Positions 1 through 64,000 of a stretch of 64,000 nt of DNA are shown piece by piece; within the stretch, counting starts at the first letter, position 1; each line of letters starts with the position of its first letter. A program made the position numbers and the translations under genes. The notes beneath the pieces were generated by a model, which was given only the letters and a program-made list of their open reading frames with translations, was not told where the DNA came from and did not search any database. Source of the DNA: Arenicola marina (taxonomy: Eukaryota > Annelida > Polychaeta > Arenicolidae); NCBI GenBank assembly GCA_964019135.1, contig CAXHSH010000416.1, positions 806,001-870,000 on the forward strand. The letters are read 5' to 3'.

Positions 1-876
1 AATACATGCAAGAAATACAGTTGTAAGCTCGTCGCACTTGTGTTGGTAGAGAGTTGAATTTTGAAGAAAACATATGATATACTTTCATGGAAATATAAAA
101 CTTGTTTATATCTGACATAACAAACAGCAAATACGCGTGACCAAGCATGGACGTAACGGTTATGGTCAGATATACCAACATAAACCAGTAATCAAGCATC
201 CTGCCGCTCCCGCAATAGACGTGCATGGAACAGGTTATGCCAAGTCACGGTGAAAGAGACTTCTTGTGCGCAGGCAATACTCCTATCTGAGCCAAATTCA
301 CAATCACAGTGCACAGAGTTGTTTACCGATACAGCTCAAATTTGAACTGTTGCACTGACAAAGCACACAGAGGGACCTAATTAGTTTCCTCTTAGTCACC
401 TGTCCTTTGAAGTTGTTTTGTTTACTGCAAAACCCAGAGATCTGACACATAACAAGGCTCCATGGACCAATACGTCTGCCATCAACTCAAATAAAAGAAG
501 GAGCATGTGCTAAACATTGTCTGGCACCTATTGCTATGGATACAGTATGCGTCACTATAAGTGCGCGCTGGGGGAACGGACATGGTAATGGGATTATAAT
601 CAGACCACGCATGTATTGCGTTGGCAACAGTGATTGCGCACGGAATAAAATGGCCAAAATTAAAATGCAGATTGCTTATAATCTTACAAAGACATCAAGG
701 TAAAATTCAGGCGTCTGTGAAAGGTTTGATGTATGAATAACATCGCCATTGCGCAATCCCAGGTCTACCTAATAAAAAGTCAATTACCAAAACGCCGCTG
801 AGTATCATTTCTGCGGATGTTTTGAAAATCACATGAATTTTCAAAAAAGTCAAAACCAACATGGGCCAAAACATGA
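1..876. other. Flanking or intergenic DNA
   Basis: No coding segment, RNA gene or repeat is recognised. It lies downstream (3') of the minus-strand HECT gene and probably includes its 3' UTR. Confidence 0.5.
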
Positions 877-3800
877 TCAGGCATCAGTGAAGACTTCTCC
901 GCCGACAGAGATGGCCATGAGCATACTATATTTGAATGCTTCATAGTCCTCATACTGTGGCAGAAGCAGCTGCAGAGCACAGGTGTTGGCAAACGGGGAC
1001 CCCGCTTCATGTTCGTGGCGATAATCGTCTCGGTGTTTAAAACCAATTGTTGGCAGAGGAACAAATCCCAGGGCGGGATATGAGTCCATTCCTGTGGCGA
1101 ATGACAGCAACTCGCCTAGCCGTCCAGAATCTGCAAATAATAATGAACTTAAATGCATTTCTCATTATACGTTAAACAAAGCCCCAATAAGGCTTTTCAT
1201 GCGTCACGGGACGTTATTGAAGATCATCAACTTCGTGAAAATCAGTCATATCACGACTGATAACGATATGCCGAAATTAAAAGCCGATTACCAAAGTGAA
1301 ACAGGGAAAACAAATCGTGGTGCCCTTGGAAACAGTGAACTATGCGGTCTATTTGGGCGAAAACGAGTTTCATTTGCATAAGCGAGTGACCAATTATTAA
1401 GTTATGCCCCCGAAGAGTAGAACACTAATATTAGGGAATTGTAAGCTCATGCCGAGTGTATTGCAGCTCTACTTTTGTAGCAATGGCCTACTGAAGCTTA
1501 CAACAAATACAGTAATTAGGACATGAGACCATTTTCGACCCAAAAAAATTGAATGATACAGATATAAGCAAGCAAATAAGCAGCTTCGTCAATAACGACA
1601 ATAATCAGACAAAGTGTATATGCGATTTGTTATACGAGATCAGACTCGACAGACAATGAATCATACATTTTACTAATACATGACTCATGTGCGGCCTTTG
1701 ACGGCGTACTAAACTAGCAAGTGAATGCCATAGGGTCAACTTGCCCTCCAGGTCCAATAGCAGATCTCGCCAATGTGTCTGGGTGTCAAGCTCCCGTAAG
1801 TAGCGGTTACTCCCCACTTCCGACCACTGTACTTGGAACAGCTCCTCCATCTTGCATGCACTCAGCTTGCGGGAAGGCTGGGGGCTGAACAGCGTCCTCA
1901 TACACGGAAAGCGGCACATGGCCTCCAGAACACCTAAGGCATTCAGGCCATTCCGCAACCTACGAAGAGAGCAAACAAGTTATATAAACCTAGCAAAGTT
2001 TTTTTGAATAACATTTCAGAATCATTATCAAGTCTAACGTCATCTTAAAATAACTACACTTCAGTTAATTGGCTGCCTTGCTTTGTTTGCCGTCAAGTAG
2101 AGCACTACGCTGTGACAAAACAGTCACTTTAAAGATGTTCAACTAAATTAAACAATCTCCTAAACGTACTGGTCGTATGCTTTCCGCGTACGCTCATGCA
2201 TAAACTGCAAGAATGATCCTACGAGTTTCTCCTTGTTCTTCAGCTTGACGGCTAGCGTCACGCAGCCGGCAAGGTTCACCAGCTCATCGAGTGCTGTCAC
2301 CGCGGTACGAAATGAACCGCCGTCGGATGCCTCTGCAAACTGCAACATTTCCTTTCACAATTAAAACAAATATTGTAATGCATATTTATAGATTTTAATT
2401 GAACCATTTCCGAACCGAAATTCTCTCAATATCAGCGTTTTCGTTACTAACATAATAACCATGACTATTAACGTAATTTGATGGTAAGATTCGTGTTGGC
2501 TTATTTCCGCACTGTCTATTATTAAGCTGTCGACGGCCAAAAAGTAGCCCTTTGCTGCGCCTTCTAGCGCCGATCCCAGTTCTGCGCTCAAGGTCAAGGT
2601 GATACATATAGCAAACTTGACTTTTCCGCCCATTCTCGTCGTCTACATTGAGCCAGTGGGGACCATTCCAACTCAAAGGACCACTCGTCGATTGTCAAAT
2701 GGGCTTATCATCCATGCCGCGCAGGGTGTGTGTATGTGTGTGTGGGTGGGGCGCGGGTTATCTGCGACAATGACCCGAGTCTGTTTGTTTATTATTGGAT
2801 AAATGTTCCTTTGCCATGAAAGCGAAATTCAGGTAGACTGTAGCCTATTTCTGCGTGATAAAATCGATCTTTGTGGTATTCACGGAAGGTAAATTTCCAT
2901 CATCCGTCATCCTACGCTGGACGATCTTGTTTCGTATAACTGCGTCAAAAAGAAGATACCAAGTTCATTGAAAGAAGTTTTCTCACCTGCTTCAGCTTTT
3001 CCTGCAGTTCATGGTCACCGATATCATCAAGACTGAGTTTTGTGCAGTCAGTCCCTTCAATGATGACGTCAATCGCTCTGGATGACATGTAGGCCGGGAG
3101 AGGTCCTCCGTGAACGATGGAGTTGGCAAATATCTTTCCAACGGTTGTGTATCGGTCCTTGTCCAGAGCTGAAGTGCAAATGAGAAGGAATTATATCACA
3201 CTATTGGTAGAAAATGTGTTCCAAGTTCGCTAACCAACATATACGTTTATCATTACCGCTTTGGAAACAATGACGTTTCTTGCCGTTATTCGCAGAGACG
3301 CAATTATGTCGAAAACTCATGTCGCCTGTTTCAATAACACGTCGAATAGTTTAGATCTGTAACATGTTCAATACATGTATTCATTAATATTTGATTTGAA
3401 CAATTTTGCACAATTGCTGACCTTGGGCGTCCAGGGCCAATGACCTATTGTTCGAAGGACCTTCCATCATGGATGAGGCCTGCATGGCCCTCATGGTCAG
3501 ACGTAAGAACTCCCTACTCGGCCCGCCATCGTCATAACCTTGATCGGCGCCAGAGAATTTAACGCTTAGTCCACGTTGTGCCATGAAGGTCGGTCTTTCA
3601 AAGGCTCTAAAAGCTGCTGAGAGTTCTTTGCCTCTGGTGACGTTAATGACGTTTCGCCTCTTACCAAGCTCCAGGCGACTGTTCAGCAGTGTGACAGCTT
3701 CTTCAATAGTTGTATCTCCTTGCCTGCATTGTAGGTGACAACATCATGAGTGTATACTTATGGGGCTATCTAACAGGCTTTTGATGTGTAGCACCTATGT

Positions 3801-5578
3801 ATCATATATATAACACTTGTATATTTTCAGTTACGTTTCAGGATCCTTTACTAAGACTGCTCTGATTATAAACATGTTTTAAGTGTTAAGACAAATGTAA
3901 CATATTCACGGATCTACATACCAAATAGTGTCCTCCAGAGCTGCAAAACAAATTTTTTGGCATTGCGTGACAATTGTAAAATAATAAGCTTGTATTTCAT
4001 AAAGACGGATGATCAAACGACTTAACATTTAAAAGAGTATTCGGTATTATATTAAATGCACTATGTCACAATAATATTATTTTTGTAAGTACGGCTGCCC
4101 ATAGTGTTGTGAATGCTAATAATGTTCCCTTATTAAACAATTAGTAGATCAAACCCAACCGAATTGCCGTAACGCCACCTGGCGACAGCTACGAACATAT
4201 ACATGGAACAGCCTATACACCCCGCAGTCCAGCTACTCGAACGAAATGACTATTAGAGCTGAATCGGTCGTCACTAATGAGTCATAAGCGCCCCCAACGG
4301 TAATCACTAATCTACAAACAGAACAGCCTAAGCTGTAACCAACAACAACCCCGGTGCACTGAAGCTGAACGACGAAGGAACAGATGAAAACTAGAGACGA
4401 GCAACGAAGAAACCTAGTTTCTCGGCAGGAATCTTGGTTTCTCGCTGAAACTACGGTTATGGAGCTTAAAACTGTGGTTTTAACCTGGAATCCTGGTTTC
4501 TTGGCGAGAAAGTGGGATTTTAGGGCAAGAAACCCGGTTTATTGACCTCGAATAGAGGTATAGACAGTAAGATACAATCGGCGCTGTAAAAACTAGGGTT
4601 GTCGCTAAAACTAGGCTTATAACTCTGGAAACCGGGATTCTGGCTATAACCCCCATTTTAACGCTAAAAACTTAGTTTCCCGTCAAGAAACCGGGATTTT
4701 CGGCGAAGAAACCTGGTTTCTAGAGCAAGAAACAGGGTTTCTGTAGCAAGAAACTAGGTTTCTTGTCGAGAAACTAAGTTTCTCGAATTACGATACAAAG
4801 GGCTTGCCATATACGCTGACTGCACCCCTTGGTTAAAGTAGTGTAAAACACAACAATAGTTTGAGCAATGCTAGATCACGTGAGCGTGTGTACACACAGA
4901 TAGATGTTGATGTTATGTGTGGAAGCCGGTCGAGAGAGAGAGAACTGATGAAATACTTGAATTTATGTTTGTACGGTAGAAGAAGTTTATAGAAGAGGTT
5001 TGAAGAGTCAGGAAATGGGTGTCCCGGCCTAATGCAATCAATCAGGTGTACAATGTCGTGAAGACCGATATCTGTTTGTTTATTATGTGATAGACTGTTA
5101 GTTTAACAACAGGAGATGTATGAAATATGATTTATAAGGTTCTTTTATTATAACCCGTGTAATAGGTGGGGAAATCTTTTTGAGTAGATATTTTAGTTAG
5201 TTTGGTTAAAATATGGAAAGCCAATGGCATCATATTTTTTTCTTGTAGCCCCGAAGGACTGGAGGCGAACTGTGACAGAACGGAAGAAAAACCAAACTTT
5301 AATTTTTTTTACATGATGAGATGAACACAACCGTTGTATTGTTTTCATACCCTGTGTCATTCGCATATAGTTTTATATATCTTTGTATAAAAGTGTATTA
5401 GTTTATCTGTGATTTTGATGGCAATCCTGTGACACGTTAGATGTACATTCATACATACATACAACGCGTATTTGCAAGTTGCCTTTTTACCCGAGTAAGC
5501 GGCACGTTTGAGAAACGTTACTGTTGGTGTTCCAGTATCCATCGGAATTGGAATCTCATCGAACAGGTCAGGTAAAAT
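877..5578 (-). CDS. HECT-type E3 ubiquitin ligase, 3' part (G2E3-like)
   Basis: HECT ligases take ubiquitin from an E2 onto a catalytic cysteine and pass it to a substrate lysine. Exons in transcription order are 5491-5578, 3922-3940 (a 19-bp microexon), 3422-3723, 2987-3168, 2170-2339, about 1715-1959 and 877-1130. Splice phases match at each junction. The donor at 1715 is the least certain. The HECT N lobe is marked by GADQGYDDGGPSREFLRL in exon 3422-3723. The C lobe is in the last exon: LLSFATG, then FANTCALQL, whose NTC cysteine is the expected thioester residue, then the stop at 877. The N-terminal part of the gene lies beyond 5578 and was not found. Members of this group in invertebrates are often annotated G2E3-like; that name is from family knowledge. 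All key motifs are intact, so it looks functional. Confidence 0.8.
4405..4800. repeat. Degenerate palindromic GAAACC/GGTTTC repeat
   Basis: A core close to GAAACYNGGTTTCT recurs about every 20-40 bp, with strong decay on the left and clearer copies near 4690-4790. Each core is nearly self-complementary. It lies in an intron or upstream of the HECT exons. Confidence 0.6.
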
Positions 5579-5799
5579 CTGAAAGGGGGAAAGTTAATAT
5601 TATACCGGTTGCCCGTTGGGAGCAGGGCACCCACCCCCCCCGAGAAAATTTCTCGGACACTGTCACCCACTGCATCCCAAACGGAGACTTGGGCCCCAGA
5701 CGATAGCCCTTTAAATAGAAGCATGTACCCCGCCCCCCCTAATCCCACTATATCAAACTTTGGACATAGCTATATCGCCCTTAACACCACCATATTCAT

Positions 5800-6480
5800 T
5801 TAGGAGCTTAAGTAAGCAGGGCCACTACTCTAGATCGAACCATCAATGCCATGCGGTAATTCCTAACAAGCTAACCATAAAAAACATTAATCCGCTACCA
5901 GGTATAAAACATTATTTCTAGGCATTTATTAGCAACGCAGCGATTGTTTTCACTATGTAAATAATGTACGAAGAATAATGTTGCTATATTTCGAAACTTT
6001 TGAAATCGTAGTCAAGACCAATTAAAACATTTCGGTAAAATAAAAGATGCATATATACAAATATTGGCCCGGACTGGAAGTTTGTCCGACGGGGGATCGA
6101 GGCTATCTGGGTTGGTATGATCGGGAGGAAAAGGTGGGGGTGGGGGGGTTGTCCTTTTGTGGGTGTGTTTGCAGGGGGTGGGGATAGTCCGGGGGCAACC
6201 GCCGGGGGGGGAGGGACTGGCTCTAGGGGGAAATTTTCCCGGGGGGGGGGGTTGCTCGGGGGGTAGATGTCCGAGGGGGAAATATCTGGGGGGAATTGTC
6301 CTAGGGGAATTATCTGGGGGGTGGGGGGGTGTTCTAGAACCTGCCTGTTATTGTCCAGACTTGCACCAGACTTATTATCTTCTACCCGAATTAAGGACTA
6401 AGGAAGGATATATTCCGCCATATGGATCAGCATTATAAGTAACCTGATAAACGCTTCTCACTAATTCGGGTGTACTTTGA
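5800..6480. other. Non-coding stretch with G-rich tract
   Basis: 6085-6340 is strongly G-rich, with many runs of four to ten G on the plus strand, and could form G-quadruplexes. The open frame through it follows from composition. Nothing else is recognised. Confidence 0.5.
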
Positions 6481-6485
6481 AAACG

Positions 6486-7126
6486 GAAAATGCACATCAG
6501 TAATAACTACCATTTGGTCTGGTTCTATTTCTCTATGAAAAGGTGGCTGACTGGCAGATGTTCCGGCAATCTGTAATAACACATAGTTCATTTCAATTGT
6601 CATCAAATCAAAACTGGCATGGTTGGATAGTTCAACAAAACCGCATCACGTTAAAATGTATGGGTTCAGGTGCAACTGTAGAACAGAGAAAATGCACATC
6701 AGTAATACCTACCATCTGGTCTGGTTCTGTTTCTCTAGGAAAAGGTGGCTGACTGGCAGATGTTCCGGCAATCTGTAATAACACATAGTTCATTTCAATT
6801 GTTATCAAATCAAGACTGGCATGGTTGGAGAGTTCAACAAAACCGCATCACGTTAAAATGTATGGGTTCAGGTGCAACTGTTGGACAGAGAAAATGCACA
6901 TCAGTAATACCTACCATCTGGTCTGGTTCTGTTTCTCTAGGAAAAGGTGGCTGACTGGCCGATGTTCCGGCAATCTGTAATAACACATAGTTCATTTCAA
7001 TTGTTATCAAATCAAGACTGGCATGGTTGGAGAGTTCAACAAAACCGCATCACGTTAAAATGTATGGGTTCAGGTGCAACTGTTGAACAGAGAAAATGCA
7101 CATCAGTAATACCTACCATCTGGTCT
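6486..7126. repeat. Tandem repeat, 202-bp unit, about three copies
   Basis: Three near-identical units begin at matching points 6543, 6745 and 6947 (spacing exactly 202 bp). The later two copies are the most alike. Each starts near AATGCACATCAGTAATA and contains a short open frame that is a shadow of the repeat. No protein similarity is seen. Confidence 0.9.
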
Positions 7127-7149
7127 GTATATATAAACCGGTGATGTCT

Positions 7150-8900
7150 GGCTAGAATAAAACACATGCTGTTGATGACCTTGATCTAATTGACCAACAA
7201 AAAGAAACTTTCAGGCCCAAACACAATTTTTTATTATGATTTCCTCGGCAGGACCTTAATTATTCACGAATGACCCATATATCGTTAATATGGTTGTAGT
7301 TTACACTATATCGTTAATATGGTTGCATTTTACATGAAACTGTGTGCTCGGATACATATATTGCCAACCTATTCATGTTTTCATGAGCGAACAGTCACGA
7401 TCGACAAGTACATACTACTTTTAGAACATCAATTAAGATATAATATGGATAGGTGCTACCTAAAGACTGCGAGCGTATATTTATTAATTCAGATATTTCG
7501 AGGGGATACATCTAGATTAATATTCAAAATTAATCTCGCTTCGGCTAGCCATAAAGACTATCTTTGGCGGGATGACCTATGCCATGCACGTGCTTGTCAT
7601 ATCATTCGGTTGCTTAGGAACTCCCATTGTGACGTTATGTTTATAACATTTTGACGTCACAACTCTCACTACGACAGCTGGGCGGTGACCAAGAGGGCTC
7701 TGCTTGGCAACAGACATTGTCATTTAGCCCGTCGCTTATAAATTAACTTTATTTTGAAGTAAGCTTATACATCCAGTGTTAACATTGAATAATTTATTCG
7801 TTAATTTCGTGGGGCAGCTGATTTAATTATTTAAGACATGACATAATAGGCTTCGGCCTCTCTTTGCTTGAATACATTTATGTACAGCTGATATTTACTC
7901 CGAATCCGAAAACGTCTCATGGGGGCTGTTACGCGAAATATAAATGCTAAGCCTATGCTTGAAATGGACTTTGAATACGCATGCATGTTACGTTAAGAGC
8001 TCGCTTGTGCTCGCTATTATTCCTTCGCTAACATTGTGGTTCCTCGCTGGCGACATTGTAGTTGCTGTGTGGAGTTTGAGGGGACGTGGGACCTTGACCG
8101 TGAACAGTCATTGCCAAAAAAATATGTATGTTAAATTATTTATTTCTCTGTTCTGCGACATTCGCAAAATAGTTACTTACCGAGACAATGTAACAGTGAT
8201 ATGCCATGTGGCCAAAGTCGTTGGCAACCCGTTCGCATGACGTCGATCCCAGGCGTTCAAATTTGTTCCATATCGGGTTAAGGAGCCAATTGATCAGACG
8301 TACGTTTCAGACTTCCTATCAACATGAATTACCGACGTCTTCAAGACGCGAGTTTCCACCCGGTTATAAACGTCAATTATCAACGTGCTGAAAAGCTTGT
8401 TTTGTGACCTGATATCAACGTTCTGTACGCTTATATCACATTGTTGAAAGTCGACACAAACTTGTAATATGCTTCTCAGTTAGCTCATTTATTCATCGTG
8501 CAAAATGCAAAAGATATTCCATATCGTAAGGACAGTAAAAAGGCATAACAATTACCATTTAAACATCACAGTATAACATACCAGTTATTACAAAAATGTG
8601 TAATCAGTGTTAGCACAACATTAACAGAACCAGGATTTGAAGGAATGATCAATTTTCAAGGGTAACCGGATTTCACAAGTGTGGTACCCACAATATTTTG
8701 CAAGACTAAAATCATTTGCTAGTTACTGGACTTAAAATCAAATACTTCTTACTATTTAAATATGTTTATCTGAACAAACAGGTAATTCGATTGCAAATGC
8801 CAGCGACTTTAATTTTGAAAATGTAAGGACAATGCATGCAAATGAACAAAAAATTCACTCCACCTTTCTTTAAAGTCATTGTGCTTGGTGTTTAATAATC
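7150..8900. other. No gene recognised
   Basis: AT-rich sequence with a short direct repeat of ATCGTTAATATGGTTG near 7283 and 7308. No exon-like or RNA-like segment is supported. Confidence 0.4.
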
Positions 8901-8955
8901 ATACCAGAATGTACGTAATTGGATTCTCCAGAACTCATGCAATGCCTCTCAAACT

Positions 8956-9416
8956 GTGGTTGGGGGGGATTTTAACACCGTGGATGCCAGTATTGACAGA
9001 AAGTCTGGTCATCTTGACCATAACTCATCTGAATTTAGTGTCTTTAAGAAAGTGCTAAATCTGGGGGATACTTACCGTTGTTTGAATCTATTTAAAAGGG
9101 AATACACGTATAAAGACCCTTCTCCTAGAGGTAATTCCAATCGAATTGATTATATACTTGTATCCGCAGATCTAATGGAAAAAGCTAGGGAGCCAGATAT
9201 TATTCACGCGCCCACACCAGACCATAAGTCGATGCTTTTCGAGATTCGCATCTCGTCTAGCACCCGTGGGAGAGGATACTGGAAACTCAACAATTCTCTA
9301 TTAACAAATGAATCTTATACAACTGGGATTATTGATATTTTAAATGAAACGATAGAAGAGTATCAGGATTATTGCTGTAAAAGAGATCTATGGGACCGGT
9401 GCAAAATTAAATTTAA
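8956..9416 (+). pseudogene. LINE APE endonuclease fragment
   Basis: The open frame carries the late endonuclease motifs (GGDFN, RIDYI, the DH pair) followed by RGRGYWKLNNSLL, which is typical of L1/Tx1 ORF2 after the endonuclease. The N-terminal third of the domain is missing. The frame stops being LINE-like exactly at the TTAA where the next element inserts. Confidence 0.8.
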
Positions 9417-10032
9417 GGCAAAGGGCGGCAGACAGCCCGAAGAAAAAAAAATCGATAGATTTCTTTCAATTTTTTTTTTCGTATTGCATATCAGGCGGGC
9501 TATCGAAAAATGCAATAAAACAGATACGTCACCGTGCTTACTTTTCTGTATTTAAGCATTTATTATCCAAGAAAATAACATTGACCATATGGGAAAATTA
9601 GCCAAAATGCAGGTTATTTCACCAATTTTGTGCCTCAGAAAAAAACTGTTCGATAGAAATACCTCAAAAAATTTCTGAATGTTGTCCATTTGTTAGTAAA
9701 CATAATGACTGAATAATATGTGGGGGTCACCGTACTAATTATGTCACTATGATTTCCCAAAACTGCCCCCCCCCCCCCCGCTGTACCAATATGACTGAAA
9801 ATGGGATCTTCCTCACAAGGTACATATATAGATAATACTTTTTGCCCAAGTTTCACCAGATAGATTTCTCTCAAACTCTCTGATTAGTAAATCTCCCTTT
9901 TTTCGCATTAGGCGCCTGCCTGCGTGCCCTCCATTTTTCTTGATTATCGCTCACAAGTTAGTTCCAGTTCTACTCGCTAGACGCTCATCAGTAGTACATA
10001 AAACACTCGCTTGGCGCCTGCCGCACTTGGCC
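9417..10032. mobile_element. 616-bp MITE-like element with TTAA target duplication
   Basis: The terminal inverted repeats are GGCAAAGGGCGGCAGAC on the left and, reverse-complemented, GGCCAAGTGCGGCAGGC on the right (14 of 17 match). TTAA flanks both sides (9413-9416 and 10033-10036). Removing the element with one TTAA restores an unbroken LINE frame (KIKF joined to KEFSIHYG). TTAA targeting is typical of the piggyBac superfamily, but the GGC termini are not the classic ones, so the superfamily is uncertain. No transposase is present. A poly-C run lies near 9770. Confidence 0.75.
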
Positions 10033-11509
10033 TTAAGGAGTTTTCCATACATTATGGTATAATCCAAAGTAGAGTACGTAAAAATGCTGTGGAAAAGGTC
10101 GAGGAAGAGTTGAAGGTTGTCGAGAGAGAAATATAGTCCTTCATAGCTCTACTGACTTGCTGGTCAAAGGAACCACACTAAAAGCAGAATACGATATGTA
10201 GATGAGTGATACCGCAAAAGGAGCTCAGATACGTGCTAGGGCAGAATGGATAGAGCAAGGGGAGAAAAATACGTCTTATTTTCTTAATTTAGAAAAGTCT
10301 CGTCAATCCTATAATAGTATAGACATGTTAGAATCATCGGACGGAACCCGTATCACAAACAAAGACTGTATCCTTAAGGAATTACATCAATACTAGTGTC
10401 ACAGAGCCTGTTTGACAGATGCGGTGAGTGGTGTAAAGTTCACTGACCCTGCCACTGACCTGAGTCTTGACACACTTGGCCAGTCACAAGCACGCTATGC
10501 CTATGGAAATTCATCTGAATTGTCTCTGATTTCTTGTACCACGTTCATTGTGTCTTTGTCATCCGGAATGGTCTTTGGGTGTCCACACGTGGTTTGGGAG
10601 GTTGAGTTCTCGATGTAATCCAGTGTGTCATAAACTTGATTACCAGTTTACTCCATTTGTAATGTCAGTTTCTTAAACTCAGCAGTGACTGTTGAATTGC
10701 GTTGAGCTCAAATCGGTCGATGGTGAGATCGTTCTGGGAGTGGCCATGTGCTCAGCAGCCGCTATTGATTAGCTCAGTGCGGTCGATGGTGCGTTTATCA
10801 TGGGAGTGGCCATCGGTATAAGTACTGCATCCACATCGGAGTGGACAGACTACCTCAGGACAGGCGACGACAGAACATCCGATGTCGTCAAGACGATCCC
10901 TACGAGCGCTTCGGAGTTTAGGGCGCTAGGCTGCTACGTCTTTGTAGCTTCTGGACTCTGCCGTTTCCTGTGGGCATTCCAGTTCGTGGTAGCGCTATCA
11001 CCAGTTGACTCTATCACCGCTCCGCCTGGAGACGCCCCTTTGTAGTGGGGTGGTATCTCCGTTCGTCGATGATGACAGTGCCGCGACAGTCCACCAACAG
11101 CCATCTAGAAGGTCGACAGCAGTTTTCCTGTTTCCGGTCGGCGTCGGCATAACTGGAGTCTGTGATCCACCCGGACACATCACTGCTGCCCAGAAGCAGT
11201 CAGGAGAGTGACTATGACTTTGCCCCAAACCATGCTAACCGTGCAAATATAACACCCCATTGTATCTAAGGTATACATTGCCAATATTATGTCATATTAA
11301 ATATTATTATTATTAATGAGCATTGAGACCTTTTTTGTTCACGTCGTGACACAGTGTTACGGTAATCCATAGATGTTTCAAGTTGTCTCATATTTAGTAA
11401 AAAACTTCGCGTCGCTGGCCATGCTTCATCAGTGTTCATACGGGTTTCCTTGACCTAAGCTGACCTGGCCGAGTTATGACTGTTGCATGGCGGGAAGATT
11501 CGAACTGTG

Positions 11510-11517
11510 TATAAATA
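11510..11517 (+). promoter_or_regulatory. TATA box of the solo LTR
   Basis: TATAAATA sits about 640 bp upstream of the LTR's AATAAA and is followed by a GC-richer leader. It is the likely LTR promoter. Confidence 0.5.
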
Positions 11518-12147
11518 GGGTCGCACGCCGGATGGTCTTGTCTCTCTTCATTTGCTTCACGTGAAGGTGGTTTGGACCCTCTCCGGGACCTTACGTCAGC
11601 CTAACGTGTCGCCGGGGCATGTCGTTTTGAAGTCTTTTCTACAGGTATGTTCCGTTATTTAATTGTTTCTTGCATAGCAGTGGCGAGATAAATTAAGCTT
11701 ATATGCGTGTGCTATTTGTCTACTGTGGGTTTGTTTATAAACAGTGCCATGCGGTCTTTGACGAGAGGTGTCTGCACATGTCATTATCTGTCAATTAGTG
11801 ATTTCGGTCCTGAATGCTAGTTCTCTTAGATTCGAGGGGTTATAGTAATAATATATTGCTTCTAGAGGTACTAAAGTATTTTGCCTGGTTACTTTCCATA
11901 TGCTTTGACCTTCAGCTACCACTTTTTAAGGAAGTTTTAGACCATGTGCTCTGTCGGCCATATCCATGACATGACCATGTCGTTTTGATACTGTTTATCG
12001 TTGTATTTTGTTTTATTGTTTTCTAATTGTTCCTGTGTCAATTTCATGCGTCTGTCTGCATTTCTTGTACTGGGTTTATCTATACTAATGTTTGGCTATA
12101 GTCTGGGCATTTTTGTGAACTATCTTGTTATGTTGTCTTTTCTACAG

Positions 12148-12153
12148 AATAAA
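12148..12153 (+). terminator. LTR polyadenylation signal
   Basis: AATAAA lies 60 bp before the LTR 3' end, as expected for the R/U5 boundary. Confidence 0.5.
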
Positions 12154-12513
12154 ACTTGCCTGAGCACCGACCCCATCAGAGTGGTTTCAATTTCTTTCTG
12201 GCGCCCTGTTACACTAGGATAGCTTCTACAAAAGCAGGTCTCCAGACATTAACCATGTAATAAGTTATATTGACGCCGTAAAGGTTACAAATGTATTGTC
12301 AAAGGAAGATCGCGATCTCTGTGAAGGATATGTGTCAGTGCAGGAATGTTCAAATGCACTAATGGCAATGAAACTAAACAAGTCGCCGGGAAACGACGGG
12401 CTCACTGTGGAGTTTTATCAAGCATTATGGCCATACATAAAGTATTAGTTGTTAAAATGTTAGTTAGTTGAAAAATGTTAGTTGAATCATACAAGGAATG
12501 CTATGAGGATTAA

Positions 12514-13332
12514 ATGTTGTCGGTTTCACAACGCACGTCGCTTTTAACGCTCACTCATAAAGGCAACTCTCGTGGATTACTTACAAACTACAGACCAATC
12601 ACGCTTTCTAATGTTGATTATAAGATCCTGGCACAAGCGCTGGCCCGGCGTCTTAAATCAGTCATATCTAGTATTATAAGCCCAGATCAAACTGGATATA
12701 TACCAAAAGGGTTTATAGGTTGCAATGTCCGTATGATGCAAGACGTTATAGATTATGCAAATCGTAAACATGTCAGTGGTATTCTTCTATTTTTGGACTT
12801 CGAGAAAGCTTTTGACAGTTTAGAATGGGATTTTCTACACCAGTCGCCGAAAAAATTTGAGTTCAGAAAATCATTCATCCAATGGGTCCGACTGTTGTAT
12901 AAAGTTTCATCTGCGCGGGTCAAAAACAGCGGTCACTTTTCAAATCCTGTTAACTTGTCTCGCGGTATAAAGCAGGGCTGTCCACTCTCCGCGATGCTGT
13001 TCGTCATAGCTATTGAATTGCTGGCCATAAATTTAAAAAACAATAAAAGTATCAAGGTTCGAATCAGACAGCAAGAGCACGAGCTAAAGGTATCCCAATA
13101 TGCTGACGACTTGACACTACTCCTACAAAACACCGAACAAATTACCGAGGTGCTCGATGAATTAAATGAATTTGAAAAAGTGGCAGGACTAAAAGTAAAC
13201 CTGGCAAAAACCATGTGTATAAATGTCGGTCCCAACGGGAATAAAAAAGAGGTAACCACCCACGGTATAGCAATATTGGAAGAGCCTGTGAAGTGTCTCG
13301 GCGTGTATATCGGAAATGATAGTCCAGTTTAA
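12514..13332 (+). pseudogene. LINE reverse transcriptase fragment
   Basis: 272-codon open frame with the RT motifs in order: NYRPITLSN (motif 1), PDQTGYIPKGF (motif 2a), FLDFEKAFDSLEW (motif A), RGIKQGCPLSAMLF (motif B) and QYADDLTLLL (motif C, catalytic YADD). It belongs to the broken LINE at 8905-14937. Three shorter pieces at 13443-13790, 13892-14284 and 14402-14749 continue the C-terminal region in shifting frames. Confidence 0.85.
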
Positions 13333-15174
13333 ATTATTACACTCTTCACTAACAAACTACTATCCATAGAGAAAGTTTTAAGTACCTGGAAACAAGGAAG
13401 TTAACACTCTTTGGCAAGCAAACTGTAATAAAAGCCTTAATTATGCCAAAAATATCGTTTATTGCAACCTGCGTTATAGTGCCACCCGACGTAGTTAAGA
13501 AACTTAACAAGCTACTGTATAATTTTTTCTGGAATAGAACGGAACGTATTAAACGTAATGTATTGATGTCACCAAAAGCGTATGGCGCAGTGGCAATGAC
13601 AGACTTAGACTCTTACATTGACTCCCTGAAAGCCAAGTGGCTGATACGACTACTTGCAGATGAAAATAATGCAAATTGGGCTGTCCTAGGTAAAGGATAT
13701 TGCGGGCAGTTTCAAACACCAATAATTGACATGTGCTTCAGTGAAAAAAGTTCCTTGCCTGAGTTCTCCAAATTGCCCACCTTCTATTAAAATATCATAA
13801 GTGCGTACGCGAAAGCCAATGTTCGACCGAAGCCACAAGAATCGAGAGTTTACTTACTGAGTCTTTATGGGGAAACCAAAACTTAAGTGTAATGGTAGGT
13901 AACAGGAATGTAAAAACATGCCTACTCTTTAATTCGTTTATTAAGGTTGGTATCACTAAAGTACACCATTCGAAATTCACAAATGGAAGTTTCGATGAAA
14001 CCTACCTGTACCATACGATAAATGACCAGAGAGATATACTGCGTCAAATTAAGTTACTAAAGAAAGCTTTCTATCCATATAGAGATATTATGTTAAAACT
14101 AAGCGATGTCATGACTATTTTACCTTGTGTAGCTACAGGCTCTATTACATGTTTAAACAATAACATCAGATCTAAAGACATATATAAAGCGTTAGTAAGC
14201 TGTAAGTGCGAGGTTAAAAAACCTCTGAAGGCGTTAGGCAATTGGTGTCTGCTACCTGCTGAGGAAAATACATTGGCGGCTTAAATTTTAGTCGAAAAGT
14301 GATTGACATCACAGACTCTAAATTGTCAGAATTTAACTATAAGATTTTGCACAATATTTTAACTTGTAACTACAATGTGTAGAAAATGAAACTAAGAGAA
14401 AATGACAATTGTCCTTACTGTCGCGATTCTCATGTTATTCTGGTGTGATTATATCAATAACATTTGGAAAGCTGTTTCAGTCGTAATGTGTAGAACTGTT
14501 ACACCAGCCGACATCGTAACTGGTTGCAACAGCTATATAGATAACGTTGGAATAACTGTATGCAGCTATATAATATACAAAATCTACCTGATACTTAACC
14601 AAAGAAAAACTAGCTGTATTCATTCAGATATCAGTAAATTATTTCTGGCTGAATTAAAACAAAAAATTAACATATACAGGGTAACCAGGGTAACAAAAAT
14701 TAAAAATATATGTAACTGGCTTGAGAAACTAAATATTGCATTGACGTAAACAATGTCTTTTCTTTCTCCATCATGTTTTATTGTTGTTGTGAATAGGTCA
14801 ATTGGACTTGATGTACCTATGTACCGCACTTTTATTTTGAAAAAAAAAACGCCAATGAACGCCATTAACTGTATATACAAAGTTAATGCCTGTTATATTA
14901 TGAATTTACAGAAAAGAAATGCATATAAATGACAAAGTACTGTGCATTTTGTCAAGACATGTACATGCCGATTCCAACTGTCGGTTGAGCTTGATGGCAT
15001 CGTGTATACAAACAGAATATATTTGACAATGCTTCTTCACCGGTTGTGCTTAGTCATGGTACCGTGTGTAAATGTCCCCCGAAAGATAGGTGACGTACAA
15101 ACGGTCTGCCATAGATCCTTGCAAGCGCTCGCAAAAAAGTGTTGTTTAGCTTGTAATACCATCATACGCATCTG

Positions 15175-15775
15175 CCGCGCCGCAGGTCATAAAAATGCCG
15201 CGCCGCAGGTCACACAAACGCCACGCCGCAGGTCAAAGAGATGCCGCGCCGCAGGTCACACAAATACCACGCCGCAGGTCAAACAAATGACGCGCCGCAG
15301 GTCACACAAATGCCACGCCGCAGGTCAAACGAATGACGCGCCGCAGGTCACACAAATGACGCGACGCAGGTCACACAAACGCCACGCCGCAGTTCACACA
15401 AACGCCACGCCGCAGGTCAAACAAACGACGCGCCGCCGATCGCACAAAAAAACGCGCCGCAGGTCGCACAAATGCCGCGCCGCAGGTCAAACAAACGACG
15501 CGCCGCAAGTCACACAAATGCAACGCCGCAAGTCAAACGAATGACGCGCCGCAGGTCGCACAAATGACGCGCCGCAGGTCAAACAAACGACGCGCCGCCG
15601 ATCGCACAAATGACGCGCCGCAGGTCACACAAATGCCACGCCGCAGGTCAAACGAATGACGCGCCGCAGGTCGCACAAATGACGCGCCGCAGGTCGCACA
15701 AATGCCGCGCCGCAGGTCAAACAAACGACGCGCCGCAGGTCGAACAAATGCCGCGCCGCAGGTTTTGATAACGCC
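15175..15775. repeat. 23-bp minisatellite (GCCGCAGGTC core)
   Basis: About 25 tandem units with the core GCCGCAGGTC followed by CACACAAATGACGC-like sequence. Because 23 is not a multiple of three, three units give a 23-residue periodic pattern. Both strands stay open for long stretches. This is repeat composition, and no gene signal was found. Confidence 0.9.
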
Positions 15776-15990
15776 ACGCCGCCAGATTGTACTTTTGGGG
15801 CGTTAAAAGTGGCAGCGTGGCGTTGCTGCCTGTATGTGCAAACGCCACGCCGCAGTCATTAAACGCCACGCCGCTAGATTGTACTTTTGGGGCGTTAAAA
15901 GTGGCAGCGTGGCGCTGCTGCCTGTATGTGCAAACGCCACGCCGCAGTCAGTTAACGACACGCCGCTAGATTGTACTTTTGGGCCACAGT
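15775..15990. repeat. About 96-bp tandem repeat next to the 23-bp array
   Basis: Two and a half copies of a unit starting near GCCACGCCGCYAGATTGTAC. Each unit contains ACGCCACGCCGC and the opposite-sense GCAGCGTGGCG, so it can fold back. It shares the GCCGC core with the adjacent 23-bp repeat. Confidence 0.75.
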
Positions 15991-15999
15991 ACCTAGCTA

Positions 16000-17430
16000 A
16001 CAAGGACCAGCGATACAGATATTACAGTCTGACACTGTGCTCATTTGCATGATCTGGTGACAAAGTCCAGCGGCTACCAGGAATATATTTTAACTGACAC
16101 ACTGGTAAGTCTAGTGCCGTAGTGATCAATTTTGTATAGACAGCTAAAGTACAGGGGAGGGGTAGAGGGGAGGGGGGGGGGCAAAGCATGCTGTGGGATA
16201 GGGCAACCAGTACAAAACAGAACAGGTTGGTGGGATATTGCAGTATCATGTACATACCATCAGATCATGGAGTGCAGGTAGACATCAGTCCTCCATACAC
16301 AATTAAGCTAAGTTTGTCTTGACAGTATTGACACTTGTTTTCATAGTTGAAAACTATGGTGGGGGCGTGTTCCCAAATCATAAAAAATCAATGTCTTTTT
16401 TCCCAGGTTACAATGTGTTAAATTGAAAACTCCCCATATACAATGGAAGGGGCAGATACATATATGATATAAATTGGTGATATCTCAATTCACGGTTAGA
16501 TCTATTTAATATTAAGATTCTCAGTTCACGATTAATGAAAATCATTGATCACAAAGTACAAAGCCCATGCAAATTCATTTAAATATAATCTGGGAATTGA
16601 CGATTGTGGATTTTTAACTTCCATCAACATGATAAACAAGATAAATACTCTTTATTCATATTTATTTAGAAAAGCTTTATTTAAAAAATGCTTCTCTTGA
16701 GTCTCTTTCTAAATGACTTTCACTCAAATTGATGGATTTGTTCAGTGCCCAATATTTAACTGATACCCTATGCTGTTGCTATATTTACATTACATTATAA
16801 TGTAAGCAATGTTATTTATGCCATTTGTTGATTGTCAGATTTTTATTTCAAACTGTATCTTATGCTAATGAACTAAAAATACAAGAGGGGGGGGGGGCGC
16901 AGATTGATATTTTGTTTGTTCAAAATTGTTATGTAAGTTATCTGCTGTTCGGTCACTTTCCTAAAGCTTCAACTGTTAAATACATCAAAAGTAACTTGTT
17001 AAATATTGCCCTTAGTGATTTTGACTAGGCATTATCTCTGCAGAACCTTATTTTCAAGATGCTGGGTATCCAGATTTTATGATGGCTTCTTTAGTTAACA
17101 TAGTATTGCAATATTGCCTTAAAACTATTTTCATGGTGCCAGTTATTTGAAGGCTACAATTTGTTTTTTGTTTCCTCTCTTATAGACTAATTCATGCATC
17201 AATTTAAATCCTCAAACCAAACACAAAATAACCATCTGCATCACTTTATTCTCTGGATGGATGTGTTTTTTTAAAGCGGTCTCATCATGTTTAAATTAAG
17301 ATATATGGACATTTTAGTCCAGTATATAGCTTGAGTACGATTCTTTTGATATGATGAGAGAAAGTGTAAAACTGGGTTCAAAAATCCTCACACCACTTAT
17401 TTGTAGTTTTGATATATGACCTTATTTGCT
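16000..17430. other. No gene recognised
   Basis: AT-rich DNA with G-runs near 16160 and 16885. No supported exon. Confidence 0.4.
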
Positions 17431-17439
17431 TTCCAGGTT

Positions 17440-17585
17440 CCAATTGCAAAGGATGAACACAAATCTGTGAACACCATCAAAAAATCTTTCTTTACAAATC
17501 ATGCAGCCAGGAAAGCAAAAGTTACGAGACACACTCTTTTGGCTCCCCCAACATTTGGTACTGGCTCAAAACTTATTATAAGAAA
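17440..17585 (+). CDS. Possible isolated exon
   Basis: An acceptor-like TTTGCTTTCCAG precedes an open frame beginning VPIAKDEHKSVNTIKKSFF. The frame is lysine-rich, then reads LLAPPTFGTG. No domain is recognised, no partner exon was found and the donor is not clear. Confidence 0.2.
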
Positions 17586-17902
17586 ACATCTTGTCATTGT
17601 ATACCTACCGGTACTCTTATGTCATTTGAGTCAAATAGCTCTTAGCATTTATTCTCATGCGAAACTGAAATTTTTATGTAATAAACATAATATTTTAGTT
17701 CAATTTCTCTTGCATTGTTTCTTTCTATTATTTATATGTATTTTGCATGGGGGGGGGGGGGGGGTGGCAAGCACTGCCGATCGGAGCGAGAACGGGCGGC
17801 GATTCAAAAGGCGCTGTATTCATGAAAATTGACGACCAAGGGAGTGGGGCCCCAACAAGTGACGAGAGGGCATGAACTATTTTGACTGAACTGTGACGAT
17901 GG

Positions 17903-18275
17903 CAGGGGCGGATGTAGGAATTTGCCAAGGGTGGGGGGTTGCTCTCTGAAAAGTTCCGATTGAGGGTTGGGTGTGCTCTCTGAAAAACTTGAGACCGTGG
18001 GGTGGGGGGGGGCGTGCTCAGAGAAGCCGACTTTAACAGTGTATGTTCAATGTTCAGGTTCCCAAGGGGGTGTTGCTCTCTGAAAAATTGCGACCGCAGG
18101 GGGGGGGGCTTGGGCTTGGAGAACCAGACTTTAACAGTGTATGTTCAGTTTCCCAGGGGGGTGGGGGTTGCTCTCTGAAGACTTGGGACTTTAACATGTA
18201 TGTTAACATGTATGTTGTATGTTCTGTATGTAACCCCCCTAACCCCCCCCCCCCGCCCCCTTAGATCCGCCACTG
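17903..18275. mobile_element. MITE-like element with CAGTGGCGGAT termini
   Basis: The left end is CAGGGGCGGATGTAGG. The right end, reverse-complemented, is CAGTGGCGGATCTAAG. Inside, the GGTTGCTCTCTGAAA motif and G-runs repeat three to four times. The termini resemble hAT-type non-autonomous elements (family knowledge). A clean 8-bp target duplication is not visible, so the call is tentative. Confidence 0.45.
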
Positions 18276-18530
18276 AAATGGATATGTAGTAAATGCTGCG
18301 CGCGAGACCTGCGTGAGTTATGCTGAAAGAGTCGTTCCCGCAGTCATGAGATATCCACTTGTTAACGTTCTACCGCCCCCCCCCCATCTTTCCTAAAAGT
18401 TCAGCGCCAATGGAGCCTACTACTGGCCTGGCCTTTGACTATCGGGATGGCCTTTGGAGTCCGTGTATGTCTGTGTACCAACCCCGTGGCACTACCCTGG
18501 CACCGGCATAGCCCCCCCGCCCACTTCGGG

Positions 18531-18830
18531 TTAATTATCATTAATCCGTGTGTACGTGTATGTCAGTACTGCTTCTTCATGATACTCCAACGGCTGATCT
18601 AGATCTAGTCTGGATACACTTAGGCATTCTTTATGCTGGAGCCTCTCAAATTGGTCCAGGACTCTGGCATGGGGAACTGGGTCGGGTGCCACATTCGCTT
18701 GTACATACGGCTCAAACTGGTACGGAGCGGCACCCAGGGCAATATCGTTATCAATTTGGCGTTCACCCTCATTACTTTCTACAATATTATCAGACACCTC
18801 GGTTGCCTTCTCCTCCGATGACTCCATCGC
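18531..18830 (-). CDS. Possible first exon of a P2X7-like protein
   Basis: The open frame from an ATG near 18830 begins MESSEEKATEVSDN. It is acidic and contains APYQFEPYV. A PYxFEP motif near the N terminus is common in the many invertebrate proteins labelled P2X purinoceptor 7-like, which share the P2X7 cytosolic region and lack the channel. No downstream exon with the expected Cys/His cluster was found. The donor is ambiguous. Confidence 0.3.
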   Translation of the reverse strand, partial: AMESSEEKATEVSDNIVESNEGERQIDNDIALGAAPYQFEPYVQANVAPDPVPHARVLDQFERLQHKECLSVSRLDLDQPLEYHEEAVLTYTYTRINDN

Positions 18831-19138
18831 GAATCTGAAGAAGAGTCCCGCTTTATTCAAGCGCGGTCGTTACAGTGCTCTACAGTGGGCACGCTGTGCG
18901 CGCTATCGTTGGGTTCCCTAATGACGTCACGCACGCTGATGCTCATTCGCGATGCTTTTCAGAAGTGGAAAGAGGGTGGTGCTCGTTGAAGAGGTCGTGC
19001 GGCCTGAGTTTAGGTTTTAAAAATAGCAGCAATGTCTCATATTAATTGTAAGATATTTATCTTTCATATGCATTGGTCAATCGGATATTTTTGGCCTCGT
19101 GGCACAAACACTTTAAATACACTGTTTATATATTTCCA

Positions 19139-20610
19139 GCTTACGCTTTCTCGAAATCTATTAAAAGTAGCATACCGGCCTTCTTTCTATCCTGCATATA
19201 ATGCATTATGTCATATACCAGCCTTGTACGTTCGCCGATGAATCTTCCCTTTAGAAAACCTGTTTGATCGTTACTAATAATGTCTGGTAATACTTGTTTC
19301 ATCCTATTAGCTAACACCCCAGTTAATATTTTCAAATCTGCATTTAATAAGGATATAGGACGCCAGTTTTTTTATGTATTTTTAGGCTTATCGCCCTTCG
19401 GTAAACATGTAATTATCCCCAACCTTTGGGTTACTGATAGCGACTCAGATGTATATGCCGTTTGAAGGCTGCGATACAAATAGGTTCCAATGTCATTCCA
19501 GAAAAAATTATAAAAATCTATGGGAAAGCCATCAATTCCCGGTGACTTATTATTTTTCATCTCCTTAATGACCAATTTAATTTCATGTAACGTAATGTTA
19601 CCTTCACATAGATCTCTCTGTTTTTCATTTAAGCGCTTGATGTTTGCTGGCTGTAAAAAGGTCTGAGTGTATCCTTATGCCCTAGTATGATCACAATTTG
19701 CATACAGGTTACAATAATATTTCCTAATTTCTTTAAGGATTGCGGCTGGTCGTCTAAGGTATTGCCATAAAAAACAGCTACCTCGTTAATGCATTGTTTG
19801 ACTATCTTTACATATTCCGGGTCAGTGTTAAATTCCAATAACCTTTGCCCCTTGCCGCGAGGAAAAAATCTAATTTTACCGAAACCAATGAGTGATCCGT
19901 TCTATATCCCGGTTTAATATAACAAACCCTTATCAAAGCGTTTATGTCATTTGAGGTAAAAAAAAAGTCTAATCTTGCCCTCTGGGTTTTACGTTGTTGG
20001 TTAGTCCAAGTAAATCTCCTCGTCTTTGGGTGACAAATCCGCCAATAGTCTGAACTAGTCTGAACTAGTTCTAAACTTTCTAACAACTCATATACAGCCG
20101 TTCTTGCCTTAATATTATTTTCCCGTTTATATCCAATTGAATCATTTTTCTTGGGATGACACCAGGTTCCAGTCTCCACATATTATTATGGCTGAATTTT
20201 CAAAAGTCCTAATTTTTTCATTGAGTTCCTTATAAAAACCAGGGTTATCTTTGTTTGGCCCATATATATTACATAGGGTAAGCCATATAACTATGTCAAC
20301 GATCAACATATTACCCTCTTCGTCTTTAACCACCCTATGTACAACGTATTCAAAGTTGTTTCTTAACATTATGACGACTCCGCGGGCTCGGGAGGATGGC
20401 GAGTTTGCTAAGAACCTAGCGTCATACTCATTCTCCAACTGTGTAAGTGTGCAACGATCAAAATGCACGTCCTGTAGGCAACATATTGATAACTGTTTAT
20501 CTCCGAGCCAGCTCATTACATCCGCGCGTTTCAGCGGGGAACCAAGTCCCCGAACATTTAAACTACAAATTGAAATAGACTCAAAGAATGTACCACATAA
20601 TTATCTGCAG
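19139..20610 (-). mobile_element. L1/Tx1-like LINE fragment (endonuclease to mid-RT)
   Basis: Read on the minus strand, it starts with SLNVRGL and continues through endonuclease motifs (CLQDVHF, NIYGPN, GDWN, TDHSLV). The pre-RT region (KNNKSPGIDGFP) and RT motifs (SNDQTGFLKGRFIGE, LLLIDFEKA) follow. It ends abruptly at motif A at 19139. Loss of the 3' half is unusual for a LINE copy, which normally lacks its 5' end, so the rest was removed after insertion. Several frameshifts are present. Confidence 0.85.
19629..20516 (-). pseudogene. LINE endonuclease and linker pieces
   Basis: Overlapping open pieces at 20142-20516, 19808-20179 and 19629-19838 each carry a stretch of the same ORF2 in different frames. 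They hold the GDWN active-site motif, then the RLDFFF and TDHS motifs. Frameshifts lie near 20160 and 19820. Confidence 0.75.
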
Positions 20611-20619
20611 TGATCTTTA

Positions 20620-21205
20620 CATTTATATTGCGCCTTACATGTACTAGATCTAGCTGTTTCAACAGCTGTACGCGAACTGCGGTATAGTGAATAGTAATAT
20701 ACATATATATAAATATTAAATCAACTTTGTAGAATAATATAGAAGTATACAAAGTCCAACAGAAACCGTGTGGTCAAAAACAGGTCGAGAAACCTACAAC
20801 AAATACATATTATCCGGCCGGTCGATCGCGTCATCGCACCAGCATTGTGTAAAACCATAATGACTCATGTGTATAGCTGCCCTGCGCACACCGCAAGAAC
20901 AACTCACACCGAACCGACACCCTGCACAACAACCCGTTCAACCAAGGGGGTGGTCTCAAAGAGCAAACCGCAATTTCTAACATCTTGTAAATGTACTATG
21001 TTACATTGGCGTTTTTCAACCAACCTTCTGGAAGTGAAGTGAGAGTCTCCAGTCCGTATTTTTTCCCGTTAACCAACAATATATTCCCTGTGAGCGTAGC
21101 GCGTGCGCCATATGCCCTAGCGGCCTTCATGACAGACAGAAACTTAAAAATTTAGTTAGCAACAACTAGACGTTGTTTAAGTTTGGGTAACAGCAGCTGA
21201 TGATA
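20620..21205. other. No gene recognised
   Basis: No exon or repeat is supported here, apart from short AT-rich runs. Confidence 0.35.
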
Positions 21206-21210
21206 TTTAC

Positions 21211-21357
21211 CTCTATGTTTCTTCCGCAACTGCCACGCAATGAAGCCGGCCATGACGACGAGCAAAGGTATCGCTATGCAACCAAATATCTGCCATCCAC
21301 TGACGCCGTCAGGATCCACCACCCAAGCCTGAGCCCCATGGTGTTTGTTGTAGAAGA
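21211..21357 (-). CDS. Exon encoding a single transmembrane segment
   Basis: 147-bp exon (49 codons) between an acceptor TTTGTGCAG and a donor GTAAAT. The protein reads WVVDPDGVSGWQ, then a hydrophobic helix IFGCIAIPLLVVMAGFIAW, then a basic stop-transfer QLRKKHR. This is the form of a type I membrane protein's transmembrane exon. The neighbouring exons, and so the identity, are unknown. Confidence 0.5.
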
Positions 21358-21772
21358 CTGCACAAATAAAATACATAAAGCAGTTAGCATGAAACATGGA
21401 AGGAACATCTGCAGAGACGAATCCCTGTGTCCAACCAAAAAGGGGGATACTTCAAAGCACCAAACCCTTCCAGAGAAAAGTAACTTTAAATGACCTAATG
21501 AAGTAAATTTCAGCAACTTAACTTCTTGTGATCTCAATTGGCGGCACTGGTTACCCGTCTTAACCCGTAAGTTTTGTTCCGTGGTACCAAGTACCAAAAT
21601 ATAACTTCTTGTTGGGTCAATAGATATAACTATAACTAATGACACTAATTTGTCTGTAAGTGTAACATTTGTATGACACTTATTTGCGCATCTTCTGGTG
21701 ATACTCAATGTTCCACCAGTACGCACCGGTATTATCACCATTACACTTACCAACCAACTGAACCAACTGAAT

Positions 21773-22510
21773 CATCCCATCATCTGAACTATTGCCCCTC
21801 ACCTCCTATGATCGTGGGCGATATAGTTGAATCAATCGGTAGCACGCTCGCCAAGGGCGGACGTTTCTACCGACAGAACTATTGCCCCTTCTCCTCTGTC
21901 ACCGTGGGCGATATAGTTGAATCAATCGTTAGCACGCTCGCCAGGGGCGGACGTTTCTACCGACTGAACTATTATTGCCCCTTCCCCTCTGTCACCGTGG
22001 ACGATATAGTTGAATCAATCGGTAGCACGCTCGCCAGGGGCGGACGTTTCTACCGACTGAACTATTGCCCCTTCCTCTCTGTCACCGTGGGCGATATAGT
22101 TGAATCAATCGGTAGCACGCTCGCCAGGGGCGGACGTTTCTACCGACAGAACTATTGCCCCTTCTCCTCTGTCACCGTGGGCGATATAGTTGAATCAATC
22201 GGTAGCACGCTCGCCAGGGGCGGACGTTTATACCGACTGAACTATTATTGCCCCTTCCCCTCTGTCACCGTGGACGATATAGTTGAATCAATCGGTAGCA
22301 CGCTCGCCAGGGGCGGACGTTTCTACCGACTGAACTATTGCCCCTTCCTCCCTGTCACCGTGGGCGATATAGTTGAGTCATAATTTAGGACGCTCGACAG
22401 GGGCGGACCCTTCTGCAGAGTGATATCTTGCCCCCCCCCCCCCCCCCTCTCCTCCTTTCCTATCATCGTGGCCGATATAGTTGAGTCAATCGATAGGACG
22501 CTTGCCAAAG
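21773..22510. repeat. 90/93-bp minisatellite, about seven copies
   Basis: The unit starts GAACTATTGCCCC and includes GGCGATATAGTTGAATCAATC and a GCCAGGGGCGGACG block. Variant units carry a 3-bp insertion (CTATTATTGCC). Because 90 and 93 are multiples of three, the plus strand stays open for 236 codons as a 30/31-residue repeat. The last copy near 22420-22510 is degenerate. No splice sites or conserved domain support coding. Confidence 0.85.
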
Positions 22511-22519
22511 GGGCGGGGG

Positions 22520-23095
22520 GGTGGGGGGGTGCGGGCGCTTCTACCAAGGATAGTGTATAATAGGATGCCCAACTGTGAACTTCCCCTATGGGCCAATTGT
22601 GACAAAACGAACCGAGGGGCCACCTAGGAAATACCGTGTTAGAATGTAAACAAAAGCACGTGGTTGAATGGTAGCGACGTATCTTGAACGGTATCGTATC
22701 AACAGAAACGTTCAAGTAAATTTAACAATAGCTTCAAGATCCTCGTAGGGTGTGGATTTTGTAGAAGGTTGGTCTTTGGTGGGGTTACCGAGCTGCACCT
22801 GGGGTCTTGGGTGGGGGGCGGGTGCCAGGGGTGGGGGAGGGGGGGGGGGTGGATAAGATATCGTTCTGATTGTGATTTTGCGCGACCGGGTTTGATGGGG
22901 CGGGAAAGCCGGGATCGGTAAAATCTGGTAGGGCAGAAATTTGCAGAGGCCGTCGTGCATCTTCATCACCTCCTCCCTGTGAGGGTTGGTGGCGGTGGGG
23001 TGGTGGGAGAACGGCGAAGGGGGGTGGGCCGGTGGCTTTGCTATTCTTGCTGAGTTATGTACTAGTACCCGCGGCGGTCCTGCAATGTATTGTAC
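22520..23095. other. G/C-rich non-coding stretch
   Basis: Holds G-runs near 22515 and 22830. No gene is recognised. Confidence 0.35.
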
Positions 23096-23099
23096 TCTT

Positions 23100-23560
23100 G
23101 TGGTAAAAGAACCAAATTTGGTACACTTGTAGAGTTTGAGGTACGGAAAAATTGGACTATGGACTCAGGTCAGATATTTAAAAATGGCCGCCATGATAAC
23201 CAAAGAAAGTCTATAAAATAATAGTTCCAAGATATTATTGTACGAATTTGTACTTTTGCAGTTTTACCTGGTGAACAACGCAAAATAAGAATTCATTGGA
23301 ATAAGACAAAATGGCCGCCATTTTTCAAGATGGCTGCCAATATATATATTTTTTTGTAAATAGCAAAAAGTCCAAGAAATTTATTTTTTAGCACATTTTG
23401 AAGTTTGACCAGCTGAACAACGTTAAACAAGAAGTTGTTGGAATAATTCCAAATTACCTATATTTTTCAAAAAGAATCAAATCTTTCGAACAAAATCAGA
23501 CAATTGGAAATAACTTGATGTTTTCAAGTTATAACAGGAAAATATTGCAAAATTGAATAC
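23100..23560. repeat. Degenerate tandem repeat with ATGGCCGCCAT motifs
   Basis: Two to three decayed copies of a roughly 125-bp unit. Matching landmarks are CTGGTGAACAACG / CAGCTGAACAACG and AAAATGGCCGCCAT / AAGATGGCTGCC. The AANATGGC core resembles the YY1 binding site. Confidence 0.5.
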
Positions 23561-24167
23561 TGTAATAACTGTAACAAAGTAAGAAATAAACAAGTGATTT
23601 GCTCTAAGTATTCACATTTAATTGATCACATAAACATTCAAACACGGATGTAGTCTCAGTACATTGAAGTCTCAGGTCATGTACACTACATATTGCCTTG
23701 TACATATCATCTCATTGTTAAACGCGCTTTAGTCTAAACTATTTATTTTTGCATGCTAACAAATAGTTCTAATTAAGCTGTTGGAACATAACTGTGGGGG
23801 AACATTTCAGCAATTGACAGAACTATATGTCAATGATGACGTCACATTTTGTCGGGTGATAAAAATTGTTATATGCACATATAGTGTAATTAACAAAGAT
23901 CGCCAGCACAATACAGTATCAAGTTATGACAATAAACAGCAATTAATCCATATTTATATATATATATGCTATATTATTTATATTATCCATTGTAAATATG
24001 ACACACAACATCAGACATAATTGATTGCTTAGCCTAGGAATGCTAATGTCAGTATATAGATTGTTTTATTTTACAATACAGTTCATACAATAAAATCTGT
24101 TTTTACATGATTAATAAAATATAAAATGCTTTGAAATACTAATGCTGACAATGTCCAGTTATATTCA

Positions 24168-24328
24168 TCACCAAAATGTTGGCACTGTCATCTCAGGCTT
24201 TACTTCATGAATATTTTTGAATATGGAGTCCTTAAGCAGAGTTTGAGCAGACACCACACAGCTCTTGTGAAGACACTCGCTGTCCCTTTTCAGCAGAGCC
24301 TCACGCTGCAGACTGATTACCCATTTAC
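24168..24328 (-). CDS. Possible terminal exon, unknown gene
   Basis: Acceptor TTATATTTCAG, then an open frame GKWVISLQREALLKRDSECL running 53 codons to a TGA at 24168. It is helix-rich with two cysteines. No family is recognised and upstream exons were not found. Confidence 0.3.
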
Positions 24329-24399
24329 CTGAAATATAAGATAAATAACCAACAAATACCAGTAATACAGTGGTCGGTATATTATACAACCTTCCGCTA

Positions 24400-26400
24400 T
24401 ACCACCTTTAAAATGGATTAAATGTATTTCCATCCAGAACTATGAGAATCCAGGACTCACCATACTTATTATGACTAAAACTAATTATTATATCTTAACC
24501 AAAGGAAAAAAAAAAGGTCCATCTAGGCCTAATTATGTTTTCAAAAATCTAGGGTTTCCACTGTCTGCCCTGGTAGGAGGAGGGGTGGGGGTGGGGGGGG
24601 GGGGGGAGCAAGGGGATTGGAGTAGTAAATAAACGACCATCGTGATCAAGGGTTTTCATTAATCGGGAACTAGGAATCTTAATAATAAATAACCATGGAT
24701 TGGGAAATCGCTAATTTATATCATGTATCCACCCGTCCTATGTATACTGGGAGTTATCCTTGTTAATTCATTGTCACCTGGTTGACCTGGCAACACAACC
24801 ACCCTGTACTCCCCGGCAGCTCGTAGCCCTGGTAGCCCCACCCGCTATTGGATCTGCCAATGAAAACCAATTAGGAAGTGTGATAATTAGCCCCATCCCA
24901 TCAAGTCCCATCCCTTCATAATAACCAGCCTTCCCCATTCACCGTGTCCCGGTTGATTGTCAAGCAAATTAAAAATGCCACATTTTGCGCTACGTGCGTG
25001 CGACCTTGCACCCTACGATACAATGTATCAAATTGCATTGGTCTTCTAGGCAACGGCAATGACGTACTGCACTTCTTACAATAAATATACGCGTGTGGCT
25101 TTGGTTACAAGGGAAGGATCTTTCGATATCGACGAGGTGGCGAATAAGGTTTCTATCCAACGGCACGTTTTTGTTGCAATCTGGTTGGAGCAAGACTAAT
25201 TGATGGGACAGTCATGCAAGGAAGAAATCACTTGGATATCATTGTATTCATATATTTATTCAGCCATTTTTTTGGGGGGTGGGGGGGGGGCGGGGCGATA
25301 CCCGTTACTTATTCAACAAATGCGCCGTCGGCCGCTATCCGCTAGGGACCCGAGGAACAGTTGCTCAGTTCCAGATTGGTACCAAGCGGAGTCTCTCTGG
25401 GCTACGTCGGCCGGATGCAACACATGGACGTGTGGAGGGTAAATTAGTTAGCCAACAAGCATGTTTAAGATAATATTATCAACTTTTAGCTAGATCTATT
25501 TAAAAATTCACGGAAAATTGATGATGAAATTTTATGTATAAATATAAAGCATTTAGCACGTTGGCCTAATCCCATTCTCAACTTGTTGATGCCTTACACG
25601 GCGAGCACTTGATCAACTTGCTGACGACCTGGAATTGAGACACTATTCGTGCGTGGGATCCCTTGCCGTTAAGTTGGGGCTAATTTCTGTTAAGTCTGAG
25701 CGTCGCTGAGTCTCTAAACATTACTGAATCAGATGTCTTTACTCTTACTAGGGCCTAGTTATTATATGGTTTTTAACTTCGCTGCTTAATATTGGTACCT
25801 GGGACTGGCAAACCGGTTATTTCAGATTAGTTAATAATTTAGAGGTTTCTATAACTAGATATATGGTGGCATATATGGGCCTCACGCATTCTCGCATGGC
25901 TCAGCGAGAACGTGAGAAGCGAGAACGCGCGAGCCGAGATTAATCTCGCATGAATGATTTTTGCCTCGGGCGTTTTCCCCTCGAGTCTCCTCGCTTTGAA
26001 GATGGTAACATGCATAAGCTGTTTAGTTTAGGTGTCCCCCTCCAGTTTATTGAAGAATGATGCAAAAGGCTATGCGATCATAGTCCAAGCTCTCTCAGCT
26101 CGTTTTGCTGTCCTCTCTTCCGTTCTCTCTCATCCGGATCATTTTGTAATGCCTGGTGATAACGCAAATGGCACATAGGTCTATATGCCATCATAAATAA
26201 TACTATAGAAGCCCCTTGCGGGCTAAGAATATTCGCTTTGTCGGGTCCCAACACCATACGAAAGAAAACGTAAATTAACGGGAGGTGGGGGTGTAATAAC
26301 TTATTTTATAGTATTTTTTCTAATGATACGATATCGAGGTAATAAATAAAATGGATTAATTTACCTATATAGGTGAACGTGCAGCTGTGAATCTGTGATG
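24400..26400. other. Upstream of the SET/recombinase gene
   Basis: Mostly featureless. There are G-runs near 24590 and 25270. A CTCGC/GAGAACG-rich patch lies at 25890-25990. No exon is supported. The promoter of the gene starting at 26416 should lie near its right end, but no TATA box is obvious. Confidence 0.35.
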
Positions 26401-26415
26401 CAGAGCTGATCAAAG

Positions 26416-26427
26416 ATGACGACAACA
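26416..26427 (+). CDS. Predicted start exon, 4 codons
   Basis: ATG ACG ACA ACA followed by a strong donor GTATGT. It joins in phase 0 to the exon at 26800. A different, unseen first exon is possible because the coding part is so short. Confidence 0.4.
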
Positions 26428-29400
26428 GTATGTTCACAGTTTTTTTCATTTTGCACACATTTTACTCTACTATTATGTGTTGTCAAGCTACTTTTTTGAT
26501 AGACGATTTAAAAAAATCGAACGGGCACCGGAGAACGTTTCAAAGCGTATCAATATATTTAGAATCAGTACACCGGCGCAATATTCTGGCAGATAACCTT
26601 GCGTTCTCAGGTAAAACGTCTCTATAGCGCCTAATCGCCGAGCGATACATTTACATCAACATCCACGCGGCCATTGTTCTACACGCTGTGGAACCACACG
26701 AGGGCAAGGTTTGTTGTCAACGCTAACACTGGAATCCGGCTATTGCCTCACCCTATTGTTAATCCGTGTTTGACCAATTAATTATATGATCATTTGCAGC
26801 TTGGGCGGAAAAGAAGAAAAACAAAACTTTCAATAGAAGATCCCGATCAGGATGGATTTGAAGTTCTCTTCATAGATGAATTCAAAGGTGAGCTTGTTTT
26901 TTCTGTTCTTCCACTCAACCACCTAAAATTAGTAAGTGGTTGGAAGCAAATGAAATGCATCATAATATTCATATTGATATGTCAAGTGGTTAAAGCGTCC
27001 TGAATAAACAATCAACGAACCATGTAGCTGACACTAATTACGAGGTGACGTTGTCTAATTCTTCAGTATTATCACATCATAATACTATAGAGCAGCTTGC
27101 TTTTTAAAGAACACAATCGGAAGCATGTTTGATTATAAGGTTTAAACATTAAAGCTAATCACGGATCACATTATGTCTAGTATTTGCCCAAATTCTAGTT
27201 ACAGGCATTTGTAAGCAAGGAATAGATACAATTCGCACAAACGTTTATCAATTTATTTCAGGGTGTGGTGTCTTCACCACAAAAAGTTTTGCCAGGGGAG
27301 ACTTTCTACTTTTTTATAAAGGAGAATTAATCGACGAAGAGGTGGCTGAGAGGAGAATATCACGGAATGGAAATACTTTCCTATATTTCATCAAGCTGGG
27401 ACGAGTGACGAAATGGTAGATATTATTTGTCATGTTAGATGAACTATAAATGTATCTAGGGGTCGGGGTTGCGGGAATCCTTCTCTGGTGGCCCTCCCTT
27501 CAATCAAGTTGTGGACAATTGATTTCTGACTGAAGGCAATCGATCTCCGACTGATGGTTTCCTGTTTCCGGCCGCAAGCGGCGCACAGGGCACGGCTTGT
27601 AGATTGGTGGGCAATGTTATTTGAAATTTGTCATATGAAATGCGTTGTTTCATATCAAATCCCTATTTCCTGAAATCTGATTTGTGTAGCTTGATATTGC
27701 CTAATGACGCGATACTGAGACACCTTGGGCCGGAAGAGTTGGCCCATTTATTTTCGGACCTTTTGAGAATTTGTGGGTCTTGCGCCGGGATAGCTAGGCC
27801 CTTAACATCTTCGGGGTGCATGTTATTATGTAGATATTGTGTCAATAGTAATTACTCTTTTTTATTTTGTTACTTGGTGATATGTAGTACACTCTTATGG
27901 TATTGAATATATAAATCATGATGATATTGTATGTTTATTCCCTTACAGTGTTGACGCTACAAGCTCCAGTGGCTTCGGACGACTTGTTAATGACTCAACG
28001 AAGCCAAACTGCCGAATGAAAGTTCTAAATATACATGGGTCGATGCATTTAGGACTGGTTGCTATAGAGGATATCCCGCCAAACAACGAACTTGTGTATA
28101 ACTATGGTGGAGATGATATGCCATGGAGGAAGGTAAGTTGGTGACAGTTGGAATTGCAGTTACTGTAGTACATAAAAGGTTATCCTGCATAATATGTAAT
28201 ACAAGCAACTGATATTTCCCATGGAGTTATTCGTGAAAAGTACGTGTTTTTACATTTTAATAGTCGGTTTATATAAGTATATCACCTTTCTCTCTTGCAG
28301 AATTGCCAACGTGAAAGTTATACATGTCCAGGTTTATATATAGAAATTAAGAATTGTCGTTCGTTCTTTCACATTTTCCTTCTGAAAGTTTGGTTGTTCT
28401 GTTCACAAGGAGACCACACAATTTCCTTATCACAGTGCCTATTGCACTGGAACACACTTTCTGTCGTTGACATCCTTTATTCGTACCCTGAACGTTTTCA
28501 TTTGCTTCAGTAACTTCTTTTAATCATGTGACGTAGATGTATTGATTTTGTTAAAAACCATTTCTCGATTTTTCGATCACTTGGGCCGCTATTTGCGAAA
28601 GATGCATGTTCAGAGTAGAAACTTGCTGATCGTGCACCAAATAGCATATATTGTCCTTTGTATAGCCTCTAACATTATTTGAGCATTTATTGTTTGATTA
28701 TTATGCAGCGGGAGTGAAACGTCTGCACAATCTGCCTACAGTTTTGGGTGAGTTTTTTGTTCGGCATTAATTGTTTGGATCTTAATATTTTCATCATCGT
28801 GATATTTTCCCACGTACTTCATCCAACATTCTGCAAAATGTCCGTGGTTGGAGGGTGAAAATAAACGTGACTTCATGAGTACAAGTGATTCTGAATGTAA
28901 GTTGTCCGGTTTAAAGTTTAAGTATAACAAGTGATCTTTAAGCAGAAGTATTGGTCATGAGGAACAAATCACTCACCAAATAATCTGGATGGGTTAATGG
29001 TCGCATATGTATATATATCACCTTCAACTTGACAACACAAACGTAAGCCGTCATTCCATCTGCTTGATTCACAGATAGTACGGAGGATGACGCCCTGCGG
29101 GAGGTATGGTGTTCTTCATGCTGATGTAGTTACAATGAATCTTGTATGTTAGTACAATACTATTGTATATATTGAGTTGTTGTAAATTAACTTGATAATG
29201 AGAAAGTGATTAGGGTGTCAATGAATGCTGATAGTTTCATGGATAGCCAAAGACCAATGTTGTGTTTTGAAGATTAAGGCAATGACGCCAGAATTCTTAG
29301 AATGGGAGTCAGATTTTGCGGAAAACAAGTACCTGAATGACCTGGAAGAGGTAAGTGTCTACTTCGCCACGCAGGTGTCCACATTATTCGTCACCTTACT

Positions 29401-32400
29401 GCCACTTTATAGCAACAATGGCTATTACACTTTGTGTATTACACGCTGTGAAAATGACGAGTGGAATGTTCATCACAACGCGCGCAATCCTGCTCTATCA
29501 TAATTAACGTATGGTCTGATATTATATCAAGTAGATTCCCAAAACCAAGTGCAATTTGTTTCCTTTAGTTGGGCTTCCTGGGATATGCCTTGTATTAAAA
29601 TAGCAGAATGGACAGTAGGACTGCCTTCACCTTAAGGATCAGCATGCGGCTTTTAAATATTTCAATTGTGTATCAATCTGTATACAGCAGCTTCCTATGC
29701 ATCTAACTTTAACGTTATTAGAGCGATGCGCGTAAATTTGTTCTCTGTTCGGGAAACGTTACCCAGGAAAGTTGTCTTCACACTTTGAGAAGATTGCTAA
29801 AATAACATAACGTCTTTAGCGTTGCTAGAATACGTTACGTCCTAATACGTCCTAATAACGTTGCTGCAGTGTTTTTCGAAAACTTCGAGGAAGTGAAGGT
29901 CGGCAATGTGCCGGGTGGTTGTATTTTATAATGAAATCTCTTCTTCAGATAGTTGAAGACAGCACTGGCGAAAGTGATGAAAGTTTAAATGTCGATGACG
30001 TCGAAAAGTTGTACCCTGCTCTTTCAGGAAAGGTGACTGTCCATTTTCTTTTAGATATTACGATGTTGTGTCTAGGGCACTTTTGCAACACTTCGGCGCA
30101 AAAGCAAGCACTCCCAAAATTAACTAAATAATAACTTACTTTTGGCTCGGCAGTCAGTCGCAATGTACAGTACATGGCTTAAATATGCGACAGGCTACGA
30201 ATGACATTGCGGGAAGTTGTAATATATATGAAGGAACTGACTTGCCTTACATCTTTAGACACACGTTTCCGAAATATTAGGAATGACCCTCATGCTTTGA
30301 CTGCGTGCGCATCTAAGACCTACTGACCAATGCCGCATATGTTGTGATTTTACATTTATGCCATAGCTTTGCCCTGTAACTAACGACCAATCATTGGTGG
30401 TGGTTTCAGATGCTTGAGGAGGTCATTCCCGTCGAAATCCCAAACCGACTCGGTCCAGACCCAGTCGGTGACAGGCCGTGCCGGGGTCCAAATGGAGAGG
30501 TTAGTATTGATGTAGTCAAGGGGGCCTTCCGATAGCTCTCTAAAAGCTGACTGTAAAATTATATGAACTTTGCATGTTGGAATGGGGTATTCTTTTGTAT
30601 GTGACGCGTGCATTTGTTGATCTCAGCGAGTGCCATCTTGGAATTAAAATTACCATTGGGCTTGACTGATTTGGGGTTTGTATACATGAAATACATGCAC
30701 ATAACGCTGTGGGAAGTTATGTATACATATGAAGGACCTGACTTGCCTTACATCCTTATATACACGTTTCCGAAATATTAAGAATGACCCTCATGCTTTG
30801 ACTGCGTGTGCATCTAAGACCTACTGACCAATGCCGCATATGTTGTGATTTTACATTTATGCCATAGCTTTGCCCTGTAACTAACGACCAATGAATGGTG
30901 GTGGTTTCAGATGCTTGAGGAGGTAATTCCCGTCGAAATCCCAAACCGACTCGGTCCAGACCCAGTCGGTGACAGGCCGTGCCGGGGTCCAAACGAAGAG
31001 GTTAGTATTGATGTCGTCAAGGGGGCCTACCGATAGCTCTCTTAGAGCTGACTGTAAAATTATATGAACTTTGCATGTTGGAATGGGATATTCTTTTGTA
31101 TGTGACGCGCGCACTTGTTGATCTCAGCGAGTGCCATCTTGGAATTAAAATTACCATTGGGCTTGACTGATATGGGGTTTGTATACATGAAATACATGCA
31201 CATAACGCTGTGGGAAGTTATGTATACATATGAAGGACCTGAGTTGCCTTACAGCCTTATATACACGTTTCCGAAATATTAGGAATGACTCTCATGCTTT
31301 GACTGCGTGTGCATCTAAGACCTACTGACCAGTGCCGCATATGTTGTGATTTTACATTTATGCCATAGCTTTGCCCGGTAACTAACGACCAATCATTGGT
31401 GGGGGTTTCAGATGCTTGAGGAGGTAATTCCCGTCGAAATCCCAAACCGACTCGGTCCAGACCCAGTCGGTGACAGGCCGTGCCGGGGTCCAAATGGAGA
31501 GGTTAGTATTGATGTAGTGAAGGGGACCTTCCGATAGCTCTCTAAAAGCTGACTGTAAAATTATATGAACTTTGCATGTTGGAATGAGATATTCTTTTGT
31601 ATGTGAGGGGTGCATTTGATGATCTCAGCGAGTGCAATCTTGGAATTAAAATTACCATTGGGCTTGACTGATATGGGGTTTGTATACATGAAGTACATGC
31701 ACATAACGCTGTGGGAAGTTATGTATACATATGAAGGACCTGACTTGCCTTACATCCTTATATACACGTTTCCGAAATATTAAGAATGACCCTCATGCTT
31801 TGACTGCGTGTGCATCTAAGACCTACTGACCAATGCCGCATATGTTGTGATTTTACATTTATGCCATAGCTTTGCCCTGTAACTAACGACCAATGAATGG
31901 TGGTGGTTTCAGATGCTTGAGGAGGTAATTCCCGTCGAAATCCCAAACCGACTCGGTCCAGACCCAGTCGGTGACAGGCCGTGCCGGGGTCCAAACGAAG
32001 AGGTTAGTATTGATGTAGTCAAGGGGGCCTACCGATAGCTCTCTTAGAGCTGACTGTAAAATTATATGAACTTTGCATGTTGGAATGGGATATTCTTTTG
32101 TATGTGACACGCGCACTTGTTGATCTCAGCGAGTGCAATCTTGGAATTAAAATTACCATTGGGCTTGACTGATATGGGGTTTGTATACATGAAGTACATG
32201 CACATAACGCTGTGGGAAGTTATGTATACATATAAAGGACCTGACTTGCCTTACAGCCTTATATACACGTTTCCGAAATATTAGGAATGACCCTCATGCT
32301 TTGACTGCGTGCGCATCTAAGACCTACTGACCAATGCCGCATATGTTGTGATTTCACATCTATGCCATAGCTTTGCCCTGTAACTAACGACCAATGAATG

Positions 32401-35400
32401 GTGGTGGTTTCAGATGCTTAAGGAGGTCATTTCCGTCGAAATCCCAAACCGACTCGGTCCAGACCCTGTGGGAAGTTATGTATACATATGAAGGACCTGA
32501 GTTGCTAGCAATACAGCCTTATATACACGTTTCCGAAATATTAGGAATGACCCTCATGCTTTGACTGCGTGTGCATCTGAGACCTACTGACCAATGCCGC
32601 ATATGTTGTGATTTTTCATTTATGCCATAGCTTTGACCTGTAACTAACGACCAATCATTGGTGGGGGTTTCAGATGCTTGAGGAGGTAATTCCCGTCGAA
32701 ATCCCAAACCGACTCGGTCCAGACCCAGTCGGTGACAGGCCGTGCCGGGGTCCAAATGGAGAGGTTAGTATTGATGTAGTCAAGGGGACCTTCCGATAGC
32801 TCTCTAAAAGCTGACTGTAAAATTATATGAACTTTGAATCTTGAAATGGGATATTCTTTTGTATGTGACGCGTGCATTTGTTGATCTCAGCGAGTGCCAT
32901 CTTGGAATTAAAATTACCATTGGGCTTGACTGATATGGGGTTTGTATACATGAAGTACATGCACATAACGCTGTGGGAAGTTATGTATACATATAAAGGA
33001 CCTGACTTGCCTTACATCCTTATATACACGTTTCCGAAATATTAGGAATGACCCTCATGCTTTGACTGCGTGCGCATGTAAGACCTACTGACCAATGCCG
33101 CATATGTTGTGATTTTACATTTATGCCATAGCTTTGCCCTGTAACTAACGACCAATCATTGGTGGTGGTTTCAGATGCTTGAGGAGGTAATTCCCGTCGA
33201 AATCCCAAACCGACTCGGTCCAGACCCAGTCGGTGACAGGCCGTGCCGGGGTCCAAATGGAGAGGTTAGTATTGATGTAGTCAAGGGGTCCTTCCGATAG
33301 CTCTCTAAAAGCTGACTTTAAAATTATATGAACTTTGAATCTTGGAATAAGATATTCCTATGTATGTGACGCGTGCATTTGTTGATCTCAGCGAGTGCAA
33401 TCTTGGAATTAAAATTACCATTGGGCTTGACTGATATAGGGTTTGTATACATGAAATACATGCACATAACGCTGTGGGAAGTTATGTATACATATAAAGG
33501 ACCTGACTTGCCTTACATCCTTATATACACGTTTCCGAAATATTAGGAATGACCTTCATGCTTTGACTGCGTGTGCATCTAAGACCTACTGACCAATGTC
33601 GCATATGTTGTGATTTCACATCTATGCCATAGCTTTGCCCTGTAACTAACGACCAATGAATGGTGGTGGTTTCAGATGCTGAAGGAGGTCATTTCCGTCG
33701 AAATCCCAAACCGACTCGGTCCAGACCCAGTCGGTGACAGGCCGTGCCTGGGTCCAAATGGAGAGGTTAGTATTGATGTAGTGAAGGGGACCTTCCGATA
33801 GCTCTCTAAAAGCTGACTTTAAAATTATATGAACTTTGAATCTTTAAATGGGATATTCTTTTGTATGTGACGCGTGCATTTGTTGATCTCAGTGAGTGCC
33901 ATCTTGGAATTAAAATTACCATTGGGCTTGACTGATATGGGGTTTGTATACATGAAGTACATGCACATAACGCTGTGGGAAGTTATGTATACATATGAAG
34001 GACCTGACTTGCCTTACATCCTTATATACACGTTTCCGAAATATTAGGAATGACCTTCATGCTTTGACTGCGTGTGCATCTAAGACCTACTGACCAATGC
34101 CGCATATGTTGTGATTTTACATCTATGCCATAGCTTTGCCCTGTAACTAACGACGAATGAATGGTGGTGGTTTCAGATGCTTAAGGAGGTAATTCCCGTC
34201 GAAATCCCAAACCGACTCGGTCCAGACCCAGTCGGTGACAGGCCGTGCCGGGGTCCAAATGAAGAGGTTAGTATTGATGTAGTCAAGGGGGCCTTCCGAT
34301 AGCTCTCTTAGAGCTGACTGTAAAATTATATGAACTTTGCATGTTGAAATGGGATATCCTTTTGTATGTGACCCGTGCATTTGTTGATCTCAGCGAGTGC
34401 CATCTTGGAATTAAAATTACCATTGGGCTTGACTGATATGGGGTTTGCATACATGAAGTACATGCACATAACGCTGTGGGAAGTTATGTATACATATGAA
34501 GGACCTGACTTGCCTTACATCCTTATATACACGTTTCCGAAATATTAAGAATGACCCTCATGCTTTGACTGCGTGTGCATCTAAGACCTACTGACCAGTG
34601 CCGCATATGTTGTGATTTTACATTTATGCCATAGCTTTGCCCTGTAACTAACGGCCAATCATTGGTGGGGGGGTCAGATGCTTGAGGAGGTCATTCCCGT
34701 CGAAATCCCAAACCGACTCGGTCCAGACCCAGTCGGTGACAGGCTGTGCCGGGGTCCAAATGAAGAGGTTAGTATTGATGCAGTCAAGAGGGCCTTCCGA
34801 TAGCTCTCTAAAAGCTGACTGTAAAATTATATGAACTTTGCATGTTGGAATGAGATATTCTTTTGTATGTGAGGGGTGCATTTGATGATCTCAGCGAGTG
34901 CAATCTTGGAATTAAAATTACCATTGGGCTTGACTGATATGGGGTTTGTATACATGAAATACATGCACATAACGCTGTGGGAAGTTATGTATACATATGA
35001 AGGACCTGACTTGCCTTACAGCCTTATATACACGTTTCCGAAATATTAGGAATGACCCTCATGCTTTGACTGCGTGTGCATCTAAGACCTACTGACCAAT
35101 GCCGCATATGTTGTGATTTTACATTTATGCCATAGCTTTGCCCTGTAACTAACGACCAATCATTGGTGGGAGTTTCAGATGTTTGAGGAGGTAATTCCCG
35201 TCGAAATCCCCAACCGACTCGGTCCAGACCCAGTCGGTGACAGGCCGTGCCGGGGTCCAAATGGAGAGGTTAGTATTGATGTAGTGAAGGGGACCTTCCG
35301 ATAGCTCTCTAAAAGCTGACTTTAAAATTATATGAACTTTGAATCTTGAAATGGGATATTCTTTTGTATGTGACGCGTGCATTTGTTGATCTCAGCGAGT

Positions 35401-38400
35401 GCCATATTGGAATTAAAATTACCATTGGGCTTGACTGATATGGGGTTTGTATACATGAAGTACATGCACATAACGCTGTGGGAAGTTATGTATACATATG
35501 AAGGACCTGACTTGCCTTACATCCTTATATACACGTTTCCGAAATATTAGGAATGACCCTCATGCTTTGACTGCGTGTGCATCTAAGACCTACTGACCAA
35601 TGCCGCATATGTTGTGATTTCACATCTATGCCATAGCTTTGCCCTGTAACTAACGACGAATGAATGGTGGTGGTTTCAGATGCTTAAGGAGGTAATTCCC
35701 GTCGAAATCCCAAACGGACTCGGTCCAGACCCAGTCGGTGACAGGCTGTGCCGGGGTCCAAATGAAGAGGTTAGTATTGATGTAGTCAAGAGGGCCTTCC
35801 GATAGCTCTCTAAAAGCTGACTGTAAAATTATATGAAATTGCATGTTGGAATGAGATATTCTTTTGTATGTGAGGGGTGCATTTGATGATCTCAGCGAGT
35901 GCAATCTTGGAATTTAAGATTACCATTGGGCTTGACTGATATGGGGTTTGTATACATGAAGTACATGCACATAACGCTGTGGGAAGTTATGTATACATAT
36001 AAAGGACCTGACTTGCCTTACATCCTTATATACACGTTTCCGAAATATTAGGAATGACCCTCATGCTTTGACTGCGTGCGCATCTAAGACCTACTGACCA
36101 ATGCCGCATATGTTGTGATTTCACATCTATGCCATAGCTTTGCCCTGTAACTAACGACCAATGAATGGTGGTGGTTTCAGATGCTTAAGGAGGTAATTCC
36201 CGTCGAAATCCCAAACGGACTCGGTCCAGACCCAGTCGGTGACAGGCAGTGCCGGGGTCCAAATGAAGAGGTTAGTATTGATGTAGTCAAGAGGGCCTTC
36301 CGATAGCTCTCTAAAAGCTGACTGTAAAATTATATGAAATTGCATGTTGGAATGAGATATTCTTTTGTATGTGAGGGGTGCATTTGATGATCTCAGCGAG
36401 AGCAATCTTGGAATTTAAGATTACCATTGGGCTTGACTGATATGGGGTTTGTATACATGAAGTACATGCACATAACGCTGTGGGAAGTTATGTATACATA
36501 TAAAGGACCTGACTTGCCTTACATCCTTATATACACGTTTCCGAAATATTAGGAATGACCCTCATGCTTTGACTGCGTGCGCATCTAAGACCTACTGACC
36601 AATGCCGCATATGTTGTGATTTCACATCTATGCCATAGCTTTGCCCTGTAACTAACGACCAATGAATGGTGGTGGTTTCAGAAGCTTAAGGAGGTCATTT
36701 CCGTCGAAATCCCAAACCGACTCGGCCCAGACCCAGTCGGTGACAGGCCGTGTCGGGGTCCAAATGAAGAGGTTAGTATTGATGTAGTCAAGGGGGCCTA
36801 CCGATAGCTCTCTTAGAGCTGACTGTAAAATTATATGAACTTTGCATGTTGAAATGGGATATCCTTTTGTATGTGACCCGTGCATTTGTTGATCTCAGCG
36901 AGTGCCATCTTTGAATTAAAATTACCATTGGGCTTGACTGATATGGGGTTTGTATACATGAAGTACATGCACATAACGCTGTGGGAAGTTGTGTATACAT
37001 ATGAAGGACCTGACTTGCCTTACATCCTTATATACACGTTTCCGAAATATTAGGAATGACCTTCATGCTTTGACTGCGTGTGCATCGAAGACCTACTGAC
37101 CAGTGCCGCATATGTTGTGATTTTACATTTATGCCATAGCTTTGCCCTGTAAAACTAACTGCCAATCATTGGTGGGGGTTTCAGATGCTTGAGGTGGTCA
37201 TTCCTGTCGCAATCCCAAACCGACTCGGTCCAGACCCAGTCGGTGACAGGCCGTGCCGGGGTCCAAATGGAGAGGTTAGTATTGATGTAGTGAAGGGGAC
37301 CTTCCGATAGCTCTCTAAAAGCTGACTTTAAAATTATATGAACTTTGAATCTTGAAATGGGATATTCTTTTGTATGTGACGCGTGCATTTGTTGATCTCA
37401 GCGAGTGCCATATTGGAATTAAAATTACCATTGGGCTTGACTGATATGGGGTTTATATACATGAAGTACATGCACATAACGCTGTGGGAAGTTATGTATA
37501 CATATGAAGGACCTGACTTGCCTTACATCCTTATATACACGTTTCCGAAATATTAGGAATGACCCTCATGCTTTGACTGCGTGCGAATCTAAAACCTACT
37601 GACCAATGCCGCATATGTTGTGATTTTACATTTATGCCATAGCTTTGCCCTGTAACTAACGACCAATCATTGGTGGGGGTTTCAGATGCTTGAGGAGGTA
37701 ATTCCCGTCGAAATCCCAAACCGAGTCGGTCAAGACCCAGTCGGTGACAGGCCGTGCCGGGGTCCAAATGAAGAGGTTAGTATTGATGTAGTCAAGGGGG
37801 CCTTCCGATTGCTCTCTAAAAGCTGACTTTAAAATTATATGAACTTTGAATCTTGGAATGGGATATTCCTATGTATGTGACGCGTGCATTTGTTGATCTC
37901 AGCGAGTGCAATCTTGGAATTAAAATTACCATTGGGCTTGACTGATATGGGGTTTGTATACATGAAGTACATGCACATAACGCTGTGGGAAGTTATGTTC
38001 ACATATAAAGGACCTGACTTGCCTAACATCCTTATATACACGTTTCCGAAATATTAAGAATGACCCTCATGCTTTGACTGCGTGTGCATCTAAGACCTAC
38101 TGACCAATGCCGCATATGTTGTGATTTTACATTTATGCCATAGCTTTGCCCTGTAACTAACGGCCAATCATTGGTGGGGGTTTCAGATGCTTGAGGAGGT
38201 CATTCCCGTCGAAATCCCAAACCGACTCGGTCCAGACTCAGTCGGTGACAGGCCGTGCCGGGGTCCAAATGAAGAGGTTAGTATTGATGTAGTCAAGGGG
38301 GCCTTCCGATAGCACTCTTAGAGCTGACTGTAAAATTATATGAACTTTGCATGTTGAAATGGGATATCCTTTTGTATGTGAGGCGTGCATTTGTTGATCT

Positions 38401-41400
38401 CAGCGAGTGCACTCTTGGAATTAAAATTACCATTGGGCTTGACTGATATGGGGTTTGTATACATGAAATACATGCACATAACGCTGTGGGAAGTTATGTA
38501 TACATATAAAGGACCTGACTTGCCTTACATCCTTATATACACGTTTCCGAAATATTAGGAATGACCCTTATGCTTTGACTGCGTGCGCATCTAAGACCTA
38601 CTGACCAATGCCGCATATGTTGTGATTTCACATCTATGCCATAGCTTTGCCCTGTAACTAACGACCAATGAATGGTGGTGGTTTCAGATGCTTAAGGAGG
38701 TCATTTCCGTCGAAATTCCAAACCGACTCGGCCCAGACCCAGTCGGTGACAGGCCGTGTCGGGGTCCAAATGAAGAGGTTAGTATTGATGTAGTCAAGGG
38801 GGCCTACCGATAGCTCTCTTAGAGCTGACTGTAAAATTATATGAACTTTGCATGTTGAAATGGGATATCCTTTTGTATGTGACCCGTGCATTTGTTGATC
38901 TCAGCGAGTGCCATCTTGGAATTAAAATTACCATTGGGCTTGACTGATATGGGGTTTGTATACATGAAGTACATGCACATAACGCTGTGGGAAGTTATGT
39001 ATACATATGAAGGACCTGACTTGCCTTACATCCTTATATACACGTTTCCGAAATACTAGGAATGACCCTCATGCTTTGACTGCGTGTGCATCTAAGACCT
39101 ACTGATCAATGCCGCAGATGCCTATTCTAATGGGCTATTGTTGAGCTACTGCGGTGGCGGGAGGGGGGGGGGGGGTACGCATTTATTGAATACATTGCAT
39201 AGAGTACCGTTCTTTATGTCAGGATAAATAACACACACTGGTACTGAGTTTAAACTCATTGTGTATATTAACTATCCAGGGAAAGTCATTGGATCCCGAA
39301 ACAGGCTTATTTGTGACGGATGACAGCAACACTTGGTCTAAGGTGAGCGGCAAGCTTCTTTTGAATTGACTCTAGAAAATGACATTATGAAAGTGCATAA
39401 AGCGTTTTTTCCCAGTGCCGAGTCAATAGGAATTGATAAGGGGTTAAAAGTTTGGACTGGCTACCTCTTCCTTGCACTGTTTGTACTCTCTGACCAGAGA
39501 AAACATTTAATGGGACATTGGAGCATATTACTTGATGGAACAGGGGAAGTAAGCGATATAGGCGTGATTGATGGCTTATAATGCCCAGATATTTCTCATC
39601 TGTGGTAATCATGCTATGCTTTACTGATGACAGGAGTCTAATGGCGAGATGAGCGACTCGTCCGATCTGCGACTCATGCATCAGAAGCGATTCCGAGGTG
39701 ATTAGTCATTACAAATGAATATGATAGGTACCGTTGAGTGAGGCGCATTAATGTAAATCACGTGACATATTGGTAGTCTGTCCTGGTTCTATATATACAT
39801 TGTTACCCTTTGTTGTCCCGTGATGCGTGAAACATCTTTTTATTTGTGTGATGAACATAATGCTTGGCCTACCAGAGTACAAATAATTGCATCATCGAAC
39901 TTCGAACTGTATATATTTCAAACTATTTGTTTGTGTGACTTATCGAAACGTCCATTTCAGCTTCAGGTCAAAGAGCAGTGCGGGATAGCAACGGAAAACG
40001 AGTGTGCAATAAAGCTCTATGCTGCCTCTTTTGCAAGAAGATGTATCGGCATAGAATATCAGAACATCTGGAAAAAGCCCATGGTGATGAAGCAAGTGTT
40101 GCAATGGCCTTAGCTCTTCCCCGCAAAAGCCGCGAGAGAAAACTTGCTTTCCAGAAGATTAACTACAAGGGTAATTTTGCCAACAACGTCAATGTCCTAA
40201 ATGGCGAACCAGGCAAAATTATAGTCGTCCGAAGGTCAAGCAAGTCGGCGGACTATAAAGGACAATATCTGCCGTGCCCAGCATGCCTGGGATTCTTCAT
40301 GAGTACAGAGTTGTGGCGGCATTACAAGACATGTCCATGTAAAGATTTAGGACGAAACGATGACCACACCGGTGGTGCAGGCATACAAGCTCAAGCTCAA
40401 ATATTGTTGGAATCTGCCGTTCTACCTGAGACTAATTCAGATAAAACGGAACTGAAGCCTTTATTGCAAAACATGCACAAAGATGAAGTCTTCCTCGGCC
40501 TTGAGAATGATATCCTGATACTGCGTTTCGGCCTAGTTCTGTTGAAGAAACTTGGAATGCAGCGAAAGAATGATGTTGCTCAAAGAATGCGTCAGCTAAG
40601 TCGGCTGAAACTGCAACTGGGAGCGAGTCAACTTGACGATGTCATAAGTGGTTCTAAATACGATGCTGTCGTTGAAGCTACCAAGAAGTTGTGCAACTTC
40701 AAGTCGTCACCCGATGATATATCTGTATTTGAGCGCCCTGCCCTGGCTTTACGGCTAGGACACAATTTAAAGAAAGTTGGTCAGGTCAAGTATGGTATGT
40801 GCTTGCGGTCAGATGATGACGTTGGACTACGACGATCAGAGACTTTCATGACATTGCTCAAACAGGAATGGGCCGACCAGATTAGTTCAATAGCGCTTGC
40901 CAGCCTGGCCACTAACAAATTTAACAAACCACAATTACTCCCAATCACAGACGATCTGAAGAAACTGAAAACCTATGTGGATACTGAAATCAATCGCCTG
41001 ACACCCTTACTGGATCGTGAACCGGCGACTAGCACATGGCGATCACTATGTGAAGTGGTTATGGCAAAAACAGTGTTGTTTAACAAACGGCGTGGCGGAG
41101 AAGTCCAACAGATACGCGTCGATGCCTTCACGTCAAGAGTGAAACACAAGGAACACATGAATCAAGAGATTTTGGATTCCATGACGGATCTTGAAAAAAC
41201 TTTGATTGACAGGTAAGGTCCATATGCACGAAATGATAGTGAAATGTTACACTCATCACTAAGACACATTTTAATGTTTTGGTTTTATCAACATTACATA
41301 CATGAGTAGTGGTATCTGGGACTTGGGTTGTATATTCAGGAGGCGTTAACGAGGTATGTTCATATCGCGTCGATTTGAAGAAGGAAGATTAGAAGTGGGC

Positions 41401-44400
41401 TTTGCCCCTGTGAAAACGCTCTACTCTTTTTTTATTCTCGAGACATACAGACGCGGAAACATCGATGCGTGAAAACTAACCAACGAGTCGTTAGACTTCC
41501 TCAATAAGCTATGCTATTAGGACGGCCGTCGCTTTGGGTAGGCCTCTACGGCTTTAGCAAAGATACATTTAGCCGCAACCATTTTGTATGTGCTTCATAT
41601 ATTGTATGTGGGAGATCAAAATCGCCCTCGCATTCTCGCGTTCTCGCCCCTGTGATTTCGCATTCTCGCGATCTCGCTCTCGCTGTATCGCAATTTCACT
41701 CTCGCTGTGTCGCCCTCGCGATCTCACCCTCGCGATCTCGATTAAGCGCAGCGCACAGAGCCATAGTCCAGCGCCCAGAGCTATAGCCAGGTGCCCAGAC
41801 CTATAACCCGGAGCCCGGACCCATAGCTCGGAGCCAGGAACCACGGTTTGGAACCAGTATCCATAAACCGGCGTCGGGAAGCGAGATAGCGAGTTTCACA
41901 AATATGCCACTATACAAACGTGTACATCAGACAGTTCAAAATATTCACCAGGTAGCGATATTTTTCGAACATCCCTATATTTGAGCCTTGCCCGCGGCGA
42001 CTGTCGCATAACCTGTTTAAGGAGTGTATACGGGAATAAACGTCTATTGGCCTGCATAACCTTATTACATGTCTTGTTACAAATGACTGTTTGAATACGA
42101 GATAATTAACCTCATGCATGTGGATCCGGTTAAACTACGTGAGGATTGATTTCGCACTGTTTTGTATTCTTCTATGACTTCTTTAAGAGACTTTTGTTTC
42201 AGGCTGGAACTGGTGGAAGTCAGAGGGAAAAAGAATAAAAATGTACCAACTCTTCTGACACAAGACATGGTGCGCGCAATGGAAGTCTTGGTAAATCATA
42301 GGACAGAATGCGGAATACGTGATGGCAATAAGTATCTCTTTGCCAGTCAAGGCGATGGTCAGCTACAAATGTGGAAGACACTGAATGCCGTTGCAACGGA
42401 AGCCGGATGCACACACCCAGAGCATATTTCGTCTTCGAGATTGAGGAAGTATATTGCCACGGTTGCCCAGGTAGGCTTATATCTAATAATCTATATCTTA
42501 TAAACGATGATACTGATAATTAAGCTTGTGAAATCTGTTCATTATATGAGACTTTATCAGTGTTCTGCTGCACTTAATATCTTTCACGACTTGTCTAATA
42601 ATTCCTCACTCCATCCTTGATTGACTGCTTCTTTTATGACTTTTATTTAACATGACGAAATATACATAGCTGTTTTGCGACTTTAATATTAAACGCACGG
42701 CCAATTTCCTATACCAATTCGGGTCTCTCCTCCATTTAGATCTTAGATTTAGACAATTCAGAGTTGTCATGGCTGGCGAACCACTTGGCGCACGACCTGA
42801 GGACGCACGAAGACTTCTATTGGAAACATGATTCCACTCTTGAACTGGCCAAAGTTAGCAAACTACTGCTGCTTGCCGAAGCCGGCAACGTATCACGATT
42901 TGCTGGGAAGAAACTGAAAGAGATAGGACTTGATGGTAAATTCAAAGATGCCTGGGAAAAGCAACAAAGGCATGCATACATGGCATACATGGCTAATTTC
43001 AGAGGAAGAATACCAGCGTGCATTTGCTCATGCTGCAGGATTGCATACGTGGAGTTTTCCTAGCGTGTTGTAATGTGCTCCTTTACTTATTCAACGTCAC
43101 TTTCTAGTTAATGACTGAATATATAGGTAAACTAATGGACCTTTATGCAAACATCAGAACTCTTTTTATTTATTAGCGACTTGTATTTCTTTTTTTAGAC
43201 ATCGGACTTACGGAGGATAGCAACGTAAACGACCAAGATCTTCACATGGAAGATTTTATTGATCAGGAATTGGCAGGTACTATGATTTGTTTTTCTATAT
43301 TAATAACGCATCGGTTTCTTATAGCACCGAAGTCCTCATGTCTCTATTTCCTACGGTATGGATGTAAAAGTTTGTTTTCTATACACTGGTGATACTAGTT
43401 TACTGTACTGATAGTATTATAATGATCCAATCTTGATGATCTTTTCTGCTGACACATAATCATTACTTGTATGGTGAAATGCCTGCCAGGTAAGTTAAAA
43501 CTGAATTGTGAGGTTTTGCTGCAACCAAAATTGGTTGATTGTTCAGCTAGGACATTCCTGTCTGCTTCACCCTAAGATAGTTAAAATACTAGTGCAGGTG
43601 ATGTTTTATAAGAAGAAAGTGTTTGTGACTAAATGGGGTAGTATTGACAAAAGCATGGTCACGTTATTTGGCAGAAAACGCTGTGCTTGATACAGACGAA
43701 GTCCGACGTCCAAACACCAGCGACAAAGGTTAGTGCCCCTCACTGACATGCTATGCGTCATGCGTCAGTAATGATTGGTCAACTATTAGTAATAACATAT
43801 TTAGGCAAAGATTATATATATGATATGTGTATGTAGTCGGAAAGCCTAAAAATACAGACCACCGTCTCTTTTTCGCTTAATGGCAATTTGTTGTATCCGG
43901 ATTATACGTGGGCACTATTATGTATTGGTTTGCGTGCAATACCTATATGTTTGTCGTGTGCTATGCGTAGATAGTGTCCTTGGCGTACTTGAAGCCCTCC
44001 CGCTCCTCAGTCCTTTGTGAATGGTGAAACGATTATTTGGAGTTTAATTACGTTTAATTATGGCACTCTCATGGTGAAGCTCATGCAAATATTGGATTGT
44101 ATAATGGCCGTCATTAATGAATTGTATTGCAGAAGTTGTTCCACGTGTTCGAACTAGTCTTCAGCGTCCCAGATCCGTCATGGTGGAAAATAGCAGTGAA
44201 GAAGGTTCGTGTAATATCGGAGACCGCCCGCTCATTTCATGCTTATTTCAACAGGCATCCATACGTTCTCCCATTTTTGTCTATGCAATATTAATTTACA
44301 TGGAAAATAACTTCCCAAAATTTCTCTGCAAGGACATTTTGATTATATTATATTAACAATAGCTCTCCTGTCTCTGGTGGCACATTTCATGATATGCAGC

Positions 44401-47075
44401 CAGGTTTCTGTCGAAACAACTGCCATTATCGATGGTCTCTACCTTCCCAGGCGACATAATGCTTCGCTAATCACAGAAGGTTTTATCGTTACCGCATCAA
44501 TTAACGTTGGCGAGATTAGTACAATCATGGATACCACTCTTATATTCTATGATGGTATTGCAGAAGTTGTTCCACGTGTGCGAACGTTCCACGTGTGCGA
44601 ACTAGTCGTCAACGCCCCAGACCGGTCATGGAAAGTAGCAGTGAAGAAGGTTCGTGTAATATGGGAGACCGCCCGCTCAAACCTTGTTCATTTCGATAGG
44701 CATGCATACGTTCTGACAATGTGTTTCTGTGGCCTTTCTTTCGGTGTCCTTTGTTGTGGAATGCTGAATCCTATTTTGAACTAGTGATGCGTCATGGATA
44801 AAACGGTCAATTGTTCTCCATGTTTTTTTAGAAGGGGTTTCCCCCGAGACCATGCGTCGCCCTACTAAAACCCGCAAGCTTGACACAACAGTCAGTAGCA
44901 GCGAAGAAGGTTCGTGTCCAATCCAAGTTTGCTATCATCTCTACTTTTTCAAGCAGTAGGTACAACAGTGTGCCATCATTTTTAACATGTTCAGTGGTAG
45001 GTCCGATGGTATGCCAACATTTCTAACGTGTACAGAGGAAGGCCAGTTTGTGTGCCATCATTTCTAACATGTACAGAGGAAGGCCAGATAGTGTGCCATC
45101 ATTTCTAACACGTTCAGTGGTAGGTGCGATAGTTGGCCATCATTTCTAACATGTTCAGTGGTAGGTCCGCTGGTATGCCAGCATTTCTAACATGTACAGA
45201 GGAAGGCCAGTTAGTGTGCCATCATTTCTAACACGTTCAGTGGTAGGCCCGTTAGTGTGCCATCATTTCTAACATGTTCAGTGGTAGGCCCGATAGTGTG
45301 CCATCATTTCTTACATGTTCAGTGTTAATTATCATAGTGCACCATCATTTATATCAGTTTCCGTGTCAGGGCCGGTAATGGGGCATCATTTCTAACACGT
45401 TCAGTGGTAGGTGCGATAGTTGGCTATCATTTCTAACATGTTGAGTGGTAGGCCCGATAGTGTACGTGCCATCATTTCTAACATGTTCAGTGGTAGGCCC
45501 GATAGTGTGCCATCATTTCTTACAGATTCAGTGCTAAGTCCGATGGTGTGCCATCATTTCTTACATGGTAGACATGCATAGGTTCTGACAATGTGTTTTT
45601 GTGGCCTTTCTTTGTGTGTCATTTGTTGTGAAATGCTGAATCCTATATTGAACTAGTGTTGGGTCATGGATAAAATGGTCAATTGTTCTCCATGTTTTTA
45701 GAAGGCGTTTCCCGCGAGACCATGCGTCGCCCTGCTAAAACTCGCAAGCTTGACACAACAGAAAGTAGCAGCGAAGAAGGTTCGTGTCCAATCCAAGTTT
45801 GCTATCATCTCTACTATTTTCAGCAGTAGGTGCAATAGTGTGCCATCATTTTTAACATGTTCAGTATTAAGTATCGTAGTGCACCATCGTTTGTGTCAGT
45901 TGCAGTATCAGGGCTGTTAATGGGACATCATTTATTACATGTTCAGTGTTAGGTCCGATGGTGTGCCATCATTTCTTGCATGTTCGGCGTTAGGTCCGAT
46001 GGTGTGCCATCATTTCTTTCATCCTCAGTGGTAGGCCCGATAGTGTGCCATCATTTCTTTTGTGTTCAGTGGAAGGTCCGATAGCCATTAGTGTGCCATC
46101 ATGTATTTAATGTTCAGTGGTAGGTTTGATGGCGTGCCATCATTTCTAACATGTTCAGTGGTAGGTCCGATGGTGTGCTAGCATTTCTAACATGTACAGA
46201 GGAAGGCCCGATAGTGTGCCATCATATTTTACATGTGGAGAAGAAGGCCCGATGGTGTGCCATCATTTTTAATAGGCTCATTGGTACGTTCGACAGTGTG
46301 CCATCATGTTGAGTGGTAGATCTAATAGTGTGCAATCAATGCTGACATTTTCAACGCGAATCACTGATGTGCAGACAATAACGACTTCGGAACTCTCTAC
46401 AGATCAGTCGGTAGTCGATTTCTCAGAAATCGGATCTAAAGCTCGGTATCGAGAGATTGTTCCCCTGATCGTTATTAAATAGTATAATAGTTTTTATGAT
46501 TACATTTTGAACAGGGATGGCCGGAGGCATCAATTCACCTCGTAAGTTCTAGGTCCTTGTTGTTGCCTTGCTAAGCTACTTGAATTTAAGCTTATAAATA
46601 ATGCAGTTATTTTGTTTTGGACAGAGATGAACACGTATTGGAAGGGCACAAAACAACGTCGAAAATACAGTAAGTACTTATCTAACATATGTATGTTTTG
46701 CTTACAGTGTACCATACATAACTTTTCTCCTGCGAGTTAACTACGCAATTTCCCTGTTGTTTTATTTCCAATTATCCTAGAACTATTCTATACAGTACCA
46801 TTTCCTCGTTGCCATGTGCTGTATGATAATTTACAAAATACAATTATATATCTCGCACGTTGATAATGTGGGTCTCTTCGACAGATAAAAAACGCAGATG
46901 GACAAAGGAAGAAAATGCCGTCCTCCTCTCGACGTTTGAAACACACATAAGACGCAAGGTCATGCCTTCTGGTCTGCAGATTCAAAACGTAATTAAGACT
47001 AGTTTAAAGGAAAGAACAGTTCCCGTTGTTAGGGCTAAGTTAAACAACATTATCTTGGGCAAGTCTCGAATCTAA
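26416..47075 (+). CDS. KMT5A-like SET, zinc-finger and tyrosine-recombinase fusion gene
   Basis: Gene model assembled from splice sites with matching phase. Exons: 26416-26427, 26800-26887, 27262-27415, 27949-28132, 28301-28331, 28709-28747, 29075-29103, 29273-29350, 29949-30032, the 90-bp exon array (30410-38777), 39280-39342, 39634-39697, 39961-41212, 42203-42470, 42740-42935, 43199-43276, 43675-43728, 44133-44204, 44832-44909, 45702-45779, 46515-46541, 46625-46669 and 46885-47075 (stop). With all 17 array exons and without the frame-breaking 44564-44649 exon it encodes about 1564 residues; without the array, about 1054. The start ATG has A at -3 and an in-frame TGA just upstream. Domain order is SET, acidic linker, repeat, two zinc fingers, tyrosine recombinase, acidic linker, Myb/SANT-like. 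Similar multi-copy proteins occur in fish (from memory). Function is unknown; a chromatin-linked role is inferred. Confidence 0.75.
26800..28132 (+). CDS. SET domain exons (histone-lysine methyltransferase-like)
   Basis: Three exons (26800-26887, 27262-27415, 27949-28132) give a SET domain closest to KMT5A (SET8/PR-Set7). The order is FKGCGVFTTKSFARGDFLLF (KMT5A has a KGKGV..TK.F.RGDF pattern), FLYFIKLG, CVDATSSSGFGRLVNDS and ELVYNYG. The residues that bind S-adenosylmethionine and shape the active site in KMT5A are the NHS and ELxYDYG motifs. Here they read NDS and ELVYNYG, so the histidine is Asp and the tyrosine after Y-x is kept. Activity is therefore uncertain. KMT5A proper methylates H4K20. 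Confidence 0.85.
28301..30032 (+). CDS. Short linker exons (acidic)
   Basis: Five small exons (28301-28331, 28709-28747, 29075-29103, 29273-29350, 29949-30032) link SET to the repeat array. Phases run 0-1, 1-1, 1-0, 0-0, 0-0 without a break. Content includes DSTEDDALRE, EFLEWESDFAENKYLNDLEE and IVEDSTGESDESLNVDDVEK. It is acidic and probably disordered. The donors GTGAGT, GTAAGT and GTGACT are good. The acceptor at 29272 has a poor pyrimidine tract. Confidence 0.55.
30410..38777 (+). CDS. Array of 17 intact 90-bp phase-0 exons
   Basis: Each copy is 30 codons, follows TTTCAG (copy 34678 has GGGTCAG) and ends at GAG|GTTAGT. A branch-point-like CTAAC sits about 26 bases upstream of every acceptor I checked. 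The encoded repeat begins ML(E/K)EVI(P/S)VEIPNRLGP and ends DRPCRGPN(G/E)E: acidic, proline-rich, one cysteine per repeat, probably disordered. All 17 have no stop and no indel. The copy at 32414 is cut after about 54 bp and lacks a donor. The first intact copy spans 30410-30499 and the last 38688-38777. The exons on either side are also phase 0, so any number can be included without a frameshift. Whether they are spliced in together, alternatively or not at all is unknown. Confidence 0.7.
32414..32468 (+). pseudogene. Truncated copy of the array exon
   Basis: The exon keeps its acceptor and first 18 codons or so, then jumps at GACCC to the start of the next unit (GTGGGAAGTTATG). A 241-bp deletion removed its donor. 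Spacing to the next copy is 260 bp instead of 501. Confidence 0.8.
39280..39697 (+). CDS. Linker exons after the array
   Basis: 39280-39342 (GKSLDPETGLFVTDDSNTWS, phase 0-0) and 39634-39697 (ESNGEMSDSSDLRLMHQKRF, phase 0-1). Both have clean AG and GT sites and join in phase to the large exon at 39961. Confidence 0.6.
39961..41212 (+). CDS. Large exon: two zinc fingers and start of recombinase
   Basis: 1252-bp exon. The first finger is CLFCKKMYRHRISEHLEKAH (C2H2 style). The second, C2HC style, is around LPCPACLGFFMSTELWRHYK followed by TCPC. A helical region follows (ENDILILRFGLVLLKKLGMQ, then RLGHNLKKVG), matching the N-terminal SAM-like part of tyrosine recombinases. At 41080-41100 the first catalytic arginine box reads LFNKRRGGEVQQI. 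The donor GTAAGG at 41213 leaves two bases that join to 42203. Confidence 0.8.
41550..41890. repeat. Intronic CTCGC-rich and 21-bp-like repeats
   Basis: 41620-41740 is a run of CTCGC/TCTCGCGAT motifs. 41750-41880 is a looser repeat around GCCCAGASCYATAGCC. It lies in the intron between 41212 and 42203. A related CTCGC/GAGAACG patch lies at 25890-25990. Confidence 0.55.
42203..42935 (+). CDS. Tyrosine recombinase catalytic core exons
   Basis: Exon 42203-42470 carries the lysine box RGKKNKNVPTLL and the box-II arginine in SSSRLRKYIATVAQ. Exon 42740-42935 carries LANHLAHDLRTHEDFYW, the histidine and catalytic tyrosine box. With the arginine at 41090 this gives R-K-(S)xxR-H-Y; only the box-II histidine is replaced (serine). 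This pattern fits Crypton/phage-integrase-type YR domains, several of which are domesticated in animals (KIAA1958, QRICH1, ZMYM2-4). In active enzymes the tyrosine attacks DNA. Here activity is possible but unproven. Confidence 0.75.
43199..43728 (+). CDS. Acidic linker exons
   Basis: 43199-43276 encodes DIGLTEDSNVNDQDLHMEDF and onward. 43675-43728 encodes ENAVLDTDEVRRPNTSDK. Both are phase 1-1 and joinable. The second resembles the duplicated exons that follow (VRRP..TS). Confidence 0.55.
44133..45779 (+). CDS. Family of duplicated phase-1 exons
   Basis: Related exons at 44133-44204, 44564-44649, 44832-44909 and 45702-45779 all end in a GAAGAAG|GTTCGT-type donor and begin after a CAG or TAG with AAG. 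Content is basic then Ser/Glu-rich, such as RRPTKTRKLDTTVSSSEE. Three keep phase 1-1. The copy at 44564 holds a 17-bp direct duplication (GTTCCACGTGTGCGAAC) and a 3-bp loss, is 86 bp long and would shift the frame, so it must be skipped or is dead. The last two copies are nearly identical and sit in a larger duplicated block. Confidence 0.5.
44564..44649 (+). pseudogene. Frame-breaking duplicate exon
   Basis: A copy of exon 44133-44204 with intact-looking splice sites but 14 bp net longer. The total coding length of the gene model is divisible by three only without it. Confidence 0.55.
44940..46350. repeat. Intronic 41-bp minisatellite in two blocks
   Basis: The unit is close to GTGTGCCATCATTTCTAAC followed by ATGTTCAGTGGTAGGYCCGAT. 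Block one is 44940-45570, block two 45820-46350. The blocks are separated by a copy of the exon at 45702. Exon plus flank at 44768-44960 and 45640-45860 are similar, so a unit of about 870 bp (exon plus minisatellite) was duplicated. Confidence 0.85.
46374..46486. mobile_element. Possible small foldback element in an intron
   Basis: The arms AATAACGA and TCTCT near 46378-46400 recur inverted near 46455-46483. A centre CGATTTCTCAGAAATCG forms a perfect 7-bp stem. No target duplication was confirmed. Confidence 0.35.
46515..47075 (+). CDS. C-terminal exons with Myb/SANT-like domain
   Basis: 46515-46541 and 46625-46669 are small phase 1-1 exons (GMAGGINSP; MNTYWKGTKQRRKY). The last exon, 46885-47075, encodes KKRRWTKEENAVLLSTFETH, then a second helix with IQNVIKTS and a third, VPVVRAKLNNIILGKSRI, then TAA. 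The W-T-x-E-E start and three-helix spacing fit a Myb/SANT-like DNA-binding fold. Fish homologues of the SET/recombinase family end in a similar domain (from memory). Confidence 0.65.
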
Positions 47076-47284
47076 TTTCTAGGGGTTTACATTAGAGTGT
47101 ATCTGTTCAGAATCTCGTGTTTGCCAAGCAGTAATGGACGGTATTTAGCGGCATACTAAGGGATAGGTTATGGACCTTACTGTAATAAGTCGCTACCAAG
47201 TGGGCTTTCTCTGAAACCGTCGATCATGTAGTTTGTCTGTATACTCTAGGTGAAAGGTATGTAAGTGGGACAGTGGTTTAAAGT

Positions 47285-47610
47285 TTTAGCTTTCTGGAAG
47301 GCGTTTGACTTTGTCCCGCTTATGTCACCTTTCTGAGCATATGTGAACTGATCCATGCAATCAGAAGCCACTGTGTAAAAGTGCGAATGTAACCAATTTG
47401 GTTAAAATGTGTAAGGATTCTTCAAGGGTGCATAATAAGTCCGTTGTTCGTTATTTGCTTGAATAAATGGTGATAAAATACCGATGTTACATCTGTCTTA
47501 TGTACTTATTATCATGTCTGATAATCGCATCCAGCTTTTTGATGGGAATATTGCAATCCTGTTAGTATTGTCAATTGGCTGCAATGAAGCTGAACAAAAA
47601 TAACGATGTA
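47285..47610 (+). pseudogene. Decayed LINE reverse transcriptase relic
   Basis: FWKAFDFVPLM near 47291 matches RT motif A ([LF]xKAFDxV). The segment near 47420 reads like a decayed motif B (GFFKGA, stops, SLFA.IN). A segment near 47530-47600 resembles the post-YADD region (LQSC..., KLNKNN). Multiple stops are present. It lies just downstream of the SET/recombinase gene. Confidence 0.45.
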
Positions 47611-47619
47611 TTAAAACGT

Positions 47620-48679
47620 TACAGTCGGCAAATTAGGGCACATAGCTTACTTTTACGAGCATCACAGATACTGATTACGCCTCCAAATAACCGCGTGTCA
47701 GCCTCATCTGTTGTGTCATTCTCTCTGCGTAATACATTTTGGTAACTATCTCGTTATCACTTGTTTCTCGCCAAAAAATACACATAAGCGGGGCAACCGA
47801 TGGGCCATCCGGGGTTCGTGCTTACTGGGCCTACTGCAGTATATTCGTTGTCGGACAAAGCGCGTGGCAGTTCCAAGGCCACCCTACAGAATTGTGGAAT
47901 CGTAAGGCGTCCACTGAGACAGGCAGGTGAAGCTAGCTTGCTGAAAATTGCTAGAATATATCATTGAGGCGATTACTGTAAGAGTGACTGGTTTATGACT
48001 TACTCCTGGCCGTACTTTCCACTTGCCACATCTCAGCTTACCAATTCGTTTTACTTCTACTAGCATTTATTCACGTTACAGGGGCCCATGTAGCCAGTTT
48101 TTGTGTATCTTTGTTAACAATTTAACGCCCAAGACGTAAATTCTGTAGAGTTGTAATGCTGTTTAAAATCAAGCGCGCCAATAGACCGGAAGTTGACACG
48201 CCTGCGCAATAGTCGACATCACGTGCGCATTAAAATTCCATGACTGATCCGCAGGCGGCGGAACCGCATGTGGGTAACGTTCGACTACTCGCATTAAAAT
48301 AAGTTTTTGGGGTCCTCTTTGAAAATGACACCATCATTAGTATGCGTGTTTTCCACCAAATTAACCCAACATGGTTTGTGGGCCAGTGAGAGCTGTCCCT
48401 ATGTGACGGCTCATCCTTTCGTCCGCACATTGTGGGAAGTATATATGTATATGATTGTCATTCTTATGGGCAGTTTCGATGACGTCATAGGTCAACTGCC
48501 CACACGTAGCGGGATGTTGGAAATGTTTGTTAATTATGAGCTATTAAAAGATTCGACCCATACATAGATATATATTGGGTTGCGCCTATAATGTATACAA
48601 CAATATTTAATATATATGACCTTGAAAGGTCACTTCCCACAATGTCGGTGTCGGACCCAATGCCCACAAACCAGGTGAA

Positions 48680-48717
<38 letters not shown>

Positions 48718-49836
48718 TTAACACTGTAAAACATATCTTACTTTACTATAATATTTAATAAGCGTCATTAAATTAATTAATTACCTCAAATTCCAACACA
48801 AAGGACATTACATATATTGTTCCTGTATGAATAATGTTACTATTGCCTGGTGATATTATTATATCATATTAGTTTGATCATACAGCATGCATTTGACATA
48901 TTTTGCATGGATGTCTAAGATATATATGTTTCATTAAATATAGGCACATTTGTCTTTAAGTGTAGATATCTTATTGTAACAGTCTGTGCTGCATGCAAAA
49001 GTAATGACATATAATAAACTATTATACTCAATAAGCACCATTATTTACCTGCAATTCCAAGACATGGTCTCTACAAGGAGTTTCCTTGTGATCCACTTTC
49101 TGTCCAATACAAGAAAGGATATTACATATGTTAGTCATGTATAAATGATGTTACTATTGGGTTGTAACTATTTGAACACTGTCAAAGCATTAAAAAAAAT
49201 ATATGCCATACATCTGTTTTTCCACTGATAGCCATTTTAATGAAGTCTTTAATGAGGCTAATTAACAAAGTGCACCAGATGAAACTAGCAACTTGTGGAA
49301 AGAAGGCAGAACATTGATCAAGAGATAGGGCCCATATGAATGACTAACTAAGGGAGCTACGAAAGTGATTGTAGCTATAGAGGGCTGTGAAGGTGAATAA
49401 CAGCAGAACTTAATCTGGGAAAAGATTGCTGGTAGCAAAAATCTTTAACAATTGGCTCTCATAAACCCAGAGGGCAATAAAACTGTTAAATGGTAGTGGT
49501 GGAAGTGGAGAGGGCTAATTAGAAAACAATTACCAGCAAATAAAAGTTGAGCATTATAAATTATGACAGTATTCAGAATAAACGACAGAATTATGGTAGG
49601 GATACAAGATAAATCAGGGGGGTAGCTAGACAGCTGAGGGGGTTATAGAACCGGATGAAATGAAGGATATATATATAGAACCAGAATATTTCTTAACAGT
49701 TGGTGTAAAAGAATATCATCATCAAACATGATCATGTAACACACCTGTGGTAGATCTATAGTAGGGTGGGAGATGGCAGTATACATGTATGGAACCCTCC
49801 CATCCTCTGAGTATAAAGGACTCTTTATATAGGATC
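47620..49836. other. Intergenic, no gene recognised
   Basis: Contains inverted repeats: GGTTTGTGGGC near 48371 and its complement near 48665; ACATTGTGGGAAG near 48427 and its complement near 48635. A GGGCAGTTT/AACTGCCC hairpin flanks GATGACGTCAT at 48468-48505. A (TA)n microsatellite lies at 48683-48714. Segments near 48790-48850 and 49030-49160 are similar to each other. Confidence 0.45.
48683..48714. repeat. (TA)n microsatellite
   Basis: An uninterrupted run of about 15 TA dinucleotides. Confidence 0.9.
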
Positions 49837-49841
49837 ACACT

Positions 49842-50059
49842 CTGGGCTCGCGTTAGCATTCGCCAATAGCCATTTGGCGAGAAAATTCGGGATTTGGCGA
49901 TAGGAACTTCCTGGACACTCGCCAAAATGGCGAATATAAAATTTCAACTACAAACACATAACCAATTTATAACCAATATATTTAGCTAAGTTTGGCTAAT
50001 GTTTTTCCACGGAATTAGCCAAATTGGCTAATGAAAAAAATATCCTAGCGCGAGCCCAG
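49842..50059. mobile_element. 218-bp MITE with 5-bp target duplication
   Basis: The left terminus is CTGGGCTCGCGTTAG and the right terminus, reverse-complemented, is CTGGGCTCGCGCTAG (14 of 15). ACACT flanks both ends (49837-49841, 50060-50064). The interior has several TTGGCGA and TTGGCTAA motifs in both orientations. No coding capacity. The superfamily is not assigned. Confidence 0.75.
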
Positions 50060-50064
50060 ACACT

Positions 50065-50425
50065 CCAGTCTTTATTTATCCCAATTTTACCACTTAATAA
50101 TAAACCCCTACCCCACCCCAGAAGGGGGAGCAAAAAGAAAATTGGAGAGGTAGAGGCAGGGGGGGGGGGAGGGGGCAGAAAACAGAGTTATAAAAAGGGG
50201 GGCACATATATACATTAGGGTCTGAAAAAGGGGGTGGGGGCATGCCCAGGGGGGTTGGGGGGTCTCGATCAATCTCTCACAGTGTGTGGGCCTGGGAGGG
50301 GGGGGGGGGGGTGCGCCAATGCTAACCATCTAGGAGCAGGAGCACAGCGGATGAGGGGTTGGGAGGAGGCAAAGGGGTGTGAATTTCGTGCTGGTTTAAT
50401 TGTCACGTAAATTTACATTGTATTT
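50065..50425. other. G-rich stretch
   Basis: Runs of G at 50160 and 50300. No gene is recognised. Confidence 0.35.
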
Positions 50426-50427
50426 AC

Positions 50428-50730
50428 CTTGTTTTCCTTCGCAATGGGGGTAGCGGCCTGACGTTTACGAGGCAGTCTAAACTTTGTCTGTGACCCTGCT
50501 CTTCTGTCCTTCTTTACTCCATCAAATTTCTTTAAACGCTTGACACATTGGCCACAGACAAATCCCGTCACGCGCCGAAGATGGGGAAAGACTGTTCTTG
50601 CTGTGTGAGGGGTGGTGACTTTCAGTAGCGTGAATCGCCCGTACGTTTTTTTGTGTACCTTACTTGACCAGACAAATTGGAATCCCACGCGATGCAAAAA
50701 CAGTCCTCCATTGCTGAGATGGCGATCCAC
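50428..50730 (-). CDS. Possible first exon, zinc-binding-like protein
   Basis: Open frame from an ATG at 50730 to a good donor (AAG|GTAAAT) at 50428. It contains TYGRFTLLKV, then RRVTGFVCGQCVKRLKKF, a CxxC pair followed by basic helices, then a lysine/arginine-rich tail. Similar CxxC N-terminal exons occur in THAP/transposase-derived proteins, but only one cysteine pair is visible here. Upstream, 50735-51010 is also open in another frame, so the true start is uncertain. Confidence 0.35.
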
Positions 50731-51010
50731 GTGTGAGTGTTGACAAACATTTGATCTGACTCTGCGCGCGCCGCGAGCATTTCACAACTTCCGGAAAGAC
50801 AAGTGGCGAGCGGCGGGCGATTCGAAATTTGTTGTGTGAAGAAAGATTGACATGTCATGGAACATCGGGTCTGTTGAAAGATATCATCGGTGCTATCCAG
50901 TAACATAACATCTATGGAGTTAAAAAATACTGGATTTGGCGGTGAGTGTTGCTTAGTTTGTTTCACAGAGATGAGGAGAGACGGCAACCCAAGGCGTTCC
51001 GCGGTCACAG

Positions 51011-52700
51011 ACTTGCTTGTGTCTGTGGCTGTAGACGGGCCCTGTCAGATTTTTGCCCGTCCTACAGCCACAGAACTGGGGCTATGTCGACACAAGGCCA
51101 TCTTTAGTACCAGGGACCAATAACTTCTGCAGTACAGGGTCTGCGAAAAAGGTTGGTGTGTGAGGCCGACTTCTGAACAATTCTACTGACTACTTACAAC
51201 ATCCTGGGATATCATGAGACCATGCTTCGAGCTTGCCGAGGACCTCCGTATAACAGATGCCCATATCATGGGCTATCAGACTTAGGTCTTCAACATAAAA
51301 CTCCGCGGTTTATTTATATTGTGTGCGGACGTTATAGCGAGCCGTGGCCGACATCACACACAAAATAGCGATCTGCGAACAGGCGCGCGGCCGCAGGTAT
51401 ATAAAGTCGGCCGCCAACTTCTGCCCTGTTGACCAACACTCTTCTCTCCGGATAGCCCCGCAGGCTTTCATGATTTAAATTCAAGACAGAATGTACTTAT
51501 TGGACACGGAGGAGGTTGGCAATACGGAAATACGGAATATATTGCTCTAATGGCGTTTTCAGCTACTTGTTCAAGCATGCCACATTTGAACTCATAAAGG
51601 GGCTTATCTTTAAAATAAATCTATAAAAGCTACCATCCTACAGTATTAGACAACAGAAGATCCCCGTGACGAGGGAGAGATCGACACAGCAGACTGTGCC
51701 GACAACGAAACCAATGACCATAGGACCTGGCCCCGCAGCCGAAAGGTTGCCAGAGGTGGAATTAGCCAACGACAACGCGCTGATTGCCTTCCAGGCCGCG
51801 CCAGCACCAGCAAACAGGCAATACAAACCCAAGATATCCTAAAGTTCCTCAAGTGCCAACGAGAAGCGTCGGGAAAGGGAAAAAGAACACTCAACAGTGT
51901 TTTTCTATTATTATTAATAACTAATTAATAAATTTAATAATTTAATAAAAATAACAATATTAATAACTAATTAAAAATATTAATAACTAATAAATTAATA
52001 ACGTTATTATTAATAACTTTGAATGTTATTATTCAAAGATAACATTAACTTAAATACGCTAATTTGAAAGACTATTTACAATTTTTCTTCATGCAAGATG
52101 AGTTCGATGATGTTCAATATCTAAAAGATAAATAATAATATATAGTTATATTTCTTATACGTATAATATTGGTTGTATTCCTTAATACTATGAAGAAGCT
52201 TTAGAGTTTATAAATTACTATTATTAAATATACAGTTCCATGACAATCTTGTAGTGTAAGCATTGTAAGTAATGAGAAATAGGTGCTTACCTCTCCTTGC
52301 AAGGCTGCTGATGAATCTTCTTTGTTATCATTCTTGTTACATAGTAAGCTACTGATGTTGGCAAAGATAATCAGCTATACTTCACATTACTTCACATTTT
52401 ATAGGTTATATAAACTGAGGTACAGGTCTTTTAATTCAATTACAATAATTCTCTTTAACCTAATTCATTGTCAATAATACTAATGCAAACCTAATAAATG
52501 TTTACAATGAATATGTGTATAATATCTTATAAGTCATATGTATCAATCATATGCCTATACAGGTTAGCGATTATCATATCACCCACCGATAAGCATATGC
52601 CATATGTATACATATGACCATTTTATAATAATTAAACTTACAGCACTCAATCAATTTTGTTCTCGGGACTTGAATTGTTTCTTAATAATGGAACTCAACT
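51011..52700. other. No gene recognised
   Basis: 51640-51840 holds a 60-codon open stretch on the plus strand without an ATG (GPGPAAERLPEVELANDN). 51900-52260 is very AT-rich with TTAATAA repeats. One AGGTTAGCGATT motif at 52562 is shared with 53930-54670. Confidence 0.35.
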
Positions 52701-52707
52701 AGGACTA

Positions 52708-53502
52708 CTAATAGGACTCATATGCTTGCCTATGACGCTTAAAATCCCATGTGGCTGGCTCCTCATCACCCTCTGAACTGGGCAGATCATTAAGATATTT
52801 TATATCAGATTCTGTGGACTGACATAGAATGTGAAACCACTTTTCTGTAAGTTGCTTGTCAGGATGTATGCCATCATATAAATGTTTGTAGATAAAGTTC
52901 ACAAGCTTTTGTCTGTTTTTTCCTAGTCTACCCCGTTTTTTAATGGTTGTTCTCATGATATCTCTGTCCCATCTTATTGACCTGACCTTGTTCTTTTTGT
53001 TTATAGAGCAAATAACCGTATTTATGTCGTTTACATCTTTCTCCAGTTCCACTTGCTGCTCATATATCTCATCCTTTGTAAAGATGCTTTCAGCCAATAT
53101 ACCTTTGGCTCTATTGAATGATGAAGATAGCTGAAGTGAAACTGGTGGTATAGTAACTATCTTTAGTGTAAGATTTTGTAAAACACTGAGGTCTTTGTCC
53201 AAACTATGCAATTCTTCAATGAGGATACTTTTATTAGACCCTTGTGGGTATACAATTTCAGTCCCACTCTCATGTGTTACTTTCTGTGTTAGATTACAGA
53301 TGCCTGCAGCTATGATAATAATCTTATGAGCTGATTCTGGCAGCATTTTCAACTTTGTCATTATCTCCTTTTTTATTTTACCCAAAGTGGCTCCAGGCAA
53401 AGATACTGATGTCATATTGTGGCAGTTTGGGAATATCTGCTCTCGTAGGTACTGCTGGAATTTGCGTCCCCGGGAGTCTGTCCCAATGATGATACTGGCC
53501 AT
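52708..53502 (-). CDS. SGNH/GDSL hydrolase-like ORF, transposon-associated
   Basis: Intact intronless 264-codon ORF. The N terminus IIIGTDSRGRKF carries the nucleophile block (GxDSR), IIAAGICNLT sits where the glycine/asparagine oxyanion block is expected, and DGIHPD is the catalytic D-x-x-H pair near residue 215. SGNH enzymes are esterases or lipases; such domains also occur in several transposon families. It lies 1.2 kb downstream of a broken Helitron-like helicase on the same strand. AGGTTAGCGATT motifs occur on both sides of it, which suggests one element. Function in the element is unknown. Confidence 0.6.
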   Translation of the reverse strand: MASIIIGTDSRGRKFQQYLREQIFPNCHNMTSVSLPGATLGKIKKEIMTKLKMLPESAHKIIIIAAGICNLTQKVTHESGTEIVYPQGSNKSILIEELHSLDKDLSVLQNLTLKIVTIPPVSLQLSSSFNRAKGILAESIFTKDEIYEQQVELEKDVNDINTVICSINKKNKVRSIRWDRDIMRTTIKKRGRLGKNRQKLVNFIYKHLYDGIHPDKQLTEKWFHILCQSTESDIKYLNDLPSSEGDEEPATWDFKRHRQAYESY

Positions 53503-53929
53503 CCTACAAAATGGCCAGGTTACATGTATGCTTCACCAATCTATCAGGATTTACAACCACATATAATTATGTATACATTTTTTGTAATCCTTATCTAATT
53601 ACGAAAGTAACAGTATCGAATGAACAATGATATTGTGCCATTACACGGACACTGATGGATCAACAAGATAATGAAAGGCAACATTAGCAAAAGTAACTAG
53701 CTAATTATATTCTTATAGGTGCAGACAATGACGTAAAAAAAATCAACCTGTGTATGAGGCTCAGTCTATCTTCGTAAGTAACAAAATTCTATAAGCCAGT
53801 CCCCAGTAACTATAAATCAGTAACCTTGTGCTTTGTGGTTGTGTTTCAGTTTTGGTTGTGTGTCAGTTTTAAGGGGCAATACACGTTATAAGCCTAGATC
53901 ATGATGTAATTAAGCTGTGTCCCCAAAAA

Positions 53930-54815
53930 ACGTAACAGGTTAGCGATTATCTGATCCCCACATCTGTAAATGTTCAGCAGCAAATATCTGGTTTGTAAGG
54001 CTTATCAAGAACCTCTTACGTTTAAGGTATTTTTACATTAGGATGCAATTGGGAGATCACCTCGTCTTGGTTTTATCTGTAAATTTAAACTAACGAGCTG
54101 AAGCCTCTGGGTATTAAAGCTCTATTCAGATTGAAAATAAGAGGTTAGCGATTTCCTTATCACCCACCTCGGTTATTTCAATCATGTGATAGATATTATG
54201 TTTAAACACTGACCCACTTAAGCCAATGTGAATGCTTGATGTCAACTCATACAAATCTTCTGTTATTTTTCAATCTCACTGTGTTTGGTGCCCTCAATCT
54301 CTGCGATCAGCCTGCATGGTTAGGATTTTTATGATGTAAATAATCTATGTCCACAAAAAACAGGTTAGCGATTATCTGATCCCCACATCTGTAAATTTTA
54401 AGCAGCAATATCTGGTTTGGGGTTTAACAGCGTAAGTGATTATCTTGTCACTAACCTAAGTCTTAAGGTTTAATCTGTACGATAAGTTTTTTCAAGAACC
54501 TCTTGGGATTAAAGTCTATTCAAATGACATGAGTAGGTCTGCGATTGGGAGATTACCAACCTTGCCTTGGTTTAATCTCTAAACTTAAATTACCGAGCTG
54601 AAGCCTCTGGGTATTTAAGCTCTATGCAGATTGAAAATAATAGGTTAGCGATTTCCTTATCACCCACCTCGGTTATTTCAATCATGTGATAGATATTATG
54701 TTTAAACCCTGACCAGCCTAAGCCAATGTGAATAATTGATGTCAACTCATACAAATCTTCTGTTACTCTTCAACCTCACTGTGTTTAATGCCCTCAATCT
54801 CTGCGATGCATGACT
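53930..54815. repeat. Tandem duplication of about 430-500 bp at the helicase 3' end
   Basis: Landmarks appear twice: CAGGTTAGCGATTATCTGAT at 53936 and 54361, AGGTTAGCGATTTCC at 54143 and 54642, and the helicase 3' coding end at about 54258-54310 and 54757-54812. So the 3' end plus flank of the helicase was duplicated directly. Confidence 0.8.
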
Positions 54816-57600
54816 TAAACGCAATTTTAGAGTGAATATCAGCATGTCTGGCCATGACTGTATCACTTAAATTACTGATTCTCTTGATTTCTGCTGTTCT
54901 TGCTCGGGTGAGGGCTGTATTAACTTTGTGGCAGAGCCTGTCTTCGTTTACCAGTATATCTGGATGGAAAGCGAAATCTGGGTCTGTTGTGGGTGACCCA
55001 GCGGTTCTTGCACGCGATAGTGCAACATAGAGGGCACCCGGATTTGGCGATTCAAAGCGGCAGCTTCCTGGATCTATGACAATGGACTTATTGATTTCAC
55101 CACTTCCAATCGTCATGGGGGGGCCTCCCTGGTGTAGTGGTTAGCGCACTAGACCGCAGATCAATAGGTCCTGGGTTCGAATCCGGGCTCGGGCACCTAA
55201 TCTGGGGCATGTTTCATTCCTTCATCGTCTCGGGAGGTTCCTTGGCCCAATTTAGCCTGTATGTGCACAAAAGTGGCCTAAAACACCAACATTCCATTCC
55301 ATTCCAATCGTCATTCCTTGACATCGATGAATCGTCGTTCCCCATCCCAATCTGAGCGGAATTTGTTTTCTTTTACAGCAGCCGCAGTCAAGCCGCCTTT
55401 CAATCGGAACTATTGGAATTATATTTTGCAGATAATTGGTAAATTGCGGACCACTGTACTTTGGAAACTGCACCATTACAATTTGTGGAAGAGAAGTACT
55501 GGGTGTGTGACCTATGGGATATATAAGGTTTATGACCGTGCCTGTGGCTCCATTAAACAGACCACATTTAACATTAAGATTGACGGACAACATAACCCGA
55601 GCTCCCTTGCAGAGATAGAGTGTCCGTACTAATCCTCCAGCTTTATCGCAGGACGAAGAAGAGGCGTGAAGACCATTCATGACTGCAGCTATTCTTGCAA
55701 TGGGTGAGAATTGATTGGCTGCCAGCAGACAAGACTTGTTGTGATTCCACTCCTTCTCATGCGTTGGAAAGACAAAAAGGTCTTGTTGTTTCATGCGCTC
55801 CAATAATTTTTTTGGTTGTTTAAACTGTGCCACTGGAATTGTTGAAGCCAGGAAGCCTGCTTCTTTGTGGTAGTATAATGTCTCAGAGATTGCAAAACAT
55901 CCTTAAATTGCTTTTGCTCACGGTCTTGTCGAACAATAGTATTAAGCTGTACTGCTCTGTTAAAGCCTTTCCAAACAAGTTTGCCATGCATTCCAGCTGG
56001 AGTTTTACTATTACCACAATAAACCGGCGAGTCGCAAACTGGTGGCAGCTGAACATCATCCCCCAGGAATATGACGACAGGTATCCCACCCCAGTCCTGG
56101 TCTGATGTGGCGCCTTTGTTAACCGCGTACCGACAGTGATATTCCATCCACCCGATGGTTTGACAGCCAATAAGCGACCTCTCGTCCACAATGAGGCAAA
56201 GAAGGTCTTGACAGTTGTCTTGTAGGACCTTACCAACCAGGCTATCTGGAGGAAACATTTCTTTTCTTGCCTTGGGGCCGATTGGAACTTTTAAAAAGCT
56301 GTGTAGAGTCACAACTGATATCAGATTAGCGCTATATCCTGTTGGACATATAACTTGTGCAGCTTTGTTGTTTTGGAACAATCGTCTACATGCATACACC
56401 AAAGACTTAATTAGGTAAGATTTGCCAGATCCTGCTGCACCGGCAACAACCAACTTCAATTGCTCTGTATCAGATGGCTTTTTGGAATATCTAATAAGAG
56501 TGTTCATCACTAAATTGAAAACAAATCTTTGCTCCTGATTTAGAGCAGAAATTTCAACTTCAGGAAGATTTAATTATTGAAGCTCGTCTGTTGTGTCAGT
56601 TGCAGTCATTTCCTGTAACCAGTTGACTCCGTTGTCATTCGGGTATGCGTTATGTTTACTCGCTTCAGCCCAATTATGGTGTGACCCACCATCATCATAT
56701 TTAAAATCCGAAGTGAAATAGTCATAAACTGCGTTTGGCCTTGGCGCCTCCATCCACTCAGGTTGTTCAACGTCTTCTTGTGATTCTTCCTCAAGGTTTG
56801 TAAAGTCTCGTTCTTTCTCGGGATTTTGAGCGGCCTGTTTCGCACGTTCTATGTCTGCTTTTACAAAATGAGGGCATGTCTGGCTCCTATGAAAAAGTTT
56901 CATTTTGTCCAGCCATGAAGCACCATCCCCAACGATGTCGTTGATTGACCTCCAGTTGGGCCAGTGCAACAACAACGTAGTCCGGCAGTAATCTGGGTTT
57001 AAAGGCCATGTGGCGTAAATATTCGAACCGGCTACAACTGGAACTTTTCCGGATTTGCAAATAAATTGATACCAAGACGATTGGTCATTTTCATTTCGCG
57101 AAAGATATTTGTCTAGAGGGGTTTTCTTGGTGGCTGTGGTGCCAGTCCGCTCAAGGACTCTTGATCCCGAAAGGCTTACATTTTGAAAACGGTGACTACA
57201 ACGATAGAGTGGTAAACCTGCCTGTTCATATGATGCTTCCACAGCTGATATATCACGCTTAACGGTGTTCATAAGCAACTTGGTCACCGCAGTTTTAGCT
57301 GTTGAACCTTCGGTACCCTCAGCGGAATGTAACACATCATCGAAGAGGTCTGCAACATCGCCTGTAGGTTCGTTTCCCTTACAGGCGTAACCAGAGATGT
57401 ACTTTTCACAGGCAATGATGTCATTAACTGATGGATGCTTCGGATCACTTTTCGACAAAATGATGCTGATGTCGCCGTTTGCCCTCCAGCCTTGAGTGTG
57501 ATATCTGGAATGTTGCACCAGAGTACGGTGGTCGCGAGTCATTTCAAGACGATTGGAGCCGTTTCTGTCTTTAAAGTTACTATTTCAACAAATTTTGCGG
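54763..57600 (-). pseudogene. Helitron-like helicase (PIF1 family), 5'-truncated and broken
   Basis: Read from about 57600 down to 54763. RDHRTLVQHS and WRANGDISIILSKSDPKHPS then ISGYACKGNEPT match the region between Rep and helicase in Helitron/Helentron proteins. Helicase motifs follow: VAGAAGSGKSYL (Walker A), LIVDERSLI (motif II), IFLGDDVQLPPV (motif III), TIHRCQGMT (motif V) and ALYVALSRAR (motif VI). The Rep (HUH) part is absent. Lesions are an in-frame TAA at 56571-56573, a frameshift in an A-run near 55805, and a SINE at 55117-55301 that splits the frame after motif V. Helitrons move by rolling-circle replication; this copy cannot on its own. Confidence 0.8.
55117..55301 (+). mobile_element. 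tRNA-derived SINE, 185 bp
   Basis: The head carries A-box TGGTGTAGTGG (55130) and B-box GGTTCGAATCC (55175), the internal Pol III promoter of a tRNA. The tail ends in ATTCCATTCC repeats. It is flanked by a perfect 13-bp duplication TTCCAATCGTCAT (55104-55116, 55302-55314). The acceptor stem does not pair well, so this is not a working tRNA. It inserted into the helicase on the opposite strand; the duplicated codons are the helicase's own. Perfect flanks mean a fairly recent insertion. Confidence 0.9.
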
Positions 57601-58095
57601 CGGGGGTGTTCCGTCAGATCACGTGAGGCGCCGCGGCTGTTGGAACAGCTGTGAACACTGTATAACACTCTGCCTCAAGGAGGCGCTGCCAGTCGCGAAT
57701 CCTGGCCAATAACGTCTAGTATATATATGGTTGGTACCAGTGACTTCCGGAAAGTTAGTCGTTGGCGCTCGCCCTGGCGGAGATTACTTCATGCGTGTTA
57801 CGTCACCAGCACATCAACGTCACTGTACACACGTTTTTTCTCCGCCAGATTTGGATCACAATGAATGTTTACTTTTTGTTGTAATAGTAACTTTAACAAT
57901 CGCCGGTTCAGTCCTCAACTCTTTGCCAGGGTTTAAGCTGGTACCAAATGCCATTCTACATGTTTTCTCCCCAGAATTATTGTTTTCTTTTGCTGGTCTT
58001 AAGCAATAGTCCGAGCAGCGATGGATGTTTATCTTATTTGTCATCAAAATGTGGTCTTCAAGAAGAGAGTCTTGAGTTTCCCCAATATCCATCAG
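57601..58095. other. No gene recognised
   Basis: Lies between the helicase's truncated 5' end and the duplicated segment. Nothing is supported. Confidence 0.35.
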
Positions 58096-58098
58096 TAT

Positions 58099-59526
58099 AC
58101 TGTTTTTCTCTCTCCATTCTTTTCCATTCGTAACCATTACCTTCAAGCACCAGCAATTGTTACACGTTTCGTCTTAAAGATGTCCTCAAATAGTAAATTC
58201 ACATTCACCATAAAATGACCCTTATGATATACATCTTTGCCCTGTCACAGGGACGGTTGATGGGGACCTTATGACTACATGCGCTCCAGGTTACACATCA
58301 ATAGGTCGTCGGGGCCGCGTAGACAAGTATATACCGTCAAGTAGTGCCTAACATATGGTCGTATATCAGGGGTATATGGTTACTGGTTATTTCTTTCTTT
58401 GCATATGTAGTTTCTTTTACTAATGTTTGGCCAGATTACTACCTGTTGCATTGGTCTGTGGCGTCTTGAATCATGCTTGCGGATGTTACAGGTGCGTTGT
58501 TCGGTCGACCTCATCACATGCTAATTCGCTGGGTGTCTAATTTACGGCGGGTCGCGCTGGGGGGGGGTGTCATACTATGGGATGTAGCTAAAGATATCGC
58601 ACGTCAACCTATGTTCTGTTTGTTTTTGAAGTAAAGTTGGATACTTGCTCTATCTTTTCCATTTCCCGCGGCCCATATAGTCAAACATGGGTACCGATTT
58701 TTTTCTAGCATGGGTTTGAAAATTTGGGTTATTGCATTACGTAACATGGGGGTGGTGGTTTCTATTGGTATGTAACCTCCAGCCTCGTCGCATCCCAAAC
58801 TTTACCACGATGGTAATCATAGCTTCACATATAACATTCCCATGATTCTCTATTAATATTAACCTATTGGAAAATGTCATGGGTGATCAAATTCCAGTGC
58901 ATCATTAGACCGAAGCCAGCGGCCATGGCAAACGACTACAGTGATAAACTCCCATACCGCCTAGTTCAACCCGCGTCACAAAATGCTCCAGAACATAAAC
59001 ATATCTCTTACTTCTAGGGTGACGTTTTCCCGTGGAACTCATTACGGCGTCCAGTGACCATGGTGACGTCGTATTCTGGATCCCATGGAACCGTCCACTG
59101 ACCATGGTAAAGACGTATTCTGGATCCCATGGCACCGGCCAGCGACCATCGTGATGTCGCATTCTTGGTCCCATGGCGGTGATATCACATTCTGAAATCT
59201 CATGCCACCGCCCAGTGACCATAGTGACGACGTATTCTGGATACCATGGCATCGCCAGTGACCATGGTGACGTTGCATTCTGGATCCAGTCAGCATGGGG
59301 ATATCGCATTGTGGATCCCATGCCACCGCTCAGTGACCATGGTGACGTGGTATTCTGGATCCCATGACACCGCCAGCGACCATGGTGACGTCGCATTCTG
59401 GATCCAGTGACCATGGAGATATCGCATTCTGAATCCCATAGCACCGCCCAGTGACCATGGTGACGTCGTATCCTGGATCTCATGGCACCGCCAGTGACCA
59501 TGGTGACGTCGTATTCTAGATTTCAT
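58099..59526. repeat. Segmental duplication, copy 1
   Basis: Nearly identical to 62572-63999 (constant offset 4473, apart from small indels). The left breakpoint lies at TGTTTTTCTCTCTCCATTC. The right end of copy 2 runs off the window, so the true length is unknown. It includes the start of the 44-bp minisatellite. Confidence 0.9.
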
Positions 59527-61085
59527 GGCATCTCTCAGTGACCATGCTGATGTCGTATTCTGGATCCGATGGCGACACGTAGGGACCACCGTGACGTCGT
59601 ATTATGGATCCCTTGTCGCCGCCCAGTGAGCATGGTCATTTCGTATTCCGGAATCCATTGAACCCCAAAGTGACCATGGTGACGTCATATTCTGGATCCA
59701 ATGGTGCTGCCCAATAAGCATGGTGAAGTATTTTGGATCCCATGGTACCGCCCAGTGACCATGGTGACATGGTATTCTGGATCCCATGCCACCGCCCAGT
59801 GACCATGGTGACGTCGCATTCTGGATCCAGTGACCATGGGGATATCGCATTCTGAATCCCATGACACCGCCCGGTGACTATGGCGGCGTGGTATTCTGGA
59901 TCCCTTGTCACCGCCCAGTGACCATGGTGAAGTCGTATTCTGGATTTCACTGCATCTCTCAGTGACCAAGGTGAAGTCGTATGCTGGATGCCCTGACACC
60001 ACCCAGTAACCAAGGTGACGCCGTATGGTGGATGCCATGACACCGCCCAGTGACCAAGGTGACGTCGTATGCTGGATGCCATGACACCGCCCAGTGACCA
60101 AGGTGACGTCGTATTCAGGACCCCGTGGAACACCCCTGTGACCATGGTGACGTCGTATTCTGGATCCCAAAGCACCGCCCAGTGACCATGGTGACGTCGT
60201 ATCCTGGATCCCATGACACCGCCCAGCGTCCATGGTGATGTCGTATTCTGGATCCGATGGCGACACCCAGGCAACACCGTGACGTCGTATTATTGATCCC
60301 TTGCCCCCGCCCAGTGAGCATGGTGATTTCGTATTCCGGATCCCATTGAACCCCCAAGTGACCACGGTGACGTCATATTCTGGATCCAACGGTGCCGCCC
60401 AGTGACCATGGTGAAGTAGTATTCTGGATCCCATGGTACCGCCCAGTGACCATGGTGACATGGTATTCTGGATCCCATGCCACCGCCCAGTGACCATGGT
60501 GACGTCGCATTCTGGATCCAGTGACCATGGGGATATCGCATTCTGAATCCCATGACACCGCCCGGTGACTATGGCGGCGTGGTATTCTGGATCCCTTGTC
60601 ACCGCCCAGTGACCATGGTGAAGTCGTATTCTGGATTTCACTGCATCTCTCAGTGACCAAGGTGAAGTCGTATGCTGGATGCCCTGACACCACCCAGTAA
60701 CCAAGGTGACGCCGTATGGTGGATGCCATGACACCGCCCAGTGACCAAGGTGACGTCGTATGCTGGATGCCATGACACCGCCCAGCGTCCATGGTGATGT
60801 CGTATTCTGGATCCGATGGCGACACCCAGGCAACACCGTGACGTCGTATTATGGATCCCTTGCCCCCGCCCAGTGAGCATGGTGATTTCGTATTCCGGAT
60901 CCCATTGAACCCCCAAGTGACCACGGTGACGTCATATTCTGGATCCAACGGTGCCGCCCAGTGACCATGGTGAAGTAGTATTCTGGATCCCGTGGTACCG
61001 CCCAGTGACCATGGTGAAGTCGTATTCTGGATCCATTGTCACCGCCCAGCGTCCATGGCGATTTCGTATTCTGGATTACATGTCA
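59040..61085. repeat. 44-bp minisatellite with higher-order structure
   Basis: Roughly 45 units close to CCAGTGACCATGGTGACGTC followed by GTATTCTGGATCCCATGACA and CCGC. Since 44 is not a multiple of three, three units give a 44-residue period, and long open frames (up to 383 codons, minus strand) arise from stop-poor units. Blocks of several hundred bp repeat (for example 59730-60110 and 60420-60780). Most units carry TGACGTCG, which contains a CREB/ATF half-site. Confidence 0.9.
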
Positions 61086-61089
61086 CCAA

Positions 61090-62410
61090 ATCTACTCAGT
61101 AATACTCGACAAAAGATTGATTTTAGACCCATATTGAGGTTACGCACCAAATGGTGGCATCCCCATGATAAGTAATGGAAAGCCCTTCTTTTCAACCCCA
61201 TGCTATTACTAAATTGATAACCAAGTTTGCATATTTCTGCCATATGAAACATTATACAGTAATAAAATAACTTGATTTTAATACCAAATAAAGCATAGGT
61301 TGACGTTGCAGTTGTTTAGCTATTCACCCCCCCCCCCCCCCCTCACCAGAACAATCCTCCAGCTTTAACACGTCACAGGGACCCACGGAATCTGCGTCTA
61401 ATGCGGTCGACACACGCCAAAACGTCCCCACGAAGGAATAAATACGGCACAATTTTGCCAAACGTGTATCAGTCTGCTCATTCAATAGTAACAAAATCAG
61501 CCCCCTCTCAGACATAGGCAACTGACATGCATATAACTGTTATATACGACCATATTAGAGACCCTACTTCACACTATATACTTTTCGACGCGCAACTTAT
61601 CGATGTGTGACGTTAACAGGGTAACTTACCTACCTGCACCAGTGTATTTCTGTCCTGATCGCATCGTTACAGTCTCAAGAGACGGATGTCCACACACATC
61701 TGTCCACTACCTGTGTGCTGAATCTAATGAGAAAATAGAGAATTTGGCGCCGTCAGTTGCTGCGACCACGCCGCCTATCGCCCCGGGTTAGGCGAGACGT
61801 CATTGAAACAAACGTTTCCCAAGCAGCGCATCAAACAAGGCAAAATACATGAAATATCACTTAGAGACTGTAAGAAAACGCGATGATCACCGGCAGAGAT
61901 TTATTTATTTATGTCATCAACTGGCAACAGATCTTAAAGTATATATGCTGCTGTCGTCTAAAGAAGGTACTGTCATCCAAATACACTCCGGCTCTACATA
62001 AAAGAAAAGAGTATGGGCAACACGCAGGTTGTATCAAGTATATTCGTATCGTAGATATGTCGCAACATTTAAATCGCTTGAACGCTTTAAAATATAAGAC
62101 GCTTCCAAGTTCCTTGTAAAGATGACAGATTTTAGCACAACCGGTTGGCAATATCCAGCCCAAGCCGTACGATAGCGCCGCCTGGCGAGTGTGGTCTGAA
62201 GCAGCTAGAGAGTCCGTGTTCACGGCGCGTGCGAATCATGAGCCTCGCTTGATATAGTTGGTAAACTGTCTGGCCTCAATCGTAGACAACCCATCCCAAT
62301 AGCACGCATTGTTGGACACAAATGGATTATCTGATAACTATTTAAAGATTATCCCACATCTTGAGGCAACAGTAGACGAGGTCAGGTATATAACGCCGTC
62401 CCAAACCACC
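61090..62410. other. No gene recognised
   Basis: A poly-C run lies at 61326-61342. No exon is supported. The DNA just before 62417 is the upstream region of the 5S gene. Confidence 0.4.
62384..62390 (+). promoter_or_regulatory. TATA-like element upstream of 5S
   Basis: TATATAA about 30 bases before the 5S start, the position where many invertebrate 5S genes carry a TATA-like box. Confidence 0.45.
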
Positions 62411-62416
62411 TACAGT

Positions 62417-62536
62417 GCTTACGGCCATACCACGTTGAAAGCACCGGTTCTCGTCCGATCCCCGTAGTTAAGCAACGTTGGGCCCGGTTAGTACTAGGAT
62501 GGGTGGCCGCCTGGGAATACCGGGTGTTGTAGACTT
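62417..62536 (+). rRNA. 5S ribosomal RNA gene
   Basis: 120 bp starting GCTTACGGCCATACCACG and ending GGGTGTTGTAGACTT, followed by a T-run that would stop Pol III. The internal control region is intact: AGTTAAGCAACG (box A), then GGTTAGTACTAGGATGGGTG (intermediate element/box C). The length is exactly that of metazoan 5S. It is a single copy in this window, so it could be a dispersed copy. It lies 36 bp from the duplication breakpoint. Confidence 0.88.
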
Positions 62537-62571
62537 TTGTTTTCGCAACCATTTTTTTTAACATCTATTCT

Positions 62572-63999
62572 GTTTTTCTCTCTCCATTCTTTTCCATTCG
62601 TCTCCACTACCTTCAAGCACCAGCAATTGTTACACGTTTCGCCTTAAAGATGTCCTCAAATAGTAAATTCACATTCACTATAAATGGCCCTTATGATATA
62701 CATCTTTGCCTTGTCACAGGGACGGTTGATGGGGACGTTATGACTACATGCGCTCCAGGTTACACATCAATAGGTCGTCGTGGCTGCGTGGACAAGTATA
62801 TACCGTCAAGTAGTGCCTTAAATATGGTCGTATATCAGGGTTATATGGTTACTGGTTATTTCTTTCTTTGCATATGTAGTTTCTTTTACTAATGTTTGGC
62901 CAGATTACTACCTGTTACATTAGTCTGTGGCGTATTGAATCATGCTTGCGGATGTTACGGGTGCGTTGTTCGGTCGACCTCATCACATGCTGATTCGCTG
63001 GGTGTCTAATTTGCGGCGGGTCGCGCTAGGGGGTGGGGGGTGTCATACTATGGGTTGTAGCTAAAGATATCGCACGTCAACCTATGTTCTGTTTGTTTTT
63101 GAAGTAAAGTTGGATACTTGCTCTATCTTTTCCATTTCCCGCGGCCCATATAGTCAAACATGGGTACCGATTTTTTTCTAGCATGGGTTTGAAAATTTGG
63201 GTTATTGCATTACGTAACATGGGGGTGGTGGTTTCTATTGGTATGTAACCTCCAGCCTCGTCGCATCCCAAACTTTACCACGATGGTAATCATAGCTTCA
63301 CATATAACATTCCCATGATTCTCTATTAATATTAACCTATTGGAAAATGTCATGGGTGATCAAATTCCAGTGCATCATTAGACCGAAGCCAGCGGCCATG
63401 GCAAACGACTACAGTGATAAACTCCCATACCGCCTAGTTCAACCCGCGTCACATAATGCTCCAGAACATAAACATATCTCTTACTTCTAGGGTGACGTTT
63501 TCCCGTGGAACTCATTACGGCGTCCAGTGACCATGGTGACGTCGTATTCTGGATCCCATGGAACCGTCCACTGACCATGGTAAAGACGTATTCTGGATCC
63601 CATGGCACCGGCCAGCGACCATCGTGATGTCGCATTCTTGGTCCCATGGCGGTGATATCACATTCTGAAATCTCATGCCACCGCCCAGTGACCATAGTGA
63701 CGACGTATTCTGGATACCATGGCATCGCCAGTGACCATGGTGACGTTGCATTCTGGATCCAGTCAGCATGGGGATATCGCATTGTGGATCCCATGCCACC
63801 GCTCAGTGACCATGGTGACGTGGTATTCTGGATCCCATGACACCGCCAGCGACCATGGTGACGTCGCATTCTGGATCCAGTGACCATGGAGATATCGCAT
63901 TCTGAATCCCATAGCACCGCCCAGTGACCATGGTGACGTCGTATCCTGGATCTCATGGCACCGCCAGTGACCATGGTGACGTCGTATTCTAGATTTCAT
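62572..63999. repeat. Segmental duplication, copy 2 (continues past window)
   Basis: Matches 58099-59526 almost base for base, including the first units of the 44-bp minisatellite. Minus-strand open frames of 64 codons at 58604-58798 and 63077-63271 are identical between copies, as expected for recent duplication. Confidence 0.9.
62650..62892 (+). CDS. Small ORF or exon, unknown
   Basis: 80 codons starting MSSNSKFTFTINGPYDIHLC, with a short cysteine-bearing part (TTCAPGYTSIGRRGCVDKY) that faintly recalls small extracellular Cys modules, ending in a hydrophobic tail. An acceptor-like TTGTCACAG at 62711-62719 may mean only the later part is an exon. The copy at 58179 is broken by a one-base insertion. 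Confidence 0.25.
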   Translation: MSSNSKFTFTINGPYDIHLCLVTGTVDGDVMTTCAPGYTSIGRRGCVDKYIPSSSALNMVVYQGYMVTGYFFLCICSFFY

Positions 64000-64000
64000 G

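Follow-up and report, generated by a model that had tools for sequence, protein, structure and literature searches.

Tandem exon units and SET fusions in described systems

To our knowledge, tandem exon arrays are usually reported gene by gene. In human LPA the kringle is a folded domain, and the unit of the kringle IV type 2 (KIV-2) VNTR contains exons and introns. These units are 5.6 kb long, and more than 40 protein isoforms have been reported (PMC6314250, PMC11201333). In SmPoMuc of Schistosoma mansoni, a 27-bp exon and its flanking introns lie in genomic repeats of about 1 kb, of which there are up to 20 per gene; the transcripts vary in repeat number, and the exon differences are, according to the authors, kept by selection (PMC2576457). 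In SETMAR (Metnase), a SET methyltransferase is joined to a mariner-family transposase (PMC4593633, PMC8704517, PMC6715855). Further, Crypton elements, which carry a tyrosine recombinase, gave rise to domesticated DUF3504 genes that have lost the catalytic tyrosine (PMC3212892); the terms 'SET domain' and 'methyltransferase' are absent from the main text of that paper.

The locus described here, located in a window of 64,000 nt (the whole stretch of Arenicola marina DNA that was analysed), resembles each of these systems in part. As in SmPoMuc, a small exon with its intron forms the tandem genomic unit, but the gene is a SET-recombinase gene and not a parasite mucin gene, the coding part is 90 bp instead of 27 bp per unit, and selection within the array is not detectable. 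With LPA KIV-2 it shares an intragenic coding copy-number array by which protein length would change in whole modules, although the units measure 501 bp and not 5.6 kb. The gene joins a SET methyltransferase to a transposition-type enzyme domain as SETMAR does, but the SET domain is KMT5A-like, the partner is tyrosine-recombinase-like and the array lies between them. The occurrence of a tyrosine-recombinase-like domain in an animal gene is reminiscent of DUF3504, from which the window gene differs by retaining the catalytic tyrosine. The array is best read as one of the same kind as SmPoMuc or LPA KIV-2, but set in a SET-recombinase family and recurrent there. Among the matches listed in a literature search that covered few subscription journals, there was no SET-tyrosine-recombinase protein and no array in one, and no paper paired 'tyrosine recombinase' with 'KMT5A'.

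Anatomy, splice signals and variation of the array

In the array, a 90-bp exon-like block recurs in 17 intact copies across 30410-38777 with a period of 501 bp (90-bp exon and 411-bp intron; one unit has 503 bp), plus one truncated copy. All features are on the plus strand:

30208..39120, +, whole tandem array, by local alignment to the unit consensus
30410, 30911, 31412, 31913, 32674, 33175, 33676, 34177, 34678, +, starts of intact copies 1-9
35179, 35680, 36181, 36682, 37185, 37686, 38187, 38688, +, starts of intact copies 10-17
30410..30499, +, first intact exon copy, 30 codons, phase 0-0
32414..32673, +, truncated 18th unit, 260 bp, keeping the acceptor and roughly 52 bp from the exon start
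34678..34767, +, intact exon copy whose acceptor, GGTCAG, scores lowest (-3.0 bits)
35680..36681, +, adjacent unit pair, 0.4% apart, the closest in the array
38688..38777, +, last intact exon copy

A previous sequence-only reading had proposed 17 intact tandem exon copies in one gene. All of them were located and are open: each has 30 codons in phase 0-0 with no stop and no indel, and the exons flanking the array (29949-30032 and 39280-39342) are also in phase 0, as had been claimed. The span of 30410 to 38777 given in that reading holds for the exons, while the repeated DNA is wider, its left end lying at position 209 and its right end at position 343 of the unit intron, so that both are intronic. 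In the truncated unit the donor and the remainder of the exon are deleted, and read-through hits a stop after 25 codons; this copy would probably be skipped. The locus shows three properties of intragenic tandem exon arrays: each unit contains a whole exon with flanking intron inside one gene (according to the hand gene model), the 90-bp exon is phase-symmetric in 17/17 copies, and the copies are alike over exon and intron equally.

The donor GTTAGTAT is invariant in 17/17 intact copies, and its score of 9.7 bits is above those of 11 of the 16 other donors of the gene. The acceptor AG is found in all 17, preceded by CTAAC in 18/18 copies, and reads TTTCAG in 16/17 (GGTCAG in copy 34678). The splice signals listed in the sequence-only reading are thus present, with the correction that few pyrimidines precede the acceptor (5-8 in 16 positions, versus 8-14 in 16 positions for the 16 other exons of the gene that were modelled by hand). 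When one unit was dinucleotide-shuffled, an open exon of 3n length with plus-strand signals was found in 5/1000 shuffles at thresholds which the real exon defines (acceptor 2.2 bits, reached by 16/17 copies; donor 9.6 bits), and in 6/1000 with the acceptor threshold relaxed to -3 bits. The rarity of such exons among the shuffles, together with the invariance of the donor, favours real exons.

The units differ pairwise by 0.4-7.4%, and by less than 2% in one pair only; this range, and the 0.4% between the closest adjacent units, indicate that duplication continued until recently. The E/K, P/S and G/E variation noted earlier was seen as K for E in 6/17, S for P in 3/17 and G for E in 7/17 copies, and the 17 copies encode 13 distinct peptides. 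The absence of stops and indels had also been taken as a sign of function, for which chance suffices: the probability of zero stops in the exon copies is P = 0.59, and with three indel events in the approximately 411 intron columns only about 0.7 would be expected in the exon. The suggested dN/dS comparison of exon and intron revealed no selection signal, mean diversity being 0.049 in the exon and 0.046 in the intron. Nonsynonymous and synonymous changes in the exon number 14:8 (P = 0.16 versus the intron spectrum), and purifying selection inside the array, considered as proof of coding, was not borne out (pN/pS 0.55, synonymous excess not significant). Since the exon copies vary like the introns and this ratio is non-significant, selection on the repeats is not demonstrated.

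The host gene and its domains

The hand-built gene model with all 17 copies is open for 1,540 codons and terminates in a stop; it excludes the truncated unit of the array and, among the C-terminal exons, one copy that is frame-shifted. Outside the array it comprises:

26416-26427, 26800-26887, 27262-27415, 27949-28132, +, proposed start codon and SET exons (Pfam, PDB, hand model)
28301-28331, 28709-28747, 29075-29103, 29273-29350, 29949-30032, +, five small pre-array linker exons (phases join)
39280-39342, 39634-39697, +, two post-array linker exons (phases join)
39961-41212, 42203-42470, 42740-42935, +, zinc-finger-like segment and tyrosine-recombinase-like core (PF00589 below cut-off, alignment to fish relatives, Xer-like fold of a fish relative)
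43199..45779, +, C-terminal linker exons
44133-44204, 44832-44909, 45702-45779, +, exon ending SSEE, three copies in frame
about 44564-44649, +, frame-shifted copy of the SSEE exon
46885..47075, +, last exon with stop codon

The start exon 26416-26427 is the least certain of the SET-region exons. In the last exon (46885-47075), a tryptophan-containing motif resembles, by eye, the C-terminus of fish relatives. Because each unit contains a single exon in phase 0 and an intron of about 411 bp, gain or loss of whole units leaves the frame intact, as proposed in the sequence-only reading; skipping of units is likewise in frame, and direct joining of 30032 to 39280 keeps it too.

The SET domain was detected by Pfam (SET, 9.4e-16), and its nearest solved relative is KMT5A (PDB, 2.2e-21; best other enzyme NSD3, 9.5e-17). 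Thus, the SET domain is KMT5A-like, and H4K20 methylation is its putative activity. A candidate sex region of a sea cucumber includes kmt5a and g2e3 (PMC9128100). A HECT/G2E3-like identity, considered for 3387-3743 in the window, was rejected; this parallel was set aside since the segment has no Pfam match.

The assignment as a SET/recombinase gene made previously is upheld by the SET match and the alignment to fish relatives, while the recombinase family match stays below the cut-off: PF00589 matched exon 42204-42470 with 3.6e-05 and 24.0 bits, the cut-off being 27.1. Neither the spliced 941-residue protein nor the fish relatives P0001 and P0046 matched an integrase family in Pfam, and a sequence-profile search of PDB with the recombinase part gave a single match (E 0.96), which is not meaningful. 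With a predicted model of a fish relative (pLDDT 64), the top 9 Foldseek matches were Xer recombinases (E 3.7e-3 at best, so that 0.001 was not reached; TM 0.29-0.40 by target length). A single scan of viral contigs for relatives of the recombinase part gave 31 pattern matches, none of which was confirmed. In the window core, both R, the beta K, the third-box H and the Y are present and the His of HxxR is Ser, at positions which we placed by eye from the family motifs. The same His is Thr in 55/55 fish SET proteins, and the tyrosine is retained in the window and in 102/125 aligned relatives. The full catalytic set R-H-R-Y of tyrosine recombinases (PMC3212892) is not found in the window.

Linker repeats in fish relatives and interpretation of the array

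With fish domains bounded by phmmer, tandem repeats were found in the linker between SET domain and zinc finger in 27/42 fish SET-recombinase genes (36/55 proteins; 22/34 species). The copy number is roughly 3 or higher in 23 of these genes and roughly 2 in the other 4, and an array was not detected in 15/42. Repeats elsewhere were found in 0/42 cores and 2/42 C-terminal tails, and residue-shuffled linkers had repeats in 0/275. Mean unit identity is 91% in the window; it is 93-100% in 15 of the 20 fish arrays examined and 65-89% in the other five. The window array sits 86 residues past the SET match, whereas in 24/27 fish genes the array begins within 16 residues of this match. Homology of the window unit to fish units was not established: 4/20 shuffle tests gave P <=0.05 (lowest 0.02), and none would survive correction. 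A search for an annotated relative with the window repeat, using the linker plus five copies, yielded one distant fish protein among the 7,993 best word-sharing candidates scored. For one Brienomyrus gene, nine isoform records, which we take to be computer-predicted, contain 1, 2, 3, 3, 4, 4, 5, 5 and 5 whole units and use differing sets of distinguishable units. From these whole-unit steps we infer that the fish units are separate exons. In Brienomyrus LOC125717126, medaka LOC105358446 and Melanotaenia LOC121634460 a unit measures 35-38 residues. A pair of Rhinichthys proteins, which have different gene numbers and lie on different contigs, agree at 1,153/1,153 aligned residues; they contain 5 and 6 units, the difference being a single unit of 36 residues. 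This pair hints at copy-number variation.

Based on these observations, we consider the array a tandem exon VNTR in one gene that gives a SET-recombinase linker of variable length (probability roughly 0.7). The near-identical introns would allow unequal exchange or gene conversion, by which units multiply and get lost. The mRNA would contain some or all copies, as strong donors combined with weaker acceptors may permit variable inclusion. The predicted product is a KMT5A-like methyltransferase and a recombinase-like, perhaps DNA-binding, domain linked by a proline/glycine/acid-rich stretch, of which the array portion could span 0 to 510 residues. Since many fish relatives have expanded the same linker with other sequences, evolutionary change probably concerns how long or multivalent the linker is, more than its precise sequence; their own, different repeats at this place make the linker appear to grow and shrink repeatedly in evolution.

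The equal divergence of exon and intron copies, the weak acceptors and the frame preserved when the array is skipped would also suit an intronic satellite with an incidental exon-like block that is wholly skipped in the mature mRNA. We regard this as unlikely in view of the 5/1000 shuffled units with such an exon, the unchanged donors and the repeats in the same linker in the protein records of relatives. Still more doubtful is that copy choice matters rather than length, with splicing picking variant units (E/K, P/S, G/E) in the manner of mutually exclusive exon clusters. The 13 peptides and the differing sets of units in the fish isoform records speak for it, but units this alike, in the window and in most fish arrays, leave little to select among, and several units occur together in one isoform record and are therefore not mutually exclusive. 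Finally, the copy number in the assembly could be wrong by collapse or artificial expansion, as long near-identical tandem repeats are difficult to assemble and 63378-63995 duplicates 58905-59522 at 617/618 bases. This seems very improbable, because with one pair alone below 2% most units are distinguishable.

If the array is a length-variable tandem exon VNTR, an uncharacterised family appears to rebuild repeats in one linker, with sequences that differ, both in many fishes and in this more distant genome. The linker length of a putative chromatin enzyme would then be a natural experiment, allowing comparison among species that carry between 1 and 17 units, and the copy number in gene models and assemblies of the family may be misstated.

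It is tempting to speculate, though we think it improbable, that SET-recombinase genes form a fast-evolving family that is, or until recently was, mobile, in which a histone methyltransferase is tethered to a recombinase-type DNA-binding domain through a copy-number-variable array and the reach or valency of the linker is under recurrent selection, e.g. through transposable-element conflict or germ-line chromatin. The layout would presumably be PRDM9-like, except that the array would set reach instead of DNA specificity. If the speculation were true, the Rhinichthys pair with 5 and 6 units would represent snapshots of linker turnover.

The exon array and its gene

The array lies on the plus strand in the linker between the SET domain and the zinc-finger-like segment of a SET-recombinase gene, whose exons were picked by eye (AG/GT borders, phase, likeness to relatives) from the ATG at 26416 to the stop codon at 47075. 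The 17 intact exon copies are located where the sequence-only reading had placed them, with a period of 501 bp and a single unit of 503 bp, and each indeed comprises 30 codons in phase 0-0 without stop or indel. The splice signals were confirmed as well: the donor GTTAGTAT is found in 17/17 copies, the acceptor TTTCAG in 16/17 and CTAAC upstream in 18/18. The limits had to be revised, since the repeated DNA spans 30208-39120, wider than originally proposed, with both ends intronic. An 18th copy (32414-32673) is truncated; it retains the acceptor, lacks the donor and reaches a stop after 25 codons. In the hand-made gene model with 17 copies, which omits this 18th copy and a C-terminal exon copy with a shifted frame, all phases join and 1,540 codons are open.

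The N-terminal part of the gene product is a SET domain (Pfam, 9.4e-16), for which KMT5A is nearest (2.2e-21). Alignment of the later part with fish proteins covers a segment resembling a zinc finger and a recombinase-like core; identity of the recombinase part to relatives is 31-38% in 13 of 14 compared sequences and 27% in the remaining one. We take this later domain to be recombinase-like, with uncertain activity. The exon 42204-42470 alone matches Phage_integrase (3.6e-5), its 24.0 bits lying below the cut-off of 27.1. A family scan of the spliced 941-residue protein found no integrase, its sole matches being SET and a single weak, unrelated family; the integrase match was also absent in two fish relatives, and a PDB sequence search with a profile of 27 relatives gave no meaningful match to the recombinase part. 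For the predicted fold of a fish relative (mean pLDDT 64), the top nine matches were nine Xer tyrosine-recombinase chains, the best with an E value of 3.7e-3 and none at 0.001 or below. Four residues, namely the beta K, the second R, the third-box H and the Y, are jointly retained in 98/126 sequences, the window counted, while the HxxR histidine is replaced by Ser in the window and by Thr in 55/55 fish SET proteins.

Coding potential of the repeated exons

Function had been argued from the intactness of the copies. This argument did not hold: zero stops are expected among the exon copies with P = 0.59, and three intron indel events in approximately 411 columns correspond to an exon expectation of only ~0.7. 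The proposed dN/dS-type comparison of exon and intron also yielded no selection signal. Mean diversity among copies is 0.049 for the exon and 0.046 for the intron, the exon being mid-rank among all 90-column windows of the unit. The 22 exon changes (14 nonsynonymous, 8 synonymous; pN/pS = 0.55) compare with a synonymous share of 25% predicted from the intron spectrum (P = 0.16). Thus, these repeats are too recent or too homogenised for selection to be visible.

It is the structure and the comparison with relatives, not intactness, that argue for the array units as real exons. One unit was dinucleotide-shuffled 1000 times and scored with splice-site matrices derived from 16 further exons modelled by hand in this gene; five of the 1000 shuffled sequences contained an open 3n exon whose signals were equally good. 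The array donors (9.7 bits) score above 11 of the 16 other donors. The acceptors, which are poor in pyrimidine, reach 2.3-4.0 bits, but -3.0 at 34678, the 16 others ranging from 0.0 to 10.1. Donors this strong next to weaker acceptors would fit a variable inclusion of copies.

Linker repeats in relatives and a possible mechanism

The search for relatives took a fish protein's recombinase region as query (7,990 candidates scored; 120 of 1,051 matching proteins listed), and additions from two further searches gave 129 proteins for analysis. This procedure does not select for repeats, yet the query protein itself bears an array. Of the 129, 70 lack SET and four are incomplete; the other 55 form the SET class, in which all three segments (SET, zinc finger, recombinase) are present, SET being partial in a few. 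Tandem repeats in the SET-zinc-finger linker were found in 36 of these 55 proteins, while repeats in the C-terminal linker (tail) occur in 3/56, the window counted, and in the core in none. After collapsing proteins to genes by names taken from the listings, linker repeats are present in 27/42 genes and 22/34 species (23 genes with ~3 or more copies, four with ~2), tail repeats in 2/42 and core repeats in 0/42. Shuffled linkers gave 0/275. Of the 70 proteins lacking SET, repeats occur on the N side in 15, in the core in none and in the tail in four. The repeat period in relatives is 18 to 47 residues, most commonly 35-36; one period detected at 70 residues represents two units of 35. A medaka protein has ~15 copies.

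Unit number varies in the fish relatives. Brienomyrus LOC125717126 has 1 to 5 whole units across nine isoform records, and by eye one fixed order fits them. A Rhinichthys pair with different gene numbers and contigs is identical at 1,153/1,153 aligned residues and exactly one unit apart. Two Chanodichthys proteins on separate contigs (61.7 and 73.1 Mb) carry 6 and 5 units and match at 821/821 residues beyond the array. Each pair may represent alleles, recent duplicates or copies that have been transposed. In Carassius gibelio LOC127987297 (P0022, P0023), a nested 11-residue repeat within the unit, DASLQSQTPVD, separates two isoform records, and amplification seems to occur at two levels.

The window unit is rich in proline, glycine and acidic residues, its consensus containing no Ser or Thr. 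It showed no clear likeness to 20 fish units (P <=0.05 in 4/20 shuffle tests, lowest 0.02), while 74/190 fish-fish pairs scored above all 20 shuffles. The array starts at most 16 residues from the SET match in 24/27 fish genes and 86 residues past it, after five small exons, in the window. Thus, what recurs is the linker as a site of repeats, not one recognisable ancestral repeat.

Most likely, the near-identical introns permit unequal exchange between units and the symmetric phase keeps each exchange product readable, which would result in a flexible linker of variable length joining a methyltransferase and a recombinase-type domain; we infer every step from the DNA to splicing, protein and function. 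Arrays of the same kind exist in the Schistosoma mansoni mucin genes SmPoMuc (PMC2576457) and in the human LPA kringle IV type 2 VNTR (KIV-2; PMC6314250, PMC11201333), and SETMAR (PMC4593633, PMC8704517, PMC6715855) is a comparable SET-transposase fusion, but with another enzyme. Among the titles and abstract openings listed in our literature search, none contained a description of the SET-recombinase family or its arrays.

Other repeats and elements in the window

Further features are as follows:

6486-7127, 202-bp repeat, 3.2 copies, 97% matches
12514-13332, reverse-transcriptase ORF (PF00078, 3.1e-35)
21784-22408, plus frame, ~90-bp repeat, ~7 copies, open for ~200 codons with a ~30-residue repeat, possibly coding
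44886-46378, 41-bp minisatellite, ~15 and 12 copies, between C-terminal exons of the gene
55794-56573, PIF1-like helicase ORF (PF05970, 6e-17)
58905-59522 and 63378-63995, direct duplication (617/618 bases), ~4.5 kb apart

The C-terminal linker of the gene harbours a second set of duplicated exons (44133-45779), with three in-frame copies ending in SSEE and a fourth (~44564-44649) frame-shifted through a 17-bp internal duplication. The direct duplication overlaps minisatellite fields and extends to the window end. With the reverse-transcriptase and helicase ORFs, mobile-element-like sequence flanks the gene on both sides.
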